This document shows, piece after piece, positions 1-64,000 of a DNA stretch of 64,000 nucleotides. Position numbers and translations under genes: made by a program. The stretch is from IMG/VR virus record IMGVR_UViG_3300020147_000065, positions 157,109 to 221,108 of that record. The stretch is one strand, 5' to 3'. Positions within the stretch are counted from its first letter, which is position 1. Each line of letters begins with the position of its first letter. The notes under the pieces were generated by a model that saw only the letters and a program-made list of their open reading frames with translations, made no database searches and was not told where the DNA came from. This DNA is from a virus.

Positions 1-35
1 CACTTGACGTTGTGTGCAAGCTGCCCACCCCCACC

Positions 36-65
36 ACGCAGCAGAAAACAACCCTGCTGCGTGGT
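36..65. terminator. Perfect hairpin before the first gene
   Basis: A 10-bp perfect inverted repeat (CACGCAGCAG and CTGCTGCGTG) with a 9-base loop. No T-run follows. It probably ends the transcription unit that lies before this window. Confidence 0.5.
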
Positions 66-169
66 GATCTGTTCCCTGGCGAACATTTATTATTTATACC
101 CTTGCACTTGCTATTGTGGCCTGATATACTGCTATGCAGTTGTTAAATTAAGCCATCCACGGAGATATT

Positions 170-382
170 ATGTTAGCCTACACAATGACCGACGAGACGA
201 CCTACACAGTGACCCGCAACGGTTCACCCGTTGGCACAATTCGCCTTGACGGTGCCTTCTATAGCGCCTATGGTGTGCGCGATAATTTTCTTGGTTCCAG
301 CAGCCGGAGCCTCGGAATTGAGAACGCGGTGCGTAATCAATTTGGCACCCGTCGCCCAAAGTGGGGCAGACGCGGACACTAA
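170..382 (+). CDS. Small protein of unknown function
   Basis: 70 residues, not recognised. It has its own promoter: TTGCAC (102-107), 17 bp, TATACT (125-130). A GGAG Shine-Dalgarno six bases before the ATG fixes the start; it lies in a leader copy of the ATCCACGG motif. The C-terminus is basic (TRRPKWGRRGH). It is first in the long plus-strand series of one-gene units. Confidence 0.6.
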   Translation: MLAYTMTDETTYTVTRNGSPVGTIRLDGAFYSAYGVRDNFLGSSSRSLGIENAVRNQFGTRRPKWGRRGH

Positions 383-459
383 AAATATTTCGGGCGCGAC
401 CTTGCACAGAGGTTGCGCCCCTGTTATACTATTGGTATAACCAATCAGGGAGAACGAAA

Positions 460-582
460 ATGTCCGACGGAAAAACGATCATCGAAGAAATTGACGAAAT
501 CGAAGAATTGGCAGCGATGGCCGACGAACACGACGCGCAAAACGAGTTCCACGATCAATTTGATGGACAGTGGAAAGTCTAA
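460..582 (+). CDS. Small acidic protein of unknown function
   Basis: 40 residues, strongly acidic (an EEIDEIEE stretch), probably helical. Promoter TTGCAC (402-407), 17 bp, TATACT (425-430); a GGGAGA Shine-Dalgarno precedes the ATG. A strong GC hairpin (589-613) and a C-tract follow. Acidic peptides of this size in phages often bind host proteins, but nothing here identifies a partner. Confidence 0.6.
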   Translation: MSDGKTIIEEIDEIEELAAMADEHDAQNEFHDQFDGQWKV

Positions 583-587
583 CAAAA

Positions 588-614
588 CGGGCCGGCCCCT
601 ACGGGGAGCCGGCC
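588..614 (+). terminator. GC-rich hairpin followed by C-tract
   Basis: GGGCCGGC pairs with GCCGGCCC around a short loop. The run that follows is C rather than T (about 627-635), typical of every unit in this part of the window. Confidence 0.55.
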
Positions 615-718
615 CTCACTTTATCTGCCCCCCCCCCACTCATAAAATTTTCCATAAATTACTTGTATTTATATTCTGTTATGTTATACTTTCAGTATCA
701 CAATTAGGAGGTAGCAAA

Positions 719-898
719 ATGCTACTCGATTTATGGCCTTACTTAGTGGCCTCTTTTCCAATGACTGATATGCGGAATCGCATTGCACGTCAAATAATGA
801 AAAGGGCGATGCAACCAAAGGGTCTGGATGGCACAGTGTGGGGAACACTGACAGACAAATATGTTGATAAGTCGTTCGATAGCAACGCCCGGTATTAA
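719..898 (+). CDS. Small basic protein of unknown function
   Basis: 59 residues, not recognised. A TAGGAGG Shine-Dalgarno lies 7 bases before the ATG. Promoter TTGTAT and TATACT (685-690). The last codons and stop lie inside a hairpin (CGCCCGGT and ACCGGGCG) that ends the unit. Confidence 0.6.
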   Translation: MLLDLWPYLVASFPMTDMRNRIARQIMKRAMQPKGLDGTVWGTLTDKYVDKSFDSNARY

Positions 899-993
899 AC
901 CGGGCGTTGTTGGTTTGTTTGCCCCCCCCACTCAAATTTAAGAAAATCTGCCCACCCCCGTGTTAATTTCTTCCCCTTTCGCTGCGCTATAAT

Positions 994-1034
994 GGAAGAA
1001 GGAAAGTCAGGGAACTGGGTCAAAAATAAAAATA
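994..1034 (+). repeat. GGAAGA repeat element, copy 1
   Basis: First of six dispersed copies of a roughly 40-base element: GGAAGARGGA, a variable middle, then GGTCAAAAATAAA or a close variant. It starts just after TATAAT (988-993), so the RNA would begin at GGAAGA. Other copies: about 2078, 2674, 8425, 34793 and 38757. Confidence 0.6.
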
Positions 1035-1052
1035 AATTTGACTTTCATTTGT

Positions 1053-1065
1053 CCCCGTGGTCTGC
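1053..1065 (+). promoter_or_regulatory. Conserved operator-like motif in promoter spacer
   Basis: CCCCGTGGTCTGC sits directly before the -10 TATACT (1066-1071) of the next gene. It is one of dozens of copies of the same motif in the window, in the position where a bound repressor would exclude RNA polymerase. Confidence 0.6.
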
Positions 1066-1104
1066 TATACTAATGTTAATTCTTTTAGGAGTGAGTTTAT
1101 CACC

Positions 1105-1605
1105 ATGAACACCACGTTAGTTAATCAGGCCGCCGCATTGAGCGCGAAACTCCGCAAAATCACCGGACGTTGCGGCGAAAACCATTCAGCCGACTATTTG
1201 AATCGCGCAGAACGCGCATATTCCCGCGCGTATGACCGCGCTATGCGTCGCGCGATGGCTGCGATGCCTTCGGCTGTTCCCGGTGTTATTCCCGTTGAGG
1301 CTATCAAATTGATGTCAGCAGCGACCTATTCTGTGCCCGTCGAATCGGTTAAAATCCTCAAAATTGAGCAGATTGCAGCCGACCATCCCGACCGCGTTAT
1401 TGACCGCGCGTGGAGTGTGCGACTGTTGGGCGAACGCACGGTTCGGGCGCGTGAACTTGATGGCGAAGATTACAGCCATGTTATCACGCATACCCACCTC
1501 GTAGAAACCCGTTATGGTCACGGTGTGCCAGAGTCCGGCAACGGTGCTTGGGGTTCGTTGTTCGGCATCACCGACAAAGGCGAATATCGCCTATGGTGTG
1601 ACTAA
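1105..1605 (+). CDS. Protein of unknown function
   Basis: 166 residues. The N-terminal half is rich in Ala and Arg and probably helical; the C-terminal half looks mixed alpha/beta. The start at 1105 is preceded by an AGGAG-like site further upstream than usual, so an earlier start at 1057 cannot be excluded. Promoter -10 TATACT (1066-1071) with the operator motif in its spacer. Not recognised. Confidence 0.65.
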   Translation: MNTTLVNQAAALSAKLRKITGRCGENHSADYLNRAERAYSRAYDRAMRRAMAAMPSAVPGVIPVEAIKLMSAATYSVPVESVKILKIEQIAADHPDRVIDRAWSVRLLGERTVRARELDGEDYSHVITHTHLVETRYGHGVPESGNGAWGSLFGITDKGEYRLWCD

Positions 1606-1709
1606 CACCACGCCTCACACCGCAAGGTGTGAGGTGCCCCCCCCCCACGCTTGCCATTTTATTTTGTTTGTGTCATACTATAGTTATCTTGATTGATGAG
1701 GTTAGTGAA

Positions 1710-2012
1710 ATGTATAAGACGGTCACTCTCGCAAAGTTACGCCGTTTGGTCGCAAACCACGGGGCAGACAGTGTTCACATTAAATTCGATGAATATGATG
1801 GGCCGGCCCGTTTGTCCATCCGAATCGGCACGACGATTTATCACACGCAATGGGTGGACTTATCAGTTCTTTGCGGTTCATTGCTCCGGTGGCGTAATTT
1901 GCGGGGTGTTAGTTGTTTCGCTAACAAAGGTCGCAATGTGGGACTCATTGGGCCTAAGAACTGGAAACTTCAAAAGGGACAGAAAAAAGAGTTCCACCCG
2001 GCTTATTTCTAA
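1710..2012 (+). CDS. Protein of unknown function
   Basis: 100 residues, not recognised. Promoter TTGCCA (1651-1656), 17 bp, CATACT (1674-1679). The start is supported by GAGGTTAG upstream. An overlapping frame is open across the same bases, but this frame has the better codon pattern and ends in the usual hairpin and C-tract. Confidence 0.55.
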   Translation: MYKTVTLAKLRRLVANHGADSVHIKFDEYDGPARLSIRIGTTIYHTQWVDLSVLCGSLLRWRNLRGVSCFANKGRNVGLIGPKNWKLQKGQKKEFHPAYF

Positions 2013-2026
2013 GCCGGGTTTGCCCC

Positions 2027-2062
2027 CCCCACCACGATTCAAACGCCAAAAATCGTGGTGGG
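2027..2062. terminator. Long perfect hairpin that includes the C-tract
   Basis: CCCACCACGATT and AATCGTGGTGGG form a perfect 12-bp stem around an 11-base loop. Here, unusually, part of the C-tract is itself in the stem. Copy 2 of the GGAAGA repeat starts 16 bases later. Confidence 0.6.
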
Positions 2063-2077
2063 GCAAGTGATCGCAAT

Positions 2078-2114
2078 GGAAGAAGGAAAGCCAGGAAATC
2101 AGGTCAAAAATAAA
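2078..2114 (+). repeat. GGAAGA repeat element, copy 2
   Basis: Same start (GGAAGAAGGAAAG) and end (AGGTCAAAAATAAA) as copy 1, with differences confined to the middle. Confidence 0.6.
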
Positions 2115-2183
2115 TTCCAAAATCACTTGTGTTTACTAAACTTTTGAGTTACACTAACACTATCTTGTTTGGAGGTTTTGGTT

Positions 2184-2495
2184 ATGTCTCTATTTGACCA
2201 CTCGATTAAAGGGCACCTGAATTGGAAAGAACAGCGCGTTGCTGTGGAATGGGCTTATCAGCGCCGCAAACAGAAAGTTCTTTTCCGTTCTCTTGAAGGC
2301 GAAGCTATCGCGTTAACAGGCGTGATATGTTTCAAAGAAACCAAGTCAGTAACCGTTGGCGGTGGTTATATGACTTTGAAGGGTCGTGACGGCCTCGCAT
2401 TACAAAATGCACCAAAGGTCGAACAATTTCCAGAGGCTCTCGTTGCGCTTGCTCGCAAAGTAATCGAACGATGGCCGGAAGAAGAAAGCGAGTGA
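2184..2495 (+). CDS. Protein of unknown function
   Basis: 103 residues. GGAGG eight bases before the ATG decides this start over an upstream in-frame TTG. Contains a GGGYMTLKGRDGLAL segment that looks like a beta-rich core. Overlaps the next small gene by 25 bases, so the two are probably translationally coupled. Not recognised. Confidence 0.65.
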   Translation: MSLFDHSIKGHLNWKEQRVAVEWAYQRRKQKVLFRSLEGEAIALTGVICFKETKSVTVGGGYMTLKGRDGLALQNAPKVEQFPEALVALARKVIERWPEEESE

Positions 2496-2602
2496 TTTTA
2501 CTTGCATTTGTTCTACTGGTAACAGCGCCCTTATTTATTGGCAAGCCTTATATTTTTTATGGTATCGTTATTCTGGTTGGTGTGCTTACCCTTTTAGGGT
2601 AG
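2471..2602 (+). CDS. Small two-helix membrane protein
   Basis: 43 residues: a basic start (MAGRRKR), one hydrophobic helix (VILLAFVLLVTAPLFI), a short turn and a second helix (FYGIVILVGVLTLLG). It overlaps the 3' end of the gene at 2184, and its stop abuts the hairpin GCACATCGC and GCGATGTGC. Function unknown. Confidence 0.6.
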   Translation: MAGRRKRVILLAFVLLVTAPLFIGKPYIFYGIVILVGVLTLLG

Positions 2603-2673
2603 GCACATCGCCAGCGATGTGCCCCCCCCCTTGCATCACGATTGTAAAACTTCCTACTGGGGATCAAAATATG

Positions 2674-2712
2674 TGGAAGAAGGAAGGTCAGAAAATCAGG
2701 TCAAGAATAAAA
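2674..2712 (+). repeat. GGAAGA repeat element, copy 3
   Basis: GGAAGAAGGAAGGTCAG, then a variable middle, ending AGGTCAAGAATAAA. It lies between two C-tract promoter modules. Confidence 0.55.
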
Positions 2713-2772
2713 AGATTTTTCACTTTGCCCCCCCCCCTTGTTGCCATCTTTATCATATGTAATAATTTAAGT

Positions 2773-3108
2773 ATGGAATTTAGCAACACGGACATCACCA
2801 AAGTTTTTGAGAACGTAAACGCTCCGGCTGTAAAGGCTCAGATTTCAACTCTTGGCGGTGCCGGTCGCCATAGTCTAATGATTACTATGTCATTGGACAA
2901 GCGCGAGGATTGGGTTGCTGGCATCCTTCACAATTCGCGCTATATGTTCTTTAGTTTATCACAGGGCGGTAAACTCGAACAATTCAACCGCGCCCACACA
3001 ATCGAGCCAAAGTTTCGCACTCGCACCGTTGGCAGTGTAGACGATGCCATTGCAAAGATTAACACATACATCGAAAAAGTTAAGGACGCCCCCGCTGCTG
3101 TCAAGTAG
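2773..3108 (+). CDS. Protein of unknown function
   Basis: 111 residues, not recognised. Leaderless start: an AATAAT-type -10 ends six bases before the ATG. The Ala- and Lys-rich C-terminus is followed by a short hairpin and an 11-C tract. Confidence 0.6.
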   Translation: MEFSNTDITKVFENVNAPAVKAQISTLGGAGRHSLMITMSLDKREDWVAGILHNSRYMFFSLSQGGKLEQFNRAHTIEPKFRTRTVGSVDDAIAKINTYIEKVKDAPAAVK

Positions 3109-3118
3109 CGGGGACGTG

Positions 3119-3129
3119 CCCCCCCCCCC
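3119..3129 (+). repeat. C-tract (11 C), example of the intergenic module
   Basis: One of the longest of the dozens of C-runs (6-11 C) that separate the 3' hairpin of one unit from the -35 of the next. On minus-strand genes the run reads as G, so its orientation follows transcription. Confidence 0.85.
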
Positions 3130-3162
3130 TGCATCTTATTACAAATTTGATATACTCTGAAT

Positions 3163-3605
3163 ATGAAAATTCTTGTGGTGCATCATGTTGAAGAATCTTT
3201 TTGTGGTGACGAATGGCAACAAATGGATAATGCACAAAGTGTTGTCGCAAAATTTTACGTCATATCAACCGCACAAGTTATGATAAGATTATTCTGACCA
3301 CTATGGAGGCATCGAATAGTGGTTATCATGAACTCGATAAATATATCAGCGTGGTAGAAAATTGGTGGTTTGGTTATTCACCTGATGAAGTATCTGAATA
3401 TGATACCGAACCAATGGTTTATAATGAAGACCATGTTTATGAAGGTCACGAATGGCTGCGAGTTTATGACTGGATTAAAGAACTAAAAGGTCATCAAATT
3501 TCCGTTTGCGGTGGTTTTCGTAATGAGTGTTTCTTAGGTCTTACCTCTACACTTGACCATTTAGGTATCAAATATAAAACAATTGAGCAGTGCGTTTATG
3601 GTTGA
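3163..3605 (+). pseudogene. Unknown protein split by a frameshift in a T-run
   Basis: Two open segments: 3163-3297 (44 residues, frame 1) and 3303-3605 (100 residues, third frame). Before 3303, the second frame is open and reads sensibly (HINRTSYDKIILTTME) across the end of the first. One extra T in the TTTT run at 3253-3256 would join them into one protein of about 147 residues. The first half is leaderless (TATACT, six bases, ATG). It could be a real frameshift, a sequencing error, or recoding; no canonical slippery heptamer is in frame. Confidence 0.6.
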
Positions 3606-3638
3606 TAACCATAAACGTGCCCCCCCCCCTTGTCGTGT

Positions 3639-3650
3639 CCCCGTGGTTTG
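3639..3650 (+). promoter_or_regulatory. Operator-like motif in promoter spacer
   Basis: CCCCGTGGTTTG lies between TTGTCG and TAAAAT of the next, leaderless gene. Confidence 0.6.
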
Positions 3651-3663
3651 TTAAAATAGAAGT

Positions 3664-3957
3664 ATGAATTTCTTACGCAACCCTCATTTTGTGGATTTTA
3701 TCATTGATTTCACACAATGCAAAGCAGACGAAAGCGAACGTTTTGCACTTGCTAAGGCTCAGGGTGTAGCCTTCGCAGACTGGCGAATGACCACCGACGC
3801 AGCCGACTTCGTTGTTGATTATTTCAACGCTTTACCCAAACAGGAACAGTTTCGGACGTTGGTTCGTGCCCGTCTCGATATGCGTCAACAGGCCGACGCA
3901 TTAAACGCAAGCGTTGCAGAGTTTACTCAGGTGATAAACGCAGCCCGGTCTATGTAG
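3664..3957 (+). CDS. Helical protein of unknown function
   Basis: 97 residues, probably all-helical and rich in Ala, Asp and Gln. Leaderless (TAAAAT, six bases, ATG). The stop is followed by the hairpin GCCCGGTC and GACCGGGC and a C-tract. Confidence 0.6.
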   Translation: MNFLRNPHFVDFIIDFTQCKADESERFALAKAQGVAFADWRMTTDAADFVVDYFNALPKQEQFRTLVRARLDMRQQADALNASVAEFTQVINAARSM

Positions 3958-4034
3958 ACCGGGCTTGCCCCCCCGCTTACAATCATTCTTTTTCGTGTTA
4001 TACTTGAATCAATTCAAGAGTTACGGAGAAAGCA

Positions 4035-4253
4035 ATGCGACACGCAAACCACGTAGTTTTACCAACGATCATCACTGAGACAGGAGATTATTTGACGCGC
4101 GGCGGTGAGGTCGTTAACATCACCTCGATTGTCCCTTACTCGGCTTATGGTGCTACCGGCACCTATCATTGTAATATCATAGACCATTGGGATGTTTCAG
4201 GTCGGCTTTATCCCAACATGATAAGTGATAATGATATTGTCGAACGGGTATAA
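4035..4253 (+). CDS. Protein of unknown function
   Basis: 72 residues with a short beta-rich core (GGEVVNITSIVPYSAYG). ACGGAGA before the ATG acts as Shine-Dalgarno; -10 TATACT lies about 30 bases upstream, so this gene has a leader. The hairpin CAGGGAAC and GTTCCCTG follows. Confidence 0.6.
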   Translation: MRHANHVVLPTIITETGDYLTRGGEVVNITSIVPYSAYGATGTYHCNIIDHWDVSGRLYPNMISDNDIVERV

Positions 4254-4311
4254 TGGACAGGGAACGAAAGTTCCCTGTCTGCCCCCCCCCCGCCGGCACC
4301 CCTTGCATTCT

Positions 4312-4324
4312 CCCCGTGGTTTGC
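4312..4324 (+). promoter_or_regulatory. Operator-like motif in promoter spacer
   Basis: CCCCGTGGTTTGC between TTGCAT (-35) and TATACT (-10): the clearest example of the motif filling the spacer. Confidence 0.65.
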
Positions 4325-4360
4325 TATACTCTCAGTATCTTTAGTTAGAGAGGTTACGAC

Positions 4361-4672
4361 ATGAACAACGATGTGAAGATTCGCGGAATCGAGACGCCCG
4401 AACTGTGCCTGTGCTGCGGCTGCCAGGCCGAAATCGAAATCACCACGCCTGATGGTGTGGAGAAAATGTGCTTTTCTGAGGCGTTGCGTCAGTATCCTGA
4501 CCATATGGCCGACTATGGCGAATCCATGTTTCGTGCTATGCAGGATGAGGCCGAAGTATTGGATGCGCAGTTGCAAGAGTTCCGCGCTGAGGCGTGGCAC
4601 GAAGAAAATACACCACCGGCATGGTTTATGGATGAGCCGAACCCTTATATGGGTATGGGCTGCGATTTTTAA
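4361..4672 (+). CDS. Acidic Cys-containing protein of unknown function
   Basis: 103 residues. The N-terminal CLCCGCQ cluster could bind a metal. The middle is acidic and helical; the tail is rich in Pro and Met (PNPYMGMGCDF). GAGAGG precedes the start. Not recognised. Confidence 0.6.
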   Translation: MNNDVKIRGIETPELCLCCGCQAEIEITTPDGVEKMCFSEALRQYPDHMADYGESMFRAMQDEAEVLDAQLQEFRAEAWHEENTPPAWFMDEPNPYMGMGCDF

Positions 4673-4775
4673 AACCTGCGCACTTTCCTGTTGTTTGGGA
4701 AAGTGCTGCCCCCCCCCTTGCTCCCATCTTTCTTTTTGTTATACTTGTAGTATCTTAGTTAGAGAGGTTAGAGCA

Positions 4776-4994
4776 ATGACTGAAAGCTATAAGCAAGCCG
4801 CAGAATGGGCGCAACATGAGGCAGACGTAACCGGCGAACCGTTTGTCGTCGTTCGGATGCCCAACACAACCGCGTATGGTTGCGAAAGAATCAGCGATTA
4901 CGCAATGAAGATTCGCGGACGTGTCGCAGCAACAATTTATCTCGAAACGATTGTTCCGCAAGAGTGGCGGAAAGCAAGGAACGGTGAAAACTAA
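4776..4994 (+). CDS. Protein of unknown function
   Basis: 72 residues. GAGAGGTTAG precedes the ATG at normal distance; -10 TATACT upstream. Its TAA overlaps the ATG of the next gene (TAATG), indicating translational coupling. Confidence 0.65.
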   Translation: MTESYKQAAEWAQHEADVTGEPFVVVRMPNTTAYGCERISDYAMKIRGRVAATIYLETIVPQEWRKARNGEN

Positions 4995-5368
4995 TGGCTA
5001 TCTCACGCGGCGGTAAAATCCGCAATGGTTCCTATGACCATAAATCTTATGGCCGTCCTCAGTTCGGTGTTGGTGGTGGTAATCGTATTCTCACCAACGA
5101 TAACACGAAATGGGGAGAATGGAAACGGGGCCACAAATACTCCCTGCGTATTCAAGACGTATCGCAGCGCAAGAACGGGCAAGTTCATGTGCAAGTGAAA
5201 CCACACAAGGGCAACGGCGGCAGAGTCATTGAGAAAAAAGGTTTTGTGGAATTTTTAGACGGTGAACCACACATCACTGTAAATTGGCAGGGTAAACGCC
5301 TGACTATCGCTGAAATTCTCGCAATCGGCACACACTACGGAAATAAAGCGGCTCACTCTTCGGAGTGA
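4994..5368 (+). CDS. Basic beta-rich protein of unknown function
   Basis: 124 residues, basic and Gly-rich. A QVHVQVKPHKGNG to VEFLDGEPHITVNW segment suggests a beta-barrel nucleic-acid-binding fold, but no family is recognised. It starts inside the stop of the upstream gene. The last residues (AHSSE) and the TGA are encoded in the terminating hairpin (GGCTCACT and AGTGAGCC). Confidence 0.65.
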   Translation: MAISRGGKIRNGSYDHKSYGRPQFGVGGGNRILTNDNTKWGEWKRGHKYSLRIQDVSQRKNGQVHVQVKPHKGNGGRVIEKKGFVEFLDGEPHITVNWQGKRLTIAEILAIGTHYGNKAAHSSE

Positions 5369-5435
5369 GCCTTGCCCCCCCCTTGCGCGATTTAAAGTTC
5401 TGCGTTATCCTTTATGTATCTTACGGAGGTTTATC

Positions 5436-5633
5436 ATGTGTTCTGATTCTTTTGCGTCTGCTTGTGCTATTGCCGAAGAGAAATCAAAGGAAACACCAAA
5501 GTGTTTGCAGTGTGGTAAACCGATGGGGCCGGTTGAGGCCGCCATCAGCTCGACGTGTGGTAAATGTTGCCGTCTTAATCATCGTAAAGCGATGGGAAAA
5601 AATAATGCTCAGAAAAATTGCCTTTTGGCTTAA
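5436..5633 (+). CDS. Small zinc-ribbon protein
   Basis: 65 residues with CLQCGKPMGP and, about 20 residues later, CGKCC: a two-knuckle zinc ribbon. ACGGAGG precedes the ATG; -10 TATCCT. It overlaps the next zinc-finger gene by 29 bases, so the pair is probably co-translated. Role unknown. Confidence 0.65.
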   Translation: MCSDSFASACAIAEEKSKETPKCLQCGKPMGPVEAAISSTCGKCCRLNHRKAMGKNNAQKNCLLA

Positions 5634-5781
5634 TTACAATGATAAACGCGTCCCGCAATGGTTGCACAATCGCGTTTGTCGTGATCGTTGGACGTGTGAC
5701 GGGTGCTATCGTAAAATGGTGCCCCGTGGTGGAATGTATTTCGATAATGGCCCTTATTGTGGTCATTGCAACGGGAACTAA
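5605..5781 (+). CDS. Small zinc-finger protein
   Basis: 58 residues: C-x-x-C (CDGC) and C-x-x-C (CGHC) about 20 residues apart, after a basic segment (HNRVCRDRW). Resembles half of an HNH or DnaJ-type zinc motif without an obvious catalytic part. It overlaps the upstream zinc-ribbon gene in another frame. Confidence 0.6.
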   Translation: MLRKIAFWLNYNDKRVPQWLHNRVCRDRWTCDGCYRKMVPRGGMYFDNGPYCGHCNGN

Positions 5782-5840
5782 TTAGTTCCCGTTGTGCCCC
5801 CCCCCTTGTGCTACTATTAATAGTGTGTAATAATTTAAGT

Positions 5841-6107
5841 ATGGCTAACCACTACGAACGCAATCGGACGTTTGCTCGGTTTCAACATAACGGAAAACAC
5901 TATACCATCCACGAGCGCAAACATAAACTCAGCGATGGAACATGGCACACAAGCCGTTTTATCTGTGATGCTGCCGGAGATTGGCAAGGATGGGCAAAAG
6001 GTGTAAAGGTTGCGCGTGAAGTGTTGGATGGCAAGCGCGATAAGCATACCGGCAAACTTCTTGACCCTGTCGCCGCAATTCACGAAGCTGTAGCAGCTCT
6101 CCCATAA
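5841..6107 (+). CDS. Protein of unknown function
   Basis: 88 residues, basic. Leaderless start (AATAAT, six bases, ATG), nearly identical in layout to the start at 2773. The stop lies in the hairpin GCAGCTCTCC and GGAGAGCTGC. Confidence 0.6.
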   Translation: MANHYERNRTFARFQHNGKHYTIHERKHKLSDGTWHTSRFICDAAGDWQGWAKGVKVAREVLDGKRDKHTGKLLDPVAAIHEAVAALP

Positions 6108-6187
6108 GGAGAGCTGCCCCCCCCCTTGCAGCTAACTACATTCTGAGGGATAATAGATATATCACCTTTAGTTACGGAGAGTTTATC

Positions 6188-6586
6188 ATGTCAGAAGTAA
6201 TCGCAAACGCCGACCTCGTGGGCCGCATCATGGAGATGGTGCAATGGGCCGTTGATAAAGATATGGGCATCCAAAAAGGTGCTTTTGGTCTTGTCATTCG
6301 CAATGGTCACTATGCCGTTGGCTCCTATGGCCACGTTTGCGCGTTGGGCGCGTGTATGCATGGTAAAGCTGTCACCGGCGGCAGTGTGCCCGATTCATTC
6401 GCAAAAGAATATGGTGTCACCGACACTTGGGCGTGGGAGTTTGCCTATGGGTTCGATAACCCGACTAATCCCTATGGCTACACGGTCACTGAGGCCGTAT
6501 TAACGGGCGCGGAAGTTCGCCGCCTATGCGATGAGCGCGGCATCGAAATAAAAGGCAGTCGAGACGTAAAAGACAAAGAGGATTAG
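6188..6586 (+). CDS. DUF6197-like phage protein
   Basis: 132 residues. The arrangement of an N-terminal helix, a central CALGACMHG motif and a C-terminal helical stretch resembles the DUF6197 family of phage proteins of unknown function; this is from memory of the family and should be tested. GGAGAG precedes the ATG. The acidic and basic tail (KGSRDVKDKED) ends before the hairpin. Confidence 0.55.
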   Translation: MSEVIANADLVGRIMEMVQWAVDKDMGIQKGAFGLVIRNGHYAVGSYGHVCALGACMHGKAVTGGSVPDSFAKEYGVTDTWAWEFAYGFDNPTNPYGYTVTEAVLTGAEVRRLCDERGIEIKGSRDVKDKED

Positions 6587-6638
6587 CAACCCTCTGCCCC
6601 CCCCCTTGCTCTATTTACCATATTTGTTAGAATAGATA

Positions 6639-6692
6639 TGTAAGTCCTGTAATCCGCAGTCCTGGGACATTAGGCAACCAACTTACCACGGG
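6639..6692 (+). promoter_or_regulatory. Structured mRNA leader
   Basis: The RNA should start near 6639 (TTGCTC 6606-6611, TAGAAT). GTAAGT pairs with ACTTAC, CCTgtAAT with ATTAGG, and GTCC with GGAC, giving a compact nested fold that ends just before ACCACGGGAG, which serves as Shine-Dalgarno and as a copy of the operator motif. It could be a small riboswitch or protein-binding leader. Confidence 0.45.
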
Positions 6693-6700
6693 AGAATTAA

Positions 6701-6895
6701 ATGTCACTCAGAGAACGACCAATCCATCGCTATTCCTGCCTTGTTCGAATTCCCGGTTCTGCAATTGCTCATCGCTATTACTATGAGGATTACAATTCTC
6801 AAGGTGCGCGAGAAGCAATCAGACAGCAGGTAATCAATGCGTTTTCCCAAATTGATTCCCGTAAAATTAAAGTCAGCAAAGCTACAAGAGTCTAA
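6701..6895 (+). CDS. Protein of unknown function
   Basis: 64 residues, basic C-terminus (KIKVSKATRV). Translation starts after the structured leader at 6639-6692; the Shine-Dalgarno is GGGAG. Co-transcribed with the gene at 6906. Confidence 0.55.
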   Translation: MSLRERPIHRYSCLVRIPGSAIAHRYYYEDYNSQGAREAIRQQVINAFSQIDSRKIKVSKATRV

Positions 6896-6905
6896 GGATA
6901 AAATC

Positions 6906-7046
6906 ATGCACAGATTTCGATTATTCAAAGACGGGGACATGTGGTGCGCGTTGACCGGGAGCAACATTCAAGAAGGGCGCGTTGGATTCGGAAAAACTCC
7001 ATCCGAAGCGGTTAAAAATTGGGAGAAGGACAAGCCCCTTCCATAG
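6906..7046 (+). CDS. Protein of unknown function
   Basis: 46 residues ending in an EAVKNWEKDKPLP helix; the pattern (short strand, WCALTGSNIQEGRVGFGKTPSEAV) resembles HicB-like small folds, without firm support. Starts 10 bases after the upstream stop. The 3' hairpin AAGCCCC and GGGGCTT overlaps the stop. Confidence 0.5.
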   Translation: MHRFRLFKDGDMWCALTGSNIQEGRVGFGKTPSEAVKNWEKDKPLP

Positions 7047-7119
7047 GGGCTTGTCGTTTTTAACCCCCCCTTGCGCTGATTCTCTACTTTGTTAAAATAT
7101 AAAGCGAGGAGAGAATTTC

Positions 7120-7359
7120 ATGCGTTATCCACTAATTTGTTTGCTGACTGCGTTTCTCGGATGGTTCCCAATGGCCGCGTTTGGTGTAGGGCTTTTCGTC
7201 CATGCGGTTATTCGTTCGGTTCAATTCTGGATGTATCCCACCGTGGGCGGTTTTCTGGTGACAGTCGTTTCGACTCTACTGATTGTCGCTTATATGAAAG
7301 TAACCGACCCCATCGCGGCATCGCTTTATAATCTGGAAACAGTAGCGAGTCTCTCTTGA
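7120..7359 (+). CDS. Membrane protein of unknown function
   Basis: 79 residues with two hydrophobic segments (about 5-30 and 40-62). GAGGAGA precedes the ATG. No signal peptidase site is obvious, so an inner-membrane location is likely. Confidence 0.6.
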   Translation: MRYPLICLLTAFLGWFPMAAFGVGLFVHAVIRSVQFWMYPTVGGFLVTVVSTLLIVAYMKVTDPIAASLYNLETVASLS

Positions 7360-7413
7360 GAGACTCGCCCCCCCCCCTTGCAGTTATTGAGCATCTGATA
7401 TAAAATATGTTAT

Positions 7414-7602
7414 ATGAAAAGTTTTTATGTTAAGCAGACAACAAGAAACTCCCGTCACGGAAGTTCAAGTTGGGGAACAGGTCACGTCTGCTCAACTTAT
7501 AGTGAACCAGTAGACTCCCTGTTTTTTGCAATTGTCCTTTATTTCGTCTATTTAATTACATTCGATACCGCGATCTGGAATTTGAGCATTAGATATGAAT
7601 GA
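7414..7602 (+). CDS. Single-helix membrane protein, low support
   Basis: 62 residues: polar start, then one hydrophobic helix (LFFAIVLYFVYLITF). Leaderless (TAAAAT, seven bases, ATG). A second frame from ATG 7426 gives a 28-residue peptide of typical phage composition, so the reading here is uncertain. Confidence 0.4.
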   Translation: MKSFYVKQTTRNSRHGSSSWGTGHVCSTYSEPVDSLFFAIVLYFVYLITFDTAIWNLSIRYE

Positions 7603-7693
7603 CGCCCCCCCCCCTTGGCAGTATTTAATTTCCGCAGTATAATCTAATTGTCGCTGAGAAATACGGCGAACAAAAAACAAGGTGAGGTTTACA

Positions 7694-7804
7694 ATGGGTG
7701 ATTTTCTTCTCGAAATGTTGGGCGAAGTGGACGAAGCGACGGTAGCGGCACAAGAGACACAATTAGCTGAAGTTGCGGAAACCAAAGACGCCGACGACGA
7801 CTAA
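7694..7804 (+). CDS. Tiny acidic peptide, paralog of the one at 8181
   Basis: 36 residues: a hydrophobic start (MGDFLLEMLG) then an acidic helix ending DADDD. The same plan (MLDFLADMLGG, then an acidic tail) is seen at 8181, so the two are probably paralogs. GGTGAGG precedes the ATG. Confidence 0.5.
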   Translation: MGDFLLEMLGEVDEATVAAQETQLAEVAETKDADDD

Positions 7805-7938
7805 TTATAGTCACAAAGGGTAAAAACGATTCGCAATTATCGCGCGGGGGAATCCGAAAATTCTCCCGCTCCTTTGTGCCCCCCCCTTGCGTCAAGTGGT
7901 ATATTTGTTAAAATAAATGGTGAAAGTGAGGAAAACAA

Positions 7939-8079
7939 ATGGCTGCTTTGACTGATGAACAGAAGAAATTGGGTTGGGTCGAAGGCACTTCCGCAGAGTT
8001 TCTCGGACTCACACCCGAAGAAGAAGCTCAGGTGCTCGAAGAAATGGAAGGTAAACCAGAAGCAGAGGACTCGGAGTAA
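7939..8079 (+). CDS. Small acidic protein of unknown function
   Basis: 46 residues, acidic, helix-rich (LTPEEEAQVLEEMEG). Sits between the two acidic paralogs at 7694 and 8181. GTGAGG precedes the ATG; -10 TAAAAT. Confidence 0.5.
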   Translation: MAALTDEQKKLGWVEGTSAEFLGLTPEEEAQVLEEMEGKPEAEDSE

Positions 8080-8180
8080 TCCGGGGACTCTGCCCCCCCC
8101 CTTGCGCAATATCTCAAAGAAGTTAAAATATATTATGTCAGTCAGCAATGACGACAAATCAAATCTTTGGAGAAGAAACC

Positions 8181-8312
8181 ATGTCCATGCTCGATTTTTT
8201 GGCCGATATGCTCGGCGGGGAAGCCACGATGAACGATGTCCAGGCCCAGGAAGCCGCTGTCCTTGCGGCTGCGCGAGAAAAAGACGCCGAAGATTACGAC
8301 GACGAGGATTAG
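8181..8312 (+). CDS. Tiny acidic peptide, paralog of the one at 7694
   Basis: 43 residues, MSMLDFLADMLGGEA then an acidic Ala-rich helix ending DYDDED. GGAGAAG before the ATG supports this start. An upstream ATG at the leaderless position opens a different frame, which is Arg-rich and unlikely to be real. Confidence 0.5.
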   Translation: MSMLDFLADMLGGEATMNDVQAQEAAVLAAAREKDAEDYDDED

Positions 8313-8330
8313 TTTATCACTAATCAGGGA

Positions 8331-8357
8331 AAGGGAAAGTCCGAAAGACTTTCCCTT
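8331..8357 (+). terminator. Hairpin with T-rich tail
   Basis: AAGGGAAAGT and ACTTTCCCTT form a 10-bp stem, followed by TTCTTTTTTGT and only then the C-tract. One of few units in this region that has a conventional T-rich tail as well. Confidence 0.7.
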
Positions 8358-8424
8358 TTCTTTTTTGTCTGCCCCCCCCCCTACCATCCCACTGATAAAA
8401 TCTCCCCGTGGGTGGCGATCATAT

Positions 8425-8463
8425 GGAAGATGGAAGGCCAGTGAACCATGTCAAAAATAAAAT
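8425..8463 (+). repeat. GGAAGA repeat element, copy 4
   Basis: GGAAGATGGAAGG start, CATGTCAAAAATAAA end; preceded by a CCCCGTGGGTGGC copy of the operator motif (8404 on). Confidence 0.55.
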
Positions 8464-8522
8464 CGAGAATCACTTTCACCTCCCCCTTGCAGCCATTGTC
8501 ACACCTTGTTAAAATTTAAGGT

Positions 8523-8624
8523 ATGAAATGGCCCAAGATAATTATCACCACGCGGAAGTATATCTACGGTATCCAATCACAAACCCATTGTCAATGGTTG
8601 GTGATGTGCATAAACAGCATCTAA
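8523..8624 (+). CDS. Possible 33-residue peptide
   Basis: Leaderless ATG seven bases after TAAAAT; no other reading is better in this unit. Basic N-terminus, no known motif. It ends inside a hairpin (AGCATCTA and TAGATGCT). Confidence 0.35.
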   Translation: MKWPKIIITTRKYIYGIQSQTHCQWLVMCINSI

Positions 8625-8682
8625 GGGAGTAGATGCTGCCCCCCCCCTTGCAGCACTTTCATAAATTGCGTATAATTTAATT

Positions 8683-8953
8683 GTGAGCGGCGGAGTGAGT
8701 AAGCAATAGGGCAGTGAGGTTGAGAGAGTAACGTATACGGCGCGGTGATGAGTGCGGAGCCAATCGGACATCGAGATGAGCAACTCCAAACAATACTCTA
8801 AGGCTATGGAACGAGGAAATCAAGATACATATACCTGCTGAGGCCCAAAGCTCCAACGTGAGCGTTTTCATAACAAGCAAAGATGCTGCGTAAGAAATTC
8901 CGCCCCGTGCGGTGAGATTCAAAGGCCACGAATCCTATATGCGTGGTATCTTT
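8683..8953 (+). ncRNA. Structured non-coding RNA 1
   Basis: A complete unit with promoter TTGCAG (8648-8653), TATAAT (8671-8676) and a 3' hairpin before the C-tract, but no usable ORF in about 270 bases. GGCGGA (8689-8694) can pair with TCCGCC (8899-8904), enclosing most of the RNA. Local hairpins include CCGC/GCGG at the 3' side. It shares a GTAACGT motif with RNA 3. No known family recognised. Confidence 0.6.
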
Positions 8954-8999
8954 GCCCCCCCCCCTTGCTCTATAATCCTTATCTGTTAAAATAGATTAT

Positions 9000-9233
9000 A
9001 TGAATTGCACAATCTGTGGAAAACCTGTCGTATTGGTGCCATCGGCTGAACATAGAGCCGCTAAAGATTGCACAGGTAAAACCGCTGCTTATTATCGTAG
9101 TTTGTTCACTACCCACGCGGATTGTGAACTCAAAAAGCGGCGCGAGGAATCATTGCCGCGTCCTCTCACAGATTTAGAACGTGTGCAGTATGCCGGTCGT
9201 GGTATCAATTTACCAAATAAAATAATCATATGA
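9000..9233 (+). CDS. Small zinc-finger protein
   Basis: 77 residues. N-terminal CTICGKP knuckle; a later HADC may complete the metal site. Leaderless (TAAAAT, seven bases, ATG). Its TGA overlaps the next ATG (ATGA). Confidence 0.6.
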   Translation: MNCTICGKPVVLVPSAEHRAAKDCTGKTAAYYRSLFTTHADCELKKRREESLPRPLTDLERVQYAGRGINLPNKIII

Positions 9234-9592
9234 CAAGAGTTTGGCGAGTAGAGAACTATCAAGGCTCCAGCCCGTTTGTGGAGCCTTATTTCGCTAATAA
9301 GCCACCCACGGGGTTACAGGTTGACCGACGTGATGATTTTGCTCATGTTAAAGAGTCCCTACCGTGGCGACGTGTTCGCTTCGGTATGACGACGCGTGAA
9401 AATCTCATCGAATGGTTTGGTTTCTCATTAGTGAAAGAGTTCTACAAAGAGGGTTATCGAATAGTTACCTATATTGTAGACGATAGATACGTGATGCACT
9501 CTAAGAGTCGTTATCAGTTAATGTTTGATTTAGACCACGCGAGATTAGATTATGAGGTAGAAGAAAATCAACTAATGTCAGTATGGCCTTAA
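9230..9592 (+). CDS. Protein of unknown function
   Basis: 120 residues, rich in aromatic residues, alpha/beta. Starts in an ATGA overlap with the zinc-finger gene, so both come from one transcript. A reverse-oriented CACCCACGGGG motif copy lies inside the gene near 9302. Confidence 0.6.
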   Translation: MTRVWRVENYQGSSPFVEPYFANKPPTGLQVDRRDDFAHVKESLPWRRVRFGMTTRENLIEWFGFSLVKEFYKEGYRIVTYIVDDRYVMHSKSRYQLMFDLDHARLDYEVEENQLMSVWP

Positions 9593-9615
9593 TGCCCCCC
9601 CCCCTTGACGTTCAT

Positions 9616-9627
9616 CCCCGTGGATTG
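9616..9627 (+). promoter_or_regulatory. Operator-like motif in promoter spacer
   Basis: CCCCGTGGATTG between TTGACG (9605-9610) and TAAAAT (9628-9633), directly before a leaderless start. Confidence 0.6.
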
Positions 9628-9640
9628 TAAAATAATTAAC

Positions 9641-9979
9641 ATGATTCAACCAGTAGCGGACGCATTACCCGGATTTATTAAAGCGGTCAACGAAAAAATG
9701 ACTGACTATTGGGCGCGGCATTATCCTAACTTAACTGCACGTCAAGTCAAAGTCGGTGGTGGTGAGAAGTATATCAAAATCGTTGAAGTCGAGCATGGCG
9801 AAGTGCGTAGCATCTACTGTTTTATTGATGCTTCCAATGGTGATGTGCTTATGCCAGCAAGTTTCAAAAAACCCGCAAAACACGCGCGGGGTAACATCCT
9901 GACCGGCGACCCTGTAAATGACGGGTGTTGTGGGCCTCATGGTGTGCGATACATGGGAACTACCTTCTCTTGGGAGTAG
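9641..9979 (+). CDS. Protein of unknown function
   Basis: 112 residues with a beta-hairpin-like core (KYIKIVEVEHGEVRSIYCFI) and a CCGPHGVRY segment. Leaderless: the ATG follows TAAAAT by seven bases. Not recognised. Confidence 0.65.
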   Translation: MIQPVADALPGFIKAVNEKMTDYWARHYPNLTARQVKVGGGEKYIKIVEVEHGEVRSIYCFIDASNGDVLMPASFKKPAKHARGNILTGDPVNDGCCGPHGVRYMGTTFSWE

Positions 9980-10031
9980 GTAGTTGCCCCCCCCCCTTGT
10001 CAACAGAAATTATATGGATTAAAATATAAGC

Positions 10032-10715
10032 ATGGACAAAAAGATTGATGACGTTTTAAAGTTCGACCCGATTGACACCGCAGAAAAAATGATGGGCGGC
10101 GATAGAAGTGATGCTTCTATGTTTCTGGGCCTCGCTCTGGCAATGGAGAACAACGAACAAAAAGAGCGCGTTTTAAATGCGTCAGGCGATACGCATTTCA
10201 GCACCACGCTTGACCAATATATTTCTATTGTTCAGGGCATCGGTTTCGAGCAGGTTTTGTGCATCCCATTTGTCGGTGAAAAGTGGGGAAAAGAAACTGC
10301 CCCACAAGAGAAATTTTTCGTTTTCTTCGATAAGTCGCGCAGCATTTTGCTTACTTTCGACACCTATAACAGCGGCAAAGTCAACGGTGGCAAGTTTCTC
10401 TATAACATCAAGCCGAACAACGAAAAAAGTTTCTATAATGTTATTTCTTCCGGTGGCTACACGAAAGACAGTGACGGCAATTATGTTTGGGTTGGTGACC
10501 ATGACTGCCGCGAAGCCATCAAACACAAGATTGCACGTTTAGAAGAAAACGGGCAATTCTTAACCAAATGGTTAGAGCGCCCTTTTCTCTGGTTGCTTCA
10601 TTATATGGACACCAAAGACAAGAATTATGATTATCGCGCTATCAACGCGGAACGAATTGCAATGCTGCCGGATTACGTGCAAGAAGCAATCACACCGGCT
10701 CAGTCTTCGGACTGA
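10032..10715 (+). CDS. Protein of unknown function
   Basis: 227 residues, one of the longer proteins in this region. Acidic helical N-terminus, mixed central domain and aromatic C-terminal part. Leaderless. The last residues (TPAQSSD) and TGA are encoded by the terminating hairpin GGCTCAGT and ACTGAGCC. Not recognised. Confidence 0.7.
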   Translation: MDKKIDDVLKFDPIDTAEKMMGGDRSDASMFLGLALAMENNEQKERVLNASGDTHFSTTLDQYISIVQGIGFEQVLCIPFVGEKWGKETAPQEKFFVFFDKSRSILLTFDTYNSGKVNGGKFLYNIKPNNEKSFYNVISSGGYTKDSDGNYVWVGDHDCREAIKHKIARLEENGQFLTKWLERPFLWLLHYMDTKDKNYDYRAINAERIAMLPDYVQEAITPAQSSD

Positions 10716-10765
10716 GCCTTGCCCCCCCCCTTGCTCTATGAAGTATTTATGGTAGAATATATTAC

Positions 10766-11155
10766 ATGACGACAGCCAAAGTTAATCTAATCGGACTCAT
10801 AACCTTTTCCGTTCGTATATCGTGGCAAGGCGACACACCAATAGAAACTTCACGTTTTCTTGATGAAGTAGAGAGTGCTATTCGGCGCTTCATCATCACA
10901 AAAAGGTTATATTTAACCGATGATTTAGCCTTGCGTGTCTCAAGCCGTCCGTTTGAAGGATGCACGGCTCTGCGTCGGATACATGATGTGGCTGATATTT
11001 ATGATGCTTTTGGTTATGTAGCTTATGAAGTAAATATGGACAATATAAGCAAACCTATTCCACTATGCAAACCATCATTGCGTAAAATATTTGGTCGCTT
11101 ACCAAATAACATCTATTTCGATATTTATAAGCGTTCGGCTGTCACCTCAGAGTGA
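10766..11155 (+). CDS. Protein with C-terminal F-x-x-P-x-x-I/L-Y motif
   Basis: 129 residues. Its end (LRKIFGRLPNNIYFDI) matches the ends of proteins at 12871, 13831, 15659 and 32378, which share a short F-G-x-x-P-x-x-I/L-Y-x-x motif. Only the last is close to a named family (DUF6717). Leaderless; the C-terminal codons form half of the terminator stem. Confidence 0.6.
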   Translation: MTTAKVNLIGLITFSVRISWQGDTPIETSRFLDEVESAIRRFIITKRLYLTDDLALRVSSRPFEGCTALRRIHDVADIYDAFGYVAYEVNMDNISKPIPLCKPSLRKIFGRLPNNIYFDIYKRSAVTSE

Positions 11156-11206
11156 CAGCCTTGCCCCCCCCCTTGTGAACCTGCCCCGTGGTTGGTAAAA
11201 TATAAA

Positions 11207-11489
11207 GCGTTCGGTAGATAGCTTAGGAAAAAGGGAGTGACGACCCGAATAAACTTTGCGCTACTCACAATCTGACGGACTGTAAGAATAACTGCATACG
11301 TCGTGCAGGGTGTTCAAATGTCAGAGGGCCAGCAACGTGGCACAGTCCAACACAAAACAAGAGAGCCGGTGAGGAACCGGTGAGGTCGAAATTGAAATAA
11401 GTCGGGCCTCTAAAACCTGACAAAGATTCGGTGTAATGAGCCGAACGCCTCTTACAAAAGTATCTGACTACAAAATCTCTTGAGTTGTG
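11207..11489 (+). ncRNA. Structured non-coding RNA 2
   Basis: Promoter TTGTGA (11173-11178), 17 bp with the operator motif, TAAAAT (11196-11201). No credible ORF in about 280 bases. GCGTTCGG at the predicted 5' end (11207-11214) pairs perfectly with CCGAACGC (11441-11448). Internal hairpins include CTGCA/TGCAG and CCGG/CCGG. The last 40 bases before the C-tract lack a clear hairpin. Confidence 0.6.
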
Positions 11490-11532
11490 CCCCCCCCTTG
11501 TCTGATTCATAAATCTACGATAGAATTAAAGT

Positions 11533-11760
11533 ATGATTAAAACAGAAGAAATGGGCGAGTTTGAAATAGGTCAAACCCATCGTGGGTTTTATCTGTATGG
11601 AATACGGCAATCCACGGGGAAGAGTTTGTATTGGCAGGGTCGCAAACGTGGTTGGTGTAATGGAGCAATTCCTGACGGCTACTTTAAAAGTAAAGATCAT
11701 ATCTTTAACAGCGTCGGTGCAGTCCTTCAGCTTGTTGCTGACAAAACCTATCGAGTATAG
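11533..11760 (+). CDS. Protein of unknown function
   Basis: 75 residues, beta-rich and basic (GKSLYWQGRKRGWCNG). Leaderless. A reverse-oriented ATCCACGGGG motif copy lies inside the coding region near 11611. Confidence 0.6.
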   Translation: MIKTEEMGEFEIGQTHRGFYLYGIRQSTGKSLYWQGRKRGWCNGAIPDGYFKSKDHIFNSVGAVLQLVADKTYRV

Positions 11761-11812
11761 GTTTTGCCCCCCCCCCTTGCACCCTTTAAAACTTAGAGTT
11801 AGAATATATTAC

Positions 11813-12028
11813 ATGGAAACACAAGCGCCTGATTCGATTATCGTTTACCGTTCGCCAAGTGACAAGCTGATTGCCGAAACTCAATATGATATTATGATGG
11901 CAGTCGGCAACTTTTTCTGGGACAACTGGCTCGTGATTTTGGGTGGCCTCGGATTCGGAATCTTCCTTTTCGCTGTGCTGATTCCGTGGTTTCAAGACAG
12001 CGTAATTAAAGGTCGGGTTCGCCGCTAA
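11813..12028 (+). CDS. Single-helix membrane protein
   Basis: 71 residues: polar N-terminus of about 35, one membrane helix (WLVILGGLGFGIFLFAVLIP), basic tail (KGRVRR), suggesting N-out/C-in topology. Leaderless. Confidence 0.6.
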   Translation: METQAPDSIIVYRSPSDKLIAETQYDIMMAVGNFFWDNWLVILGGLGFGIFLFAVLIPWFQDSVIKGRVRR

Positions 12029-12099
12029 GCGGTGGGCCTTGCCCCCCCCCCTTGTGCAGCATAGTAAATTTGTTAAAATAAATAGTGAGGTTAATCATT

Positions 12100-12324
12100 A
12101 TGAAAATTGCTTCTGCTGCTCCGACAAACACTGGTGTAAATGTTCAGTTGTCCTCTCAGGTCGCCTACATTGGCCGCAATGCCAACATCGGGCGTCAGGC
12201 TAACATTGGCTGCAATGCCAACATCGGGCGTCAGGCTAACATTGGCCGCCCATTCAATGCTACCATGCAACAGGCCGCCGCGCATCGTCGCCGGATGATG
12301 CCCGTGCTGCGGCGCACGAAGTAA
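12100..12324 (+). CDS. Small protein with N-I-G-x-x-A repeats
   Basis: 74 residues. Residues about 25-50 are four to five tandem hexapeptides of the form NIG(R/C)(N/Q)A, also visible as direct DNA repeats (GCCAACATCGGGCGTCAGGC, 20 bases). The regular hexad could form a short beta-helix or fibre-like stack. Basic C-terminus. GTGAGG precedes the start. Confidence 0.6.
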   Translation: MKIASAAPTNTGVNVQLSSQVAYIGRNANIGRQANIGCNANIGRQANIGRPFNATMQQAAAHRRRMMPVLRRTK

Positions 12325-12399
12325 GGAACGGGGAGCATAAAAGCTCCCCGTTCTGCCCCCCCCCTTGTCATAAATAACATATTTGATAAAATATATTAC

Positions 12400-12819
12400 A
12401 TGACAATCACAAGATTTCATCGCCCACCAAACGACAAGCCACTGCTCGCAATGTTAATTGTGGTATGCTTGATTCTCGGCATTGCCATCGCCCAAGCCTC
12501 AGAGCCACAAGTAACTCAACCTCAATTCAAACAAGAGTTTCGGTTCATGCCGTGGCAAGATCAGGGCGAACGAAATGTTCAGACGCAAATACCTCTCGCT
12601 AAATTCTTATGGGGAGAAGGCCCGACAGATCAAAACCTCGAAGATTTTGAAGATATGTGCCGACGCTTTGAGGAACCGGGCGGGTTTCAAAGTGAAGCTG
12701 AAATGGAAGCTGCCCGACGTGTTCTCGGTGTGCCGGAAGAACTTATGGATTTATACGTTGATGAAGGGTATGGAAAAGGGCACATTCCGATCAAATTACC
12801 AGCGACTCTCGATGTTTGA
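12400..12819 (+). CDS. Membrane-anchored or secreted acidic protein
   Basis: 139 residues: N-terminal basic stretch, a hydrophobic helix (LLAMLIVVCLILGIAIA) ending in AQA-S, a possible signal peptidase site, then an acidic soluble domain. Leaderless. Function unknown. Confidence 0.6.
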   Translation: MTITRFHRPPNDKPLLAMLIVVCLILGIAIAQASEPQVTQPQFKQEFRFMPWQDQGERNVQTQIPLAKFLWGEGPTDQNLEDFEDMCRRFEEPGGFQSEAEMEAARRVLGVPEELMDLYVDEGYGKGHIPIKLPATLDV

Positions 12820-12870
12820 GAGTTTGCCCCCCCCTTGTTCAATAGTTTATTACGAGTTAAAATATATTAC

Positions 12871-13173
12871 ATGAAGAACGGTCATGTATATCCCGACGGT
12901 CATATTCTCATTGATGGACGGCAACACCAACTAATGCCACGCGCGGCATCTGTAGCAACCCGACTTGTGCGTGGTTTGGATAATCACACACTTGAAATTA
13001 CCACCGAAGAACCATCCTCATTTGATGTGTCACTACATAAGGTTGGTGGCCAAAATTGGATTAACTATCGTAGCCCGGTTTACGGTGATATGATGTTCTG
13101 TGACACAGGATTAATCAAGGTGTTCGGCACAATCCCTGAGAATATCTATGTGGCGGTAGTTCCTCAGCAATGA
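12871..13173 (+). CDS. Protein with C-terminal F-G-x-I-P-x-x-I-Y motif
   Basis: 100 residues, beta-rich. It ends KVFGTIPENIYVAVVPQQ, matching the motif at the ends of 10766, 13831, 15659 and 32378. Leaderless (TAAAAT, ATATTAC, ATG). Confidence 0.6.
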   Translation: MKNGHVYPDGHILIDGRQHQLMPRAASVATRLVRGLDNHTLEITTEEPSSFDVSLHKVGGQNWINYRSPVYGDMMFCDTGLIKVFGTIPENIYVAVVPQQ

Positions 13174-13224
13174 GGAATTGCCCCCCCCCTTGCAGCATCT
13201 ATTATCTAATGTTATCCTTTAATC

Positions 13225-13779
13225 ATGGAAAAGAACGACATCCTCGATATTTACCACAAAGGCGCTGCTGTTGGTATTGCTACTCCGTTTTCTGAACTGC
13301 CATTAGGCCGATATTTTTATGATGGTGGACAGGAATATAAAAAGGTCAGCGATGACACCGCATTCGGTAATCATTCGCGTCGTTTCAATCCTTCTTATTT
13401 GGTTGTAATTACGTTGGTTACACCGCTATTTAACTTTCATGATGTGGATAAAGTTTATCTGGCGATGTGTGACCATTTCGGCGTGTTTTTCCACAGACAG
13501 AACACCCGCGCAGACGTTGCCCGTGCCTTAATGAATTTGCCCGTGTTGGTGGTTACTGAGGTTGTAGCATGGGCAAAGATGAAATGGGCGCAAAAGATGT
13601 TCGAGGTCGAAACTCAGCGCGGCATCGGCAACCCCGAAAAGTTGGCCGAATTACAGCAGACGTGGAGTGCGCTTTATAATGCGATTGCAGCAAAGCATTA
13701 TCCGGCGGGGCGTTTCTACTGGGTGGAGTGTCGCGGCGATATTCGCCGCATTGACCCTTCGCGTTACCGTTCGCGGTAA
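13225..13779 (+). CDS. Protein of unknown function
   Basis: 184 residues. The N-terminal half has a GRYFYDGGQEYKKV segment like a small beta-barrel; the C-terminal half is helical. -10 TATCCT six bases before the ATG (leaderless). The terminator stem (GCGTTACCG and CGGTAACGC) overlaps the last codons. Confidence 0.6.
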   Translation: MEKNDILDIYHKGAAVGIATPFSELPLGRYFYDGGQEYKKVSDDTAFGNHSRRFNPSYLVVITLVTPLFNFHDVDKVYLAMCDHFGVFFHRQNTRADVARALMNLPVLVVTEVVAWAKMKWAQKMFEVETQRGIGNPEKLAELQQTWSALYNAIAAKHYPAGRFYWVECRGDIRRIDPSRYRSR

Positions 13780-13830
13780 CGCTTGCCCCCCCCCTTGTCA
13801 AAATCTATAAATGAGCGTATAATAATTATC

Positions 13831-14154
13831 ATGTTATTCTCGAAGCCAATCATTCTAACCGGACACTATAATGTGGGAGCAAAGTTCATTCGTTTAAACG
13901 GTAGAGCTTATGATTTGTTTGCTACTGCTGATTATGCAATTACAAATTTACTCCCCGCATATAAAGATGAAGCGGAAATTGCTCTTGTTCTATCGAATAG
14001 ACATATACAGGGCGGTTTAACCTTCAAACGAACCGTTGATGAGAACGGTGATATTTATTATGTCGGTTATGGTTATGAGGGGAGAGTTTGTAGACCCGCA
14101 TTAAAAGAGTTATTCGGCTATCTTCCACGCCGGTTATACCTAAAGTTCATTTAG
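13831..14154 (+). CDS. Protein with C-terminal F-G-Y-L-P-R-R-L-Y motif
   Basis: 107 residues ending LKELFGYLPRRLYLKFI, the same end motif as 10766, 12871, 15659 and 32378. Leaderless. No function known. Confidence 0.6.
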   Translation: MLFSKPIILTGHYNVGAKFIRLNGRAYDLFATADYAITNLLPAYKDEAEIALVLSNRHIQGGLTFKRTVDENGDIYYVGYGYEGRVCRPALKELFGYLPRRLYLKFI

Positions 14155-14174
14155 GTATTGCCCCCCCCTTGTTC

Positions 14175-14187
14175 CCCCGTGGTTTGC
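14175..14187 (+). promoter_or_regulatory. Operator-like motif in an ncRNA promoter
   Basis: CCCCGTGGTTTGC between TTGTTC (14169-14174) and TATAAT (14192-14197): the motif controls non-coding units as well as genes. Confidence 0.6.
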
Positions 14188-14201
14188 TTGATATAATTTA
14201 A

Positions 14202-14445
14202 TTGTCAGTGAGAGAGCGCATATAGTTTGATAAAGCGTAACGTGGCTCATGGTAGGACATAGGCCCCCTGCCAGTAAGGGTTCTTCGGAATCGTATAATG
14301 AGTTCCCCCGCCTAAATGGTGTCTATTCATTTCACTGGATAGGCCCAACATGAAAGCGCAGTGGTGAGTGAAAGCATCCTTCTCTCACTGACAAGGTTTG
14401 GGCGTATGACCCAGTAATGAGGCGCACAGAGGCGTCTGCCCGTTG
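14202..14445 (+). ncRNA. Structured non-coding RNA 3, closed by a 14-bp stem
   Basis: No ORF in about 245 bases of a unit with a full promoter. The first 14 bases (14202-14215, TTGTCAGTGAGAGA) pair perfectly with 14381-14394. Inside are further hairpins and a GGTTCTTCGGAATC segment that resembles a tRNA T-arm. A 3' extension with GGCGC and GCGTC precedes the C-tract. A long terminal stem with a tRNA-like interior is also the plan of bacterial Y RNAs. Confidence 0.65.
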
Positions 14446-14490
14446 CCCCCCCCCCTTGCATTAACTAAAGAAAAGTAGGATAATAATAGT

Positions 14491-14811
14491 ATGGATAAAG
14501 TTAATGATGAACAACAACCCGCTGTTTCTATGGATTTGCAACTCGTTGCCTTCTCAAAAGACAATCAGGACGGCTCTGGCAGCGTTCACGTTTTCAACGA
14601 CACCGACGAACTTCGCAAACATTTTGATGAAGTTTACGACGCCGACATTGACGAAGAGTGCGCGAAAGAAGCAGAAGAAAAGTTCAACGTTGCCATCGCA
14701 GGTTCTCAACCCTACGAAGTTGGCACGGTTGAAACGAAAACCATCAAAGTGGTAGTCGAAAACGGCAAAGTGCGACTCGCTGAGTCCCTACACTTTAGCA
14801 CCGGACAATAG
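14491..14811 (+). CDS. Acidic protein of unknown function
   Basis: 106 residues, acidic, with beta-strand, helix and strand pattern. -10 GATAAT six bases before the ATG. Not recognised. Confidence 0.6.
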   Translation: MDKVNDEQQPAVSMDLQLVAFSKDNQDGSGSVHVFNDTDELRKHFDEVYDADIDEECAKEAEEKFNVAIAGSQPYEVGTVETKTIKVVVENGKVRLAESLHFSTGQ

Positions 14812-14882
14812 TCCGGGGCTTGCCCCCCCCCTACCTTGACACCGGCTCCCTCATATGGTAGAATTTATATTAGGAGTCTCAT

Positions 14883-15005
14883 ATGTCTTTATTTATCGTG
14901 TTATTTGGGATAGCACTACTTTTTACGATGCCGGTTTTTGTGAATCTTAAACCACTTTATTACTTCTTATGGATGGTTGAAGCGATATTGATATTCACAA
15001 ACTAA
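14883..15005 (+). CDS. Small membrane peptide
   Basis: 40 residues, nearly all hydrophobic, two possible helices joined by a short NLKP turn. TAGGAG precedes the ATG. The stop overlaps the hairpin ACTAACTC and GAGTTAGT. Confidence 0.55.
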   Translation: MSLFIVLFGIALLFTMPVFVNLKPLYYFLWMVEAILIFTN

Positions 15006-15075
15006 CTCGTAAGAGTTAGTGCCCCCCCCCTTGCGGCAAATATCGCAAACATATAAAATTTAATGTGGAAGTGCT

Positions 15076-15600
15076 ATGAGAAACATTGTTTTCAGAAACA
15101 GCCTCATAAGCGAGCATCGTGCAGGACAGTTGCTTCGCAGTTGGAAAAATCAGTTACGCGGCAAGTTAAGCCCTAAAAGACGTAAAGAAGTTAACGGTTT
15201 GCTTAACGATATGCGTAAAGCATTAAAGACCGTTGGCCCCTATGAGCGCGATGGTGTGTTTACTGTCGAAGAAGTTATGGCTTTAGTGGGAACAGGCCAC
15301 GGACACGTTAATCGTCGCCCTATTTCGTATGACACTAAACGTCTAAAAGTGTTCAAGCGAACGGGCACAGTATGTGTCGCGTGTGGTTTACCTGCCTCAC
15401 ACTTTGCTTTAGAGCGTTGCTGGGAACAAGATGGTGATTTGTGGCACTTCAATTTGTATGGTTTGAGAGACGGTAAAGAAATTCTCTTTACTCGTGACCA
15501 CATTAAACCACTTGCCAGGGGTGGAACCGATTGTCTCGATAATCAGGAAACAATGTGCTGCACTTGCAATTTCAAAAAGGGCGACAAGTGGGAAGAGTGA
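15076..15600 (+). CDS. HNH endonuclease
   Basis: 174 residues. The C-terminal part has the HNH layout: CVACG knuckle, FTRDHIKPLARGGTDCLDNQE (DH, then N) and CCTCNFKKGD knuckle. The N-terminal 90 residues are basic and helical and may bind DNA. Free-standing phage HNH proteins are nicking or homing nucleases. No intron is visible next to it. The ATG follows GTGGAAG. Confidence 0.8.
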   Translation: MRNIVFRNSLISEHRAGQLLRSWKNQLRGKLSPKRRKEVNGLLNDMRKALKTVGPYERDGVFTVEEVMALVGTGHGHVNRRPISYDTKRLKVFKRTGTVCVACGLPASHFALERCWEQDGDLWHFNLYGLRDGKEILFTRDHIKPLARGGTDCLDNQETMCCTCNFKKGDKWEE

Positions 15601-15658
15601 TCTTCCCCGTCTGCCCCCCCCCTTTGCACACATAGACAATTTTAAGTATCCTTTAAGT

Positions 15659-15994
15659 ATGGAAAGAACATTTAACGTAGAACTTCAGGGAACACTGTGG
15701 TATGTTGGTCATAATATGCTGATTCTCGAATCAGCACCGGCTCTGGATGAAATTCTGGGCGTAGAAGGAAAACGTAAACGCGTAACTGTCAGCGATAAGC
15801 ATTTCAAGGGTGCGACAAACACCCTGACAACCGTGCCAAAAGCAAAGCGCAATGACACCGTGCCGGAATTCCTCGCCTATTCGTTTCGCAAGGGCACCGA
15901 CAAATTCGTTTACATCTGTCCTAATGGCTTGATGTGTTACTTCCATGTGAACGAAAAGCCACCGCGCAGACTCTACATTAAAGTAGAAGATTAA
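15659..15994 (+). CDS. Protein with C-terminal P-x-R-L-Y motif
   Basis: 111 residues; ends NEKPPRRLYIKVED, again the shared C-terminal motif (see 10766). Leaderless: TATCCT, six bases, ATG. Confidence 0.6.
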   Translation: MERTFNVELQGTLWYVGHNMLILESAPALDEILGVEGKRKRVTVSDKHFKGATNTLTTVPKAKRNDTVPEFLAYSFRKGTDKFVYICPNGLMCYFHVNEKPPRRLYIKVED

Positions 15995-16058
15995 CCCGAA
16001 AGGGTTAATCTTGCCCCCCCCCTTGTCAACATTTAACTTTCGCAGTAAAATCTTAACC

Positions 16059-16490
16059 ATGAACAACATGAACGACGCTCTTTGCACGGCTGCCCGAATC
16101 AATCGCACGTATGGTTTGCAAATGGTTATCTGTCCCGCCATCGGTGGACGTTTCGACGTGACACAAGGCGTCAATCCTGAAACCGGAAACCCGCTGCGTA
16201 TGCTGGAAAGCGCAACACCGGCACAACTCGTTACGTGGCTTGACGGCTACGAAATGGCCCTGATTGGTGCCGAACTTCGCGCGGAAGATGCTAAGTCTTA
16301 CGACTTTCCCGGCGACAAAGGAGGGTTCGACTTTTCTTTCGATGAAATTTTCGGCTCACTAATGGAGCCGCAACCCGTCGCACAAATCGAAAGTATTAGT
16401 ATTGATTCCCGCATGGTTGCAGGGCCACAGGGTATCGAACGATTCACGATTATTGAGCGTGTTATTAACACGCTCTACACGATTCTCTAA
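16059..16490 (+). CDS. Protein of unknown function
   Basis: 143 residues, acidic in its middle. Leaderless (TAAAAT, seven bases, ATG). A second inverted repeat (GAGCGTGTT and AACACGCTC) lies in its last codons just ahead of the main terminator stem. Confidence 0.6.
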   Translation: MNNMNDALCTAARINRTYGLQMVICPAIGGRFDVTQGVNPETGNPLRMLESATPAQLVTWLDGYEMALIGAELRAEDAKSYDFPGDKGGFDFSFDEIFGSLMEPQPVAQIESISIDSRMVAGPQGIERFTIIERVINTLYTIL

Positions 16491-16561
16491 GCGGCGGGGA
16501 GTTTCAAACTCCCCGCCTTGCCCCCCCTTGCGAGAATTAAGGAAATCGCTATACTATAACC

Positions 16562-16831
16562 ATGTCTAATCAAGAATGGCCGAAGTTTTGGCTTGAAACG
16601 AATCAGCGTTGGGGATGGGTAAGGTCGCGTGAAGAGTGGGAGGAAATGGTAAACGACACCATTCAGCCCAATTTGTGGGGATTTCGCACACGCGAAGAAA
16701 TTCTCGAATACTTCCTGACCTCACGACAGCACCGGGACGGAATCGCAAACTTCGGCCAATACACCTATGCCGAGCACACCGGGGAAAAGACCTTGCGAGA
16801 GTTCTTAGCGGAGCACGGTATCGAGCCGTGA
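16562..16831 (+). CDS. Protein of unknown function
   Basis: 89 residues, rich in Trp, Glu and Arg, probably helical. Leaderless (TATACT, six bases, ATG). Not recognised. Confidence 0.6.
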   Translation: MSNQEWPKFWLETNQRWGWVRSREEWEEMVNDTIQPNLWGFRTREEILEYFLTSRQHRDGIANFGQYTYAEHTGEKTLREFLAEHGIEP

Positions 16832-16903
16832 TCTGCCCCCCCCCTTGCGTCTCCTAATAGAACTTGTTAGAATGTAATTCGTTAGTTCAATCGGGAGGGC
16901 GTT

Positions 16904-17059
16904 ATGGATTCTGCGCTTGATTATGCGATTTACTTTGCTAACCGCTATCACATGATTATGATTATCGTGTTGATTGCTGCCAACGATTATCGGGCAATAC
17001 CTGAAGAGTGTAACGACTTAGGTTATCCCGTCATAGATAAGATTCTACCAAAGGATTAA
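16904..17059 (+). CDS. Small protein with one hydrophobic helix
   Basis: 51 residues with a hydrophobic stretch (MIMIIVLIAAN). GGGAGGG precedes the ATG. First cistron of an operon with a short leader ORF and the gene at 17113. Confidence 0.5.
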   Translation: MDSALDYAIYFANRYHMIMIIVLIAANDYRAIPEECNDLGYPVIDKILPKD

Positions 17060-17061
17060 CA

Positions 17062-17112
17062 ATGGCTAAAACCTTTGATTTCTTGTAGTTACCTTAAAGG
17101 AGGTTAACTACA
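17062..17112 (+). promoter_or_regulatory. Leader peptide and hairpin around a Shine-Dalgarno
   Basis: An 8-codon ORF (MAKTFDFL, stop 17086-17088) runs into the 5' arm of a hairpin: TGTAGTTA (17084-17091) pairs with TAACTACA (17105-17112). The loop holds AAAGGAGG, the Shine-Dalgarno of the gene at 17113, and the stem ends at its ATG. A ribosome on the leader would melt the stem: the layout of a translational attenuator. Confidence 0.5.
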
Positions 17113-17328
17113 ATGAAACACAATCACAGAACTGGTGATGTAAAGCGTCAGTGCCACAGCGGATGCTATTATGGAATGAAAGATTCTCTAAAACAGGACG
17201 AGAATTACCACCGTCGTGCAACCGAACGCCGTTTGATTTCCGACATTATGAAGGGTAAACTCGACCCTGATGAAGCCATCTTTCCTGTAAAGGGCATCCA
17301 TAGTTCCGATTGGTGGGATTGGGACTAA
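17113..17328 (+). CDS. His- and Cys-containing protein of unknown function
   Basis: 71 residues, rich in His, Arg and Asp; CHSGC could help bind a metal. Its start lies directly behind the hairpin at 17084-17112, which may control translation. Confidence 0.6.
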   Translation: MKHNHRTGDVKRQCHSGCYYGMKDSLKQDENYHRRATERRLISDIMKGKLDPDEAIFPVKGIHSSDWWDWD

Positions 17329-17362
17329 TAGATGCCCCCCCCCCTTGCTAATCAAATGACAA

Positions 17363-17401
17363 AAGCCTCTTCCTATGATATAATTCATCTGGAAGAGGCT
17401 T
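17363..17401 (-). terminator. Terminator of the minus-strand operon
   Basis: AAGCCTCTTCC and GGAAGAGGCTT form a perfect 11-bp stem. On the minus strand it is followed by TTTTGTC, as expected for the end of the metallophosphoesterase unit. It also faces the end of the plus-strand unit. Confidence 0.65.
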
Positions 17402-17417
17402 TAGTCCCGGAATTGGG

Positions 17418-18014
17418 TCATAAACTCAAGTCAAGTTTATCGTTAGCAGCCACACAATAGAATTGTGTGCCGTCAATGTTAGCAGTTCGATTAAAATGCC
17501 AATGACCAAATACCCATATTGCCGGACGGTGTATCTGTAACATGGTCATTAAAGCCAACGTGGTTTGCGTAGGCTTTACCGGCCCGTTTATCAGGCGAGG
17601 CATATTCATATGCTCGATTATACCAAACGGGGCATCGTGACTGATTACAATATCCGGCTTGGTGGCCTCATAGAGAGTAACAGCATTGGTTAAATCTTCC
17701 ATGCTTAATTGCTCATCTTTCCACCAACTTATACCCTCTCTACGACGGTATTGATCTATTGACCATGCACCGGATAGAAAGAATACGCCGTGCTTGTAAC
17801 CATAATCACCCAGATAAAGAGGATGGGCGCGGCACTCTTCGGGAGAATCATGATTACCACGTATGAAACCATCTATACCAGTAAAGACGGTTTCTCGATT
17901 GAAGTTACGAAAACCTAATCCCAAATCTCCCAAATGTAATGTCAAGTCTGCTTTTTCGGGATACCAAAAGCCAACCCGTTCTGCGTGAGAATCACCAAGA
18001 AATCTATAAATCAT
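17418..18014 (-). CDS. Metallophosphoesterase
   Basis: 198 residues with the calcineurin-like metal-binding motifs in order: GDSHAE (about 7-12), GDLGLG (28-33), GNHDS (53-57), SHDAP (about 123-127) and GHWH (170-173). These proteins hydrolyse phosphomonoesters or diesters, in phages often nucleotides or RNA ends. The ATG overlaps the stop of the upstream gene (18011-18014). One of few minus-strand units in this half. Confidence 0.85.
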   Translation of the reverse strand: MIYRFLGDSHAERVGFWYPEKADLTLHLGDLGLGFRNFNRETVFTGIDGFIRGNHDSPEECRAHPLYLGDYGYKHGVFFLSGAWSIDQYRRREGISWWKDEQLSMEDLTNAVTLYEATKPDIVISHDAPFGIIEHMNMPRLINGPVKPTQTTLALMTMLQIHRPAIWVFGHWHFNRTANIDGTQFYCVAANDKLDLSL

Positions 18015-18199
18015 AAATCTACTCCTAATGTGGCTTTAACCACCATTTTGTAAATATCCATTGAGTCTAACACACCTGCCAACCAATCTACAACCCTTTG
18101 AATGTGCTGAAACACACAAAAAGCGACATAAACCCCAACGAGTTTGTTCCTTATCCTACGTCTTAACCAACGGTAGTAAACATGGACTTTGCGACTCAT
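18011..18199 (-). CDS. Small basic protein with hydrophobic helix
   Basis: 62 residues: Arg-rich start (YYRWLRRRIRNK), then an amphipathic to hydrophobic region. Leaderless on the minus strand (TATACT, six bases, ATG). Coupled by an ATGA overlap to the metallophosphoesterase. Confidence 0.6.
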   Translation of the reverse strand: MSRKVHVYYRWLRRRIRNKLVGVYVAFCVFQHIQRVVDWLAGVLDSMDIYKMVVKATLGVDL

Positions 18200-18218
18200 G
18201 CTCTAAGTATACCAAAAA

Positions 18219-18231
18219 GCTATCCACGGGG
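18219..18231 (-). promoter_or_regulatory. Operator-like motif in minus-strand promoter
   Basis: Reads CCCCGTGGATAGC on the minus strand, inside the promoter TTGCCC to TATACT of the minus-strand operon: the motif keeps its orientation relative to transcription. Confidence 0.6.
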
Positions 18232-18283
18232 CAAGGTCTGCCCCCCCCTTGCATTTAGATACGATTTAGAGTATCCTTTAATC

Positions 18284-18526
18284 ATGGACGAACTAATCAG
18301 AGATAACGGGAAGCTGCGCCCGTGTAAAGGGAATTTCCAAAAGATGACAATTCCACAAATTATCTGGGAATTTCAAATCAAGCAGGGTCAGTTCTGGGAC
18401 GGTTTTACTTATGTTGATTACTGGGATATTCGTAACATTCTCTTAGTCGTCATCTTTGTTGCGCTGTTGCCCGTTTCTCTACCATTCTGCCTCTACATGA
18501 GAGCAAGGAGCCAAAAGAATTACTAA
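18284..18526 (+). CDS. Single-helix membrane protein
   Basis: 80 residues: a soluble N-terminus of about 48, then a membrane helix (ILLVVIFVALLPVSLPFCLY) and a basic tail. Leaderless (TATCCT, six bases, ATG). TAATG overlap with the next gene. Confidence 0.6.
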   Translation: MDELIRDNGKLRPCKGNFQKMTIPQIIWEFQIKQGQFWDGFTYVDYWDIRNILLVVIFVALLPVSLPFCLYMRARSQKNY

Positions 18527-18708
18527 TGACACCTGAAGAACAAGACCGTTTCGCTAAGGAATGGGCTGAATACATTAAAGCTGATACTGAGTATCAAGAC
18601 CGGAAATTTAAAGCATCAATCGCCCCGCAGTGGGCGGGGCTTATCGGTTCTGTTATACTCTGTGGTGTGTTTATTTGGTTGTTTTGGTTGACAACACCGA
18701 AAGGATAA
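18526..18708 (+). CDS. Single-helix membrane protein
   Basis: 60 residues: acidic helical N-terminus, then GLIGSVILCGVFIWLFWL near the C-terminus. Starts within the stop of the upstream gene. Confidence 0.6.
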   Translation: MTPEEQDRFAKEWAEYIKADTEYQDRKFKASIAPQWAGLIGSVILCGVFIWLFWLTTPKG

Positions 18709-18709
18709 T

Positions 18710-18853
18710 ATGAGCTTCCAACAAGATTTATACAACGACCAGCAGGAAATGTATCGCAGGATACATCGTGCGCGAATACACGGTTTCATTATCGGTATAA
18801 TTATAGCCGGACTAATTGTGGTTATCGTGGGTGCCCTCGTTGGCACCCACTAA
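18710..18853 (+). CDS. Single-helix membrane protein
   Basis: 47 residues: polar Gln/Arg-rich N-terminus, then a membrane helix (GFIIGIIIAGLIVVIVGALV). Third in a row of small membrane proteins; starts two bases after the upstream stop. Confidence 0.6.
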   Translation: MSFQQDLYNDQQEMYRRIHRARIHGFIIGIIIAGLIVVIVGALVGTH

Positions 18854-18900
18854 TGCCCCCCCCCCCTGACAAAGTAAATAATTATTTGTATAATAAAGAT

Positions 18901-19005
18901 ATGACAAAGAGAAGATTAGGGTTAATTATCACACTTTTGATATTGTGGATTATTGTCGGAATAAGCATTTTCTTATATCGGCAAAGTATGGGTATCCCTG
19001 TTTAA
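18901..19005 (+). CDS. Single-helix membrane peptide
   Basis: 34 residues: MTKRR then a hydrophobic helix (LIITLLILWIIVGISIFLY). Leaderless (TATAAT, six bases, ATG) with its own promoter. Confidence 0.55.
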   Translation: MTKRRLGLIITLLILWIIVGISIFLYRQSMGIPV

Positions 19006-19050
19006 TGCCCCCCCTTGTAGCAAAGTAAGAACTTTGTTACAATTTATTAT

Positions 19051-19206
19051 ATGAAAAGAAAAGGTTTTACCGTCATCGAACTGCTTGTCGTAATTGCTAT
19101 CTGCGCGATTCTCATTTCTGTCATCGTTACCGGCGTTCAACGTGCGCGTGGTGGAGCAACCCAAAGCCAGGAGCGCGTAGTCCCCCGTTTTCAGCCTCAA
19201 CGCTGA
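19051..19206 (+). CDS. Type IV prepilin-like peptide
   Basis: 51 residues. The start [17 protein letters not shown] matches the class III prepilin signal: short basic leader, Gly-Phe cleavage site, Glu at +5, then a hydrophobic helix. The rest is only about 25 polar residues, far shorter than a real pilin. Leaderless (TACAAT, seven bases, ATG). Could enter or block host type IV pilus or type II secretion assembly; this role is inferred. Confidence 0.7.
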
Positions 19207-19265
19207 GCGGCGGGGCTTGCCCCCCCCCCTTGCTCCCTTACTAACTAATTCGTTATAATCTTAGT

Positions 19266-19649
19266 ATGTCACGATACAAGAAGTCAATGGGAACATGGAA
19301 AGAGATTTGTATTTGTATTAGAGGCGCATTTATCAATTTTGACGTTGTGCAAGCCACGGGACAAGTCTTTGATTTGTATTGTGATATTCATACTCACGTT
19401 GACGCTTACAGTGAAAAAATCGAGGGTGAAAAAGAACTGAACTGGAAAGTGGGTAAGAACTCATTATTCAAACACTGTCCAAAGAAGAAAATAGCGAAAC
19501 ACATCAAACGACTCTTTGAGTCCGATGATATTATGCTGTTTCCTTATCTCGATACAGATGATAAAGAAGCAGTTAAAGATGCAGCAGAAGATAGACAATT
19601 TCTCGAAAAGATGGCTCAGTTCTACGGGATTACACTCCCGGAGGACTGA
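19266..19649 (+). CDS. Protein of unknown function
   Basis: 127 residues, with acidic helical C-terminal half. Leaderless. Not recognised. Confidence 0.6.
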   Translation: MSRYKKSMGTWKEICICIRGAFINFDVVQATGQVFDLYCDIHTHVDAYSEKIEGEKELNWKVGKNSLFKHCPKKKIAKHIKRLFESDDIMLFPYLDTDDKEAVKDAAEDRQFLEKMAQFYGITLPED

Positions 19650-19697
19650 TATGCCCCCCCCTTGCCCGTGGTTTGCTTTTTAGTTAGAATGTATTAC

Positions 19698-20015
19698 ATG
19701 AAATTAGATATTAACAAAGCGTTTATTTTGGTAACAGTCATTACCGAAAAGGGTAATTCTATTACCCTGCCGTGTCGCAAATATAGTTTCAGCAAACGAA
19801 ACGGCGAATCTGAACTGAATTTGAATAGTGCGATGGATGACGGTGTGACGCCATGTGAAGGCGTTAAAGAATATTACCGCAAAAATCCCACTGCTCCAGT
19901 CGGCACCGAAGTTCTTTTGAATATGTTGCTCGCGGAAGGTATTGCGTTGGTTTACAATACCGCGACGCTCATGTATAACGAACAAGGCGAGTTGTTCATT
20001 CCTGAGGAGGAATGA
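19698..20015 (+). CDS. Protein of unknown function
   Basis: 105 residues, beta-rich (ILVTVITEKGNSITLPC). The promoter contains a CCCGTGGTTTGC operator copy just after the C-tract. Leaderless. Confidence 0.6.
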   Translation: MKLDINKAFILVTVITEKGNSITLPCRKYSFSKRNGESELNLNSAMDDGVTPCEGVKEYYRKNPTAPVGTEVLLNMLLAEGIALVYNTATLMYNEQGELFIPEEE

Positions 20016-20064
20016 GCCTTGCCCCCCCCTTGACTAATCCCCGTGGTGAGTTAAAATGTATTAC

Positions 20065-20223
20065 ATGAAAAAGAGCAAATCCAAACCTGAACACATGACG
20101 GTTGCCAACGCAGTTAAGGTCACAATGCCGCGTCAACACTGCCCAACGCGCACAATCGAACCTAAGCGTAACAAGTTGCGCGACAAGGTTTCCAAACGCG
20201 AATTTAAACGGGGTGATTATTGA
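20065..20223 (+). CDS. Small basic protein
   Basis: 52 residues, very basic (KRNKLRDKVSKREFKRGDY end). Promoter spacer holds CCCCGTGGTGAG (20039-20050). Leaderless. Its TGA overlaps the next ATG (TGATG). May bind nucleic acid; not recognised. Confidence 0.55.
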   Translation: MKKSKSKPEHMTVANAVKVTMPRQHCPTRTIEPKRNKLRDKVSKREFKRGDY

Positions 20224-20417
20224 TGTTTGAAAAACTCATCGCCTTCGTTCTCGGTCTGGTGTGCTTAACATGCGCTTTTACAGTTATGACTATGTTTGTT
20301 AGCATAATCTGTAATCTCGGTTGGGATTGGCAACACGTTATGCGAACTTGGTTCTGGATTTTTATCGTTCTCGAAGTTCTGTTTTGGATTGGTGGCGGCC
20401 TTAGTCAATTCGACTAA
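20223..20417 (+). CDS. Two-helix membrane protein
   Basis: 64 residues: helices at about 5-28 and 40-60 with a WDWQHVMRTW loop. Coupled to the upstream basic protein by overlap. Confidence 0.6.
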   Translation: MFEKLIAFVLGLVCLTCAFTVMTMFVSIICNLGWDWQHVMRTWFWIFIVLEVLFWIGGGLSQFD

Positions 20418-20433
20418 GGTTTGCCCCCCCACC

Positions 20434-20673
20434 TCAGGGATAGGCCAGTGCCGGCGCTCCCTGAGTAAAGTAACGGAGTTTCTCTATTCCTTCAAACCTT
20501 ACTTCCAATACTTCTGCACCACTTTTACCGTCTTTACCGTATCGCTTGACAGAAACAATCTCGCCTGGTGTGTTTTCAGGGACTTCTACCGTCTTCATAT
20601 CGAGTCCCAATAACTCCATGCGAGCAACGATCTTATCACCCTGTTTGAAATTAACGTCCTCTGTAAATTGCAT
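20434..20673 (-). CDS. Small beta-barrel-like protein of unknown function
   Basis: 79 residues; NFKQGDKIVARM to PGEIVSVKRYGKDGKSGAEVLEVRFEG is the pattern of an SH3-like barrel, like the middle of the eight paralogs that follow. Leaderless from a minus-strand promoter (TTGACT, operator motif, TATACT). Confidence 0.6.
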   Translation of the reverse strand: MQFTEDVNFKQGDKIVARMELLGLDMKTVEVPENTPGEIVSVKRYGKDGKSGAEVLEVRFEGIEKLRYFTQGAPALAYP

Positions 20674-20687
20674 GATATTAGTATATA

Positions 20688-20700
20688 GCCAACCACGGGG
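20688..20700 (-). promoter_or_regulatory. Operator-like motif in minus-strand promoter
   Basis: CCCCGTGGTTGGC on the minus strand between TTGACT and TATACT. Confidence 0.6.
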
Positions 20701-20759
20701 GTTAGTCAATGCCCCCCCCCCCATTGCACACTCTAAACAATAGCGGTAAAATATATTCC

Positions 20760-21182
20760 ATGAGCAAAACAAAAGTAACCCCGAACAGCGTAGCATTCAG
20801 CGCGTTGCAGGAAGTTGTCAAAGTTGGTAACACGAAACTGAAAGTTCTTTTCGTTGCCGAACGCGGCGTCCACGGTGCCGAAACCTACTGGAACGACGAA
20901 ATGCGCGGCAATGTCGGCAAAGAACTGACCGTGAGAGATTCCGACGCGAGCAGCAACGAATTTCAGCTTTCCGACGATTTCTGGTATCCTGCAATCTCCT
21001 TGTTTGCTGAACCCAAACAGCCGGTAGAAGTGTCGCTGCCTGATTACACGGCGACGGTGTATCCTACCCATCTCCAAGTTGGTTATCAGGAAATCACCAA
21101 AGAAATGGTTCTGGCAATCGTCAAGGGTGGACTGGATACGGGCTTCCTCTCCACATCAGATTTGGAGGGTCTGAATAAATAA
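20760..21182 (+). CDS. Paralog family A, member 1
   Basis: 140 residues. First of eight tandem paralogs with the same plan: short N-terminus with (V/A)AF, a barrel-like domain (VGDKVKVVLxV, VHG, W..xM..xVGK), a YWYPA motif, LPDYTAEITKE, VGCQxLTKEM and a C-terminal helix pair ending EEDLE. Leaderless. Function unknown; separated from member 2 by a KTSC gene. Confidence 0.75.
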   Translation: MSKTKVTPNSVAFSALQEVVKVGNTKLKVLFVAERGVHGAETYWNDEMRGNVGKELTVRDSDASSNEFQLSDDFWYPAISLFAEPKQPVEVSLPDYTATVYPTHLQVGYQEITKEMVLAIVKGGLDTGFLSTSDLEGLNK

Positions 21183-21267
21183 GCCCCGGCTCCCTTCGGG
21201 GAGCTTTGCCCCCCCTTGCGCACAGCTCTAATCTTCTGTATAATTATTAGTAATAAGGAGGCCAACG

Positions 21268-21537
21268 ATGCCTAAATCAATGTTTCGTCCATCGGATGTA
21301 ATGGACAACGCGCATTTCAATGACCACACTAAGGTCTTGACTGTGACGTTTCAGAGTGGTTCGGTTTACGAGTATGAGAATGTGCCTGAGCGCGTTTTCA
21401 ATCGTTTAAACGCCGCTCCTTCTAAGGGACAGTTCTTTAATCAGAACATCCGTAATAAATACGCATTTAAGTGTGTGTTTAAACCCGCTAAGACAACTAC
21501 AGCGCCGCAGGTTCAGCCCGTGGCTGTCACTGTCTAA
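21268..21537 (+). CDS. KTSC-domain protein
   Basis: 89 residues. The KTSC family pattern is clear: F-x-x-x-x-K-x-L-x-V-x-F, G-S-V-Y-E-Y-E-N-V-P, then F-N-x-x-I-R-x-K-Y. KTSC domains (named for Lys, Tyr, Ser, Cys) occur in phages and in lysyl-tRNA-synthetase-linked proteins; function unknown. AAGGAGG precedes the start. A paralog lies at 37294. Confidence 0.75.
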   Translation: MPKSMFRPSDVMDNAHFNDHTKVLTVTFQSGSVYEYENVPERVFNRLNAAPSKGQFFNQNIRNKYAFKCVFKPAKTTTAPQVQPVAVTV

Positions 21538-21634
21538 TGTTCCTCCTTACCGGGAAACGGAGGCTTCCGGGCCTCCGTTTCTTCGGTCTGCCCCCCCCTT
21601 GTCACAAGTAAATTAAAACGATATAATCTATTAC

Positions 21635-22051
21635 ATGAGTGAAACAAACAACGTGAACATTGCTGAACTGAGCCTGAACCAAATTGCATTCTTAAAGCTC
21701 GGCCTCAAAGAAGGCGACACCGTAAAGGTTGTTGCTAAAGTGCCAGAAGGCACACACGGTTCTGATATTTACTGGGAAACGAGTATGACCCGTAAAATCG
21801 GTAAAACCCAACGAGTAGTAGGTGCGCGGAACCATAGCCGAATCGAACTCGAAGATGGGTATTACTACCCTGCCCTCGCGCTGGAAAAAGTGAAAGTTGT
21901 CAAGGAAATTCGGCTCCCTGACTACACCGCTTTAGTCAGCGAAGATGGTGTATCCGTGGGTTGCCAAAACCTCACCAAAGAAATGGTGTTGGGTATCGTA
22001 AAAGCCGCAGTGGAAACGAACTTCATTTCACAGGAGGACTTGGAGTTCTAA
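21635..22051 (+). CDS. Paralog family A, member 2
   Basis: 138 residues with all family landmarks (GDTVKVVAKV, GYYYPALAL, LPDYTALV, VGCQNLTKEMVLGIV). Leaderless. Its terminator (AGCCGTC and GACGGC) differs from those of its neighbours, so the units are not simple recent DNA copies. Confidence 0.75.
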   Translation: MSETNNVNIAELSLNQIAFLKLGLKEGDTVKVVAKVPEGTHGSDIYWETSMTRKIGKTQRVVGARNHSRIELEDGYYYPALALEKVKVVKEIRLPDYTALVSEDGVSVGCQNLTKEMVLGIVKAAVETNFISQEDLEF

Positions 22052-22125
22052 GCCGGGAGCCGTCGAAAGACGGCGACCTGCCCCCCCCCTTGTCACTACT
22101 CAAGAATAACAGTAAAATATATTCC

Positions 22126-22545
22126 ATGAGTGATAAAGTAAAGACAATGAATGATGTGGCTTTCGAGTTTCTCAATGAGAAATTCAAAGTTGGCGACAAA
22201 GTGCGAGTCACCATGCGGGTTGACTCTGGTGTGCAGGGTAATCGAATTGACTGGCTTGAGGGAATGGAAGAGGCTCTCAATTCGGGACTTCACACTATTC
22301 TGGATACCAACGAGTCGTATGGTGCGTTCCGACTGAGTTGTGGTTACTGGTTCCCGGCGTTGGCAATCAGCTCTGATGTTGGTAAAGTCACTGTCAAACT
22401 GCCCGACTACACAGCCGAAATCACCAAAGAAAAAGTCAACGTAGGTTGTCAAGTTCTGACAAAAGAGATGATTCTCAGTATCGTAAAGGCCGCAGTGGAC
22501 ACCGGCTTTTTAAATGAGGAGGATATTGCCTCACTTAAAGGTTAA
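22126..22545 (+). CDS. Paralog family A, member 3
   Basis: 139 residues: GDKVRVTMRV, CGYWFPALAI, LPDYTAEITKE, VGCQVLTKEM. Leaderless (TAAAAT, seven bases, ATG). Confidence 0.75.
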   Translation: MSDKVKTMNDVAFEFLNEKFKVGDKVRVTMRVDSGVQGNRIDWLEGMEEALNSGLHTILDTNESYGAFRLSCGYWFPALAISSDVGKVTVKLPDYTAEITKEKVNVGCQVLTKEMILSIVKAAVDTGFLNEEDIASLKG

Positions 22546-22624
22546 GCGGCGGGGAGCTGCCTTCAGGCAGCGACCTCTTGCCCCCCCCTTGCACTAACCA
22601 ACTAAAAACGATAGAATATATTCC

Positions 22625-23050
22625 ATGAGTGATACAACAGCAAAGACGGTTAATGATGCAGCGTTTGAGATTCTCAGCGCAACGGTCAAAGAAGGCAGCA
22701 AGGTTCGCGTAATTCTTCGTATCCCAAAAGGTATGCATGGAAGCCGCATCTCATGGGTTGACTCGATGGACGGAAACGTGGGCGTCGGTATCCACACTGT
22801 AACCGATGTAAGCCCTCGCTACGGTGCTTTCGAGTTGGACAACGAAAAGTGGTATCCTGCGGTTGCTCTTTCGGCGGACGCGGAAACCGTTCGCGTCGCG
22901 CTCCCTGACTACGAAGCAGAAATTACCAAAGATGGTATCGTAGTCGCGGGGCAGAACCTCACCAAAGAGATGGTTCTCGGCATCGTGCAGGGTGCGCTCG
23001 ACACCGGATTCCTTGATAAAGGAGATGTAGCCACTATTAAGACTTCCTAA
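22625..23050 (+). CDS. Paralog family A, member 4
   Basis: 141 residues: GSKVRVILRI, KWYPAVAL, LPDYEAEITKD, AGQNLTKEMVLGIV. The terminator hairpin after it (GCCATCCACGGGTGGC) has an operator-motif core. Confidence 0.75.
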   Translation: MSDTTAKTVNDAAFEILSATVKEGSKVRVILRIPKGMHGSRISWVDSMDGNVGVGIHTVTDVSPRYGAFELDNEKWYPAVALSADAETVRVALPDYEAEITKDGIVVAGQNLTKEMVLGIVQGALDTGFLDKGDVATIKTS

Positions 23051-23130
23051 GCAACGGGGAGCCATCCACGGGTGGCGACCTTTTGCCCCCCCCCTTGCAC
23101 CAAAATAAGATAAGCGGTATAATTTATTAC

Positions 23131-23568
23131 ATGAGCGATACACAAACAACCCCCGAACTGACCGTGAACCAAGCCGCATTTAATGTTTTAAATGCGAAAG
23201 TGACCGAAGGCGACAAGATTCGCGTCGTCCTCAAAGTGCCTATTACCGTGCATGGTAGTGATGTGAACTGGGTCGAAGAGATGGACAACACCATCAACAA
23301 AACGCTTCGCGTTCGCCGCGTTGACGCAAGCAATGGTTCTTTCTATCTCAGCAACGGCTACTGGTATCCTGCCGTGGCACTCTCCACCGAAGTAGCAAAA
23401 ATCACCGTGCCGCTGCCGGATTACACGGCGGAAATCACCAAAGAACAGGTCAACGTCGGCTGCCAGATTTTGACCAAAGAAATGATTCTCGGCATCGTGC
23501 AAGGCGCGTTGGATGTAGGGTTTCTGAGCGAAGAGGATGTGAACCGCCTCGACACCAGAGAAGTATAA
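23131..23568 (+). CDS. Paralog family A, member 5
   Basis: 145 residues, longest member: GDKIRVVLKV, GYWYPAVAL, LPDYTAEITKE, VGCQILTKEMILGIV, ending SEEDVNRLD. Leaderless. Confidence 0.75.
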   Translation: MSDTQTTPELTVNQAAFNVLNAKVTEGDKIRVVLKVPITVHGSDVNWVEEMDNTINKTLRVRRVDASNGSFYLSNGYWYPAVALSTEVAKITVPLPDYTAEITKEQVNVGCQILTKEMILGIVQGALDVGFLSEEDVNRLDTREV

Positions 23569-23642
23569 CCGGGTGGACTCTTCGGAGTCCACCCTGCCCC
23601 CCCCCCTTGCGCTGATAGAATTTAAACAGTATAATTTATTCC

Positions 23643-24059
23643 ATGAGTGAAACAAGAAAGACGGTTAATGACGCGGCGTTTGAAATCCTCAACGCACAGT
23701 TGAACATTGGTGATAGAGTTCGTATTGTCGCCAAAATTGATGAGGGTGTCCACGGCAGCAAGACTGTTTGGACATCTCGCATGAATGATAGTGTGGGTCA
23801 GTTTATGACTATTCGCGGTGTTGAACCTGAGTATGGTGCTTTTCAGTTGGATAACTATTACTGGTATCCTGCCGTGGCACTCGATACTCAGGTGCATAAA
23901 GTGACGGTTAATCTGCCGGATTATTGCGCTGAAATCACCAAAGAAGGGGTGAACGTGGGTTGTCAGAACCTCACCAAAGAAATGATTCTGCAAATCGTGC
24001 AGGGCGCGTTAGACGTGGGTTTTCTCGATGCCGAGGACATCGAAAGTCTGAAAGTATAA
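23643..24059 (+). CDS. Paralog family A, member 6
   Basis: 138 residues: GDRVRIVAKI, YYWYPAVAL, LPDYCAEITKE, VGCQNLTKEM. Leaderless. Confidence 0.75.
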   Translation: MSETRKTVNDAAFEILNAQLNIGDRVRIVAKIDEGVHGSKTVWTSRMNDSVGQFMTIRGVEPEYGAFQLDNYYWYPAVALDTQVHKVTVNLPDYCAEITKEGVNVGCQNLTKEMILQIVQGALDVGFLDAEDIESLKV

Positions 24060-24136
24060 GCGGCGGGGAGCTATCGAAAGATAGCGACCTTGCCCCCCCC
24101 TTGGCAACACTCAATATAAACAGTAAAATATAAGAC

Positions 24137-24535
24137 ATGAACATGAACCAAGCAGCATTCGAGACGTTGAAGGAAACGCGCGGCATCGGTGACAAAGTGA
24201 AGGTTGTCCTGCAAGTGGACAAAGGTGTGCATGGAAACCTCTTCCGTTGGGATTCCGGTATGACCGAACAAATCGGAAAAGTCTTGACAATCAAAGAGTT
24301 CGATTCTTCGGACAACACCATCCTGCTGTCAGATAGCCGTTATTATCCCGCACTCGCTTTGATGAGCGACAACGGCCCCATTATCGTGGAATTGCCCGAT
24401 TACAAGGCAGAAATCCACGCTGACCGTGTGCAAGTTGGTTGTCAGTGCCTCACCAAACAGATGGTGTTGGACATCGTGAAGGGTGCAGTATCTGTCGGGT
24501 TTATGAGCGAATCAGATTTGGAGGGTCTGCGATAA
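24137..24535 (+). CDS. Paralog family A, member 7
   Basis: 132 residues, shortest member: GDKVKVVLQV, RYYPALAL, LPDYKAEIH, VGCQCLTKQM. Leaderless. Confidence 0.75.
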   Translation: MNMNQAAFETLKETRGIGDKVKVVLQVDKGVHGNLFRWDSGMTEQIGKVLTIKEFDSSDNTILLSDSRYYPALALMSDNGPIIVELPDYKAEIHADRVQVGCQCLTKQMVLDIVKGAVSVGFMSESDLEGLR

Positions 24536-24612
24536 GCCCCCGCGGACTCTTCGGAGTCCGCCTTGCCCCCCCCCCTTGCACAAGGTTCAAATTAAGGGGT
24601 ATAATTTATTCC

Positions 24613-25029
24613 ATGAGCAAACAAAAGACGTTACACGACATTGCATTTGAAGAACTGGGCATCGAAGAGGGCGACTTCGCTAAAGTCGTCCTTAAAGTGG
24701 ACGAAGACGTTCACGGTAACCCGCTCCGTTGGTCGCATGGTATGGAAGAAATGTTAGGTAAGACATTTCGCGTCACCAACATTGATACCAGCGACAACAC
24801 AATCGAACTGAACAACGGCGAATGGTTCTCGGCTATTTCGCTCGAAAAGGCAACCGGCGAAATCAAGGTGCAATTACCGGATTACACCGCAGTCGTAACC
24901 AAAGAAGGCATGGAAGTTGGTTGCCAGAAACTCGACAAAGACAAGGTTTTGGAAATCGTTCAGGCTGCAATCACCACCGGTATGATTGACCGCGATGATG
25001 TCGAAGACCTCGACTATCACGACGACTAA
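24613..25029 (+). CDS. Paralog family A, member 8
   Basis: 138 residues: GDFAKVVLKV, EWFSAISL in place of the YPA motif, LPDYTAVVTKE, VGCQKLDKDKVLEIV, acidic end. The most divergent in the YPA and LTKEM motifs. Confidence 0.7.
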   Translation: MSKQKTLHDIAFEELGIEEGDFAKVVLKVDEDVHGNPLRWSHGMEEMLGKTFRVTNIDTSDNTIELNNGEWFSAISLEKATGEIKVQLPDYTAVVTKEGMEVGCQKLDKDKVLEIVQAAITTGMIDRDDVEDLDYHDD

Positions 25030-25104
25030 GCGGGGTGCTGCCTTCGGGCAGCACTCTTGCCCCCCCCCCTTGCCTTGTCCCCGTGGTTGGGTTATCCTTT
25101 ACAT

Positions 25105-25398
25105 ATGTCCGACGAATATCCTTTAACAGTTAAACAAGTAAACAAACTCATGGATGATGTTTTCAATACTGAGCCGCCAGAGCTTGTTCTTGCTCGTAAA
25201 CTTAAAGAAGCCGGTTTTACTGAGCATCAAGTATGGAGAATGTTTATTGCTCGTAATGATGAGCCGAAACCTTATGCCCCACACTTTGCAAGCTATATAA
25301 GTTCAAATGAAGCAATTCGTTTGAGAGTTTATAATTTTTTTCGTGACTTCGAACGTGGTGGAGTGTGTCGGCGGATAGATACCGGATTAATCAGTTAA
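25105..25398 (+). CDS. Helical protein of unknown function
   Basis: 97 residues, helical. Promoter with CCCCGTGGTTGG (25079-25090) and TATCCT six bases before the ATG. Last codons (TGLIS) sit in the terminator stem. Confidence 0.6.
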   Translation: MSDEYPLTVKQVNKLMDDVFNTEPPELVLARKLKEAGFTEHQVWRMFIARNDEPKPYAPHFASYISSNEAIRLRVYNFFRDFERGGVCRRIDTGLIS

Positions 25399-25451
25399 TC
25401 CGGTTGCCCCCCCCCCTTGCATCGGTTAAATCTCTGAGTTATCCTTTATAT

Positions 25452-25961
25452 ATGATAACCGAACGCATCAACCATTCAGATATTGATTCTCGCCATGCTA
25501 ACGACTTCATTAACGCATGGTATAATGAAGTTGCCAAACGCGGCGAAATTTACGCCACAAACGCTGAAATTTTAGCGAAAGAAACCGCACTCGATTTGTT
25601 GTCAAAGGGTGCCGGTGAAATTGTTTACGGGCGCAAAAAGGACGATTTGTTGCGCGTTAACGATAAGGGTTTAATTCCCGAAAACAAAAAGTTGTTTTTT
25701 AAAGCCGTTGTCGGCTATGCTTATTTGTGGGGTATTGCTCTTAGTGTTGAAATATCGGAGCAGCTACCCACGGGCGCTAAAATCGAATATATTGCCGATG
25801 ACCTATGCCCCCATAAAGACCGGCAAGTGACGCAAGAATTTCAATGGAAATATCGCAAGCGTAGCGACGATGAAGAAATCGAAAAAGAGGCCGAAGCCGA
25901 CACACAAGACGAAGAAACGGCAGAAGTCGAACCCTGCCCCGCTGGGGAGGTGATCGAATAG
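25452..25961 (+). CDS. Protein with acidic tail, unknown function
   Basis: 169 residues: a mixed domain of about 125 and a low-complexity acidic tail (EEIEKEAEADTQDEETAEVE). Leaderless (TATCCT). A CTACCCACGGGCG motif copy lies in the gene near 25766. Confidence 0.6.
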   Translation: MITERINHSDIDSRHANDFINAWYNEVAKRGEIYATNAEILAKETALDLLSKGAGEIVYGRKKDDLLRVNDKGLIPENKKLFFKAVVGYAYLWGIALSVEISEQLPTGAKIEYIADDLCPHKDRQVTQEFQWKYRKRSDDEEIEKEAEADTQDEETAEVEPCPAGEVIE

Positions 25962-26014
25962 GGCGATTGCCCCCCCCCTTGGCAACTCATGAAAAAGGGA
26001 GTAAAATATTTAAC

Positions 26015-26293
26015 ATGAATCAAGAACATCAACAAATCGTTGTTTCTGCCGCTGAAAAACTCAATAAAATGGCGGGTATTGTTGGTGCAAGCACCATCCC
26101 ATTTCATCCTGCACTCAATGAAGATGAAGTGAACGACATTCTCAATGAGGCTCAAGCGTTCGGCTTGACTGCCGAACGCACTGATTTTCTGAATGACCAC
26201 GAGGGTCAGGACTTCACCAACATCACCTTTGAACTCGCCAACCGGCAGGGTGCCCATATGCTGGATGCTCTGCGTGGAGCCTCTCCTGTATAA
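26015..26293 (+). CDS. Protein of unknown function
   Basis: 92 residues, mostly helical, acidic. Leaderless. Not recognised. Confidence 0.6.
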   Translation: MNQEHQQIVVSAAEKLNKMAGIVGASTIPFHPALNEDEVNDILNEAQAFGLTAERTDFLNDHEGQDFTNITFELANRQGAHMLDALRGASPV

Positions 26294-26347
26294 GGAGAGT
26301 TTGCCCCCCCCTTGTAATACTCATAGAAATTGCGTATAATTTATTAC

Positions 26348-26530
26348 ATGACAAGCAACGGAATCATGAATCAGTTGGGCAAGTGCTACCGCGCCGTTTT
26401 CAATGGCAACGACAATTCTGCAACGTGGGCGAAAATTCATCGCCTCACCCGCCGTCACGAACGGGCGCTCGAAAAAGAGGCCGAGTCTGCGGAGCCTCAA
26501 ATCGAGGGAGCAGCCGAAGTAGACAATTAG
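26348..26530 (+). CDS. Small helical protein
   Basis: 60 residues: basic helix, then acidic tail (EKEAESAEPQIEGAAEVDN). Leaderless. Confidence 0.55.
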   Translation: MTSNGIMNQLGKCYRAVFNGNDNSATWAKIHRLTRRHERALEKEAESAEPQIEGAAEVDN

Positions 26531-26634
26531 TTGCTCTCTTGCTCATGCACCTCCGGCCACTACCTCAGTTTCGACTGGGGTAGTGTGCTGCCCCCCCCTT
26601 GTTCTATATTTGTTTGCTTGATATAATTATTATC

Positions 26635-27435
26635 ATGCTCTTAGAAAAAGAACAACCAAAACCAAAACCAAAGAAAAAGGTGCCGTCAAACTGTTATGAA
26701 GTTGTCATAACGGCCAACCACGGGGACGCAGACCATAGCGAAGAGAGAACAATTCGTATCCCTGACAGCCGCGAAGACCTCCTGAAGATGCTCTTGCATG
26801 ACATTGATGTAACAGAGCGTTATTATTCACATGACAATTTTGAAGAATCACCGTTTATGCGGAAATGGTGTGAAGACGGCGACGACGAATCTATCGTCAA
26901 TGAATGTCGAGAAATCAGCTTTACAGATTGGCCGCGCGACATCACTGCCGACCGGCAATTCCCCTGCACATTCTATTTTGGCCCTGATGTTTATTATTAT
27001 GATGAACAGGGTGAGCGTTTACACGTTACTGTAACTTATTCTGACGAAGAAAAAGCGACAGAAGAAGAGCGGTTAAAAGGGACGTGGGAAAAAACAAAGG
27101 CCGCAGTTATCGCAGAAGAAAAGGCCGAACGTGCCAATAAATCAGAGCAGAGATGCGCGGTTTGTGGGCAAACTCAGTGGTCGTATGGTGGGCCGCGCAA
27201 AACCTGTTCGAGTTGCGGTAGTGAACTGCTTTACACTCAGCGTCTTTTTGATGCTGACGGCGAAACGATTACTGATAATGACAATCCTTATCAGTCAATC
27301 GAAGACCTCCGCACTAAAATTCTGCCGGAATTGGATAAGTTGCGCGAAAACGACAATTCTCGCTATTTTCAGCGGTGGTGGTTCATAAACCGAAAAGTTG
27401 AGAACCACGACAAAGGTTTACCGGAAGACGCTTAG
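26635..27435 (+). CDS. Protein with C-terminal zinc ribbon
   Basis: 266 residues. KPKPKKK-rich start, a beta-rich acidic domain, then a zinc ribbon: CAVCGQTQWSYGG and CSSCGSELL (residues about 177-203), then a helical end. Leaderless. A GGCCAACCACGGGG motif copy (26712-26725) lies in the early coding region. Function unknown. Confidence 0.65.
   Translation: MLLEKEQPKPKPKKKVPSNCYEVVITANHGDADHSEERTIRIPDSREDLLKMLLHDIDVTERYYSHDNFEESPFMRKWCEDGDDESIVNECREISFTDWPRDITADRQFPCTFYFGPDVYYYDEQGERLHVTVTYSDEEKATEEERLKGTWEKTKAAVIAEEKAERANKSEQRCAVCGQTQWSYGGPRKTCSSCGSELLYTQRLFDADGETITDNDNPYQSIEDLRTKILPELDKLRENDNSRYFQRWWFINRKVENHDKGLPEDA
26712..26725 (-). promoter_or_regulatory. Intragenic operator-like motif, reverse orientation
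   Basis: A full-length motif copy inside a plus-strand gene, reading CCCCGTGGTTGGCC on the minus strand. Typical of the intragenic copies. Confidence 0.5.
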
Positions 27436-27493
27436 GCGTCTTCCTTGCCCCCCCCCTTGCGAACTTTCCCCGTGGTTGGTTAAAATCTATAAC

Positions 27494-28150
27494 ATGAATC
27501 GAGATTACCCACCGGCACCATATCGTTGCGAAATTGTTTGTTCTGATGATTTGCGCGTATCTGCTGAACTTGATAAAACTACAATCAATATCAGCTATCG
27601 TTTACATCACATCGCAACATATGAAAATGGGAGCCGTGATTTTTCTTTTATTCGCCGTGTGCCTACAATCGGTGAATTTATTGATATTATCCACGAATAC
27701 CCTTGCGAGTTACGAGATGATATTAACGACGGAAAACTCGCATCTCATGTGTTAGGTGGAATCTTTATATTTGAGAATCCACAAACTAAAGATTCTTTTG
27801 TATCATTCGCTCCCCTCAATGCCGAGACACTATATGAGCAAACAGCTAATGCTGTTCATTATGCTTCATTTGGTAGTGTAATTGAAGGTGAAGCTAATCG
27901 CGCATGGCGAGATAAGTTTGTGCAAGTAGCTGTCCTCGATCATAACGGCAACGGTTATAGCGTGTTAAGTAATAATCCTTTAGTTCCCGATGTTTGGTTT
28001 AATTCGGTTCGCCGCCGAACATTAAATCGCGCTGAGGCCGAAGAGCGTGTTCGCCGCATCTGTGCTGATAATCGTGATGTAGTTGTGCGCTGGTGCCCAA
28101 CTAATAACCTGCCACCGGACTGGTGTAATGAGCGCACGAAGATTATATAA
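27494..28150 (+). CDS. Protein of unknown function
   Basis: 218 residues, alpha/beta. Promoter holds CCCCGTGGTTGG (27468-27479). Leaderless. The end (CNERTKII) overlaps the terminator stem. Confidence 0.6.
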   Translation: MNRDYPPAPYRCEIVCSDDLRVSAELDKTTINISYRLHHIATYENGSRDFSFIRRVPTIGEFIDIIHEYPCELRDDINDGKLASHVLGGIFIFENPQTKDSFVSFAPLNAETLYEQTANAVHYASFGSVIEGEANRAWRDKFVQVAVLDHNGNGYSVLSNNPLVPDVWFNSVRRRTLNRAEAEERVRRICADNRDVVVRWCPTNNLPPDWCNERTKII

Positions 28151-28219
28151 TCTTCGTGTTGCCCCCCCCCTTGCACCACCTAAACAACGGAGTTAAAATC
28201 TTTAGTGAAAGGAACAGAC

Positions 28220-28420
28220 ATGGCATCTGACATCACCAAAGAACAAAAACGGGCATATCGGCAAATGGGGCGCGAAGATGGACGCGCAGGGCGTTCCGCC
28301 TCAGAGTTCCACAACACACCACACGAATTGGTTCAAGCGTATAACTCCGGTCATAAATCCGGTAAACGCACACTGGAAAACGAAAAGGCACAGCGCGACT
28401 ATGAATTAAGCAAGTGGTAA
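28220..28420 (+). CDS. Small basic protein
   Basis: 66 residues, helical, basic. AAGGA seven bases before this ATG decides the start; a GTG at 28205 sits at the leaderless position and would add five residues. Confidence 0.55.
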   Translation: MASDITKEQKRAYRQMGREDGRAGRSASEFHNTPHELVQAYNSGHKSGKRTLENEKAQRDYELSKW

Positions 28421-28459
28421 CGCCTTGACAGCACCTCTTAAACCTGTTATAATAAGAGT

Positions 28460-28582
28460 ATGATATTCTTATGGGTAGGGGTGCTTTTCTTGGCTCCATT
28501 GTTTTGCATGGGGAATAAGACTGCCCTCGGTGTAATTTACGGTGCATTTGCCTTGTGGTTATTGTATAATGGAGTATGCTAA
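28460..28582 (+). CDS. Two-helix membrane peptide
   Basis: 40 residues, hydrophobic throughout. TTGACA, 17 bp, TATAAT and six bases to the ATG: a near-consensus leaderless promoter. Its stop TAA lies in a reverse-oriented GCTAACCACGGGG motif copy (28578-28590). Confidence 0.55.
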   Translation: MIFLWVGVLFLAPLFCMGNKTALGVIYGAFALWLLYNGVC

Positions 28583-28641
28583 CCACGGGGCAGGTGCCCC
28601 CCCCCCTTGATTAATGTAAAACAATTGATTAAAATAAAAGT

Positions 28642-29079
28642 ATGATTTCAGAAAAAGCGCGAGTGCTGAATTTACTTTTAGAACGTAATGAGGTATCAAA
28701 AATTGACTTTGAATTAGGTGGAGAAATCATTATAACTCTTTCCCCTAAGCTTACAAAGTTACAAGAACACAAAAAGATGCGAGAAAAGAAATATTCTGAA
28801 TCAGAAATTGGTGCATCGGTGGACGAGCGTGTTCGAGAAGTTTTATTGAAAGATAAACCAATGACTATACCTGAGATAACAGCAGCAGTAGGCTGCTGTT
28901 ATCAGAGGGCAAAAACCGCAATAGATGCGGCAACAATACACGGTGTTATTAATATCGTTGAATGTCGCACTGGTGAATTAAGAGGAAAACTCCCTCATCT
29001 TCATCAAATTACCGAAGACGGAAAGAAAAAATTAAACGAGGAAAGGTGGTGGATTTACCTCAAGAAACCTAAAAATTAG
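28642..29079 (+). CDS. Winged-helix-like DNA-binding protein
   Basis: 145 residues. PMTIPEITAAVGCCYQRAKTAIDAATIHG (about 73-101) fits a helix-turn-helix, with basic C-terminus; a regulator is plausible. The DNA encoding this part holds a perfect 11-bp palindromic arm pair (28876-28886 with 28892-28902). Leaderless. Confidence 0.55.
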   Translation: MISEKARVLNLLLERNEVSKIDFELGGEIIITLSPKLTKLQEHKKMREKKYSESEIGASVDERVREVLLKDKPMTIPEITAAVGCCYQRAKTAIDAATIHGVINIVECRTGELRGKLPHLHQITEDGKKKLNEERWWIYLKKPKN

Positions 29080-29132
29080 GTTTCTTGCCCCCCCCCTTGC
29101 ACGACCATAATAAAAGAGGTAGAATAATTACT

Positions 29133-29396
29133 ATGAATCCATTCAACACACGACTGTTCAGCGCAACCCGCGAGAAAATCAACGAATTTCTCTATGCTCG
29201 GCTATCGAATCCCGAAAATCCGAATAACGGCGAAGAAACACATCGTTACCACGGAAGCACCTTAAAACAGCGCAAGCGTCGCCTGTCTCACACAAATCCG
29301 GCATCGCATCACTATGCGAACTACACGAAGCGCAAGCGTCGCCAGAAACACGCGCGTAAGATGTTGGCAAAGCAACGCGCGGCGGCTGTTGCATAA
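29133..29396 (+). CDS. Very basic protein
   Basis: 87 residues with two K-R-K-R-R-like clusters encoded by a repeated AGCGCAAGCGTCGCC. Probably binds nucleic acid. Leaderless. Confidence 0.55.
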   Translation: MNPFNTRLFSATREKINEFLYARLSNPENPNNGEETHRYHGSTLKQRKRRLSHTNPASHHYANYTKRKRRQKHARKMLAKQRAAAVA

Positions 29397-29468
29397 GTTC
29401 GCTCTCCGCTCCGGCGGAGAGCTTGCCCCCCCCTTGCATCCTTATAACTTCTGAGTTATATTTTAAGT

Positions 29469-30275
29469 ATGCAATTCAGAATCCTTGACCCTCAAACGGA
29501 CGGCGGCGGAGTCCTTCACATAACAGCGACCGGCACAGAAGAAATAAAGGCCGTGTTTGGTGTTTTTCATTGGCGGGACGAATCAACGGAAACCCTTAAA
29601 GCGCGTGTCACCGCTTTAGAATCCGGCCAATATAGCCTGATTTGCAACGATAAACGGAAATGGTATCGCAATGAAGTCGAATTGTCTGCCGATTGGGTTA
29701 GCCCATATATCGAAGAGTTGCAAAAACGAACGGGCTACAGTGGCGAACTTCCCGAACTCGATTTAATTGATTGTGTAAAGCGTATAACGCACACACATTT
29801 AATCGAATCTGTAAAACTCACAGACGGTAAATTGTCTGCGGTGATTTATGTAAAATCAGAAGATTACGCCGGTAAACCGGCTGTTGACCGTTCGCGCTGG
29901 TATTCGCGGGAATGTCTCGGAAACGACTTCGGGGCAACGCCTGTGCATAGTGAATATATCGAAACGAGCGCCGGAAACTACCGTAAAAATCCAGCGTGGG
30001 GACACTACCACAAACCGCGCCCCGCTTTAGCTAACGCGGCATTTTTCAACAAATTGTTTAAGTGGTGGCGGGATAACCACGCAACCGACTTACAAAAAGA
30101 CTTATTAGAACGCGGCCTAAAATATGGCCTCTATTCTAATAACTGGTTAATGACACAGGGGCACCAACAATGCGTGGATTTAGGGCACGGCGGTTTCCGA
30201 ATCACACCGAACGGCAACGGGCCTGACAGCTATAAATTTATGAGTTGGGAACAGTTCCGCGCGGTGGCTACGTAG
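29469..30275 (+). CDS. Protein of unknown function
   Basis: 268 residues, alpha/beta with a conserved-looking WYSRECLGNDFGATP and aromatic C-terminal region. Leaderless-type start. Terminator overlaps the stop. Not recognised. Confidence 0.6.
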   Translation: MQFRILDPQTDGGGVLHITATGTEEIKAVFGVFHWRDESTETLKARVTALESGQYSLICNDKRKWYRNEVELSADWVSPYIEELQKRTGYSGELPELDLIDCVKRITHTHLIESVKLTDGKLSAVIYVKSEDYAGKPAVDRSRWYSRECLGNDFGATPVHSEYIETSAGNYRKNPAWGHYHKPRPALANAAFFNKLFKWWRDNHATDLQKDLLERGLKYGLYSNNWLMTQGHQQCVDLGHGGFRITPNGNGPDSYKFMSWEQFRAVAT

Positions 30276-30329
30276 CCACCGCTTGCCCCCCCCTTGCAGA
30301 GATTAAACTAATTTGCGATAATATATTAC

Positions 30330-30917
30330 ATGAAATGGATTAAAGAGAAGTGGAAAGCCTTCCTCGCCCTGCTTAACGGTCAAGTTCACCGTTACCCCAA
30401 TGCCGACGCTCCCGCCAACATGGAAAAGAGCGACACCTGCCCTGCCGCAACTCTTGGTTGTAATTCGCGCGACTATGTAAGCGGCAAATCTTATCCGCCG
30501 CGTGGTAGTGTGGCCCGTTCTGCTGCCGAAAAGAAACCTCTACCACCTGAGCGCAAATTAAGTCAGACACCATACAGCGGTTATGTGGTTGATTCCGCGC
30601 CTCTCTCAATACCTTTCGTGCCTGAACCGACCTTTCAGCCATATCTTGACCCCATTGGCACCGAAAAGCTGTTGGAGGAAATTGATAAGATAATCTATCA
30701 GCCGACTGATTCAACTGCTGATGAAATGCGGGATAGTTATTCGCCACCCACGGTGGAAATACCGACTTATTCGGCTCCCGAACCTGTTTCGACACCAACT
30801 TTTGAATCCAGAAGCAGCGATTTTGGAGGCGGCGAATCCGGTGGAGGCGGAGCATCTGCTACATGGGACAGTTCACCTTCGGATAGTGGATCATGTGACA
30901 CTTCATCGAGTGACTAA
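30330..30917 (+). CDS. Low-complexity Pro- and Ser-rich protein
   Basis: 195 residues: an amphipathic start (MKWIKEKWKAFLALL), then Pro/Ser/Thr-rich sequence and a Gly-rich patch and Ser/Asp/Cys tail (GSCDTSSSD). Probably membrane-associated and largely disordered. Leaderless. Confidence 0.55.
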   Translation: MKWIKEKWKAFLALLNGQVHRYPNADAPANMEKSDTCPAATLGCNSRDYVSGKSYPPRGSVARSAAEKKPLPPERKLSQTPYSGYVVDSAPLSIPFVPEPTFQPYLDPIGTEKLLEEIDKIIYQPTDSTADEMRDSYSPPTVEIPTYSAPEPVSTPTFESRSSDFGGGESGGGGASATWDSSPSDSGSCDTSSSD

Positions 30918-30985
30918 CCGGTTTCCCTTCGGGGAAACCTGCCCCCCCCCTTGCTAAACAACATAATTAACAGTAAAATATAAGC

Positions 30986-31714
30986 ATGACTTCAATTCAG
31001 GAGCCACGTTATCTGCTCGGCATTGACCATAATCAAAAAACGATTAAGGGACAATCGCTCGGCTATCTTACTGGCATAATGTATATGGCACCTCATAGAG
31101 TGGCCGGGATTGGCAACGTCTGCCCGTTCGCTTCTACTGGTTGCGCGGCGGCTTGCCTTAATACTGCGGGGCGTGGAGTGTATAAAAAAGCACAGGACGC
31201 CCGAATTTTACGCACTCAGTTTTTCTATTCAAACCGTATTGCATTTTTAGAAAAACTCTATAAAGAAATTTCCGCGCTGATTCGTAAAGCAGAACGGGAC
31301 GAATTAACCCCAGTGGTTAGATTAAATGGCACTTCCGACCTCCCATTTGAGAATCTACCATTACGCGGCAAATCTCTAATAGAACACTTCCCAAACACAC
31401 AATTTTACGACTACACGAAAAACCCCCATCGTGCCGAAAAGTTTGCCAATGGAGAAATGCCCGACAATTACCATTTGACATTTTCACGCTCGGAATCAAA
31501 CGATAAACACGTCACAAAACTATTAGGGCGTGTTAATGTTGCTGTAGTGTTTGGTGGAACGATGCCGGAAAGTTGGCGGGGTGTGCCGGTTGTCAGTGGT
31601 GATAAAAACGACCTCAGATTTTTAGACGGCTCCGGTGTGGTAGTCGGCTTAAAAGCTAAGGGAAAGGGTAAGCGTGATAAATCCGGCTTTGTTATATATC
31701 CGCCGTCACCGTAA
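30986..31714 (+). CDS. Gp88-like protein, copy 1
   Basis: 242 residues. The Cys-rich block NVCPFASTGCAAACLNTAGRG (three to four Cys) followed by R-x-x-R-x-x-x-F, LNGTSDL and F-Y-D-Y-T-K marks the phage Gp88 family (gene product 88; unknown function). A paralog lies at 34870. Leaderless. Confidence 0.7.
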   Translation: MTSIQEPRYLLGIDHNQKTIKGQSLGYLTGIMYMAPHRVAGIGNVCPFASTGCAAACLNTAGRGVYKKAQDARILRTQFFYSNRIAFLEKLYKEISALIRKAERDELTPVVRLNGTSDLPFENLPLRGKSLIEHFPNTQFYDYTKNPHRAEKFANGEMPDNYHLTFSRSESNDKHVTKLLGRVNVAVVFGGTMPESWRGVPVVSGDKNDLRFLDGSGVVVGLKAKGKGKRDKSGFVIYPPSP

Positions 31715-31770
31715 GGTGACGGCTGCCCCCCCCCCTTGCGCTGATTAAATAAATGAAGGATAATAGATAT

Positions 31771-31980
31771 ATGCCAAATCAAGAGACGTTAGATTTACTT
31801 TATGAAGCACAACAGGCGATATTCAAAGCCGAACGTGCCATTGCCAAAGAAGAAAATCAGCGGGTTAATGAACCGATGTATAAAATGCGTATTGATTTAG
31901 CAGAAGTCATGCGCGTTTACATGGCTAATCAGCCAGTTTGCACACACGTCTTAGTTCGTGATTCAGTGGGGAAAAGATAA
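31771..31980 (+). CDS. Helical protein of unknown function
   Basis: 69 residues, helical. GATAAT six bases before this ATG. TAATG overlap with the next gene. Confidence 0.55.
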   Translation: MPNQETLDLLYEAQQAIFKAERAIAKEENQRVNEPMYKMRIDLAEVMRVYMANQPVCTHVLVRDSVGKR

Positions 31981-32330
31981 TGCCTAACGTAGAAGTAGAA
32001 GTCACTTCAGGGCGTGTAAGAATCGAGATGAAAAGTTATTCGCTCTTTTCAGACTATGCGGTTCTTTATGTTGACAATCAAAGATGTGGCTGGGGTGATA
32101 CAATCAGCACAGATAGGCGCGACCAATCTACTATTGAGAGAATGATTCGTATTGCTCTTGGTAGATATGAAGTTGACGTTGATCGCGCTTATTTAGATGA
32201 ACACGCTATCCCCGCTTATTATCATGCGTGGGATATGTTACAAGAAGCAAAAAAGAGAAAAGCTAAAAAATTAGCTGTTCCGCCACCTGATAACTTACCG
32301 CGCTGGGCATTACGTCTGTATAAGAGGTAA
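31980..32330 (+). CDS. Protein of unknown function
   Basis: 116 residues: N-terminal beta-rich part, C-terminal basic helix (EAKKRKAKKLA). Translationally coupled to 31771. Confidence 0.55.
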   Translation: MPNVEVEVTSGRVRIEMKSYSLFSDYAVLYVDNQRCGWGDTISTDRRDQSTIERMIRIALGRYEVDVDRAYLDEHAIPAYYHAWDMLQEAKKRKAKKLAVPPPDNLPRWALRLYKR

Positions 32331-32377
32331 CTGCCCCCCCCTTGTCATGATTAAACTTTAACGGTATAATTTATTAC

Positions 32378-32722
32378 ATGAACGCATTAATGACCATCGC
32401 ACCGTATTTCTCAAATGGCACTTGGGTATTCGATGACCCCGCTGCCGGTCTGACTCGTGAGCCGTTTGTTGCGGGTATTCCTGAAATGATTAACCTGCTC
32501 ACGGCGAACATTCCAGACGCAAAAGATGGTTTTCGCCTGACGTTCTCGGCTACGCCTTTTCCGGGTTACGACTTACACCTGAACTGGCAACGCGAAGAAC
32601 ACGGCGGAAACTGGTATTACGCCCAAACTCTCAAAATGGAGGGTTGGTTGTGCCCTGCGCTGTTTAAATACTTCCCCATCGCTCCAAGCGAAATCTACGT
32701 GAAAGCGGAGCCTCTGCATTAA
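32378..32722 (+). CDS. DUF6717-like protein
   Basis: 114 residues. The sequence plan (APYFSNGTWVFDDPAAGL, EPFVAGI, NWYYA, EGWLCPALFKYFP, IYV) fits DUF6717 as I recall it; function unknown. It shares its C-terminal motif with the proteins at 10766, 12871, 13831 and 15659, which may be shorter relatives. Leaderless. Confidence 0.65.
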   Translation: MNALMTIAPYFSNGTWVFDDPAAGLTREPFVAGIPEMINLLTANIPDAKDGFRLTFSATPFPGYDLHLNWQREEHGGNWYYAQTLKMEGWLCPALFKYFPIAPSEIYVKAEPLH

Positions 32723-32779
32723 TGCAGGGCTTTTGCCCCCCCCTTGCAGACTCTATAATTATTCGTTAGAATATAAGAC

Positions 32780-33202
32780 ATGAACACACAATTGCTTGGC
32801 TCTCTTATCGGTTTGGTTGCCTTTTTCGAGGCTATTCCAGGAATACACCACGATATGTATCGTAACGATGAATGGCTCATCGTTGACGAAACGCCTGATT
32901 ATTACTATGCTGTTCGCCTTAATGGTGCGGCAATCCACCGGCACCGCGAAACCTTTCCGAAGCGGGGCGAAGGTAAAAAGTGGCAAATTGCTCGCATCGA
33001 ACACAAACCGGATGCTGTTCGCGCAATGATTGCCGACAGTCGCGCGTGGTCACGCACTCCCAAAAAAGAGCGAACACAAATGGCACATTGCTACACCGAA
33101 GCGGCGCAACTCGCTAACAAGTGCGAAGAAGTTCTGAAACTGCGCGAACAAATCAATGGCTACCTGATTATTCAGGCGTTGGCAGCTTTTATCGTGAGAT
33201 AA
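32780..33202 (+). CDS. Protein of unknown function
   Basis: 140 residues: hydrophobic N-terminus, basic middle, helical C-terminus. Leaderless. Confidence 0.55.
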   Translation: MNTQLLGSLIGLVAFFEAIPGIHHDMYRNDEWLIVDETPDYYYAVRLNGAAIHRHRETFPKRGEGKKWQIARIEHKPDAVRAMIADSRAWSRTPKKERTQMAHCYTEAAQLANKCEEVLKLREQINGYLIIQALAAFIVR

Positions 33203-33254
33203 GAGCTTTGCCCCCCCCCTTGCACTAACTAAAGTTTAGAGTTAGAATATAAAT

Positions 33255-33593
33255 ATGAAATCGTTTTATCGAGTTGGTAGCTTGACTGTAAAGCAAGGTC
33301 TATGGTATGACCCAAATGGAAATTTCACGGGGCACATTCACGGTAAATTTGATTTTTGCCTTAATCACACCTTGCGAATGGATTATGACCCTGAAATAGT
33401 AGGCTATCTATCGGCAACTGATAGCCTCGATGCTCTTTTCATGTGGTTTCCTAAAAATGATATTCTGCGTTTACAGCAGAATGATTACTTCATTTATCGT
33501 TATCTGGCAACCGATTGGAAATGGTATGCGCGTTTTAACCACTGGGTTATCAATCAAGAAACCTCGGTGCCTGTTGAGAGAATCCTTCTCTGA
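33255..33593 (+). CDS. Protein of unknown function
   Basis: 112 residues, rich in aromatic residues. Leaderless. Not recognised. Confidence 0.55.
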   Translation: MKSFYRVGSLTVKQGLWYDPNGNFTGHIHGKFDFCLNHTLRMDYDPEIVGYLSATDSLDALFMWFPKNDILRLQQNDYFIYRYLATDWKWYARFNHWVINQETSVPVERILL

Positions 33594-33643
33594 GCAGTGC
33601 CCCCCCCCTTGCTCATAATCAAATAAAGGGTTATAATTTAAGC

Positions 33644-33982
33644 ATGTTAGCAAATCAGTTATTCAATCAGACAATCAACCTGCGCAACCATGCTTTTGTG
33701 TATCAGCGTTCGGGGCCATACTTCCCAGTAATCTTAATTCCTTTTAGTCTTAATGATAGAAATTGGTTGTGTGATGCAACTTATCTTCATTTGACTCACC
33801 ACGGGGTAGTAACTGACATATTAAATGTAACGGCTGACCAGCTTTTCAGACTCGCACGGCCATTATGTGAGGATATGGAAGGTATTCATCAACTCAAAGT
33901 CGTAACGCGCGGCGAAGCGTTTGCTCTGGCAGCAGAAGTGATAGAGAATCGGAAAGCACAAAAAGGGAGCTATGATAGATAG
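33644..33982 (+). CDS. Protein of unknown function
   Basis: 112 residues. Leaderless. A CACCACGGGG copy of the operator motif is inside the gene (33797). Ends in a conventional terminator. Confidence 0.55.
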   Translation: MLANQLFNQTINLRNHAFVYQRSGPYFPVILIPFSLNDRNWLCDATYLHLTHHGVVTDILNVTADQLFRLARPLCEDMEGIHQLKVVTRGEAFALAAEVIENRKAQKGSYDR

Positions 33983-33991
33983 CTCCCTTTT
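33961..33991. terminator. Bidirectional terminator
   Basis: AAAAGGGAGCTAT and ATAGCTCCCTTTT: 13-bp stem with T-run on either strand, between convergent genes. Confidence 0.8.
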
Positions 33992-33995
33992 TGGG

Positions 33996-34154
33996 TTATA
34001 ACACTCTTGTTCGACCGGCACTAAGCAGATCAATTAGAAATATAACAATAGCAGCCACAATCAAAATGTGGATGAAGGCTCCTACAGCATGTGTAAACCC
34101 GATAAATCCGAGTAACCACATAATCAATAGGATCAAAGCAATTGTACGTAACAT
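33996..34154 (-). CDS. lmo0937-family membrane protein
   Basis: 52 residues, MLRTIALILLIMWLLGFIGF then a second helix and a basic end. This matches the widespread lmo0937 family of two-helix bacterial membrane proteins (unknown function). GAGGTGG precedes the ATG. Likely acquired from a bacterium; faces the surrounding plus-strand genes. Confidence 0.7.
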   Translation of the reverse strand: MLRTIALILLIMWLLGFIGFTHAVGAFIHILIVAAIVIFLIDLLSAGRTRVL

Positions 34155-34245
34155 GGCGACCACCTCTGTCTGGTAATGACGCAAATTCTGATCCAACGTG
34201 CCCCCCCCCCTTGCTCACTGAGTATTTTTAGGTTATCCTTTAATC

Positions 34246-34737
34246 ATGCTTAAAGAGTTAATCAATTGGATTAGGTTATTTTTCTGGCTCCGTAAAGAAA
34301 AAGAGTCAGTGGTAAAGGCGTGGAACTATTCATCTGAATTTGCCGACGTTTTACGCGGCTCCGTCGGCTATGAATCATTTGCAACCAATGATACTTTATG
34401 GAAACTCTGGGGTTTAACCCTTGAAGGTATCGAAGTATATCACCGATGGAATAATGAGAATCGTGCTAAAATGTATCATTTACAATTAGACATCCTTTCT
34501 CCACAAATCCAAAAGAAGGTCGAGAGATATGACGACGAGCCAGTTAATTATTGGGTGTTTAATCATTCACACTCACCCGAAGTCCCCGATAGAATTGTTG
34601 CTGGGCCTTATGGTCAAGAATTAACAGCACGAGCCAAGATTCACGAACTCGAACAACAGCCGTATAACTTCTTTACCTACTATTATATTCCATTTCCACA
34701 GGGTAAACGTCCGTTTGAGTTACCCCTCCCTGAGTAA
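34246..34737 (+). CDS. Protein of unknown function
   Basis: 163 residues. An N-terminal amphipathic helix (LINWIRLFFWLRK) may touch the membrane. Leaderless (TATCCT). The terminator is the short stem ACTCCCTGA and TCAGGGAGT at the stop. Confidence 0.55.
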   Translation: MLKELINWIRLFFWLRKEKESVVKAWNYSSEFADVLRGSVGYESFATNDTLWKLWGLTLEGIEVYHRWNNENRAKMYHLQLDILSPQIQKKVERYDDEPVNYWVFNHSHSPEVPDRIVAGPYGQELTARAKIHELEQQPYNFFTYYYIPFPQGKRPFELPLPE

Positions 34738-34792
34738 TCAGGGAGTTGCCCCCCCCTCGTCAAAAATGTGCGTAGGTGGTATAATACCTATT

Positions 34793-34830
34793 GGAAGAGG
34801 GATTGGTCGCACAATTTTGTCAGGAATAAA
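34793..34830 (+). repeat. GGAAGA repeat element, copy 5
   Basis: GGAAGAGGGATTGGTC to GTCAGGAATAAAAA. It begins 7 bases after TATAAT (34780-34785), so it is the start of a short RNA; a second promoter (TTGACA, TAAAAT) follows at once for the next gene. Confidence 0.6.
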
Positions 34831-34869
34831 AACTTGACATACAATTAAAAGTGCGGTAAAATATATTGT

Positions 34870-35559
34870 ATGAAATTACTCTCACTTGACACAAACGCTA
34901 AGACAGTAAAGGGGCAAGCTAAAGGCTACATGACGGCCATTTTATATCTTGCGCCTGAAAAGCAAAGCGGTGTTATGAATGTTTGTGCTTTCGCTTCTAA
35001 TGGTTGCAAAAATGCTTGTTTATATACTGCCGGACGTGGACGCTTTACTAATGTGCAAGAGGCACGTATTGAGCGCACAAGGTTCTATAAACGTGATGCA
35101 CAAGCCTTTATCCAGCAACTAAAAGACGAAATAAGACGCTATAAAGCCTATGCTGAGAAAAAGGGTTATCAATTTTGTGTGCGATTGAACGGCACAAGTG
35201 ATATTCCCTGGGAAGCATACGGAATTATGCAAGAATTTCCTGATGTGAAATTTTACGATTACACAAAGAATGCTTTACGTGCTATCAAGTGGGCTAAGGG
35301 TGCTTTACCTGCTAACTATCATATCACGTTTAGCCGTTCCGAAGAAAACTGCACACAAGTTGACCAAGTTTTACACGCTGGCGGAAACGTCGCTGTAGTT
35401 TTTTCTAAGCCGTCATTCCCTGCTGAATATCTTGGTAAGCCGGTTGTGAATGGCGATGAAACGGACTTGCGTTTTCTTGACCCTAAGAATGTGATTGTAG
35501 GACTAAAGGCAAAAGGGGATGCGAAGAAAGACGAAAGCGGTTTCGTGGTTAAGGTTTAG
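34870..35559 (+). CDS. Gp88-like protein, copy 2
   Basis: 229 residues, clear paralog of 30986: NVCAFASNGCKNACLYTAGRG, LNGTSDIPW, F-Y-D-Y-T-K-N-A, N-Y-H-I-T-F-S-R-S-E. TTGACA promoter. The stop lies in a reverse-oriented GGCCAACCACGGG motif copy (35559-35571). Confidence 0.7.
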   Translation: MKLLSLDTNAKTVKGQAKGYMTAILYLAPEKQSGVMNVCAFASNGCKNACLYTAGRGRFTNVQEARIERTRFYKRDAQAFIQQLKDEIRRYKAYAEKKGYQFCVRLNGTSDIPWEAYGIMQEFPDVKFYDYTKNALRAIKWAKGALPANYHITFSRSEENCTQVDQVLHAGGNVAVVFSKPSFPAEYLGKPVVNGDETDLRFLDPKNVIVGLKAKGDAKKDESGFVVKV

Positions 35560-35621
35560 GCCAACCACGGGCTGCTGCCCCCCCCTTGTCAACTGTGTAA
35601 TAAAGAGTTAAAATATAAGAC

Positions 35622-35960
35622 ATGGAAACCTCAGAAGAATTAGTAACAGTGGGTAAATTTAATAGTGGAGATCAAGGTGGATGGGAAGTTGTAAAAGAAA
35701 TGGTTATGACTGTTCATCATGAAGCATTACCTACTTGGGTAATGGAGGGTTGTGCTGCTCAACGTTACATGAACGTATCAACTAATTATGTGATTTATAA
35801 TGGTGTGAAACGCAAAATTTATAAACACCAGCGACGTTGGGAACTACTGTTAGCATCTGATGAAGAAGCACCGGGAGAAAAAGAAAAGAAAATCCAAAAG
35901 CTACTCGAAGAACAACGTCAAATCAATGAAAAATTAGCAGAATTAGGTTATCATCCCTGA
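35622..35960 (+). CDS. Protein with C-terminal coiled coil
   Basis: 112 residues; residues about 80-112 (EKEKKIQKLLEEQRQINEKLAEL) form a coiled coil. Leaderless. The terminator overlaps the final codons. Confidence 0.55.
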   Translation: METSEELVTVGKFNSGDQGGWEVVKEMVMTVHHEALPTWVMEGCAAQRYMNVSTNYVIYNGVKRKIYKHQRRWELLLASDEEAPGEKEKKIQKLLEEQRQINEKLAELGYHP

Positions 35961-36044
35961 TAACCTGCCCCCCCCCTTGACCCGAAACGCATTCTACTAT
36001 ATAATCTCTATGGAAGAAGAAATGGCCGATGAAAGGGAACAGAA

Positions 36045-36410
36045 ATGCAAGAAATAAATATCTCGACTCAAATTAAAACCGAAATTGACCTCAGCAACCT
36101 GACTGGTGGACAAGTAGCACAAGTGCTTTTTGATAGGCTCAACGAGCTACCAACCGCTGTAAACAATCATTTCGGGCCTGATTCAATGAATCCTGATAGC
36201 TCCATGCGAACATATGTAGTGCTCGAAAGACACGCTACCAGTGGTGCCCCGACAAAAACTCTCCATTTAACAAAAGCAAAAAGTCGGTGGCGAATCCATT
36301 GCATGATTAACAATGGACAGAATTATAAGTGGGGAAATCAGACCTCAAAGTTTGATTCAAAAATTAAGGCTTCTATTGAGGCTTTCATTGATAAAGATAT
36401 AGTACCATGA
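36045..36410 (+). CDS. Protein of unknown function
   Basis: 121 residues. AAGGGAACAG precedes the ATG. A 15-codon ORF at 36010-36057 in another frame overlaps the start and could act as a leader. ATGA overlap with the next gene. Confidence 0.55.
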   Translation: MQEINISTQIKTEIDLSNLTGGQVAQVLFDRLNELPTAVNNHFGPDSMNPDSSMRTYVVLERHATSGAPTKTLHLTKAKSRWRIHCMINNGQNYKWGNQTSKFDSKIKASIEAFIDKDIVP

Positions 36411-36673
36411 GTCAAGGTGATTTATTAACGGGTGAGTTTCCAGAAGAGCAACCCACGGGGACAATAAAAGCAGGGGCGCAGACAAAAGCGGCCCTGTTTT
36501 CTCGTATCTCAGGAGCAATCATCAGACACGTAAGGTCAGAGACAACCGACACAGAAGAACAAAAGAAAATGGCAGCGACAATGATAGCGCGAACCTTTCG
36601 GGAAGGTTCGCTATCATACACAGAATTACTTGAAAAGGTCTTGACAAACTTAAACAAAGACGGTAAAATATAA
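36407..36673 (+). CDS. Helical protein of unknown function
   Basis: 88 residues. Its last codons contain the promoter of the next gene (TTGACA, TAAAAT). A reverse-oriented GCAACCCACGGGG motif copy is in its first part. Confidence 0.55.
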   Translation: MSQGDLLTGEFPEEQPTGTIKAGAQTKAALFSRISGAIIRHVRSETTDTEEQKKMAATMIARTFREGSLSYTELLEKVLTNLNKDGKI

Positions 36674-36676
36674 TAC

Positions 36677-36904
36677 ATGGAAACGAAATTATCTCTCCGT
36701 GAATTTAACGACTTCTTGGCCGATTACCGTCGCAATCCAAACGGTTTACGATTGGGACAAATGTTCATCAATCGTTACATCAAAGGAACAAGCGAGTTAA
36801 TCAATAAACTCCATGCTGAAACCAACATGGACGTGGCGACACAGATTATCTACGATAACTTCGTAGATAAAAAAGAGAATCCGGTGGTTAGCCATGAAGA
36901 GTAA
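36677..36904 (+). CDS. Helical protein of unknown function
   Basis: 75 residues. Leaderless from a promoter inside the upstream gene. Overlaps the next gene by 11 bases. Confidence 0.55.
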   Translation: METKLSLREFNDFLADYRRNPNGLRLGQMFINRYIKGTSELINKLHAETNMDVATQIIYDNFVDKKENPVVSHEE

Positions 36905-37250
36905 ACTATTCTTTAGTCACGAATTTCGTGGAAATCTGGAGCAAGATAATTCAGTGAAACAAACCATCGCTGATTTATTGTATCTGCGTACCGCATTAGT
37001 ATCTGCATTGGCTCACTTGCCACCCACTTACTATGATAAGGTCGTAACATCGGCAGAAATTGAGATTGCGCCTTATGTAGATTATCATAATCAAGGGGCC
37101 ATGGTTCATCTCAATGTTCAGAAGGAGAATAAACTGCGAGCAGTCTATGCTCTTGGCTGGGAACGTAAGACCAAAACCTACAGTGCAAAGAGACACGACA
37201 AGGCAATAGAGGATATAGAAACTTTTCAAAAAACTCTAAAATTCCCTTGA
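36894..37250 (+). CDS. Protein of unknown function
   Basis: 118 residues. The start overlaps the upstream gene. TTGACG of the next promoter overlaps its stop. Not recognised. Confidence 0.55.
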   Translation: MKSKLFFSHEFRGNLEQDNSVKQTIADLLYLRTALVSALAHLPPTYYDKVVTSAEIEIAPYVDYHNQGAMVHLNVQKENKLRAVYALGWERKTKTYSAKRHDKAIEDIETFQKTLKFP

Positions 37251-37293
37251 CGACTCCCCCGTGGTTTGGTATAATTTAATGTGAGGAAAAACA

Positions 37294-37680
37294 ATGAACA
37301 TTCAAAACGTAATCAATGAATTACAGAGCGCACGAGACTTATCCCTGCGCGAACGCGGCATCCTTGCCGCTTTAATCGAAATCCGCAATTCCGAACCAAA
37401 GCAAAGCGGACAGACGACCTCTGCCCCTGCACCTACCGTAAGAAGTGCTATTGCTCGGCCTGTTGATTATGCGGAGTTTCCTAATTCCACCAATTTGCGC
37501 GAAGCATCGTATGACCCAAATCAGCGTGAACTGGTTGTAACCTTTTTGTCCGGTTTGCGCTATGCTTACGAATCGGTTCCTGAGTATGTTTGGAACGGTT
37601 TAAAGAACGCGGCATCTGCCGGTGGTTATTACTCCCGCGAAATTCGTGGAAAGTATCAGTCGCAGCGTTTGGATGATTAA
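37294..37680 (+). CDS. KTSC-domain protein with N-terminal helical region
   Basis: 128 residues: about 60 of helical and Pro/Ala linker, then a KTSC domain (LREASYDPNQRELVVTF, LRYAYESVPEYVW, YYSREIRGKYQSQRL). Promoter with CCCCGTGGTTTGG. GTGAGG precedes the ATG. Relative of 21268. Confidence 0.7.
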   Translation: MNIQNVINELQSARDLSLRERGILAALIEIRNSEPKQSGQTTSAPAPTVRSAIARPVDYAEFPNSTNLREASYDPNQRELVVTFLSGLRYAYESVPEYVWNGLKNAASAGGYYSREIRGKYQSQRLDD

Positions 37681-37731
37681 CTGTTTGTAAATTTCATGGA
37701 ACTCAGGTAGTAATCCTACTTCTTTAATTTC

Positions 37732-38262
37732 ATGAGAAAAGCCAAACAGCTAACCTGCGAAAACTGCGGAGAACCTTACTATACACAGGAGCGAGAAAGT
37801 AAATTCTGTTCTCGCTCCTGTGCTGGAAAGTTTAACAACAGAAATCGTGGGCCTCTCACAGAAGAACATAGAACAAAAATAAGTGAAAGTCTTCGTAAGT
37901 CTGATAAAGCTAATAAAAATCGGAGTGTAGGTGAAAAACACGTACAGGCTGTAGCAAAAGCTACCCGTGGTAAGTTTAATTCTCAATGTCCCGAAAGTTT
38001 GTTATCCTTATCTTCTCGAACGGTATCTAAGATATTATCGAGATTGGGAGCTTCTTGTTCCCGCTGTGGTTGGCATGAAGCAACTTGCGATATTCATCAT
38101 ATTAATGGTCGTAAGATTAAAGATGCTGATTCTCACACCAACCTAACTTTACTTTGTCCAAATTGTCACCGATTGGCTCATACAGGTAAAGTTAGAAAAG
38201 AGGAATTAATTCCTTTGTCAGTTTATATAGGTGATAAGTGGAAGCAATTCTACTTTGGTTAA
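37732..38262 (+). CDS. HNH homing-type endonuclease
   Basis: 176 residues. N-terminal zinc knuckles (CENCGEPYYTQERESKFCSRSC), then a NUMOD3-like DNA-binding repeat (GPLTEEHRTKISESLRKS), then HNH: CSRCGWHEATCDIHHINGRK, N-L-x-x-L-C-P-N-C-H. Such free-standing nucleases spread by homing. It ends three bases before a tRNA-Tyr gene. Confidence 0.85.
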   Translation: MRKAKQLTCENCGEPYYTQERESKFCSRSCAGKFNNRNRGPLTEEHRTKISESLRKSDKANKNRSVGEKHVQAVAKATRGKFNSQCPESLLSLSSRTVSKILSRLGASCSRCGWHEATCDIHHINGRKIKDADSHTNLTLLCPNCHRLAHTGKVRKEELIPLSVYIGDKWKQFYFG

Positions 38263-38265
38263 TAC

Positions 38266-38352
38266 GGGTCGGTAGGATAGCGGCGATTCCATGAGACTGT
38301 AAATCTCATACCCAAGCGGTTAAACAACGGCAGTTCGAGTCTGCCTCGGCCC
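38266..38352 (+). tRNA. tRNA-Tyr (GUA)
   Basis: GGGTCGG/TCGGCCC acceptor, anticodon loop CTGTAAA, long class II variable arm, T-arm GGCAG-TTCGAGT-CTGCC. No encoded CCA. Directly follows the HNH gene. Confidence 0.9.
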
Positions 38353-38358
38353 TTTATT

Positions 38359-38649
38359 ATGGAAAGCAAAAGAAAAGCCTTTCTCTATAACGAAATAGTG
38401 AAAGCACTTGATAAAAAAGAACCTGTTACCGTTTTGTTCTATGGTCACGGAGCAAGAAGTGTTATAACAAATGTTCAACTTGCACCAGAGGGACTTCAGG
38501 TTACAATCAATAATGTTTTATTTACAATTTCCGAGAAAGACAGAGTTTTTGTCGAACGAATAATCGAATTGATTGAACCAGTTGAGGGCGAACATAGATT
38601 AGCAGCAAGCATAAAGAAAAGAGCAAAGACTAACTCCCAAAAGAGTTAG
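38359..38649 (+). CDS. Protein of unknown function
   Basis: 96 residues; beta-rich middle (VLFYGHGARSVITNVQL), basic end. Starts just after tRNA-Tyr, so probably shares its transcript. Ends in the stem GACTAACTC and GAGTTAGTC with T-run. Confidence 0.55.
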   Translation: MESKRKAFLYNEIVKALDKKEPVTVLFYGHGARSVITNVQLAPEGLQVTINNVLFTISEKDRVFVERIIELIEPVEGEHRLAASIKKRAKTNSQKS

Positions 38650-38756
38650 TCTTTTTGTTTGCCCCCCCCCCTCCTGCAACTGTAATGATGGTTTTACCAT
38701 TGTTATCATTACAGAAAAATACGAAGAAGTTTTTTGTAGGCACACGACAGTGCTAT

Positions 38757-38796
38757 GGAAGAGGGATTGGTCGGGTAAACCGATCAGGAATAAAAA
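38757..38796 (+). repeat. GGAAGA repeat element, copy 6
   Basis: GGAAGAGGGATTGGTC to GATCAGGAATAAAAA. This copy has a clear hairpin (TGGTCGG and CCGATCA). No gene follows on this strand: it faces the minus-strand tRNA cluster. Confidence 0.6.
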
Positions 38797-38810
38797 TTAA
38801 AAGTCAAAAA

Positions 38811-38880
38811 GCCCGGTGCCGGGATTGAACCGACATCTTCTCTATACCACAGAGAAATCTTACCATTTAACGAACCGGGC
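38811..38880 (-). tRNA. tRNA-Thr (GGU)
   Basis: Acceptor GCCCGGT/ACCGGGC; anticodon loop GTGGTAT; T-loop TTCAATC. Confidence 0.85.
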
Positions 38881-38885
38881 ACAAT

Positions 38886-38957
38886 AGGGGCAGAGGGATT
38901 TGAACCCCCGACCAAAGCATTATGAGTGCTGCGCACTAACCACCGTGCTATACCCCC
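38886..38957 (-). tRNA. tRNA-Met (CAU), elongator-like
   Basis: Acceptor GGGGGTA/TGCCCCT (G1-U72 wobble), anticodon loop CTCATAA. Lacks the C1-A72 mismatch seen in the initiator-like gene at 49154. Confidence 0.85.
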
Positions 38958-38966
38958 GTTTTTAAA

Positions 38967-39040
38967 GCCTGTGGAGGGATTTGAACCCCCGATTGTATGG
39001 ATTTGCAGTCCACTACCTTTGGCCACTCAGTCACACAGGC
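38967..39040 (-). tRNA. tRNA-Cys (GCA)
   Basis: Acceptor GCCTGTG/CACAGGC, anticodon loop CTGCAAA, T-arm GGGGG-TTCAAAT-CCCTC. Confidence 0.9.
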
Positions 39041-39073
39041 GGAGCGAAGGAGGGGCTTTCACCCCTCGCTTCC

Positions 39074-39580
39074 TTACTGACTTCTCTTTCGCCAGTTGGT
39101 TGCCTTGCTTTTCTCGCGTCCTACTGCACGACGATAATCTGCATTGGCACGGTCAGCGCGAACTCGCTTGTCCCATTTCGCATCAGGAACTTCTAACGTC
39201 TGACGCAGGTTTGCTGCGTAGTTGTCAGGTAGCTGCCAGATTTCCTGCAAGTCTGCGTTGGGTAATTCCCAGTTGAAAAGATGGCGAGGATACTTCAACG
39301 AGGATTGGTCGCGCTGATAACGAGTATCACATTCGGGTAAATCGTGAGTGCGACGATGGATTGAAACGGCACCGGCTGAAACCCCTAACTTGGCCGCAAT
39401 GTCGGCGTTTCGCATATTCGCCCAATCTATACCATCCCATTTCGATTTGCGTGGTGCCCCATACTGCGCTCTTTTGTTAGCAACAGTTGGGCGGGAAAAA
39501 CCAGTTTCTCGCGCAATCTGCGCGTCCGTTTTGGTTTTCCAAGCAATACGTTTCCAGTTGACTGTTTGTTTTGTGCTCAT
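39074..39580 (-). CDS. Helix-turn-helix DNA-binding protein
   Basis: 168 residues. Two HTH-like units: TDAQIARETGFSRPTVANKR and NADIAAKLGVSAGAVSIHRR (each about 20 residues), followed by a basic C-terminal part (KATNWRKRSQ). Such repeats occur in phage regulators and homing-nuclease DNA-binding modules. Leaderless promoter: TTGACA, 17 bp, TATAAT, six bases, ATG. A candidate for the protein that reads the operator motif, but only by its class. Confidence 0.65.
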   Translation of the reverse strand: MSTKQTVNWKRIAWKTKTDAQIARETGFSRPTVANKRAQYGAPRKSKWDGIDWANMRNADIAAKLGVSAGAVSIHRRTHDLPECDTRYQRDQSSLKYPRHLFNWELPNADLQEIWQLPDNYAANLRQTLEVPDAKWDKRVRADRANADYRRAVGREKSKATNWRKRSQ

Positions 39581-39593
39581 GGTAATTATTATA

Positions 39594-39719
39594 CTACCTC
39601 TCGTTACCCCTGTCAAGGGTAGTTTTAGTATATTTCTTCCAAACTTCCAAATCAAATTCTTGCGGTGTCTTCTCTGCTATGGTAGCATCGTAATGGTAAG
39701 GGTTAAATGGGTCTATCAT
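39594..39719 (-). CDS. Small protein of unknown function
   Basis: 41 residues (MIDPFNPYHYDATIAEKT start). ATGA overlap with the gene at 39716-39988. Its last codons hold the -35 of the HTH gene. Confidence 0.55.
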   Translation of the reverse strand: MIDPFNPYHYDATIAEKTPQEFDLEVWKKYTKTTLDRGNER

Positions 39720-39988
39720 ACAGGAATGTTTCCATGCCACTTTCGGGGAGGCGTGACAAACAAAAGATGTTCACCTCCACGATTGGTCAGGACGGTAGCA
39801 CGAAAGCCATGACGACGATAGAAACGGGCCGCAATGCAAAGAACTTCTTTATTGAAATTTGCACCATAATTGACCATTGTAGGCTCAGGTTTGGTGATTG
39901 GTTTTGCTAAAAGTTGTTCATTGTGCTCTTGAATCACATTGTAGGCATTCCGACACTTCACCTTCTTAATAAGTTGATTGATGTTCAT
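39716..39988 (-). CDS. Protein of unknown function
   Basis: 90 residues. The C-terminal half (YRRHGFRATVLTNRGGEHLLFVT) is alpha/beta. Leaderless: TTGCAC, TATAAT, seven bases, ATG. First of a two-gene operon. Confidence 0.6.
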   Translation of the reverse strand: MNINQLIKKVKCRNAYNVIQEHNEQLLAKPITKPEPTMVNYGANFNKEVLCIAARFYRRHGFRATVLTNRGGEHLLFVTPPRKWHGNIPV

Positions 39989-40024
39989 GTAATAGATTAT
40001 ACAATTAACAGTAGGATTGTGCAA

Positions 40025-40034
40025 GGGGGGGGGG
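40025..40034 (-). repeat. C-tract on the minus strand
   Basis: Ten G on the plus strand between the terminator of the HNH gene (40041) and the TTGCAC of the next minus-strand promoter: the intergenic module in mirror orientation. Confidence 0.85.
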
Positions 40035-40040
40035 CAGAGG

Positions 40041-40727
40041 TCAATCGGGTTTATCCGATTGACTCAGTGCATAACGCATAAAATCAGGAAAGTATTCAGG
40101 TACGATAATCTTGAATCCATAGCGGTTAAGAATCCACCTAACCCACGCAGGTAATGAACTGTGTTTAAAAACAGTCAAAACAAGACACTGCTTTAATTCA
40201 TCGCGCTCATTGGACATTTTCTCATGTGCCAGATGTAACTTGGCGAGTTTAGCTTTGTGCGCGGCAGCCTGAACCTGTAAGGGGTCTGGCCCTTTAGGTT
40301 TAGATACCTTTGCTTCGTTTGCTGGCATCGGTGCCCCAGTCATACCCGCTTTGATTCGTTGTGCTTGCCAGTTTCTCCAAATATCACGTAATCCCTGTGG
40401 TAGTTGTGCTGGAATAACGCATGATTTATCCGGTCTGAAATCTATAATTAAATCACCTTTTAGCTCGTTACATCGTCGGCATAGCGGTTGTAAATTATCA
40501 ATCGAATTAGACGAAAGCGGATTGCTAACAGGAATGATGTGGTCGCGTGTGAGGTCGTCAATCTTCATGCCTTTATTACACGATAAGCAGCGAGAACCAT
40601 ATCTTTTGCATAGGTTTCGCCATTCGTTTGGCTGAGCCACGGCACCGGCACGTCCGAGGTTCTTATCTCGGTTAGTGTTAATGGGCGTGGTTTGAACGGG
40701 AGCCAACCCTTTCCATGATTTTGCCAT
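40041..40727 (-). CDS. HNH endonuclease
   Basis: 228 residues. C-L-S-C-N-K knuckle, LTRDHIIPVSNPLSSNSIDN (DH, N), QPLCRRCNELKGD; the C-terminal half is helical and basic. Leaderless (TATTAT, six bases, ATG). Ends in the stem AGTCAATCGG and CCGATTGACT. Confidence 0.85.
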   Translation of the reverse strand: MAKSWKGLAPVQTTPINTNRDKNLGRAGAVAQPNEWRNLCKRYGSRCLSCNKGMKIDDLTRDHIIPVSNPLSSNSIDNLQPLCRRCNELKGDLIIDFRPDKSCVIPAQLPQGLRDIWRNWQAQRIKAGMTGAPMPANEAKVSKPKGPDPLQVQAAAHKAKLAKLHLAHEKMSNERDELKQCLVLTVFKHSSLPAWVRWILNRYGFKIIVPEYFPDFMRYALSQSDKPD

Positions 40728-40788
40728 ACTTAGATAATACTAAATAAATGGAGATGAAGCAAGGGGGGGGGGCAGATAAGAAAAAGCC

Positions 40789-40815
40789 CAGCAAGGTCGG
40801 AGGCCCTTGCTGGGT
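40789..40815 (-). terminator. Strong hairpin after tRNA-Arg
   Basis: CCCAGCAAGG and CCTTGCTGGG, followed on the minus strand by CTTTTTCTTA. Terminator of the minus-strand tRNA/tmRNA unit. Confidence 0.75.
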
Positions 40816-40820
40816 GCGTA

Positions 40821-40888
40821 TGCGATAAAAGATTTGAACTCTTTCTTGGGCGTTCGAAGCACCCCGTGCATCCACTACACTAATCGCA
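40821..40888 (-). tRNA. tRNA-Arg (UCG)
   Basis: Acceptor TGCGATT/TATCGCA (one U-U mismatch), anticodon loop CTTCGAA, T-loop TTCAAAT. Compact (68 nt). Confidence 0.75.
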
Positions 40889-40889
40889 C

Positions 40890-40946
40890 ATTGGTGGAGG
40901 ACTCTATTCTGATCTATTGGTATAGACCGTCGCCGTGTCCCCCAAT
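40890..40946 (-). ncRNA. tRNA-sized structured RNA between tmRNA and tRNA-Arg
   Basis: On the minus strand ATTGGGGGAC pairs with GTCCTCCACCAAT (three-base bulge), enclosing TCTAT-ACCA-ATAGA. It lacks a T-loop, so it is not a tRNA. It ends two bases before the tRNA-Arg 5' end, so RNase P would release it. Confidence 0.4.
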
Positions 40947-41024
40947 CAGCGACCTTACTACGTAGCGTTCTAAAGCAGGGAAGTTCTTGCGAGAGTTTGC
41001 AACCTCTCGTTTTTCCTGCTTAGA

Positions 41025-41417
41025 TGGAGATGTGGGTAATTGAAACCCAGTCTTGAAGTAGTAACAAAGTAGTTTATAGGCTTAGACTGTCTTTTAGTTT
41101 AGCTTTCCACGGGGCGCAGTCGTTCTAATCGTATCGGAAAGCGAGTCACTAATTCATACCGACTAATGACTGTCGTTTGGTGCTTACATTAATTACCTCT
41201 ATCTTACATCGTAAGCAATTCAGTAGAGGTTTGCTTAAACTAAATTAAGCTGCGAGACGGGCCATCTGAGCCTTAGGAGCCATAACTCCACCGAACAAAG
41301 AAACACCCTGATTAAAAACGTTGCCGTTTATAGCATGTCAGCCGTTTAAGGTGTCTGCCAACGAACACCGCCTAAATTCCTTTGATAACAAATCTTCAAT
41401 CGAAACCTGTCATCCCC
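41025..41417 (-). ncRNA. ssrA: tmRNA
   Basis: 393 nt. The 5' end GGGGATG (41417-41411) pairs with CATCTCC near the 3' end, followed by A. Before it is T-arm GGGT-TTCAATT-ACCC. After the 5' end comes a D-like loop (ACAGGTTTCGATTGAAG), as in tmRNAs. A tag frame ends GGVMAPKAQMARLAA and TAA, with the classic LAA degradation end. CCA is not encoded. tmRNA frees stalled ribosomes and tags the product. It directly follows a zinc-finger gene on the same transcript. Confidence 0.9.
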
Positions 41418-41420
41418 AAA

Positions 41421-41576
41421 TTAACGTCGTTTCTGTGCTGCTTTTACTGCATCGTTACACTCTTTGCAAATGCGTTTAGCGTAAGTCTTATGCGGTGGAA
41501 ATATATCCTCGAAATAAAGTAGTTTGCTACCCTTTCGTGGTTCCTTGTGCCAGCAGAAGTAACAACGTATTTTCAT
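41421..41576 (-). CDS. Small zinc-finger protein, co-transcribed with tmRNA
   Basis: 51 residues: CYFCWH knuckle, 30 residues, CKEC knuckle, basic tail (KAAQKRR). Leaderless (TTGACA, 17 bp, TATAAT, six bases). Its stop is four bases upstream of the tmRNA 5' end. Confidence 0.7.
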   Translation of the reverse strand: MKIRCYFCWHKEPRKGSKLLYFEDIFPPHKTYAKRICKECNDAVKAAQKRR

Positions 41577-41602
41577 AACTTAATTATACTACAGCCGTTC
41601 CC

Positions 41603-42127
41603 TTATGTCAAGGGTTTTGGTTCCCCTGTCAAAAACTTCTTTGTTTTATGTAAGACTGAGAAATAACGCTCTATCTCAGGTAAATACCATTCCAGCGATT
41701 GATTATTCTGCCAACCGGCCTTTGTAGGGGCCGGTTGTCCTGTGCCGTTGCCAGTGTAAATTGACACGTATAACTTGCCTTGCGGGTCAATATATCTCTG
41801 AGCAAGTTGTAGCACTTCTTCTCTAATGTGTTGTTCTTTGATAACACACAGCACGTTGGATATTGTAACCGTCATTGGCCGGAATGTAAGCGCAAGTTCT
41901 AACGATGCGAGATTCATTTGCTGAGGCACGTTATAAGGGTCATAAGGTAAGTTAATAACCTGACGCTCACGTAACACCGCACTCATTAGTTGATAATACT
42001 TTCCTGCCCCAATATCGAGATTCCACTTCAAAGGAATCCACCCATCTTGTTTATCAATGTAACTGACAATAGCCGGAACATGGTTAATGCTGGTATTGGC
42101 AGATGTGTATTCTTGACCTTCAAACAT
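41603..42127 (-). CDS. SAM-dependent methyltransferase-like protein
   Basis: 174 residues. LDIGAGKYY (motif I, SAM-binding loop), YDPYN (acidic loop end), TISNVLCVI (motif IV region) and GKLYVSIYTGNGTG suggest a class I methyltransferase fold; the substrate is unknown. Promoter TTGACA, operator motif CACCCGTGGAAAG, TAAAAT. Confidence 0.65.
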   Translation of the reverse strand: MFEGQEYTSANTSINHVPAIVSYIDKQDGWIPLKWNLDIGAGKYYQLMSAVLRERQVINLPYDPYNVPQQMNLASLELALTFRPMTVTISNVLCVIKEQHIREEVLQLAQRYIDPQGKLYVSIYTGNGTGQPAPTKAGWQNNQSLEWYLPEIERYFSVLHKTKKFLTGEPKPLT

Positions 42128-42140
42128 GGTATTTATTTTA

Positions 42141-42527
42141 TCACTTTCCACGGGTGCTGTCAAGCTCTATTACTTTCGCTTTTAGTTCATCAACAGCAGT
42201 TCGCCATTTGTGCCCCGGCTTAACTTCATCGGTGACCGGTGTGCATTCATGAGTAGCTGTTTGACCACTCCATGACATACGCCGACCTAAGAATTTAAAT
42301 ACCCGTGGTTTGTCCATCTTTTTAACCTCAACGATAAAGAATTGAGTAGGAAAGTATTCGGGGCCGATTGAACCCGGTAAAGTGCAGCTATGACCTGGAA
42401 CCTTCCAAAGCTCATACTTTCCTTTACGATACACAACTACGGGGTCTACTCCGTAATCAATGCCTATCGTTTCGATCTTTTTCTTATTGTCAAGGTAAGC
42501 CATGCTATACCAGTATCCCTGTGTCAT
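42141..42527 (-). CDS. Protein of unknown function
   Basis: 128 residues, beta-rich. AAAGGA precedes the ATG, which lies just past the stop of the upstream membrane protein gene. Its 3' end contains the promoter of 41603-42127. Confidence 0.6.
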   Translation of the reverse strand: MTQGYWYSMAYLDNKKKIETIGIDYGVDPVVVYRKGKYELWKVPGHSCTLPGSIGPEYFPTQFFIVEVKKMDKPRVFKFLGRRMSWSGQTATHECTPVTDEVKPGHKWRTAVDELKAKVIELDSTRGK

Positions 42528-42528
42528 G

Positions 42529-42693
42529 TTATCCTTTCATCATCAGCGTAGATGCTGTAATCAATACGGCAGCAAACCAGTAGAGGGCATGAGCATAATC
42601 TTTGGCTAACAGATAACCAATGAAGCTGATGGCTTGAAGAAAGGTTATCAGCATAACCATCTTTGGTGCCCATAACGTCATAAATTCTTGCAT
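42529..42693 (-). CDS. Two-helix membrane protein
   Basis: 54 residues: LITFLQAISFIGYLLA and ALYWFAAVLITASTL helices. TAATG overlap with the upstream gene. Confidence 0.6.
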   Translation of the reverse strand: MQEFMTLWAPKMVMLITFLQAISFIGYLLAKDYAHALYWFAAVLITASTLMMKG

Positions 42694-42908
42694 TAGTATT
42701 TCTTCAACTCCTGAACCAAAGAGCCTTTGTCATTTTCAAGGGTGAGAATGAGATTATAACCAATAATTACATCATGAAACTCGATATGTGGAGCAGCCAG
42801 AAGTAAATTGAATACCTGATGTGCAAAAGAACCATCTTCTGTCACAAGAAGGGTAAACACTTCATCACTAATCCACTGCTTTTCAGCTTTTGCTTTGATT
42901 GTGAACAT
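42693..42908 (-). CDS. Small protein of unknown function
   Basis: 71 residues. Leaderless (TTGCTC, 17 bp, TATAAT, six bases); a C-tract precedes the promoter. First gene of a minus-strand operon of four. Confidence 0.6.
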   Translation of the reverse strand: MFTIKAKAEKQWISDEVFTLLVTEDGSFAHQVFNLLLAAPHIEFHDVIIGYNLILTLENDKGSLVQELKKY

Positions 42909-43029
42909 ACATAGATTATACTGAATCGTGTGAGGCAGAGCAAGGGGGGGGGCAGACAAATAACTACGACCAGCCTTTTTGGGGCTGGTCGCGTTGCTCT
43001 ACCATCGAAACGATAGAGGGGTAATATGG

Positions 43030-43108
43030 CACGGGCGGAGGGACTCGAACCCCCGTGTAGAATATTAGTTTTGGAGACTAACGCTGTCGCCGCTGAGCCA
43101 CGCCCGTG
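43030..43108 (-). tRNA. tRNA-Trp (CCA)
   Basis: Acceptor CACGGGC/GCCCGTG, anticodon loop CTCCAAA, T-arm GGGGG-TTCGAGT-CCCTC. Confidence 0.85.
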
Positions 43109-43118
43109 TATAAAGAGA

Positions 43119-43230
43119 TCGGGTACCTTTCGTCGGAGAAGACGGAGGCTATTCGAGTGCCTGTTGTCCCTTCCTCTGGTAAGCCCAGAGGGCGCGGCGG
43201 CTCTCCCCTTCAAGGATTTCTCCTACCCGA
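43119..43230 (-). ncRNA. tRNA-like structured RNA between tRNA-Gly and tRNA-Trp
   Basis: 112 nt. TCGGGTA pairs with TACCCGA at the ends; GGAGAA with TTCTCC next; CCTCTGG with CCAGAGG in the middle; AGGC-ACTCGAATA-GCCT resembles a T-arm. It has no ORF and is not a decodable tRNA. Confidence 0.55.
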
Positions 43231-43237
43231 AATTGGT

Positions 43238-43308
43238 GCAACGAAAGGGAATCGAACCCTTATATCGTGCTTGGCAAGCACGTATCCTAACCGTTGAATG
43301 ACCGTTGC
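43238..43308 (-). tRNA. tRNA-Gly (GCC)
   Basis: Acceptor GCAACGG/TCGTTGC, anticodon arm GTGCT-TGCCA-AGCAC, T-loop TTCGATT. Confidence 0.9.
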
Positions 43309-43380
43309 ATTTGTTCTTCCGTTTCTGCTGACCAGTTTCTTTCGAAACAATCATCGGCTGAGAGCAGTGGCGAGAACTAT

Positions 43381-43451
43381 GCGGCATATCAGAATCGAAC
43401 TGATAACTCAGGCTTGGAAGGCGCGTATTATAACCATTTAACTAATGCCGC
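43381..43451 (-). tRNA. tRNA-Gly (UCC)
   Basis: Acceptor GCGGCAT/ATGCCGC, anticodon loop CTTCCAA, T-loop TTCGATT. A reverse motif copy (CTATCCACGGG) lies just upstream, in the presumed promoter with TATAAA. Confidence 0.9.
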
Positions 43452-43490
43452 AAGTGTGGATTTATACGGCTATCCACGGGCCGTGTTCCC

Positions 43491-43844
43491 TTAAATCGGG
43501 ATTACACACTTGATTTCAATATAATTCTCTGCGGGGCCATTATCTATGGCCCCTTTAAGCTGACTCATCACGTCTGCAAGACCCATTGACATAACGGACG
43601 CGTCATCCAACTTAATGATATTTTGTGGTTTTGCAATACGAGTGTTCCAGAAATCAATATCAATAGGTTTACCGTCATTCTCGATATAATCTGTGTCACC
43701 CATATAACCAGTATAACCACTGGGAGTTTTCTTAGTGATTACTCCTAATCTTAAACCTGCTGAGCGAGATTCAGGCTTAGCGTAAAATACCACGTCTCCG
43801 ACCTCTACAGGACGACCAAGAGCGTCTTTATGCCCGAAAGCCAT
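43491..43844 (-). CDS. Protein of unknown function
   Basis: 117 residues; the start (DALGRPVEVGDVVFYAK) resembles that of 49708 (DATGREISVGSKLMYCI), suggesting a common small beta-barrel. AGGAGG precedes the ATG. Overlaps the upstream gene by 17 bases. Confidence 0.6.
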   Translation of the reverse strand: MAFGHKDALGRPVEVGDVVFYAKPESRSAGLRLGVITKKTPSGYTGYMGDTDYIENDGKPIDIDFWNTRIAKPQNIIKLDDASVMSMGLADVMSQLKGAIDNGPAENYIEIKCVIPI

Positions 43845-44133
43845 TGCGAACCTCCTGAAGTTTATCGAAAATCACACGCGCTACTTCCTGACGTTCGTAA
43901 AAACCCTTATCGTGAAGGTCTGCCTTGATTTCAGCCTTTTGAAATTCACGAAGAAGAACCAGTTCACGAGAATCACACGACGTTGAAGCATTCGGTAACT
44001 TCGAGACATTGATTGGTTCTGGTCTCTCCATACTCATAGTTTCATCGTAGTAATACCGAAACAGAGCTTCAGTATTACGCAGCATCACCAGTTCTTTCAC
44101 ATCAACAATTGTCCACACAATATAATCCTCCAT
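43828..44133 (-). CDS. Helical protein of unknown function
   Basis: 101 residues, helical. It starts immediately after tRNA-Leu (GAG) on the same strand, so it is probably translated from the tRNA transcript after processing. Confidence 0.55.
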   Translation of the reverse strand: MEDYIVWTIVDVKELVMLRNTEALFRYYYDETMSMERPEPINVSKLPNASTSCDSRELVLLREFQKAEIKADLHDKGFYERQEVARVIFDKLQEVRNGFRA

Positions 44134-44217
44134 GTTGATGGCGGGACTCGAACCCGCAAAACTTACCCTCTCAAGATAAGGTGTCTGCCAAATTGCACCA
44201 CATCAACGAACAACTAA
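44134..44217 (-). tRNA. tRNA-Leu (GAG), short variable loop
   Basis: Acceptor GTTGATG/CATCAAC, Leu-like D-arm (GGCAGACACC), anticodon loop TTGAGAG, T-arm GCGGG-TTCGAGT-CCCGC. The variable loop is only about five bases, where bacterial tRNA-Leu normally has a long arm. Confidence 0.75.
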
Positions 44218-44243
44218 TATTTTACACCATTCCGCGGCCCTTG

Positions 44244-44393
44244 TCAAGGTCTACAGAGCACTATTTTTAGGACCATAAATATGGCCACCAGAAAGTTAGC
44301 TCCACCTATCCATTGGGTATCGAATGAGGTATAATAAATTCCGCTGCAAACGTTTAATACGTATAGCACGATACCGAAGCTAATCTTATTCAT
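44244..44393 (-). CDS. Two-helix membrane protein
   Basis: 49 residues: helices at about 5-20 and 31-47. Its 3' end contains the tRNA-Leu promoter (TTGACA to TAAAAT, with a GGCCGCGGAATGG operator variant). Confidence 0.5.
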   Translation of the reverse strand: MNKISFGIVLYVLNVCSGIYYTSFDTQWIGGANFLVAIFMVLKIVLCRP

Positions 44394-44410
44394 GATGTCT
44401 TCTTTCAAGC

Positions 44411-44483
44411 GTGGAGTGAGGGATTCGAACCCCCGACCAAGAACTTAGAAGATTCCTGCTCTATTCCACTGAGCTAACCCCAC
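44411..44483 (-). tRNA. tRNA-Arg (UCU)
   Basis: Acceptor GTGGGGT/ACTCCAC, anticodon loop CTTCTAA, T-arm GGGGG-TTCGAAT-CCCTC. Confidence 0.85.
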
Positions 44484-44487
44484 ATGA

Positions 44488-44560
44488 GAGACGGTAGAGG
44501 CAATCAACCTTAATAGCTAAAAGACATTCGGAAGGGTATGCGCTTTTAAACTACCGTCTC
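44488..44560 (-). ncRNA. Small RNA with 10-bp terminal stem
   Basis: 73 nt. GAGACGGTAG pairs perfectly with CTACCGTCTC; inside, AAAAG and CTTTT (with CAT/ATG) form a second arm. The promoter (TTGACA, 17 bp, TATACT) places the 5' end exactly at the stem. The tRNA-Arg follows four bases later. A Y-RNA-like layout. Confidence 0.6.
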
Positions 44561-44590
44561 ATCTGAGTATACAAACGTAGATGACTGTTG

Positions 44591-44896
44591 TCAAGCTCCC
44601 TGTGGTGCAAGAAAAACTCCATCTGGTGTATGGACAGCGAACGTGCTATGAACTTCCGAAGCAACTAAGGCAACAATAAGAGTGTGATTGCTTAGCTCGA
44701 AGGTTCTTAGGTCTACTAATCCTGTGCCGCTCGAATGCGGTTCGTATTCCCCAAACTGCTTAATAGCTTGCTGCTTCAGCTCTGTCAGTGTGTTATGTAT
44801 CAGCCTTTTGGCGAATAACGGATGACAGCCTCGTGGTAGATGAGGAACCGAACACCAGGGAATTTGATCTACTGTAACCACCGGTAATATTTGCAT
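44591..44896 (-). CDS. Protein of unknown function
   Basis: 101 residues, alpha/beta. Leaderless: TTGACA, CCCCGTGGTTTGC, TATGAT, six bases, ATG. Its 3' end carries the promoter of the small RNA at 44488-44560. Confidence 0.6.
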   Translation of the reverse strand: MQILPVVTVDQIPWCSVPHLPRGCHPLFAKRLIHNTLTELKQQAIKQFGEYEPHSSGTGLVDLRTFELSNHTLIVALVASEVHSTFAVHTPDGVFLAPQGA

Positions 44897-44910
44897 ACTT
44901 CAATCATATC

Positions 44911-44923
44911 GCAAACCACGGGG
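44911..44923 (-). promoter_or_regulatory. Operator-like motif in minus-strand promoter
   Basis: CCCCGTGGTTTGC on the minus strand between TTGACA and TATGAT. Confidence 0.65.
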
Positions 44924-45038
44924 TTTGTCAAGGGTTCTCCAAAACTTTACCAATTAGTCACATGGTTGGGTAATGAGTGTGCAAGTAATGGAGAACAAGT
45001 TGACATTTGCAATCAAATTTGCTATAATCTTTCTATAT

Positions 45039-45108
45039 GCCTCAGTAGTTCAATGGTAGAACGACTCTTTCGTACAGAGTAAACGCGGATTCGATTTCTG
45101 TCTGGGGC
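45039..45108 (+). tRNA. tRNA-Thr (CGU)
   Basis: Acceptor GCCTCAG/CTGGGGC, anticodon arm ACTCT-TTCGTAC-AGAGT. Promoter TTGACA and TATAAT upstream. Confidence 0.85.
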
Positions 45109-45146
45109 TTGGAGGGTACCACTAATGATGATCGCAGAAAGAAACC

Positions 45147-45512
45147 ATGCATCCATCTTTTTTTGAACACTTGCACCCGTTTATCCAGAAACCAGTTGAG
45201 GTTTCTGTAGTAGTGAATGACAAACACATCGCCAGCGGCAAGCGTGGCGATGCCAGTAATTGCCCGTTATGTTTAGCAATAAAAGAACATCTTCTTAGTG
45301 GAGATGCGTTAGTTACTTCTAAACATGTCATGTTTTATGACAGGACGTTTGATCGTTCTGATATAGACATGATTCTGGGTAAAGGTCGAATTGCAATGGT
45401 ATTACTACCACCTGCAATAGCTGAACTAATCAAAGAGTACGAAGAAGGGGAGCACTTTGTCCCATTCAAGATAGAACTCAATTTTCCAGCACAACTCTTG
45501 ACATCTGGCTAA
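45147..45512 (+). CDS. Protein with CPLC motif, unknown function
   Basis: 121 residues. NCPLCLAIKEHL resembles small phage proteins that carry a C-P-x-x-x-A-L motif, function unknown. AAAGAAACC precedes the ATG. The next promoter (TTGACA) is within its last codons. Confidence 0.55.
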   Translation: MHPSFFEHLHPFIQKPVEVSVVVNDKHIASGKRGDASNCPLCLAIKEHLLSGDALVTSKHVMFYDRTFDRSDIDMILGKGRIAMVLLPPAIAELIKEYEEGEHFVPFKIELNFPAQLLTSG

Positions 45513-45545
45513 AGTGTTGCTATAATCAGATTCAGGAGACATAAG

Positions 45546-45884
45546 ATGTCATTTGAATCAAATTGGCGAGAATTTCTCGTAGAACATAAAGAACTTAATT
45601 ACGCAAACGTGCCCACTACCGACGAAGACTATTTTGTTAATAGTCGGGAGCTTCTTCACGAAGACTTGAAACAGATGGAAGACGAAGGTTCTATTGTCTT
45701 TCGCTTCTATCCGCCTCAAGATAAAGGCGCACTTCTGAATTATGATGAAAATCGGAGAATCCCCAGGTATTATGATATGCGTTTTCAGGCTTACGCACAC
45801 TACTTAGGGCAACAAGGAAAGACCTTAAATAAAGCGGAGAGATGGGTTGGGGAAACCCTTCACGTAGAGGTTTCCATAAGATAA
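45546..45884 (+). CDS. Protein of unknown function
   Basis: 112 residues, acidic N-terminal half. CAGGAGA precedes the ATG; TTGACA and TATAAT upstream. Not recognised. Confidence 0.55.
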   Translation: MSFESNWREFLVEHKELNYANVPTTDEDYFVNSRELLHEDLKQMEDEGSIVFRFYPPQDKGALLNYDENRRIPRYYDMRFQAYAHYLGQQGKTLNKAERWVGETLHVEVSIR

Positions 45885-45929
45885 TGAGCCTCGCTAAGTC
45901 CATTTAATATCACTCCTAACTTAAAGATC

Positions 45930-45954
45930 GCCCAGCCCTGCGAGGGGGCTGGGC
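45930..45954. terminator. Bidirectional terminator
   Basis: GCCCAGCC and GGCTGGGC between convergent genes at 45546 and 45962. Confidence 0.7.
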
Positions 45955-45961
45955 TTCTTAT

Positions 45962-46369
45962 TTACTTGTTCTTGCGCTTTGTTTCCACGCCTTTAGGCTT
46001 TCGTCCTTCGGCTACCCATACTTCGGCAGCTTCTTTAGCTTTTTCGAGGTCGTGAAGAACAAAGGTTTTGGAGTTCTTTCCATCAAGTTCAAGGGCAACG
46101 TGGTAGGTGCTGCGTCCAACGCTGATAAAAGCATCTCGCTTATTATCTTCGCAGACGGGCGTATAACCAATCATGGAGCCACTATCTACGACGCGCATAA
46201 CGCAGTCTCGTATTACCTGCACGTCTTTGTCTTTCTTTAGTGATACAGCTTCACTAAGAACACTGACTTCTTTTTGTGCTGCCGCCAACTGTGTGTTACT
46301 AAGGCTTAACGCAGCTTCCAAATGACTTGTTGTTTGGTTCAACAGATTAACTAAGATTTTGTTTTCCAT
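45962..46369 (-). CDS. Coiled-coil protein of unknown function
   Basis: 135 residues. N-terminal helix (LVNLLNQTTSHLEAALSL and on) likely coiled coil; a beta-rich middle; Lys-rich tail (KPKGVETKRKNK). Leaderless (TTGACA, TATAAT). Confidence 0.55.
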   Translation of the reverse strand: MENKILVNLLNQTTSHLEAALSLSNTQLAAAQKEVSVLSEAVSLKKDKDVQVIRDCVMRVVDSGSMIGYTPVCEDNKRDAFISVGRSTYHVALELDGKNSKTFVLHDLEKAKEAAEVWVAEGRKPKGVETKRKNK

Positions 46370-46475
46370 GTAGTAAATTATACTAACTTACGTAGAATAT
46401 GTCAAGTGCGCTACCGCACAAAAATATTTTCTTTGGAACCTTGACAAGTGGTTGGTAGTTCAGTATAATCTATTA

Positions 46476-46560
46476 TGTTCCTCTCCGAGATACGTGGTGT
46501 GCAAGTCAGGACTCTGCGCGGATAGAAGGCTGGGAAGGTGACTGGTCCCAGAAGGAACAT
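46476..46560 (+). ncRNA. Small RNA with 7-bp terminal stem
   Basis: TTGACA (46441-46446), 17 bp, TATAAT (46464-46469); the RNA starts at TGTTCCT, which pairs with AGGAACA (46553-46559). Inside, CTGGGA pairs with TCCCAG. No T-loop. tRNA-Gln starts six bases after it. Confidence 0.6.
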
Positions 46561-46565
46561 CTTTT

Positions 46566-46636
46566 GCCCGGTGGTGCAGTGGTAGTTTCACGTCTGACTC
46601 TGGATCAGAAGACAGAGGTTCGAATCCTCTCTGGGC
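46566..46636 (+). tRNA. tRNA-Gln (CUG)
   Basis: Anticodon arm TCTGA-CTCTGGA-TCAGA, T-arm GAGG-TTCGAAT-CCTC. Position 7-66 is U-U. Confidence 0.85.
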
Positions 46637-46684
46637 AGTAGACTTGACAAACTCCGTCAAGTGTAGTAAGATTAGTATCGTTAT

Positions 46685-46755
46685 TGAGGATTCGCCAAGT
46701 GGTAAGGCATCTGATTTTGGATCAGACATTCGGAGGTTCGAACCCTTCATCCTCA
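46685..46755 (+). tRNA. tRNA-Gln (UUG)
   Basis: Acceptor TGAGGAT/ATCCTCA, anticodon arm TCTGA-TTTTGGA-TCAGA. Own TTGACA promoter just upstream. Confidence 0.85.
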
Positions 46756-46758
46756 ATC

Positions 46759-46816
46759 GGTTTAGTTAGTTGTGCGCTATTGCAGACACAGCGGTAATCA
46801 CTCCGCCGACTAAACC
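46759..46816 (+). ncRNA. Small structured RNA between tRNAs
   Basis: GGTTTAGT pairs with ACTAAACC (8 bp); inside are GTG-CAC and GCGG-CCGC arms. 58 nt, no ORF, bounded by tRNA-Gln and tRNA-Thr. Confidence 0.5.
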
Positions 46817-46820
46817 TAAT

Positions 46821-46891
46821 GCCGGAGAAGCTAAGTGGCAAAGCACCACCTTTGTAACGTGGATTAAGTGGGTTCGATTCCCATCTCCGGC
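46821..46891 (+). tRNA. tRNA-Thr (UGU)
   Basis: Acceptor GCCGGAG/CTCCGGC, anticodon loop TTTGTAA (C-C mismatch at the top of the stem), T-arm GTGGG-TTCGATT-CCCAT. Confidence 0.8.
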
Positions 46892-46962
46892 CCCAATTCC
46901 CGTGGGTAGTAAAGGGTAATGTATGAGAGTATGTTACAAAGGGCTATCCACGGGGTTATAAC

Positions 46963-47056
46963 GGATGGTTGTCCGAGCGGTTTATGGAATGCGTTTGGAA
47001 AACGTATGAGGCATTTCATAGTGTCTCCGCAGGTTCGAATCCTGCACTATCCGCCA
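46963..47056 (+). tRNA. tRNA-Ser (GGA)
   Basis: Class II with long variable arm; acceptor GGATGGT/ACTATCC, anticodon loop TTGGAAA, GCCA encoded. A reverse operator-motif copy (GGCTATCCACGGGG, 46942-46955) lies just upstream. Confidence 0.9.
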
Positions 47057-47057
47057 A

Positions 47058-47110
47058 GAGAAGCTAACAGCATTAAAATGATTCAGCTTATATCAAAAAC
47101 AATGCTTCTC
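47058..47110 (+). ncRNA. YACAGCA element E1
   Basis: GAGAAGC pairs with GCTTCTC, enclosing TAACAGCA and an A-rich stretch. It starts right after the CCA of tRNA-Ser. One of six elements with a terminal stem and an ACAGCA motif (others: 47235, 51198, 59217, 59355, 59543). Confidence 0.5.
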
Positions 47111-47156
47111 GACCTTGACAATTCAATAAAAGTGTAGTAAAATCTACTACATATCT

Positions 47157-47232
47157 GGTGGCGTAGAATAGCGGCTAATTCGCTTGTCTGTCGAACAAGT
47201 TATCGCGGGTTCGAGTCCCGTCGTCACCGCCA
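47157..47232 (+). tRNA. tRNA-Asp (GUC)
   Basis: Acceptor GGTGGCG/CGTCACC, anticodon arm CTTGT-CTGTCGA-ACAAG, GCCA encoded. TTGACA and TAAAAT promoter upstream. Confidence 0.9.
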
Positions 47233-47234
47233 GA

Positions 47235-47383
47235 AGAAGCGCACAGCAATCTGCAAAATAAAGCATTTGTGTGAAAAACAAAACAATGTAGGTTCGAATC
47301 CTACCCTGCCCACCAATTAGTGGCAACTACTATCTTAGTTGTATTCAACTGGGCAGGTAGCTAAACTGGAAAACAACGCTTCT
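47235..47383 (+). ncRNA. Circularly permuted tRNA-like RNA
   Basis: Order along the strand: AGAAGCG (47235-47241), CACAGCA, A-rich region, T-arm GTAGG-TTCGAAT-CCTAC (47288-47304), CCTGCCC-ACCA (47305-47315), 35-base linker, GGGCAGG (47351-47357), D-like segment, CGCTTCT (47377-47383). GGGCAGG pairs perfectly with CCTGCCC, so the 3' half precedes the 5' half. The outer AGAAGCG/CGCTTCT takes the anticodon-stem position. No anticodon can be assigned. Confidence 0.6.
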
Positions 47384-47389
47384 TGTCTT

Positions 47390-47462
47390 CGGGACGTGGG
47401 CCAAAGGTAGGCCGCAACATTTGGGATGTTGACATCGGGCGAGTTCGATTCTCGCCGTCCCG
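47390..47462 (+). tRNA. tRNA-Pro (UGG)
   Basis: Acceptor CGGGACG/CGTCCCG, anticodon arm CAACA-TTTGGGA-TGTTG, T-arm GCGAG-TTCGATT-CTCGC. Confidence 0.9.
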
Positions 47463-47482
47463 ATTTGCAGTAAATTAGACTT

Positions 47483-47554
47483 GTGGTGGCCGAGCGGAAT
47501 GGGACATTTGTAGCATAGCCGTTAACTGCTACTTGTCGTAAGGACATAAACCAC
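47483..47554 (+). ncRNA. tRNA-like small RNA with Ser-type D region
   Basis: GTGGT pairs with ACCAC; it opens with GTGGTGGCCGAGCGG, like the first part of tRNA-Ser, then a long hairpin (GACA, GTAGCA with TGCTAC, TGTC). No T-arm, so not a normal tRNA. Confidence 0.45.
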
Positions 47555-47613
47555 TTCGACTTCCGACGGGAAGCGTTTTTCGAGAATTGGACGGTGTTCC
47601 GCAACTGCATATT

Positions 47614-47696
47614 GTCTCCGTAGTTCAGATGGACAGAACGACAACCTCCTAAGTTGTATGTCGCAGGTTCGAATCCTGCCGGGGTCATTGGAGATT
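47614..47696 (+). tRNA. tRNA-Arg (CCU)
   Basis: Anticodon arm ACAAC-CTCCTAA-GTTGT, T-arm GCAGG-TTCGAAT-CCTGC; acceptor GTCTCCG/CGGGGTC with one U-U mismatch. Confidence 0.85.
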
Positions 47697-47699
47697 ATA

Positions 47700-47963
47700 A
47701 TGTTTGGTGTAGCGAAAGAAAGATTAGTCAATGTCTTAGCTCTATTGCAACATAGTCGTTGCGCCTATGGTTCAAGTGTTAAAGAACCTACTCAGCGATG
47801 CGATTGCAAGTATGTAGCTAAAGACGCCGAAACGCTCGGACGTTTCGGCTCAGAGAGTGGGTCAACCTGTCCTGAGTTGTCTATGGCTTACGCGATCATC
47901 AATTCAATGACTGATCGAGAATACGAAAGATTTTGTAAACGGGCTGGAATTAGCTTGACATAG
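47700..47963 (+). CDS. Protein of unknown function
   Basis: 87 residues with a CDCKYV motif and helical C-terminus. GGAG precedes the ATG; it sits on the tRNA-Arg transcript. Its 3' end includes a TTGACA promoter with operator motif (AGCCCGTGGAAAG) for tRNA-Ala. Confidence 0.55.
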   Translation: MFGVAKERLVNVLALLQHSRCAYGSSVKEPTQRCDCKYVAKDAETLGRFGSESGSTCPELSMAYAIINSMTDREYERFCKRAGISLT

Positions 47964-47994
47964 CCCGTGGAAAGTGATATAATTTAAAGTAATT

Positions 47995-48070
47995 GGGGGC
48001 ACATGTTCCAAGGGGGCGAGGAACCTTTGCAAGGTTCATGTGAAGAGTTCGATTCTCTTTGTCTCCACCA
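47995..48070 (+). tRNA. tRNA-Ala (UGC)
   Basis: Acceptor GGGGGCA/TGTCTCC, anticodon arm GAACC-TTTGCAA-GGTTC, CCA encoded; the D-arm is weak. Confidence 0.8.
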
Positions 48071-48076
48071 ATTCAG

Positions 48077-48178
48077 ATTCGCTGACTGCACTGGCCTGAA
48101 ATATCGGTTATCACGCGAATGAGGTTAAGGTAGGCGCCTATACTTAACGCTAAGGGGTAAGTTAATAAACTCCCTTAC
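48077..48178 (+). ncRNA. Structured spacer RNA
   Basis: ATTCGC pairs with GCGAAT (48077-48082, 48115-48120), then GTTAAG/CTTAAC with TAGGCGCCTA, then AAGGG/CCCTT. Lies between two tRNA-Ala genes. Confidence 0.4.
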
Positions 48179-48182
48179 ATTT

Positions 48183-48252
48183 GGGGCTTTCGTTCAAGGG
48201 GAGGACGGGAGTATGGCATACTCTCAATCTGGGTTCGAGTCCCAGTTGCTCC
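48183..48252 (+). tRNA. tRNA-Ala (GGC)
   Basis: Anticodon loop ATGGCAT, T-arm CTGGG-TTCGAGT-CCCAG; acceptor GGGGCTT/TTGCTCC has two U-U mismatches next to the D-arm. Confidence 0.75.
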
Positions 48253-48257
48253 ATTTT

Positions 48258-48332
48258 GGAAGGCAGGGCAAATGGTCAGCCGTCTTCGTGACAAGAAGAA
48301 TATAGCAGGTTCGATTCCTGTGCCGTCCACCA
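48258..48332 (+). tRNA. tRNA-Val (GAC)
   Basis: Anticodon arm TCTTC-GTGACAA-GAAGA, CCA encoded; acceptor GGAAGGC/GCCGTCC with one A-G mismatch. Confidence 0.85.
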
Positions 48333-48341
48333 ATCCGACCA

Positions 48342-48409
48342 GTGAACTGAATCCCACTTCGGCTGTACAGCGAGGCGTGAAAGGTGGGTAAAGGATAGCC
48401 AAAGTTCAC
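48342..48409 (+). ncRNA. Small RNA with 7-bp terminal stem
   Basis: GTGAACT pairs with AGTTCAC; inside, ATCCCAC pairs in two steps with GTGGG and GGAT. tRNA-sized, no T-loop. Confidence 0.5.
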
Positions 48410-48419
48410 CCTGAATAAA

Positions 48420-48524
48420 ACAGGACAAATTGATACTGAGAGTTCTATACAGGCTTTGAAGCGTGAACGACCCGCACCATCTTAGAAGGTAGGCAATCCT
48501 GTAAAGGTACTATAGAGGCTCTCA
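48420..48524 (+). ncRNA. Structured RNA with possible pseudoknot
   Basis: ACAGGA (48420-48425) pairs with TCCTGT (48497-48502). TGAGAG and CTATA (48437-48449) pair with TATAG and CTCTCA (48511-48524). The two helices cross, so they are a pseudoknot or a switch. Confidence 0.45.
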
Positions 48525-48528
48525 TTAT

Positions 48529-48600
48529 GTCCGCGTAGTGAAACTGGACATCACGCAACTCTACGAAAGTTGTAATGTAGGTTCGAATCCTGCCGTGGAT
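48529..48600 (+). tRNA. tRNA-Arg (ACG)
   Basis: Anticodon arm CAACT-CTACGAA-AGTTG; A34 would need host TadA for inosine. Acceptor GTCCGCG/CGTGGAT. Confidence 0.8.
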
Positions 48601-48666
48601 ATTTTAGCGTGGCCCTTGACAGGCCACGCGGAACGTAGTATAATCTATTGCGTTGTAAACAAAGTC

Positions 48667-48753
48667 ATGGGAAAAAGCAGAAGTCCTTTTCAACAGAAAT
48701 GTTGGGATTTGAAAGTTAGGTATGGAGAGAAATCTTCCGACAATTTGGAATAG
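48667..48753 (+). CDS. Possible 28-residue peptide
   Basis: Behind a TTGACA/TATAAT promoter with a CCACGCGG motif variant. No clear Shine-Dalgarno; its TAG overlaps the 5' end of tRNA-Asn. May be only the tRNA leader. Confidence 0.25.
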   Translation: MGKSRSPFQQKCWDLKVRYGEKSSDNLE

Positions 48754-48825
48754 CAGGGTACCGTTCACGGTGAGCCGGACTTGACTGTTAATCAAGGATA
48801 GATGGGTTCGATCCCCATCCCTGCT
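48752..48825 (+). tRNA. tRNA-Asn (GUU)
   Basis: Acceptor AGCAGGG/CCCTGCT, anticodon arm CTTGA-CTGTTAA-TCAAG. Confidence 0.9.
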
Positions 48826-48834
48826 GTAAAACAT

Positions 48835-48908
48835 GGTGGATGAAGCTAACCGGTCAGGCGCTTGATTGTGGCTCAAGTACATAGGGAGTTCAATTCTCCT
48901 CATTCACC
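48835..48908 (+). tRNA. tRNA-His (GUG)
   Basis: Anticodon arm CTTGA-TTGTGGC-TCAAG. The His identity pair is encoded: extra G-1 (48835) opposite C73 (48908), with acceptor GTGGATG/CATTCAC. Confidence 0.9.
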
Positions 48909-48915
48909 CCATTAT

Positions 48916-48987
48916 GCTCCGGTAGCTGAGATGGTTCAAGCATCCGCCTGAAAAGCGGAGGACGAGGTTTCGAGCACCTCTCGGAGT
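48916..48987 (+). tRNA. tRNA-Phe (GAA)
   Basis: Anticodon arm TCCGC-CTGAAAA-GCGGA; acceptor GCTCCGG/TCGGAGT. Confidence 0.9.
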
Positions 48988-48993
48988 ACTTAG

Positions 48994-49146
48994 CAGATAA
49001 TGAGCGCGATTGGCCACCGTGGTGAGTTATCTGTAGGGATAGAAAACTTCTGTCAGCCCCTAACCATAAGACAGATAATGGCTGTGAGAGAGTGCCCCGA
49101 CGCTGGGTGAAGCAAACGGAGAAAGACACTTCCCTGCTGCTCTCAC
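48994..49146 (+). ncRNA. Structured RNA between tRNA-Phe and initiator tRNA
   Basis: CAGATAA pairs with TTATCTG (48994-49033); a second CAGATAAT copy at about 49073 could compete for it. GTGAGAG pairs with CTCTCAC (49084-49146) around a GC-rich domain. No ORF. Confidence 0.5.
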
Positions 49147-49153
49147 ATTTTAT

Positions 49154-49221
49154 CGCAGGGAGGCAAGGCGCCCAACGTGGCTCATAACCATGTTCTTGTC
49201 GGTTCGATTCCGACCTCTGCA
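49154..49221 (+). tRNA. Initiator-like tRNA-fMet (CAU)
   Basis: Anticodon arm CGTGG-CTCATAA-CCATG. The acceptor CGCAGGG/CTCTGCA has the C1-A72 mismatch that marks bacterial initiators. The three G-C pairs above the loop are incomplete (U-A, G-C, G-C). Confidence 0.75.
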
Positions 49222-49298
49222 ATGGCCCTTAATGCAGACTAACGACCTGCTCGACGTGTAACCCACGCCGATCCTCTAAGTGTAGGAGACGGGACACT

Positions 49299-49371
49299 CG
49301 GAATGTGGCTCAGCTTGGTAGAGCACACGCATGGGGTGCGTGAGGTCGAAGGTTCAAATCCTTTCATTCCG
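49299..49371 (+). tRNA. tRNA-Pro (GGG)
   Basis: Acceptor CGGAATG/CATTCCG, anticodon loop ATGGGGT, T-arm GAAGG-TTCAAAT-CCTTT. Confidence 0.9.
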
Positions 49372-49408
49372 ACGGTATCTCAGGCCACTTGCACATCAGT
49401 GTAGGTAC

Positions 49409-49432
49409 GGGGAAGGCTTCAAGGCCTTCCCC
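49409..49432 (+). terminator. Terminator of a tRNA unit
   Basis: GGGGAAGGC and GCCTTCCCC with TTTAAATTT tail. Confidence 0.8.
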
Positions 49433-49441
49433 TTTAAATTT

Positions 49442-49508
49442 GGCGGCTGCATAGGATGCGATCAGGAATCATAATCCAGATTTTAACAGTTCGAGTCTGT
49501 TAGCCGCT
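49442..49508 (+). tRNA. tRNA with CAU anticodon, probably Ile2
   Basis: Acceptor GGCGGCT/AGCCGCT, anticodon loop ATCATAA. Third CAU tRNA in the window; with an elongator and an initiator present, this is likely the Ile tRNA that needs lysidine. One A-A mismatch in the anticodon stem. Confidence 0.65.
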
Positions 49509-49510
49509 AT

Positions 49511-49657
49511 GTGGATAAAGAAACTATACAAGCCATATTAGTGACAGTTTTCTACGGAGTGTTATTTATATGGTTGTTCTGGTCAATTGGTCAGTCATTG
49601 AAGGATTGTGATTTTGGGCAGGGGCCTGATCCAAAAGGGAATAACGACTGGTGGTGA
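49511..49657 (+). CDS. Single-helix membrane protein, GTG start
   Basis: 48 residues with a helix (ILVTVFYGVLFIWLFWSIG) and a polar tail. It starts with GTG directly after the tRNA, with no visible Shine-Dalgarno; tRNA processing would leave it leaderless or nearly so. Confidence 0.5.
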   Translation: MDKETIQAILVTVFYGVLFIWLFWSIGQSLKDCDFGQGPDPKGNNDWW

Positions 49658-49707
49658 TCTGCCCCCCCCCCTTGCAGAACCTTGAAAATCGGAGTATAAT
49701 TTAATAC

Positions 49708-50001
49708 ATGAAGCCACCATTAGATGCAACTGGAAGAGAAATCTCCGTGGGTAGCAAATTGATGTACTGTATTGATGATGTATGGTCTTTCGGTGAAGTC
49801 GTAGAACTCAAGGAAAGAAAAAGATGTTATCAAGAATACATCGGTGTCGTTGTGAGCAAATGTTCTGTTAATCCTTACTGGTCAGAAATAAAAGCCGGTA
49901 AATCTGAGTTAATGTTTCCTCAAAAAGCAATCATTGTAGAGAATTTTCTATTTCTTCCAAATGATTTCTTAAAAAGACTTGACGAGGCCCGTGAAAAGTG
50001 A
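49708..50001 (+). CDS. Protein of unknown function
   Basis: 97 residues; N-terminal DATGREISVGSKLMYCI resembles 43491. Leaderless (TATAAT, TTAATAC, ATG) after a C-tract. The TatA-like gene's promoter lies in its last codons. Confidence 0.6.
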   Translation: MKPPLDATGREISVGSKLMYCIDDVWSFGEVVELKERKRCYQEYIGVVVSKCSVNPYWSEIKAGKSELMFPQKAIIVENFLFLPNDFLKRLDEAREK

Positions 50002-50026
50002 TATAATCTTTAGTGGTGATGAAATT

Positions 50027-50191
50027 ATGATGGGTTTAGGTGGACAAGAACTTTGGATAGTATTAATAATTGTGATGGTTCTCTTTGGTGGCTCGAAAGT
50101 TCCACAGTTAATGAAGGGAATCGGTGAAGGTATCCGAGAATTACGTAAGGGTGCAGAATACGACCCTGAAACACAAAAGACCGGCATCTAA
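50027..50191 (+). CDS. TatA/E-like protein
   Basis: 54 residues: short N-terminus (MMGLGGQ), one membrane helix (LWIVLIIVMVLFGG), the FGG hinge, then the amphipathic helix KVPQLMKGIGEGIRELRKG, exactly the TatA plan. TatA forms the pore of the twin-arginine export system. A truncated tail of about 12 residues. Could boost or jam host Tat export. Promoter TTGACG, TATAAT. Two adjacent ATGs (50027, 50030). Confidence 0.8.
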   Translation: MMGLGGQELWIVLIIVMVLFGGSKVPQLMKGIGEGIRELRKGAEYDPETQKTGI

Positions 50192-50212
50192 GGATGCCAC
50201 AACACGGCGTAC

Positions 50213-50279
50213 TCAAGCGGTCTAAGAGGCAGGACTTTCAATCCTGTAATCACGGGTTCAAATCCCGTCGCCGTGACCA
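50213..50279 (+). tRNA. tRNA-Glu (UUC)
   Basis: Acceptor CACGGCG/CGCCGTG, anticodon arm CAGGA-CTTTCAA-TCCTG, ACCA encoded. Confidence 0.85.
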
Positions 50280-50358
50280 ATGGGAGATAAGCCTGTACCA
50301 CGCTTTGCTTAATGGTTGGTACCCATTATGTAAGGTGAGGTGATGCTCCCCTCAAAAT

Positions 50359-50431
50359 GGCCCTGTCGTCTAATTGGAACAGGATAACACCCTCTCAAGG
50401 TGTAGAACCGGGTTCGAAACCCGGTGGGGCT
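50359..50431 (+). tRNA. tRNA-Glu (CUC)
   Basis: Anticodon arm ACACC-CTCTCAA-GGTGT, T-arm CCGGG-TTCGAAA-CCCGG; acceptor with three wobble pairs. The spacer before it (50280-50345) has an ATGGG/CCCAT-closed hairpin. Confidence 0.85.
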
Positions 50432-50437
50432 ATTGTT

Positions 50438-50511
50438 GGCCGGATAGCGCAATTGGCAGGAGGCGTTGGACTCAAAATCCAAACAGTGCGGGTTCGAATC
50501 CCGCTCCGGCT
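50438..50511 (+). tRNA. tRNA-Leu (CAA), short variable loop
   Basis: Acceptor GGCCGGA/TCCGGCT, anticodon arm TTGGA-CTCAAAA-TCCAA. As with the other Leu tRNAs here, the usual long variable arm is missing. Confidence 0.75.
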
Positions 50512-50520
50512 ATGGGATGT

Positions 50521-50588
50521 TTCTCGATTCATCCATCCTACGAGTAGTGTCGAGGAAAATAAAATCTTTCCGAGTAGTGTCGAAAGAT
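50521..50588 (+). repeat. Two hairpins with a repeated 13-base core
   Basis: CGAGTAGTGTCGA occurs at 50541-50553 and 50571-50583. The second copy is the top of a perfect stem (ATCTTTC and GAAAGAT); the first can pair TTCTCGA with TCGAGGAA. Between two tRNAs. Confidence 0.55.
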
Positions 50589-50599
50589 AAAAATCGTAT

Positions 50600-50672
50600 T
50601 GCTCGGTATGTCAAATGGCGCGACAGCAGTTTTACACACTGTTCCAAGGGGGTTCGATTCCCTCACTGAGCA
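50600..50672 (+). tRNA. tRNA-Val (UAC)
   Basis: Acceptor TGCTCGG/CTGAGCA, anticodon arm GCAGT-TTTACAC-ACTGT, T-arm GGGGG-TTCGATT-CCCTC. Confidence 0.85.
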
Positions 50673-50698
50673 TTATTTTTCTGAAAGGGGTTGACAAA

Positions 50699-50710
50699 GC
50701 CATCCACGGG
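50699..50710 (-). promoter_or_regulatory. Operator-like motif, reversed, in promoter spacer
   Basis: GCCATCCACGGG between TTGACA and TAAAAT; one of few promoter copies in reverse orientation. Confidence 0.55.
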
Positions 50711-50726
50711 TGGTAAAATAAACACC

Positions 50727-51014
50727 ATGAAATTAGTTCTTATCGGAGAAACCAGTTCTGGGAACGAGGATGTACTTGGAGGCGTTTTCAACATCGAAAC
50801 AAAGTATCCTCAACTGGCCACGGATGGATTTCAACAACAGGCTTTGCTTGAAGAACTTCTCACAAACTTAGCGGAAGCTAAGATAATCAAAGATAAAATC
50901 GGCATGATTCTTCCGAGTCTTACCGAAGAAGAGCATGAAGCTCTTATTGAGAGTCCTTTCGAGGACAATATAGGTGGTCCACAAGACCCTTGCCGAGGAC
51001 GGACACTCGGATAA
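50727..51014 (+). CDS. Helical protein of unknown function
   Basis: 95 residues, helical, acidic. Leaderless (TAAAAT, seven bases, ATG). Lies on the way into tRNA-Lys. Confidence 0.6.
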   Translation: MKLVLIGETSSGNEDVLGGVFNIETKYPQLATDGFQQQALLEELLTNLAEAKIIKDKIGMILPSLTEEEHEALIESPFEDNIGGPQDPCRGRTLG

Positions 51015-51020
51015 ACAATT

Positions 51021-51092
51021 GCCGTCGTAACTCAGCGGTTAGAGTGGTTGACTCTTAATCAATTGGTCGTAGGTTCGAATCCTACCGGCGGT
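51021..51092 (+). tRNA. tRNA-Lys (CUU)
   Basis: Acceptor GCCGTCG/CGGCGGT, anticodon arm GTTGA-CTCTTAA-TCAAT, T-arm GTAGG-TTCGAAT-CCTAC. Confidence 0.85.
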
Positions 51093-51097
51093 ATCAA

Positions 51098-51191
51098 ACT
51101 GGCAAGCAGGTGCGTTCTAAGGTATACGGGTTCAGGGTATACACTGGATGCCTATAAGGTAACTTAGAATTGGGGGTTCGAGTCTCCCAGT
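51098..51191 (+). ncRNA. tRNA-like RNA with extended anticodon-type arm
   Basis: ACTGG/CCAGT at the ends, TTCTAAG/CTTAGAA as a long inner stem, GTATAC/GTATAC at its tip, and a T-loop (GGGGG-TTCGAGT-CTCCC). It has T-arm features but no usable anticodon or 7-bp acceptor. Confidence 0.5.
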
Positions 51192-51197
51192 GCGAGG

Positions 51198-51249
51198 CAA
51201 AAGGTAGACACAGCAAACTTTTCACATTACATAAATTGCTAAACTTTTG
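51198..51249 (+). ncRNA. YACAGCA element E6
   Basis: CAAAAG pairs with CTTTTG around ACACAGCAAACTTTTC. Same motif as E1-E5, with a longer lead before ACAGCA. Confidence 0.35.
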
Positions 51250-51292
51250 GTGCTTAGCGCACCTCCGTGAGAGCGGGGCCTCTGAAACCAGT

Positions 51293-51388
51293 GTGGTGGA
51301 TGAGGGAAACAACTCCGAGGACTCGGCCTCGTTAATCCAGGGCGTAGTAACGAGCTACGATAAAAGCGGAAAAGCTACCTTGATTTAA
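51293..51388 (+). CDS. Possible 31-residue peptide
   Basis: GTG start, VVDEGNNSEDSASLIQGVV segment typical of real coding sequence; no clear Shine-Dalgarno. Low support. Confidence 0.3.
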   Translation: MVDEGNNSEDSASLIQGVVTSYDKSGKATLI

Positions 51389-51410
51389 ATTCTTTGGAGG
51401 ATTGGTAACG

Positions 51411-51488
51411 ATGAAACGAAAACAAACTGAAGACCCAGCCAAAATTTACGCCGTCGTTGTCAAGAGGCCGAAGATAGCAGACTTTTAA
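51411..51488 (+). CDS. Possible 25-residue peptide overlapping a tRNA
   Basis: TTGGAGG nine bases before the ATG is a strong Shine-Dalgarno. The peptide is basic (MKRKQTEDPAKIYAVVVKRP) but its second half is inside the next tRNA. May be chance or a leader. Confidence 0.3.
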   Translation: MKRKQTEDPAKIYAVVVKRPKIADF

Positions 51489-51534
51489 TCTGACGAGCGA
51501 AAGCTCCACCGGGGGTTCGAATCCCTCCGACGGC
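51450..51534 (+). tRNA. Class II tRNA with UUU anticodon
   Basis: Acceptor GCCGTCG/CGACGGC; anticodon loop CTTTTAA (UUU, Lys codons); but a long variable arm (GAGC-GAAA-GCTC) like Tyr, Ser or Leu tRNAs. D-arm and anticodon stem (GGCCGAAGATAGCAGAC) closely resemble bacterial tRNA-Tyr. Which amino acid it carries is unclear. Confidence 0.7.
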
Positions 51535-51537
51535 AAT

Positions 51538-51807
51538 ATGCAAAGAATCAAAGAGACAAACCAGTGGGAACACATTCAAGTCTTCATTGGTAAACGCAAG
51601 GTTGTTGACGGGGATAAAGTCAGATTACAATTCCCCAACGGAAGCACTGAAGTGTTCGTAGTTAAGATTAAACACAGAAATGCGACCGTCCACGATATGG
51701 GACATCGGTATGATGTCACTCAAGAGATTCCAACTGTAGTCATAGATTACAATGGTCTTAAAGTCGAACTGAAAGTCTCAGATTTCAAATTGGGAGAGTT
51801 CGTATAA
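51538..51807 (+). CDS. Beta-barrel-like protein of unknown function
   Basis: 89 residues; KVVDGDKVRLQFPNGSTEVFVV fits an SH3/KOW-like barrel. Starts three bases after the class II tRNA. Its stop overlaps the TATAAT of the suppressor tRNA. Confidence 0.6.
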   Translation: MQRIKETNQWEHIQVFIGKRKVVDGDKVRLQFPNGSTEVFVVKIKHRNATVHDMGHRYDVTQEIPTVVIDYNGLKVELKVSDFKLGEFV

Positions 51808-51817
51808 TCTCCTTATT

Positions 51818-51888
51818 GCGCTTGTAGTTCAGTGGTAGAACACCGACTTCTAGATTCGGGTGTGGCGGGTTCGAATCCTGCCGAGCGC
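51818..51888 (+). tRNA. Amber suppressor-type tRNA (CUA)
   Basis: Acceptor GCGCTTG/CGAGCGC; arm CCGAC-TTCTAGA-TTCGG gives anticodon CUA, which reads UAG (C-U mismatch at 31-39). T-arm GCGGG-TTCGAAT-CCTGC. TATAAT at 51803-51808. The next two translation starts downstream are followed by in-frame TAG codons. Confidence 0.75.
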
Positions 51889-51914
51889 ACTTCATCTTAA
51901 TTAAGGAGCCTACA

Positions 51915-51998
51915 ATGAGCAAGTAGATTGACTTCATGTAGCTGTGTTCAAATAAATCACCACCCGTGGTTAGCCAGATTTCACAAACAACTGACTGA
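51915..51998 (+). CDS. Putative small ORF with two in-frame amber codons
   Basis: AAGGAG seven bases before ATG, then MSK-TAG-IDFM-TAG followed by an open stretch to TGA (28 codons in all, with both TAG read as sense). It lies directly behind the CUA tRNA. Could be a small protein made only when amber is suppressed, or a regulatory leader for 52021. Confidence 0.4.
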
Positions 51999-52020
51999 CA
52001 ACAAACGGAGATTTAATACA

Positions 52021-52395
52021 ATGAACACCTTAGGAACAGCGATCACGTCGCAATTTTACGTGAACCCTGAAACCGGCTATGCCGACATTACTGCTGCTTG
52101 GAAACAAGCTCTGGCTGACAAGACACCGATGAACGCAGGTTCGTATATGCTTTATGCTATCCTGCGCGGCAAGGATTGGAGAAAGGGAATTAGTCCCATC
52201 ACCAATCATAACAAAATCGCAAACGGCGGTTATTATAACTCTGCTATGTATAATATAGGTTATCCTACCAGGATTCCTGAGTACTTTGCAGAACACGTTA
52301 AACCCGAAGCTCTAGCAATCATCAAGCAGATGATTCCTTCCTTCGGTTTGGATCTGCCCTCCGAAGCGTATTGCGTCAAGGAGGCAGTGAGATGA
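52021..52395 (+). CDS. Protein of unknown function
   Basis: 124 residues, alpha/beta (NPETGYADITAAWKQAL start). CGGAGA precedes the ATG. ATGA overlap with the next gene. Confidence 0.6.
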   Translation: MNTLGTAITSQFYVNPETGYADITAAWKQALADKTPMNAGSYMLYAILRGKDWRKGISPITNHNKIANGGYYNSAMYNIGYPTRIPEYFAEHVKPEALAIIKQMIPSFGLDLPSEAYCVKEAVR

Positions 52396-52697
52396 CGTAG
52401 TGGGTTTATGTGATAGTAAGAACTGATATTCCGGTGGAGAATCAATTCGCGCAGATGGGACATGCGTGTATCGAAGCTGGGAGAAAATGGCCGCAAGCCA
52501 CGGGTGCAAACATCGTTATCCTTCAAGCTAAGGATCAAAAAGAATTTGATAAATTCCAAAGCCGATGTGAGCGAGACGGTATTCAGTTCGTAACATTTGA
52601 GGAAACAGAACACCCTGTGGGGACATGGGCTGCTTGCAGCGAACCAGTTACCGCAGATCAGAGAAGAACCTTCCGTTGTTTTCTCCTTCATAAGTGA
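52392..52697 (+). CDS. PTH2-like peptidyl-tRNA hydrolase with in-frame UAG at codon 3
   Basis: The ATG at 52392 forms an ATGA overlap with the upstream gene and has AAGGAGG before it. It reads M-T-TAG-W-V-Y-V-I-V-R-T-D-I-P, then QMGHACIEAGRKW, and C-terminal strand and helix segments as in PTH2 proteins (R-T-D, Q-x-x-H-A). PTH2 frees tRNA from stalled peptides. The only other start is GTG 52410, which lacks a Shine-Dalgarno and would cut the first strand. The amber codon implies control by the CUA tRNA 500 bases upstream. Confidence 0.65.
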
Positions 52698-52701
52698 CGA
52701 A

Positions 52702-52725
52702 AAGGACACCTTTCGGGGTGTCCTT
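52702..52725 (+). terminator. Rho-independent terminator
   Basis: AAGGACACC and GGTGTCCTT with TTCTTTCT tail. Confidence 0.85.
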
Positions 52726-52760
52726 TTCTTTCTAAAAATCTTTCAATTGACCTTGACAAA

Positions 52761-52773
52761 CCCCGTGGTTTGC
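52761..52773 (+). promoter_or_regulatory. Operator-like motif in promoter spacer
   Basis: CCCCGTGGTTTGC between TTGACA and TAAAAT: the consensus form in a near-consensus promoter. Confidence 0.65.
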
Positions 52774-52788
52774 AGTAAAATAAATACC

Positions 52789-53073
52789 ATGAAGCCATAC
52801 ATCTTACTTGATTTAATATGTCCTGACCGTGGTGCATTGATGCAGTGGGAGATTGCGGCTTTTCTAATGTTTCCAGAGCATCCACACCAAGCGCAGGTAG
52901 ATATGCCAAGTTCTTTACTTCAAGTGGCACCTGCTCCACTGGTAGACGTTAGTTACCAAGAAGCACATGCGTTCGGCACAGAAATGTTAGGCCGAGCGAG
53001 ACAATTAGGGATTGAATTATTTTTCAGTCCTGAGTGTAAGAGAACCTTTGACCAGTTATATAACTGGAAATAA
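52789..53073 (+). CDS. Protein of unknown function
   Basis: 94 residues, helical. Leaderless. Followed by a run of four tRNAs on the same transcript. Confidence 0.6.
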   Translation: MKPYILLDLICPDRGALMQWEIAAFLMFPEHPHQAQVDMPSSLLQVAPAPLVDVSYQEAHAFGTEMLGRARQLGIELFFSPECKRTFDQLYNWK

Positions 53074-53090
53074 GGTAATTGGCCACGTAG

Positions 53091-53153
53091 CGCAATTGGT
53101 AGAGGCGTTTGATTTAGGATCAAAATGTTGGGGGTTCGAATCCCTCCGTGGCT
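53091..53153 (+). tRNA. tRNA-Leu (UAG), short variable loop
   Basis: Acceptor GGCCACG/CGTGGCT, anticodon arm TTTGA-TTTAGGA-TCAAA. Third Leu tRNA here without a long variable arm. Confidence 0.75.
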
Positions 53154-53159
53154 ATTTAT

Positions 53160-53230
53160 GGAGCGGTCGCCAAGTGGTAAGGCATCAGTCTGATATGCTG
53201 ATATACGGGAGTTCGATTCTCTCTCGCTCT
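53160..53230 (+). tRNA. tRNA-Ile (GAU)
   Basis: Anticodon arm TCAGT-CTGATAT-GCTGA, acceptor GGAGCGG/TCGCTCT. Confidence 0.85.
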
Positions 53231-53236
53231 ATTTTC

Positions 53237-53326
53237 GGAAGGTGGTTGTCACGGAGACAAACCAGCCTCGAACGCTGGGACGCGGTCCTTTATTGGATTG
53301 GGGTTCGATTCCTCTACCTTCCGCCA
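53237..53326 (+). tRNA. tRNA-Ser (CGA)
   Basis: Class II; acceptor GGAAGGT/ACCTTCC, anticodon arm CCAGC-CTCGAAC-GCTGG, GCCA encoded. Confidence 0.9.
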
Positions 53327-53330
53327 ATTC

Positions 53331-53419
53331 GGAGAGTAACTCAGCCAGGGTTGCTGAACTTGTTTGCTAAACATGTGGCTCGTCTTAAAAACGGGTGAGG
53401 TTCAAGTCCTCTGCTCTCC
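53331..53419 (+). tRNA. tRNA-Ser (GCU)
   Basis: Class II; acceptor GGAGAGT/GCTCTCC, anticodon loop TTGCTAA, long variable arm. A C-tract (53425-53434) follows at once. Confidence 0.85.
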
Positions 53420-53469
53420 ACTTGCCCCCCCCCCTTGCACCTTCTCCTCTTTTTCAGTATAATCTTGGT

Positions 53470-53700
53470 ATGGAAAATCATACCTACACAATAAATGGTA
53501 ATCCCGACTTCATATTGAAGGTGAGGGATGAAGCCGCTAAAATGCACGTTCACTTATGTATTGACGACAACCTACGAAGTGTTAAGGTTGTTTGTGGTCA
53601 CAAGACCTATAAGAACATAATGTGCGCTGCCGAACAAGCCATTCTCGATTATAAGAAAGCAGAGGAAAAGACAGATGAGCATGAAACCCTTCCTGATTGA
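53470..53700 (+). CDS. Protein of unknown function
   Basis: 76 residues, alpha/beta. Leaderless (TATAAT, CTTGGT, ATG). Overlaps the HD gene by 26 bases. Confidence 0.6.
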   Translation: MENHTYTINGNPDFILKVRDEAAKMHVHLCIDDNLRSVKVVCGHKTYKNIMCAAEQAILDYKKAEEKTDEHETLPD

Positions 53701-54199
53701 AGAAGCAGAAGCGATGGAGTTTGTTCAAGAACGACACAATCCTAAACAGAAGTATGGTAAATATCCTTATTTCTTCCACCTCTATCAAGTCAATTCTGTT
53801 GCTAAAGAATTTAACTTAAACGACCGTGTTATCCTTCTTTCTACGTGGCTGCATGATGCGTTGGAAGATACTGCAACAAACCCAAGTGACCTATCACAAG
53901 CATTCGGTGAAGACGTAGCCAGGACAGTTTATTATGTTACCGATCATAAGGGTTGGAATAGGGCTGAGAGGCATGAAAGGCTTTATAGAGAGATGGTAAG
54001 CCATCCACGGGCTGTAGCAGTTAAGCTCTGTGACCGCTTGGCAAATGTTCGCTTCGGTAACACTGCTAAGGATGGCTGTTCTCCAAATTATAAACGCGAA
54101 TATGCTGACTTCAAAGGTTACCTGTGGGGTAAAGGTGGAGAATTTGAAGGACGGCTGGGAAAAATTTGGAATGAACTTGATTTACTTTTACTTCGATAA
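53675..54199 (+). CDS. HD-domain phosphohydrolase
   Basis: 174 residues. FFHLYQV (H), TWLHDALED (HD) and AVKLCDRLANV (D) give the H-HD-D metal site of (p)ppGpp hydrolases of the SpoT/MESH1 type. Could remove the host alarmone during infection. GAGGAAAAG precedes the start. A CCATCCACGGGC motif copy is inside the gene (54000-54011). Confidence 0.75.
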   Translation: MSMKPFLIEEAEAMEFVQERHNPKQKYGKYPYFFHLYQVNSVAKEFNLNDRVILLSTWLHDALEDTATNPSDLSQAFGEDVARTVYYVTDHKGWNRAERHERLYREMVSHPRAVAVKLCDRLANVRFGNTAKDGCSPNYKREYADFKGYLWGKGGEFEGRLGKIWNELDLLLLR

Positions 54200-54200
54200 C

Positions 54201-54222
54201 GGGGAGGCTTTACGGCCTCCCC
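54201..54222 (+). terminator. Rho-independent terminator
   Basis: GGGGAGGC and GCCTCCCC, then TTTTCTTTT. Confidence 0.85.
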
Positions 54223-54284
54223 TTTTCTTTTGGGATCATGCCCCCCCCTTGCCATAAACCAAATAGAATAGTATAATCTATACC

Positions 54285-54572
54285 ATGAAGCCACTACATG
54301 AACGATTCCCCTTCTTCTTTCCTACAGACATTAAAGAAGAAAACAAATACCTTCGGCATCCTAACATGGGATACGTCCATTGTTCCCGCGTGGTTGGCCC
54401 GTATCGTGTCTATAAATACGAATCGCATTATAGAACGGGAACAGGGCGTTATACTCGCATCAATGCTGCATTCATCTTCGTTTCTGATACACGAACAAAT
54501 GAAGTATGTATGCTCAATCCTGTAGCACAAGATGCTAACAAATTTATTGAAGTTCTTACAGAAAACCCTTGA
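54285..54572 (+). CDS. Protein of unknown function
   Basis: 95 residues, beta-rich and basic. Leaderless. The ligase promoter (TTGACG to TATAAT) overlaps its 3' end. Confidence 0.6.
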   Translation: MKPLHERFPFFFPTDIKEENKYLRHPNMGYVHCSRVVGPYRVYKYESHYRTGTGRYTRINAAFIFVSDTRTNEVCMLNPVAQDANKFIEVLTENP

Positions 54573-54604
54573 CGTGATTCAACGAAAGTGATATAATTTA
54601 TTCC

Positions 54605-55774
54605 ATGACAGCAATCCAACTCCCAACACTTTATTGTCGCCGTCAGGACGGCGGAATCAACCAGTGGACTATCGAAGTTGATGGTAGCCGCAAAAGAACT
54701 ATCTCAGGTAAGGTTGGCGGAAAACTCGTCGAATCTGCATGGGAACAATGTGTAGTAAAGAACGAAGGTCGCTCTAATGCGACCACACCCGAATCACAGG
54801 CTTTAGCACAGGCTCAGTCTGACTGGAATAAGAAAAAGGCACGAAAGTATTCGGAGAGTCCCGATACCGTTGATACTGATAAAATTTATCAGTGTATGTT
54901 AGCGAAAGACGTTCGCGGTGAATGGGATAAGAAAACCGAAACGTGGAAGAAACCCCACTGGCCGAAGATTGAGAAGGCATTGAATGAGGGGCAGAAAATC
55001 TTTGTTCAAGCTAAACTTGATGGTATTCGTTGTATCGCCAATAAAGATGGTTTATGGTCGCGTGAAGGAAAGAGATTCGTTTCTTGTCCTCACATCGAAG
55101 AAGCACTCAAACCTTTGTTTGCTGGACAACCCGATTTGATTCTCGACGGTGAGCTATTCAACTTTGAACTGCGTAACGACTTCAATAAAATCGCTTCGCT
55201 TATCAAGCGTCAGAAACCAACAGCAGAGGATATTGCTGAAACTGCTGAAAATGTGCAGTATCATATTTACGACGTTCCTTCTGTGGATGAATTGTTTGAG
55301 AAGCGGTGTCGTGGCTATAATGCGCTCTGCCGTGTTGCTGATAAACCTTTCATCGTTCCAGTCGAAACTTACGAAGTTAGCTCTCTGCAAGAGATTCACG
55401 ACCTCTACGACCTCTTTGCTGAGACACACAAACAGGAAGGCGCGATTATTCGCTTCAACGTGAAGTATCTGAATAAGCGCACCGACCAACTTCTGAAATA
55501 CAAGGTTTTCGTGGACGAAGAATTTGTAATTGTGGACGTTCACAGCGGAGTAGGTAAAGCCGCTGACCTCGCTTGTAAAATGTCCTTCGTGAATGAGGAC
55601 GGTAATCCTTTTGAGGCGACAACAACAGGTAGTGCAGAAACCCGACAGGGTTATCTAAAAGACCGCAATAATTTAATCGGTAAACGTGCAACGGTGCGTT
55701 ACGGAAATCGAACTCCTGATAAGAATGTCCCGCGTTGGGGAAGAATAATCGCTATACGTGATTACGAAAGTTAG
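54605..55774 (+). CDS. ATP-dependent DNA ligase with WGR-like N-terminus
   Basis: 389 residues. Residues about 1-85 resemble a WGR-type domain (INQWTIEVDGSRKRTISGKVGG). The nucleotidyltransferase core follows: motif I KLDGIR (Lys137), DGELFNF (motif III), EGAIIRF (motif IV), LLKYKVF (motif V), then an OB-like C-terminus. Seals nicks in DNA using ATP. Leaderless. The WGR-like part links it to the PARP-like protein nearby. Confidence 0.85.
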   Translation: MTAIQLPTLYCRRQDGGINQWTIEVDGSRKRTISGKVGGKLVESAWEQCVVKNEGRSNATTPESQALAQAQSDWNKKKARKYSESPDTVDTDKIYQCMLAKDVRGEWDKKTETWKKPHWPKIEKALNEGQKIFVQAKLDGIRCIANKDGLWSREGKRFVSCPHIEEALKPLFAGQPDLILDGELFNFELRNDFNKIASLIKRQKPTAEDIAETAENVQYHIYDVPSVDELFEKRCRGYNALCRVADKPFIVPVETYEVSSLQEIHDLYDLFAETHKQEGAIIRFNVKYLNKRTDQLLKYKVFVDEEFVIVDVHSGVGKAADLACKMSFVNEDGNPFEATTTGSAETRQGYLKDRNNLIGKRATVRYGNRTPDKNVPRWGRIIAIRDYES

Positions 55775-56503
55775 TTAGATGGCGAGAGATGTTAAGGCAT
55801 CTCTCGCCTCTTCTGGTGTAGAAAATCCGGTCTTTGCGTATCTTATTCCGTTAATTTTCTTTGCATATAACCATTTATCTCTCTTGTTATAATACACATT
55901 CGGATAAACATGTTGCTTTTTAACAGGAAGAGAAAAACCATCTTTTATTTCTTTCATGTAATTTTCTCGATTACTTGGAAAATTTAATCTTGCTTCTTTA
56001 CCGTAAAGTAATAGTGCTAATTTATCATAATGTTCTGCGGCTTCTTCCTCTGATAAGAAATCACAACGATAATATTCTTTTCCGTTTTTATCTCTTATAA
56101 ATGCTCTCCATTTTTCACTGGATGCATTATGTAAACAAACCCCCACATATCTTTTATTTGAGTTTTTCTTTACTCCTTGTTGACTGGTGGTAGAATTACC
56201 AAAACGAACATCTGCTGGGTTTCTAATTAAGTTATATCCGAATCTTCTGTCCCAAGACTTTAGCTCATTTATCCAGAAATACTCTCTGTCTTTTGCTTTA
56301 TCAAAATCTACAGTTTCTATAGGCTCAATCATAAAATTGTTTATACCATGAGAAGCCATTGCTTTATGTATAATTGTCTTAGCTCTATGACGAGCAAAAC
56401 TTTTGTGACCATTAAATCTAATATTAATTGGTTGGGTTGTTGAACCAATATAAATTTTCCCATTGAGTAGATTTGTGATCTTGTAGATATTGATCTGTTT
56501 CAT
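55775..56503 (-). CDS. GIY-YIG homing endonuclease with AP2-like domains
   Basis: 242 residues. IYKITNLLNGKIYIGSTTQP is the GIY-YIG motif, with catalytic R (IRFNGH) and E residues; residues about 110-170 and 200-242 are AP2-like DNA-binding repeats (KRYVGVCLHNASSEKWRAFI). Inserted on the minus strand between plus-strand genes; it shares a terminator hairpin (GGCGAGAGATG and CATCTCTCGCC) with the ligase gene. Confidence 0.85.
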   Translation of the reverse strand: MKQINIYKITNLLNGKIYIGSTTQPINIRFNGHKSFARHRAKTIIHKAMASHGINNFMIEPIETVDFDKAKDREYFWINELKSWDRRFGYNLIRNPADVRFGNSTTSQQGVKKNSNKRYVGVCLHNASSEKWRAFIRDKNGKEYYRCDFLSEEEAAEHYDKLALLLYGKEARLNFPSNRENYMKEIKDGFSLPVKKQHVYPNVYYNKRDKWLYAKKINGIRYAKTGFSTPEEARDALTSLAI

Positions 56504-56573
56504 ATAAATCCATACGGTTTACACTTGACATTGGTTCCGAAGTTTAGTAAAATAGTATATACAGGAGAAGAAA

Positions 56574-57887
56574 ATGCCACAAATAATTGATGAAGCGCGT
56601 CTGATATGTGCTAAATTCAAAGACGGGAAGTTAGTACATAATAAATTTTACAACATGACATTATACGACGACAACCGAGTGCGAATTTGGTATGGGCGAT
56701 ATGTTGAGGATGGCAGCGGTGGACTGAAAACACAGAGCGACGAAACGGTTCCTGGCGGTCGCGCTTTGTTTGATTCAAAATATCGTGAAAAGACCGGCCC
56801 AAGAAAAGGTTACAAGCCGCTCCCAGTCGTAGCGAACACAACTTCAGATAGTAAAATAGTTGTGGCTAAAGGCACACTTGCTGAGATTGCAGCAAAGCAA
56901 ATCAAGACTAACTCCGATGAAGTGTTTATGCTTATCAAACATCTCGCAGATGTTAATGTGCATCAAATTACTTCACAAACCTCTATCAAGTATGACGCAG
57001 CAACGGGTAGCTTTTCAACACCTTATGGTCTTGTTACTTCTAATGGTATTGATAAGGGGCGGACACTTTTAGGTGAGATTCATAGTCTGCTAACCACGGG
57101 CACCTTCGATAAGCGTTTTGAGACACTTGTTGAAGAATATATGACAATCATTCCACAAAGTGTTGGTCGCCGTTCAATCGGCCCGAAAGAAGTCTTTCCT
57201 AATCTTGATAAAGTCAAGTCACAAAACGACGTGCTTGATGCTCTTGAAGCATCTTTAACCGAGGCCAATAAACCTAAGAAGGAAGAAAAGAGCGACGAAG
57301 CGCAGGAAGTTGAGAAGTTGTTCGACTGCGTATTAGAGATTGTCACAGACCCCGCAGAATATAACCGCGTGGAAAGCCTTTATACTTCTTCTCGTAAAGA
57401 AATGCACGTAGCAGCACGTTTAAAACTACGTAAGGTTTACCGTGTTGTTATTAACCACATGACGCAAGCCTACAATAACCGTAAGGTTAAAGGTAATGAG
57501 CAAGAGTTATGGCATGGAACATCACCGGCTAACGTGCTTTCGATTCTTAAATCAGGCTTCATGATTTCGCCGCCTTCAACGGCGGCAATCGCGGGTAAAA
57601 ACTTTGGTTACGGTGTTTATTTCGCTAATGCCTCAACCAAGAGTTTAAACTACGCACACGGTTATTGGTCAGGCACTTATGCTCGGAAATGCTTCTTGTT
57701 TTTAAACAACGTGGCTCTTGGTAACTATTATGTTCCTGAGAACACCACGCGAAGCAATCCACCAAAAGGCTACGATTCATACTGGGCACAGGCGGGTAAA
57801 TCCTCCTGGTTACAGAATGATGAGATTGTGATTTTCGACACAACTCAGATTGAGCCTACTTACTTGCTGGAATTTGAGGACAACTAA
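56574..57887 (+). CDS. PARP-like ADP-ribosyltransferase
   Basis: 437 residues. N-terminal WGR-like domain (FYNMTLYDDNRVRIWYGRY), helical regulatory-like region (about 95-220), then a PARP catalytic domain: LWHGTSPANVLSILKSGF (H of H-Y-E), GKNFGYGVYFANASTKSLNY (Y), and a Glu near QNDEIVIF. It transfers ADP-ribose from NAD+. Its chromosomal partner may be the macrodomain protein at 62872. GGAGAAG precedes the ATG. A motif copy (GCTAACCACGGGC) lies inside (57089-57101). Confidence 0.9.
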   Translation: MPQIIDEARLICAKFKDGKLVHNKFYNMTLYDDNRVRIWYGRYVEDGSGGLKTQSDETVPGGRALFDSKYREKTGPRKGYKPLPVVANTTSDSKIVVAKGTLAEIAAKQIKTNSDEVFMLIKHLADVNVHQITSQTSIKYDAATGSFSTPYGLVTSNGIDKGRTLLGEIHSLLTTGTFDKRFETLVEEYMTIIPQSVGRRSIGPKEVFPNLDKVKSQNDVLDALEASLTEANKPKKEEKSDEAQEVEKLFDCVLEIVTDPAEYNRVESLYTSSRKEMHVAARLKLRKVYRVVINHMTQAYNNRKVKGNEQELWHGTSPANVLSILKSGFMISPPSTAAIAGKNFGYGVYFANASTKSLNYAHGYWSGTYARKCFLFLNNVALGNYYVPENTTRSNPPKGYDSYWAQAGKSSWLQNDEIVIFDTTQIEPTYLLEFEDN

Positions 57888-57952
57888 CCTTCGGGTTAGT
57901 TGTCTGCCCCCCCCCCTTGGCAACGACTCCATAATACTATATAATTTATTCC

Positions 57953-59077
57953 ATGAGCACAGAATATCACCATCCAGACGACAAAGCACTTATGGATTTA
58001 CAGGCAGGGGAAATCAAGATTATCAAACCTGATGAACCTCCCTTCTTAGTTGAACTCGATGAACTTGAAAGAGCAGCCGAACCCTTCTTTTTCGATATGA
58101 AATTCATCTTTCCTTACCAACATCACTTGAATGATGTTGAGGGACATATATTAGGGATTCAATACGATGGAGTTACCATTGCAAAATTCCAACAAGTTCA
58201 TGGTGGATTCTTTCGCCTCGCATGGACTAACGACCAACGACAGGAAGATATTCCGTGGGAAGTTCACGGTCTTTGTGTTGGCTGTGTAATCAGTTTCGAC
58301 CAACTTCTATTTGCAGTGAAATGGGCTTCATTCGCTAACAAATTGAAGTATAAACGCGGAACACGTTTCCTTAGTGATGGTGACGTGAAAAATCAATTAA
58401 ATAATCCAGAAAAGGGGTTGACACCACCCACGGAAAGTGGTAAAATAAATGGTGTTAAAGGAGAAAATATGTGTTTGGTAAATCCTCTGCAAAATGATGT
58501 GCAGACAGTTGTGAACGAGTTTGTTTCTCAGGGTAAATCTTTTACCGCTTTCGATGTGACCGTAGAAGTAGGCAACCGTGTAGGAATGAAGGTGCCTCAT
58601 CGCTACGTGAAGCCAGAGGTTGTCAATGCTCTGGAAACGCTACCCACGGGGTATGATGTGCGAATCCGCACCGACATTAACGGACAACCGCGCGAGTGGT
58701 ATAAGACGCAACCGGCAGCAGTAGCTACTCCGGCAACCGCTGCTGTTAAAGCGCCCGTGGCAAGCACAAATGTTGGTGTCGCAAAGAATGAAGATGGCAC
58801 TCGCCTTCGCGTTTTTCGTGACGCCCTTGAATCCGTTGGCTTCAAACCAGGTGAGAAAGTTCGTGCTGTATTCTCGCCTTCCATGAAAGCAGTATTTGTC
58901 ATTCCGACAACTTCTGTGTTTTCAACCAATGACCCTGACAAGAAGGATGCAGAGTATTCTGTGGACGTTCGACAGAATCTTCGCCTTCAACTGTCAACAC
59001 TTGGAATCCCTTCTGCCTCACAGGTAAGCGGTGTTTCTAAGGTTCAAGATAAAGTTTTGCAAATTTCTTTGCAATAA
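57953..59077 (+). CDS. Protein of unknown function, possible two-gene fusion
   Basis: 374 residues. Residues 1-160 are one acidic domain; residues 173-374 another, with Pro/Ala linker and barrel-like C-terminus. The DNA between them is a full promoter (TTGACA, motif, TAAAAT) and Shine-Dalgarno, yet stays open in frame. So both a full-length and a short product are expected. Leaderless. Not recognised. Confidence 0.6.
   Translation: MSTEYHHPDDKALMDLQAGEIKIIKPDEPPFLVELDELERAAEPFFFDMKFIFPYQHHLNDVEGHILGIQYDGVTIAKFQQVHGGFFRLAWTNDQRQEDIPWEVHGLCVGCVISFDQLLFAVKWASFANKLKYKRGTRFLSDGDVKNQLNNPEKGLTPPTESGKINGVKGENMCLVNPLQNDVQTVVNEFVSQGKSFTAFDVTVEVGNRVGMKVPHRYVKPEVVNALETLPTGYDVRIRTDINGQPREWYKTQPAAVATPATAAVKAPVASTNVGVAKNEDGTRLRVFRDALESVGFKPGEKVRAVFSPSMKAVFVIPTTSVFSTNDPDKKDAEYSVDVRQNLRLQLSTLGIPSASQVSGVSKVQDKVLQISLQ
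58421..58468 (+). promoter_or_regulatory. Promoter inside an open frame
   Basis: TTGACA, CCACCCACGGAAAGTGG (a reversed motif), TAAAAT, then AAAGGAGA before ATG 58469. The upstream frame reads through it without a stop. Confidence 0.65.
58469..59077 (+). CDS. Nested gene: short form of the protein at 57953
   Basis: 202 residues from an in-frame internal ATG with its own promoter and AAAGGAGA. The N-terminal part (residues 1-75) is helical; then a Pro/Ala linker; then a barrel-like domain (GFKPGEKVRAVFSPSMKAVFVIP). CTACCCACGGGG motif copy near 58640. Confidence 0.6.
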   Translation: MCLVNPLQNDVQTVVNEFVSQGKSFTAFDVTVEVGNRVGMKVPHRYVKPEVVNALETLPTGYDVRIRTDINGQPREWYKTQPAAVATPATAAVKAPVASTNVGVAKNEDGTRLRVFRDALESVGFKPGEKVRAVFSPSMKAVFVIPTTSVFSTNDPDKKDAEYSVDVRQNLRLQLSTLGIPSASQVSGVSKVQDKVLQISLQ

Positions 59078-59142
59078 CCCCTTGACAAACTTGCAGGAAC
59101 CACGTATAATATCTTACGTGCTAATGCATACATGATAAAAAG

Positions 59143-59212
59143 CTAAGACGTATGCGACAGGTAAAGCAGCTAAAAGCGGTGTGTTTTGCGGGTTCGATTC
59201 CCGCCGTCTTAG
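59143..59212 (+). tRNA. tRNA-like gene, anticodon not assignable
   Basis: Acceptor CTAAGAC/GTCTTAG and T-arm GCGGG-TTCGATT-CCCGC are perfect, but the anticodon arm (TAAAA-GCGGTGTG-TTTTG) has an eight-base loop and no variable loop follows. GCATAC in the leader can pair with GTATGC of the D-arm. A GUG reading is possible but tRNA-His is already at 48835. Confidence 0.5.
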
Positions 59213-59216
59213 TCAT

Positions 59217-59279
59217 AAGGTTCTAACAGCAAACAATCAAAATTGTTTACCATTTAATCAAACAAATCAAATGAACCTT
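59217..59279 (+). ncRNA. YACAGCA element E3
   Basis: AAGGTTC pairs with GAACCTT; inside are TAACAGCA and the hairpin AAACAAT-CAAA-ATTGTTT. Starts four bases after a tRNA-like gene. Confidence 0.5.
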
Positions 59280-59285
59280 GAATTT

Positions 59286-59353
59286 AGGGGAGTAGCTCAC
59301 CGTTAGAGCGTCCGTCTGGAAGGTAGCAGGTTAAATTCCTGCCTCCCCTACCA
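59286..59353 (+). tRNA. tRNA-like gene lacking a normal anticodon arm
   Basis: Acceptor AGGGGAG/CTCCCCT, D-arm GCTC/GAGC, T-arm GCAGG-TTAAATT-CCTGC and ACCA are all good, but only 16 bases (GTCCGTCTGGAAGGTA) lie between D and T arms, so a 5-bp anticodon stem cannot form. Confidence 0.5.
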
Positions 59354-59373
59354 AAAGATAGTTACAGCAATCT

Positions 59374-59443
59374 TTACAGCATAGCTTAATGGATAAGCAA
59401 AAGTCTTCAAAACTTTAGATTGCGGGTTCGACTCCCGCTGCAA
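59374..59443 (+). tRNA. Opal suppressor-type tRNA (UCA), inside an outer stem
   Basis: Acceptor TTACAGC/GCTGCAA (one A-C mismatch), D-arm GCTT/AAGC, anticodon arm AAAGT-CTTCAAA-ACTTT (UCA, reads UGA), T-arm CGGG-TTCGACT-CCCG. Flanking AAGATAGTT (59355-59363) and AACTATCTT (59447-59455) form a 9-bp outer stem (element E4, with TACAGCA). UGA is also used as a normal stop here. Confidence 0.65.
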
Positions 59444-59461
59444 TAAAACTATCTTGTAAAT

Positions 59462-59542
59462 TGGGATGAAGTTCTGAGGTGTTCGGAATATAGGCTCTCC
59501 GCGGAGTCGAAGGGGTAGGTTAAACTCCTACCGTCCCAGCCA
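59462..59542 (+). tRNA. tRNA-Arg (CCG), unusual arms
   Basis: Acceptor TGGGATG/CGTCCCA, GCCA encoded, T-arm GTAGG-TTAAACT-CCTAC. Anticodon arm GGCTC-TCCGCG-GAGTC has a six-base loop if all five pairs form; the triplet CCG is in the right place. Confidence 0.6.
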
Positions 59543-59612
59543 AAAGGTCGAGACAGCAACTTAAAACGCATTTCACTGTTAATGAACGACGACGGGTTCG
59601 ACTCCCCTTACC
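59543..59612 (+). ncRNA. tRNA-like RNA with YACAGCA motif (E5)
   Basis: Starts at the end of a CCA, holds GACAGCAACTTAAAAC, a CATT/AATG hairpin and a T-arm-like GGG-TTCGACT-CCC, but no acceptor stem longer than three pairs. Confidence 0.4.
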
Positions 59613-59665
59613 ACCCCTTGACAACCCCCCGCGGTTAGTAGTATAATTACTTTGGTTTTGAAAGA

Positions 59666-59704
59666 AAGGTGCGAACAACAACAATACCAATAGCACCTTG
59701 GAGG
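59666..59704 (+). promoter_or_regulatory. Leader hairpin and Shine-Dalgarno of the Ro60-like gene
   Basis: AAGGTGC pairs with GCACCTT around a 20-base A/C-rich loop, immediately before GGAGG. The RNA starts from TTGACA/TATAAT with a CCCCGCGGTTAG motif variant. Could be a site of autoregulation by the RNA-binding product. Confidence 0.5.
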
Positions 59705-59708
59705 AATT

Positions 59709-61190
59709 ATGGCACGAATGAATAGCCTTGTGGCTGCGCTCAACACGACTGTAACTGAGAAGGGCGCTCTCACCAACCGCTCAAGCGGTTCTGCAATGTT
59801 GGATTTCTACGGACAGATGGGCGCTATGCGCGGTCAGTCTGACTCCAACGTAAACTCTACGTTCTCCGCGGCTTTTGCTGCTGAGCGAGCACTTGCTCTC
59901 CGTTCTCTCTTCTATCTCCGTGACGTTCGCGGTGGTAAGGGTGAGCGAAAGACCTTCCGCACCATCCTTGATTGGTTGGTAAAGAATGACCCACAGGTTG
60001 TAATCAATAACCTCGATAACATCTCGTTCTATGGTCGTTACGACGACCTTGCCCGTTTGATTAACTGCGGAAACACTAAGGTGAAGAACGCAGTGGTCGC
60101 AAAGGTCAAGGCTCAGCTTGCGGCTGACAAGAACGACGAACACCCTTCGCTCTTGGCTAAGTGGATGCCCTCCATTAACGCCTCGTCCACAGAGTCTAAG
60201 TCTCTGGCGAAGAAGTGGATTCGTGCTCTCGGTATGTCCGAGGCCGAATATCGTAAGACTCTTTCTGCGCTTCGTGCTCAGATTAAGGTTGTCGAGCGTT
60301 ATATGTGCGCCCGTGATTGGGATTCGATTAACTTCGAGCACGTCCCATCGAACGCTGCAAAGCTGTATCGTAAGGCGTTTAAGACCCGCGCACCTGAGCG
60401 TTACTCTGAGTATCTCGGTGCCGTAGAGAAGGGTGAGAAGACCATCAAGGCTTCTACTCTTTACCCCTACGACCTCGTTCGTCCTTACTTGAAGGCCGGT
60501 GGCTATTACGGTGGACGTGTAAGCGTTGACCGCACTATCGAAGCACAGTGGAAGGCTCTGCCTAACTACCTCGCTGACGATGACACCGACTTCTTGGTAA
60601 TCGCGGACACTTCGGGTTCGATGTTCGACCACTCGTTGGATTTCTTGCCCATCTGCGTATCAGTGTCTTTGGCACTATACTCGGCTGAGCGTAACCGTGG
60701 AGCCTTCAAGGGCTTCTGGATGAACTTCTCAACTTCTCCTACTTTCCAGCAGGTTCGTGGTGAGACTTTGGCTGACAAGATTAGCAACATGGACTACTCT
60801 AACTGGTGTGGTTCTACCAACGTTGACAAGGCTTTCGAGTTGATTCTTTCTCGCGCTCGCGCGGCGAATGTTCCAGCCGACGAAATGCCTAAGATGTTGA
60901 TGGTCATTAGTGATATGCAGTTTGACGGTCACTGCACCGTGACGAACCTTGAGACTTGGAAGAAGAAGTTCGCAACCTACGGTTACGAGGCTCCAACCAT
61001 CGTCTTCTGGAACGTAAACGCACGTCCTGGCCAGTCGCCAATTACTGTAAACGACAAGGGTGTAATGCTTGTTAGCGGTGCGTCCGCAGAGACATTCCGC
61101 GCTGTCCTTTCCGGTAAGAACTTGTCGGCTTACGACGCAATGGTTAATACTCTCAGCAATGAGCGTTACGACCGTGTTGTTGTAGACTAA
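59709..61190 (+). CDS. Ro60/TROVE-like (or related DUF2828) vWA protein
   Basis: 493 residues. N-terminal helical (HEAT-like) part with YLRDVRGGKGERKTF, then a von Willebrand A domain with the MIDAS motif DTSGSM (about 302-307) and a later T/D. This is the plan of Ro60 and of the related DUF2828 family. Ro60 proteins are rings that bind Y RNAs and misfolded RNAs and can partner with PNPase. The codon use differs from its neighbours (more C-ending codons), a possible sign of high expression or transfer. Confidence 0.75.
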   Translation: MARMNSLVAALNTTVTEKGALTNRSSGSAMLDFYGQMGAMRGQSDSNVNSTFSAAFAAERALALRSLFYLRDVRGGKGERKTFRTILDWLVKNDPQVVINNLDNISFYGRYDDLARLINCGNTKVKNAVVAKVKAQLAADKNDEHPSLLAKWMPSINASSTESKSLAKKWIRALGMSEAEYRKTLSALRAQIKVVERYMCARDWDSINFEHVPSNAAKLYRKAFKTRAPERYSEYLGAVEKGEKTIKASTLYPYDLVRPYLKAGGYYGGRVSVDRTIEAQWKALPNYLADDDTDFLVIADTSGSMFDHSLDFLPICVSVSLALYSAERNRGAFKGFWMNFSTSPTFQQVRGETLADKISNMDYSNWCGSTNVDKAFELILSRARAANVPADEMPKMLMVISDMQFDGHCTVTNLETWKKKFATYGYEAPTIVFWNVNARPGQSPITVNDKGVMLVSGASAETFRAVLSGKNLSAYDAMVNTLSNERYDRVVVD

Positions 61191-61210
61191 TCCGGTGTTG
61201 GGCGGGGAAA

Positions 61211-61232
61211 GGGGCAGCTTTCGGGCTGCCCC
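61211..61232 (+). terminator. Rho-independent terminator
   Basis: GGGGCAGC and GCTGCCCC, then TTTTCTTTTT; a C-tract module follows. Confidence 0.85.
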
Positions 61233-61316
61233 TTTTCTTTTTGTGATCCTGCCCCCCCCCCTTGCACTAAGTCACCAAAGACGGTATAATTTATTACATG
61301 AGAGGGAGACACTATA

Positions 61317-61661
61317 ATGCACAACGATCAAGAACCGCAGAATGCTCAAGAAACCAGAGTGCATCTCGAATCGGCTAAAAAGCGAGTAGAGCAACTCGAA
61401 GCCCGGCTTCGGGGCTTCGAGCAGAGATGTAACAACGGAAATCATAATTGGGGTCAACCTAAGTATGATCCAATTCATCACGAAGCTTATACTAGTCCCG
61501 GCGACCGGCCCGGCACAATGGGTGTAGACTGGCGAGGCCCAACATACGTCCCTGCTCGAACAGAAGACAGATGGGTTCGAGAATGCCGCGACTGTGGACT
61601 CAAACAAACAACAAAGTATTCGACCAAGAAAGTTACTGAAACCAAGATACCGAGCTTCTAA
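61317..61661 (+). CDS. Coiled-coil and zinc-knuckle protein
   Basis: 114 residues: N-terminal coiled coil (ESAKKRVEQLEARLRGFEQR), then CNNGNH and C-R-D-C, possibly one zinc site. GAGGGAGA precedes the ATG. TAATG overlap with the next gene. Confidence 0.55.
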   Translation: MHNDQEPQNAQETRVHLESAKKRVEQLEARLRGFEQRCNNGNHNWGQPKYDPIHHEAYTSPGDRPGTMGVDWRGPTYVPARTEDRWVRECRDCGLKQTTKYSTKKVTETKIPSF

Positions 61662-61987
61662 TGGAACTATGGGAAATTTTAGTCCCCACAGAAATGGAGC
61701 GGGACGGGCTTGTAAAGCCCATCAAAACGCGGTATCATAAGGTGTGGGATTCCAAGGTTCGAGAGATCGCCGGAGGATTAACAATTTCCCCTCCGCATAA
61801 AGGTCAGTGGTTATCCCCCAGTGGTGAGCTATTCGCAGAGCGAATGATTCCAGTGAGGATAGCTTGTACAGAAGAACAGATGGAGAAGATAATGGACTTC
61901 ACCATGACCTACTATAACCAACTTGCAGTGTTAGCATATAGAGTATCGGATAAGGTATTATATAAAGAGAAAGGAGCTATAAAATGA
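61661..61987 (+). CDS. Protein of unknown function
   Basis: 108 residues, alpha/beta. Coupled at both ends by overlap (TAATG, ATGA). Not recognised. Confidence 0.55.
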   Translation: MELWEILVPTEMERDGLVKPIKTRYHKVWDSKVREIAGGLTISPPHKGQWLSPSGELFAERMIPVRIACTEEQMEKIMDFTMTYYNQLAVLAYRVSDKVLYKEKGAIK

Positions 61988-62463
61988 AAGCTATCCACGG
62001 GTGTTATTACGTCCATCGGTCTGCATGGACACAATTACCAAACAAAGCGGCAATCGTAAGCGCATGGCAACAGACACCTTTTGATTTTATATTTGAGATG
62101 ATTAAATATAACTCTGTTACTGGAGCTGTTACGTTTTCAGAATGTCATGATTGGGACACCGCGTGGGAACCGACACAAGGCGATTCATGGTTAATCCGTT
62201 CCGATGGTAGCACGAAGTTCATAAAACAACCGAAAGACCCTTTCGTTTATCATCACAAACATCTGTTTGTTGATTCAACATATACAGGCTTTGATATAGA
62301 CAAAAGCAAAGCCCGTTCTGAAGCAATGTCAGAGGTTATATTGAAACTCGATAAACCCTACATTGGCCGTAAGTCGTGGTGGGAGACTTTACTGGGAGCC
62401 GAAGTCTGGCGAAATAAAAAGCCCGTAAAAGTCCGTGAAATACTTGACGCCGCTACTCAGTAG
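61984..62463 (+). CDS. Protein of unknown function
   Basis: 159 residues with many aromatic residues. A reversed GCTATCCACGGG motif copy is at codons 3-7. The next promoter (TTGACG to TAAAAT) lies at its 3' end. Confidence 0.55.
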   Translation: MKAIHGCYYVHRSAWTQLPNKAAIVSAWQQTPFDFIFEMIKYNSVTGAVTFSECHDWDTAWEPTQGDSWLIRSDGSTKFIKQPKDPFVYHHKHLFVDSTYTGFDIDKSKARSEAMSEVILKLDKPYIGRKSWWETLLGAEVWRNKKPVKVREILDAATQ

Positions 62464-62489
62464 TGGTAAAATATATTGTGAGGAAAATA

Positions 62490-62786
62490 ATGATACGAAC
62501 AAACACAAACACAGGCGCATTTGTCGCCCGATTCAATCACGAATCACCAAACGAACAGCACCGTGGCAAGTCCACCTTTGAACTGGAACAAGAGTTCGGT
62601 GAAGGTAACGCTCTCCAACTCTCCAAAGTAGAAGTAAATGTCCATGAAGGCGACCAGTTCTGTCGTCGAACAGGCCGACGAATCGCTTTCCGTCATGCGA
62701 TGCGAACGCTACGGCACAACAAAGTGCTTGGCCGACCAGAGCGAAAAGCTATTGGTGATGCCATTCGACAGAAAGTTAAGTTGTAA
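62490..62786 (+). CDS. Basic protein of unknown function
   Basis: 98 residues, basic C-terminus (RTLRHNKVLGRPERKAIGDAI). GTGAGGAAAA precedes the ATG. Confidence 0.55.
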   Translation: MIRTNTNTGAFVARFNHESPNEQHRGKSTFELEQEFGEGNALQLSKVEVNVHEGDQFCRRTGRRIAFRHAMRTLRHNKVLGRPERKAIGDAIRQKVKL

Positions 62787-62790
62787 GGAA

Positions 62791-62816
62791 AAAGGGCACC
62801 TTTCGGGGTGCCCTTT
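62791..62816 (+). terminator. Rho-independent terminator
   Basis: AAAGGGCACC and GGTGCCCTTT, then TCTG and a C-tract. Confidence 0.8.
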
Positions 62817-62871
62817 TCTGCGCTGCCCCCCCCCCTTGCAGGTATCTAACTTCTAAGGTATAATATATTCC

Positions 62872-63447
62872 ATGACACACATCACAAAAGACGTTAATGG
62901 ACTTCCTTTCACTGTTGTTCATGCTTCTGCTCTCGATATTCCTGCTGACTCTATAGTAAACGCGGCCAATTCTGGTCTAAGAGCCGGTAGCGGTATCTGT
63001 GGGGCGATTTATAAAGCCGCAGGTGCCGAAATCCTGAATCGTTATGTCCAAACTCGATTCCCTAATGGGAGTAATACCGGACAATCTGTTATTACCCCTG
63101 CTTTTGGACTTCAAAATCACAGGCGTATTATCCACTCTGTCGGCCCACGATACGATGACCATACTCCACAGGAAGCGGCGCATTATCTGACAATGGCTTA
63201 TTCCTCTGCTATCTATGCTGCTAATTTGGTTGGTAATTCCGTAACGTTCTGTGGGCTATCCACGGGGATTTACGGATACCCTCTTGATGAAGCCGCGTGG
63301 GTTGCTATAAACACTGTAGCCTCACACCTTTATGGTATTGGCTCAAATATGGTTGTGAACTTTGCTCTATTTCAACCAGAAGAGTATCAGGCTTTTGCTA
63401 CTGCTCTCATAAACTGTCAATTTGGTGGGATTACAAGTAATGCCTGA
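62872..63447 (+). CDS. Macrodomain (ADP-ribose-binding) protein
   Basis: 191 residues. DSIVNAANSGLRAGSGICGAIYKAAG is the macrodomain ADP-ribose loop (N-A-A-N, G-S-G-I/V-x-x-A-I), with later GLSTGIYGYP as the second loop. Such proteins remove or bind ADP-ribose or process Appr-1''-p. Together with the PARP-like protein it could reverse or limit ADP-ribosylation. Leaderless. A full motif copy (63254-63267) encodes part of the second loop. Confidence 0.9.
   Translation: MTHITKDVNGLPFTVVHASALDIPADSIVNAANSGLRAGSGICGAIYKAAGAEILNRYVQTRFPNGSNTGQSVITPAFGLQNHRRIIHSVGPRYDDHTPQEAAHYLTMAYSSAIYAANLVGNSVTFCGLSTGIYGYPLDEAAWVAINTVASHLYGIGSNMVVNFALFQPEEYQAFATALINCQFGGITSNA
63254..63267 (-). promoter_or_regulatory. 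Intragenic operator-like motif, reverse orientation
   Basis: GGCTATCCACGGGG on the plus strand, inside the macrodomain gene. Confidence 0.5.
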
Positions 63448-63871
63448 CCCTAAGCGCGATAGTAAATTCATGGATTTGGCGTTTAAATACGCTGCTGATA
63501 CGCCTCAATTCGCATGTGCGCGAGTTGGGGCTATCCTCGTTATTCGTAATGAGGTGATCGCTTATGGTTTTAATACTGATAAGAAGCATCCTCTTGCTGT
63601 TAAACACCAGAAATGCGAAGGTGCGATTTATCCTCATGCAGAAGTAATGGCGGTTTATAATGCAGCTAAGAGACTTACATGGAGAGAATTTCAAAAGAGC
63701 ACTCTCTATGTGGCAAGGGCTAAACAAACCATCCACGGGGAAACAATTAAAGGTCTTGCAAAACCTTGTGTGGGTTGTCAGGGTTTGATTGAGCAGTTTA
63801 GAATAAAACGTGTCGTCTGGACGGACGACACTATTTTCTGCGATTGGTCGCGCGGTGACCCGTGGGACTAA
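63440..63871 (+). CDS. Cytidine/deoxycytidylate deaminase-like protein
   Basis: 143 residues with the zinc deaminase motifs HAEVMAV (H-A-E) and PCVGC (P-C-x-x-C). Likely dCMP deaminase or a related nucleotide or tRNA deaminase. The start overlaps the macrodomain gene by 8 bases. A reversed motif copy (63728-63740) lies inside. Confidence 0.85.
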   Translation: MPDPKRDSKFMDLAFKYAADTPQFACARVGAILVIRNEVIAYGFNTDKKHPLAVKHQKCEGAIYPHAEVMAVYNAAKRLTWREFQKSTLYVARAKQTIHGETIKGLAKPCVGCQGLIEQFRIKRVVWTDDTIFCDWSRGDPWD

Positions 63872-63934
63872 TTGCCCCCCCCCCTCGGACAACACTTGAC
63901 ACGATAGGTAAAAAACGATAAAATATATATTGCT

Positions 63935-64000
63935 ATGATTTTCGACAAGATGATTGGACAAGAACAAGCCAAAGATTTACTCCAATTCTATCTTGAGGCG
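63935..64000 (+). CDS. AAA+ protein, N-terminus only
   Basis: 22 residues at the window end: MIFDKMIGQEQAKDLLQFYL. The I-G-Q-E-x-A-K start is typical of AAA+ ATPases such as clamp loader subunits or RuvB-like proteins. Promoter TTGACA to TAAAAT. Confidence 0.55.
   Translation, partial: MIFDKMIGQEQAKDLLQFYLEA

What the first reader, a model, noticed from the sequence alone, without database searches (positions are those of the whole stretch)
14202..14445. Candidate ncRNA 3 with a perfect 14-bp terminal stem
The stem begins at the transcription start and encloses a domain with a T-arm-like segment. This matches the general plan of bacterial Y RNAs, whose partner Ro60 has a likely relative at 59709.
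Basis: partly seen in the sequence, partly recalled or inferred. Interest (0 to 1): 0.75.

Follow-up and report, generated by a model that had tools for sequence, protein, structure and literature searches.

The report
Orphan stem-closed phage RNA gene

Summary
At 14202-14215 / 14381-14394 there is an exact 14-bp closing stem. None of 5,000 shuffled copies of the unit has one, nor did 10 shuffled windows. It starts where a sigma70-type promoter (TTGTTC-17-TATAAT, 14169-14197) should start transcription. The unit (14169-14445) has no ORF beyond chance and sits between two poly-C gene separators of a 221-kb phage record. Two hairpin loops inside can pair over 7 bp (about 0.1% of shuffles do as well). 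The interior otherwise folds no better than chance.

The Y RNA half is not supported. Rfam's YrlA model and a model I trained on six phage Y RNAs find Y RNAs close to Ro-like genes in other phages, but give nothing here (E<=10; 2 bits near it, unfiltered). The 'T-arm' is a UUCG hairpin, and the unit lies 45 kb from the Ro-like gene.

No Rfam family, paralogue or homologue was found, so it is an orphan with a single sequence and no covariation test. Most likely it is a stable, end-sealed RNA acting as a protein scaffold or decoy. That role is inferred, not shown.

The parts
14161..14168 (+). poly-C separator (C8) ending the preceding gene unit
14169..14197 (+). sigma70-type promoter TTGTTC (14169-14174), 17-nt spacer, TATAAT (14192-14197)
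   Evidence: sequence; same layout in 69 of 88 C-run units. It scores below the generic scan's cut-off
14175..14182 (+). CCCCGTGG inside the promoter spacer, shared by a subset of promoters
14202..14215 (+). 5' arm of the closing stem (predicted transcription start about 14202-14205)
14216..14219 (+). second helix, 5' strand, pairs with 14356-14359 (probability 0.73)
14250..14273 (+). predicted hairpin (probability about 0.69)
14279..14292 (+).
14317..14347 (+). strong hairpin (pair probability up to 0.99), loop AUUUCACU
14360..14380 (+). hairpin with loop AGUGAAAG; its AGUGAAA (14367-14373) is complementary to UUUCACU (14330-14336), a possible 7-bp kissing loop
14381..14394 (+). 3' arm of the closing stem
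14401..14440 (+). 3' tail hairpin (AGGCGC..GCGUCU, 14420-14437) before the poly-C run, probable 3' end of the transcript
14446..14455 (+). poly-C separator (C10) closing the unit
59709..61190 (+).

Best explanation
14169-14445 is a stand-alone non-coding RNA gene of a large phage. A sigma70-type promoter starts an RNA of about 240 nt at about 14202-14205. Its first 11-14 bases pair perfectly with 14381-14394 and close a branched interior in which two hairpin loops may kiss over 7 bp. A short tail ends in a hairpin before the poly-C separator. The closing helix buries the 5' end and should make the RNA long-lived. I think it most likely works as a protein-binding scaffold or decoy during infection. 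Shown by sequence: the stem, the absence of an ORF, the promoter position and the isolation of the unit. Predicted: the interior fold and the kissing loop. Inferred only: expression, stability, and the scaffold or decoy role.
For: Exact 14-bp stem, absent from every shuffle. Fold z about -3 stem to stem. Longest ORF 34 aa, about equal to the shuffle mean, with stops in all three frames. The unit is one of three without a plausible ORF, while most neighbouring units are almost entirely coding. Promoter layout and spacing match the leaderless genes of the array. Complementary hairpin loops at this level are found in about 0.1% of shuffles. No excess of complementarity to the phage's own genome, which argues against an antisense role within the phage.
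Against: Only one sequence exists: no homologue or paralogue was found, so no covariation test is possible. The interior alone folds no better than shuffles. No transcript data. No partner protein is identified. The lack of homologues may reflect a fast-evolving or dispensable element; records nearest to the window's own may have been left out of the searches.
Confidence: 0.4

Rival explanations
1. It is the Y RNA (YrlA-like) partner of the phage's Ro60-like protein.
For: Closing stem around an internal domain; the phage does carry a Ro60-fold protein. Many Ro-carrying phages lack a recognisable YrlA (only 4 of 50 have one at E<=1e-5), so a divergent partner is conceivable.
Against: No YrlA match at E<=10, although the same model finds Y RNAs beside Ro-like genes in EFGrKN, Krypton555 and Tyson and 1.3 kb away in phiM12. 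Phage-trained model scores about 2 bits at most in the region, unfiltered. No T-loop. It lies 45 kb from the Ro-like gene.
Confidence: 0.06
2. The long stem is a processing site: a double-strand-specific RNase (RNase III type) cuts it and releases the interior, or a shorter regulatory RNA, that base-pairs with host mRNAs.
For: An 11-14 bp perfect helix flanking a domain resembles the flanking stems of rRNA precursors (established knowledge). A small RNA could act on the unknown host's transcripts.
Against: Pairing starts at the predicted transcription start, leaving no precursor 5' of it. No excess complementarity to the phage genome. Host unknown, so host targets are untested.
Confidence: 0.2
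3. It acts as DNA (origin, recombination or packaging site), the inverted repeat being the signal.
For: Perfect inverted repeat in an ORF-free stretch.
Against: The arms are 165 nt apart. The unit has its own promoter in the array's standard layout and the stem starts where transcription should. The reverse strand folds less well (-53.5 vs -64.1 kcal/mol).
Confidence: 0.07
4. It is a decayed protein gene or encodes a short peptide (34 aa from the ATG at 14249).
For: Neighbouring units are coding.
Against: The ORF length is what shuffles give (50% reach it), stops lie in all frames, and no ATG follows the -10 box at the usual 4-7 nt.
Confidence: 0.08

Closest known systems
Bacterial and phage Y RNAs (YrlA, Rfam RF02553)
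   Same: 5' and 3' parts pair and close an internal domain; found in phages that carry a Ro60-like protein.
   Different: No tRNA-like T-arm and D-arm core, no covariance-model match, about twice the length, not next to the Ro-like gene.
Retron msr-msd RNA (a1/a2 ends)
   Same: Perfectly complementary ends enclosing a structured non-coding RNA at the start of a transcript.
   Different: No reverse transcriptase (PF00078) in the 221-kb record.
Phage phi29 packaging RNA (pRNA)
   Same: Paired 5' and 3' ends plus two complementary loops in one RNA.
   Different: No Rfam match at E<=10; different size; unrelated phage. A resemblance recalled from memory only.
Ornate phage/bacterial RNAs (GOLLD, ROOL)
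   Same: Structured RNAs stabilised by kissing loops (PMC12286853).
   Different: Much shorter here; no Rfam match.

Membership tests
YrlA / bacterial Y RNA | Covariance-model match (RF02553) | tested here: not met
   No hit at E<=10 over the element; phage Y RNAs score 30-48 bits in the same kind of search
YrlA / bacterial Y RNA | tRNA-like core: T-arm with TTCRA loop followed by a D-arm | tested here: not met
   No TTC[AG]A on either strand of 14100-14500; phage-trained model R2 scores 2.2 bits at best in 14100-14500, filters off
YrlA / bacterial Y RNA | Closing stem formed by the 5' and 3' parts | tested here: met
   14-bp perfect stem; not specific to Y RNAs
YrlA / bacterial Y RNA | Gene close to the Ro60 gene (usual, not obligatory) | tested here: not met
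   45 kb away; in EFGrKN, Krypton555, Tyson and G048 the Y RNA is adjacent
YrlA / bacterial Y RNA | Binding to a Ro60 protein | not testable with these tools
   Needs co-purification. The candidate partner does have the Ro60 fold
Any of the 4227 families of Rfam 15 (6S, RNase P, tmRNA, GOLLD, ROOL, pRNA, ribozymes) | Covariance-model match | tested here: not met
   0 matches at E<=10 in 14100-14500, both strands
Retron | Reverse transcriptase gene with the msr-msd RNA | tested here: not met
   No PF00078 match in the 221-kb record, which may be incomplete
Stand-alone structured phage non-coding RNA | Own promoter, no ORF, non-random structure | tested here: met
Stand-alone structured phage non-coding RNA | Detected transcript and conserved pairing in relatives | not testable with these tools
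   No RNA data; no homologue found

The most novel reading that the evidence does not exclude
A new class of phage RNA: an end-sealed RNA with a kissing-loop core that docks a phage or host protein. It may be one of three unrelated RNA genes (8648-8954, 11173-11489, 14169-14445) kept in the same array of single-gene units.
Probability: 0.3. Interest if true: 0.6.

Novelty: new member of a known kind. Interest (0 to 1): 0.4.

Why it matters
Large phages carry unexplained RNA genes that protein-based annotation does not see. This one has clear boundaries, so expression, structure probing and pull-down would be simple tests. The negative result matters too: a Ro60-like gene in a phage does not make every stem-closed RNA in it a Y RNA, and model searches can separate the two.

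Tried and rejected
Rfam at E<=10 over the element, and at E<=3 over 7600-11500 where the sister units lie: nothing. blastn against phages and plasmids: no RNA homologue. Exact scan of viral contigs for the stem: none. A single-sequence covariance model of the element over the own record, 90 other phage loci (89 of them Ro-like), 37 stretches of other phages and 50 further whole records: only itself, apart from two insignificant stem-only hits. Looking for close relatives through the DNA polymerase gave phages that share little beyond the polymerase. The poly-C/promoter pattern in viral and genome contigs gave only isolated matches. Retron idea: no reverse transcriptase. Antisense to the phage genome: no more than shuffles. 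Short peptide: no more than chance. Stop-codon reassignment because of CTA and TCA tRNAs: TAG and TGA are both used as ordinary stops.

Full report
Where it lies. The window is bases 157109-221108 of a 221,108-base virus record. Outside the window the record encodes a RIIA homologue, a DnaB-type helicase, a DNA polymerase, a ribonucleotide reductase and tail proteins, so it is a large tailed phage. I found no close relative. Records that share the DNA polymerase at 53-57% share little else. The searches may omit records very near the window's own.

Architecture. From about 0.6 to 36 kb the window is an array of single-gene units. Each unit is a promoter, a gene (usually leaderless), a hairpin at the stop codon and a run of 7-11 C, then the TTG of the next promoter. 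There are 88 such runs on the + strand of the window. The 45 nt before each fold at a mean of -16 kcal/mol against -8.7 for shuffles. Most units are almost wholly coding. Units 8648-8954, 11173-11489 and 14169-14445 have no plausible ORF.

The observation. The 14-bp stem is exact at 14202-14215 / 14381-14394. No shuffled unit (0 of 5,000) or shuffled window (0 of 10) contains one, and the next-best closing stem among 78 units is 8 bp. The promoter TTGTTC-17-TATAAT ends at 14197. In this array start codons mostly sit 4-7 nt after the -10 box, so transcription should begin at about 14202-14205, at the stem. All frames carry stops, and the longest ORF (34 aa) is about the shuffle mean. The RNA folds better than shuffles stem to stem (z about -3) but the interior alone does not (z 0.06). 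The loops of hairpins 14317-14347 and 14360-14380 carry UUUCACU and AGUGAAA; complementarity at this level between hairpin loops occurs in 0.13% of shuffles. The tail 14395-14445 ends in a hairpin before the C-run, like the other units.

The Y RNA idea. The protein at 59709 is a Ro60 relative: Pfam DUF2828/DUF7788, 41% identity to mycobacteriophage 'Ro-like' proteins, and a confident model whose eight best PDB matches are all Ro60/TROVE. To learn what a phage Y RNA looks like I ran Rfam's YrlA model on nine annotated phages with such a protein. It matched below its curated cut-off, but beside the Ro-like gene in Enterococcus phage EFGrKN and in mycobacteriophages Krypton555 and Tyson, and 1.3 kb away in Sinorhizobium phage phiM12. 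Six of these and similar sequences align well around a permuted T-arm and D-arm core. A model from them found further strong matches within 3 kb of Ro-like genes in environmental phages (L179, L180, L126). By the same tests the element fails: no YrlA match at E<=10 and 2.2 bits at best in the region, unfiltered. The 'T-arm' is a UUCG hairpin and no T-loop motif is present. A caveat: only 4 of 50 Ro-carrying records show a YrlA at E<=1e-5, so a partner of another kind cannot be excluded in general.

What it is. The evidence supports a non-coding RNA gene with its own promoter and sealed ends. It matches none of the 4227 Rfam families, has no paralogue in the record and no homologue where I could look. 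The most likely role, on anatomy alone, is a stable RNA that binds a protein as scaffold or decoy. A processed regulatory RNA aimed at the host is the main rival. Neither role is shown. With one sequence there is no covariation test, and that is the main limit of this report.

Verdict. Real and well delimited; filed as a new phage non-coding RNA of unknown family, not as a Y RNA.

Noticed in passing
window 628-36000 (most of 88 C-runs; others to 62.8 kb): Array of single-gene units separated by hairpin + NTG + 7-11 C + TTG (-35 of the next promoter), mostly leaderless genes; 277 CCCCCCC matches against 5 expected. In the own record the GCCCCCCCCTTG form occurs only inside this window, and I found the array in no other virus or genome. 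What the C-runs do is unexplained.
   Followed up: partly
window 8648-8954 and 11173-11489: Two more ORF-free units with their own promoters. The second has a GCGTTCGG/CCGAACGC closing stem (11207/11448) and a possible GGACTGT/ACAGTCC pseudoknot. No Rfam match; no similarity to 14202 by covariance model.
   Followed up: partly
window 14175, 3639, 9616, 11184, 20039, 25079, 27468: CCCCGTGG lies between the -35 and -10 boxes of seven promoters, including two of the three ORF-free units: a possible operator.
   Followed up: no
window 59117-59630: Directly upstream of the Ro60-like gene lie tRNAs and tRNA-like stretches with odd anticodon arms (for example 59140-59215, acceptor CTAAGACG/CGTCTTAG with T-arm GCGGGTTCGATTCCCGC). 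By position they are better Y RNA candidates than 14202, but they score at tRNA background (17-31 bits).
   Followed up: partly
L179:5260-5366, L180:5096-5203, L126:5155-5266: Y-RNA-like sequences within 3 kb of Ro60-like genes in environmental phages, found with a model trained on six phage Y RNAs.
   Followed up: no
window 41022-41417 (-): tmRNA gene by Rfam (89 bits) that ARAGORN does not report.
   Followed up: no
window 51818-51890 and 59374-59447: tRNAs with anticodons CTA and TCA, which would read UAG and UGA; TAG and TGA are nevertheless used as ordinary stops in the array.
   Followed up: partly
window 20724-25029: Tandem family of about eight paralogous genes of roughly 490-500 bp, each its own C-run unit (repeat families D4, D5, D7).
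   Followed up: no
window 54605-57887: Phage-borne ATP-dependent DNA ligase and a PARP-type ADP-ribosyltransferase near the Ro60-like gene.
   Followed up: no

Follow-up and report, generated by a model that had tools for sequence, protein, structure and literature searches.

An early in-frame stop codon and a matching phage tRNA very probably gate a PTH2-fold gene in jumbo phages

Results

An amber-interrupted gene downstream of an amber-reading tRNA

The window analysed here is a 64-kb stretch (G000:157109-221108) of a 221,108-bp IMG/VR phage contig, in which 36 tRNA genes were called. One of these has a CUA anticodon and would read UAG (Table 1); its ARAGORN label, 'Pyl', derives from the anticodon alone, and a CCA end is absent from the gene sequence. 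About 500 nt downstream lies a small gene in which the ATG (52392-52394) is followed by ACG, an in-frame TAG (52398-52400) and TGG; the frame then runs on without interruption, 98 codons in all after the TAG, to a TGA at 52695-52697. This layout, with its AAGGAGG Shine-Dalgarno sequence and its ATGA overlap with the upstream gene, had been described in an earlier note; inspection of the letters confirmed it, and the CUA tRNA placed there at 51818 was also called by ARAGORN. The base after the TAG is a U, a poor context for suppression that counts against gating at this locus. A Pfam search with the upstream 124-aa ORF gave no match.

Two further features of the window can be recorded. Directly 3' of the CUA tRNA lies a possible short ORF with two in-frame TAG codons, possibly a second suppressor-dependent ORF or a leader. 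The window also carries a tRNA with a UCA anticodon, and the phage may hold an opal-gated gene as well, although none was identified.

Table 1. Features of the window around the PTH2-fold gene
Feature	Position	Strand	Basis or remark
Suppressor tRNA gene, anticodon CUA (reads UAG)	51818..51890	+	ARAGORN
Possible 28-codon ORF (AAGGAG, ATG 51915; in-frame TAGs 51924-51926 and 51939-51941)	51903..51998	+	read from sequence
Upstream ORF, 124 aa	52021..52395	+	TGA 52393-52395 overlaps PTH2 ATG
Shine-Dalgarno AAGGAGG of PTH2 gene	52378..52384	+	read from sequence
PTH2-fold gene, 101 aa if TAG is an amino acid	52392..52697	+	Pfam PTH2, AlphaFold, PDB matches
In-frame amber codon, codon 3	52398..52400	+	early stop conserved among homologs
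Hairpin and T-run 3' of PTH2 gene, resembling an intrinsic terminator	52699..52734	+	read from sequence
tRNA gene, anticodon UCA	59374..59447		ARAGORN 'SeC' label, from anticodon only

The readthrough product has a PTH2 fold

Translated with TAG read as Q, the 101-aa product matches Pfam PTH2 (PF01981) at 24.7-24.8 bits (E 2.8e-5), above the curated cut-off of 23 bits. Its AlphaFold model (pLDDT 90.8) shows a PTH2 fold, and the best structure matches in the PDB are the PTH2 structures 2zv3, 3erj and 1q7s (TM 0.75-0.81). The frame had been called PTH2-like from its letters, and both the profile and the model bear this out. A PDB search by sequence returned mainly designed proteins, with PTH2 chains scoring weaker, and some homologs score under the Pfam cut-off (CBB, 18.7; ME3, 15.5). 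The conserved catalytic Lys of PTH2 (GKGK motif) is not conserved in the alignment of the main phage subfamily; the Atu_ph07/Phosso branch retains one Lys (MTAGKLASQ). Because this residue is absent from most of the subfamily, we refer to a PTH2-fold protein and not to a proven hydrolase, and its activity as a peptidyl-tRNA hydrolase is doubtful.

Translation might instead begin downstream, at GTG 52410 or later, with ATG-ACG-TAG forming a separate mini-ORF or leader. Annotators chose such starts in CBB_406, Arash_gp84c, XacN1 ORF364 and Phosso 267, and in mycobacteriophage IkeLoa a GTG directly follows the TAG. However, starting at GTG 52410 lowers the Pfam score to 22.4 bits, under the cut-off, and would remove half of beta-1, which spans residues 4-10 of the model, in agreement with the earlier proposal that this start cuts the first beta strand. 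In CBB the sequence from the TAG to the conserved core contains no start codon at all, and the annotated start drops the first strand and helix, a stretch under strong purifying selection. A downstream start would also leave the tRNA association and the TAG-to-TGA swaps described below unexplained, and we consider it very improbable.

Early in-frame stops are widespread among homologs

Homologs were gathered from named and metagenomic jumbo phages by tblastn and IMG/VR scans. Scanning IMG/VR with a single protein yielded no match, and alignments of close subsets did recover homologs. Dereplication at 90% identity left 47 genes, 36 of which have an early in-frame amber and one an early opal; in L062 the amber is internal. 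Homologs as divergent as 18-40% identity share the early stop, which lies at codon 3 (21 genes), 4 (9), 5 (4), 2 (2) or 10 (1). A purine, the context that favours suppression, directly follows it in 35 of these 37 genes. The amino-terminal codons differ widely: ATG-ACT-TAG in ME3 (MT#), ATG-GCA-CAA-TAG in CBB and GAP32 (MAQ#), ATG-ACG-CAC-TAG in BF (MTH#), MAH# in XbC2, ATG-CTG-TAG in Arash (ML#), ATG-ACT-CAC-TAG in LR756511 (MTH#), ATG-AAA-TAG in pT24 and ATG-AAG-TAG in LR756500 (both MK#) and ATG-TAG in IkeLoa (M#). IMG/VR loci show the early stop too, and the arrangement, an early stop paired with a matching phage tRNA (below), is kept among jumbo phages that infect proteobacteria, Bacteroidetes or mycobacteria.

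Codon substitution after the stop is strongly constrained. The ratio dN/dS or pN/pS is 0.08-0.22 downstream of the TAG and 0.05-0.10 in the segment from the TAG to the annotated start, so that nonsynonymous changes are ~5-20 times rarer than synonymous ones, including in the stretch that annotations leave out. These comparisons support the view that the stop sits within a translated, selected frame. A decayed gene would be expected to show just such a stop at codon 3, and the earlier note had allowed for an erroneous base at 52398-52400. An error is refuted by the independent cultured and metagenomic phages that have the early stop, and a pseudogene is scarcely credible given that the stop is common to dozens of divergent phages, is followed by sequence with dN/dS of ~0.1 and covaries with a tRNA anticodon. 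Nor do most homologs begin at the GTG position, another finding that had been named as fatal to the proposal: they carry an in-frame stop at codons 2-5 instead. The question whether homologs have TAG or a sense codon at position 3 is thereby answered largely in favour of TAG, at codon 3 or 4 in most.

Labels placed on the homolog tree require eight changes, implying that gating was acquired or lost several times. In L039 and in Myxococcus phage Mx1 (L027) the start codon lies in a different frame with a stop between, which counts against gating in these two. There, the frame of the Shine-Dalgarno-linked ATG ends at a stop (TAG in L039, ~7900-8001; TGA in Mx1, 1460-1501) and the PTH2 frame continues at +1; these may be frameshift-gated versions or errors.

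The stop occurs together with a matching suppressor tRNA

With strict tRNA calling a CUA tRNA accompanies 34 of 37 amber genes, and with relaxed calling 36 of 37, as against only one of seven uninterrupted (sense) PTH2 genes (Fisher p = 7.8e-5 to 6.8e-6). No CUA tRNA was found anywhere in the records of the sense homologs RaK2, Hallingskeid and L054, the last of which has 28 tRNAs nearby. The exception among sense genes is L069, which has a CUA tRNA and an uninterrupted PTH2 start. On the amber side, L073, a fragment of 14.5 kb, yielded no CUA tRNA, and in L057 and L064 the candidates are degenerate or uncalled. Several phages have two different CUA tRNAs.

The suppressor tRNA bodies of different phages look ordinary and are unrelated to each other, which makes the inserted amino acid unlikely to be the conserved feature. 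Selection thus seems to act on readthrough itself, rather than on one amino acid. Stop and anticodon match, TAG with CUA in most phages and TGA with UCA in L083 and Atu_ph07. We looked for an ochre counterpart in LR745208 and L055, where UUA tRNAs lie near PTH2, and found none. Such UUA tRNAs lie at 8564-8636 in L055, 1899-1975 in L026, 13129-13207 in L044 and 9038-9115 in L052, and no ochre-interrupted gene was found beside any of these four.

The PTH2-fold gene often has a partner. In ~45 fetched loci, near-copies included, a HD hydrolase of ~175 aa adjoins PTH2 or is fused to it. Where the two are fused (XacN1, RAS14, L063 and L064), the TAG is found where the fusion begins, rather than at the PTH2 domain, a placement consistent with control over the entire product. 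The HD gene itself carries an internal TAG in CBB, BF, XbC2, L041 and L042, and an early stop in L040, L078, L080, L081, L083 (TGA), L084 and L086. The solved structures nearest to the HD model are the tRNA-processing enzymes 3wfo-3wfr, at a weak E of 7e-3, and the family match, to CCA tRNA nucleotidyltransferase, is also weak. An HD profile found no match in the window phage, where no HD gene follows PTH2. The earlier note saw one gene; as judged from comparison, its extent is that of a widespread module, often with a stop-gated HD-hydrolase partner.

Two codon/anticodon swaps

As sequence evidence for the predicted pairing of stop and tRNA, two swaps are decisive. In L083, PTH2 has a TGA at codon 4 and the HD gene a TGA at codon 5, and the phage has two UCA tRNAs and no CUA tRNA; its nearest relatives combine CUA tRNAs with a TAG in PTH2 and, where the HD start was read, another in HD. 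The second swap was predicted before looking. The only suppressor tRNA published for Atu_ph07 is a UCA tRNA (PMC6102473), from which we expected an early TGA in its PTH2-like gene; the gene starts at ATG 199001 and has TGA at codon 7 (198983-198981). In the sister phage Phosso, whose protein is 72% identical, the gene begins ATG-AAG-TAT-TAG and there are two CUA tRNAs; a pattern scan of Phosso for a UCA tRNA found none.

The standard code is retained

Another reading is a general reassignment of the stop (genetic code 15), in which PTH2 would be just one of many recoded genes. Such reassignment has precedent in Lak and crAss-like phages, and LR756501, whose PTH2 gene holds a second TAG inside, may be an instance. 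Under code 15, TAG would not terminate genes and would lie inside many of them, a pattern not seen here. By mechanical count, TAG terminates 14 of 94 ORFs of at least 100 aa in the window. We scanned eight jumbo-phage genomes (~2.2 Mb) for a Shine-Dalgarno sequence, an ATG, one to eight codons, a stop and an ORF of at least 60 codons. Each genome gave few TAG matches, PTH2 being among them in CBB, BF, XacN1, Arash and the window phage; in G013, a phage with a UCA tRNA, PTH2 fell in the TGA list instead. Almost no further genes of this design were found, and the stops lie at codons 2-5 of PTH2, not scattered through the gene. Reassignment is accordingly even less probable than a downstream start, and what the sequences describe is a gated module, not an altered code.

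Raw blastp across TAG codons returned 1902 sites, almost all of them noise from other frames; a frame filter reduced these to 93, of which only HD was supported by several distant phages. A candidate second amber gene of CBB and BF, 'MADE#FNQY', was rejected as a conserved noncoding element. This element, 'ATGGCAGATGAG...', is repeated in several copies, in CBB (L137 ~18221, L133 ~14499) and BF (L156 ~18874).

Discussion

Many giant bacteriophages carry tRNAs that read stop codons. We propose that in jumbo phages these tRNAs probably serve an early-stop PTH2-like gene. That this gene is readable only through the matching phage tRNA is, on present comparisons, highly likely, and the earlier suggestion that PTH2 production depends on amber suppression gains support from the covariation of stop and anticodon and from the selected frame. 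In the window phage, ribosomes starting at ATG 52392 would terminate after two codons if the CUA tRNA were missing. With the tRNA present and charged, a fraction of them would decode UAG and make the full PTH2-fold protein, at a level presumably governed by how much tRNA there is relative to release factor. Readthrough would take place in infected cells, with an efficiency and timing that we can only infer, and it is a reasonable inference that the gene is switched on solely when the phage tRNA is produced. The most likely purpose would be to make a factor for tRNA recycling or repair depend on when, and to what extent, the phage tRNAs function; such a factor would appear only after the phage tRNAs have been made, charged and left intact.

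A more specific reading, which we hold tentatively, is a self-adjusting circuit. The suppressor tRNA would turn on the PTH2-fold protein, often together with HD, and these would act on peptidyl-tRNAs or tRNA ends made by suppression, with stop and anticodon as lock and key and the amino acid irrelevant. In one form, about as tentative, this would be a feedback thermostat in which PTH2, with or without HD, clears the peptidyl-tRNAs or tRNA ends that arise from drop-off after a short peptide or from readthrough of normal stops, thereby limiting damage or recycling the suppressor tRNA. The PTH2 fold of the gated protein, the position of the stop where short peptidyl-tRNAs arise, the near-absence of other gated genes from the scanned genomes and the resemblance of HD to tRNA-processing enzymes, including the CCA tRNA nucleotidyltransferase match, are consistent with such a thermostat, but the HD match is weak and the catalytic Lys missing from the main subfamily makes hydrolase activity doubtful. 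Less likely still, the suppressor tRNA could act as a fuse for, or a reporter of, tRNA integrity or RF1 activity, the output of PTH2 and HD shifting when host defences cut tRNAs or when RF1 falls. The two different CUA tRNAs of several phages and the tRNA-processing resemblance of HD would suit such a sensor; however, we saw no connection with any defence system, and shut-off upon tRNA cutting would turn off a repair factor at the very moment of need.

Parts of the suppressor-gated arrangement recall known systems. The gene of RF2 (prfB) is autoregulated by programmed recoding, a +1 frameshift at an early UGA. As in RF2, an early in-frame stop would here gate a translation factor's own gene, but the phage gate would be opened by a dedicated tRNA, with no frameshift needed in the standard cases (L039 and Mx1 apart). 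Two-codon minigenes of the lambda bar type, ATG-codon-stop, yield short peptidyl-tRNAs that Pth clears; the phage genes begin in the same way, but their minigene coincides with the beginning of the hydrolase-like gene and is proposed to be read through. The protein resembles PTH2 (PF01981) in sequence match and fold, and differs from classical PTH2 in lacking the conserved GKGK Lys and in its stop-gated gene. Borges et al. reportedly proposed late-gene control for stop reassignment in phages. Phages of code 15 or 4, among them Lak and crAss-like phages, likewise decode in-frame stops with a phage suppressor tRNA (PMC9523058, PMC10879173, PMC13037316); in the jumbo phages, by contrast, the standard code is kept and the in-frame stop occurs just in a single small module, for the most part at its beginning, so that the arrangement resembles a switch rather than a code.

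The authors who described suppressor tRNAs in XacN1 (PMC5852040), Atu_ph07 (PMC6102473) and RsoM2USA (PMC8504454) named no specific target gene; those of XacN1 state that they were unable to identify the targeted genes (PMC5852040). We propose the HD-PTH2 fusion of XacN1 and the PTH2-like gene of Atu_ph07 as targets. For the reported CUA tRNA of RsoM2USA (PMC8504454) no target was found, and the match lists contained no PTH2 match to any Ralstonia phage; some CUA tRNAs may therefore target other genes, or the record lies outside our collection. In the open-access literature searched, we found no earlier report that links a phage suppressor tRNA to PTH2.

The in-frame stops have also left their mark on databases. 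GenBank annotations of the homologs start downstream of the stop or miss the gene, with CBB_406/407/408, Arash_gp84c, XacN1 ORF364 and Phosso 267 as resulting artefacts; the CBB HD gene is annotated as two separate ORFs, and PHROG family 34073 (77 positions) spans only the region after the wrong start. A systematic annotation error is thus exposed, in which stop-gated genes are truncated or absent in GenBank records.

Specific, testable target genes can now be offered for the suppressor tRNAs of jumbo phages. The pairing of stop and tRNA is widespread and is maintained by compensatory change. A single stop codon and a single tRNA would together make up a naturally occurring gene switch, in phages that elsewhere keep to the standard code.
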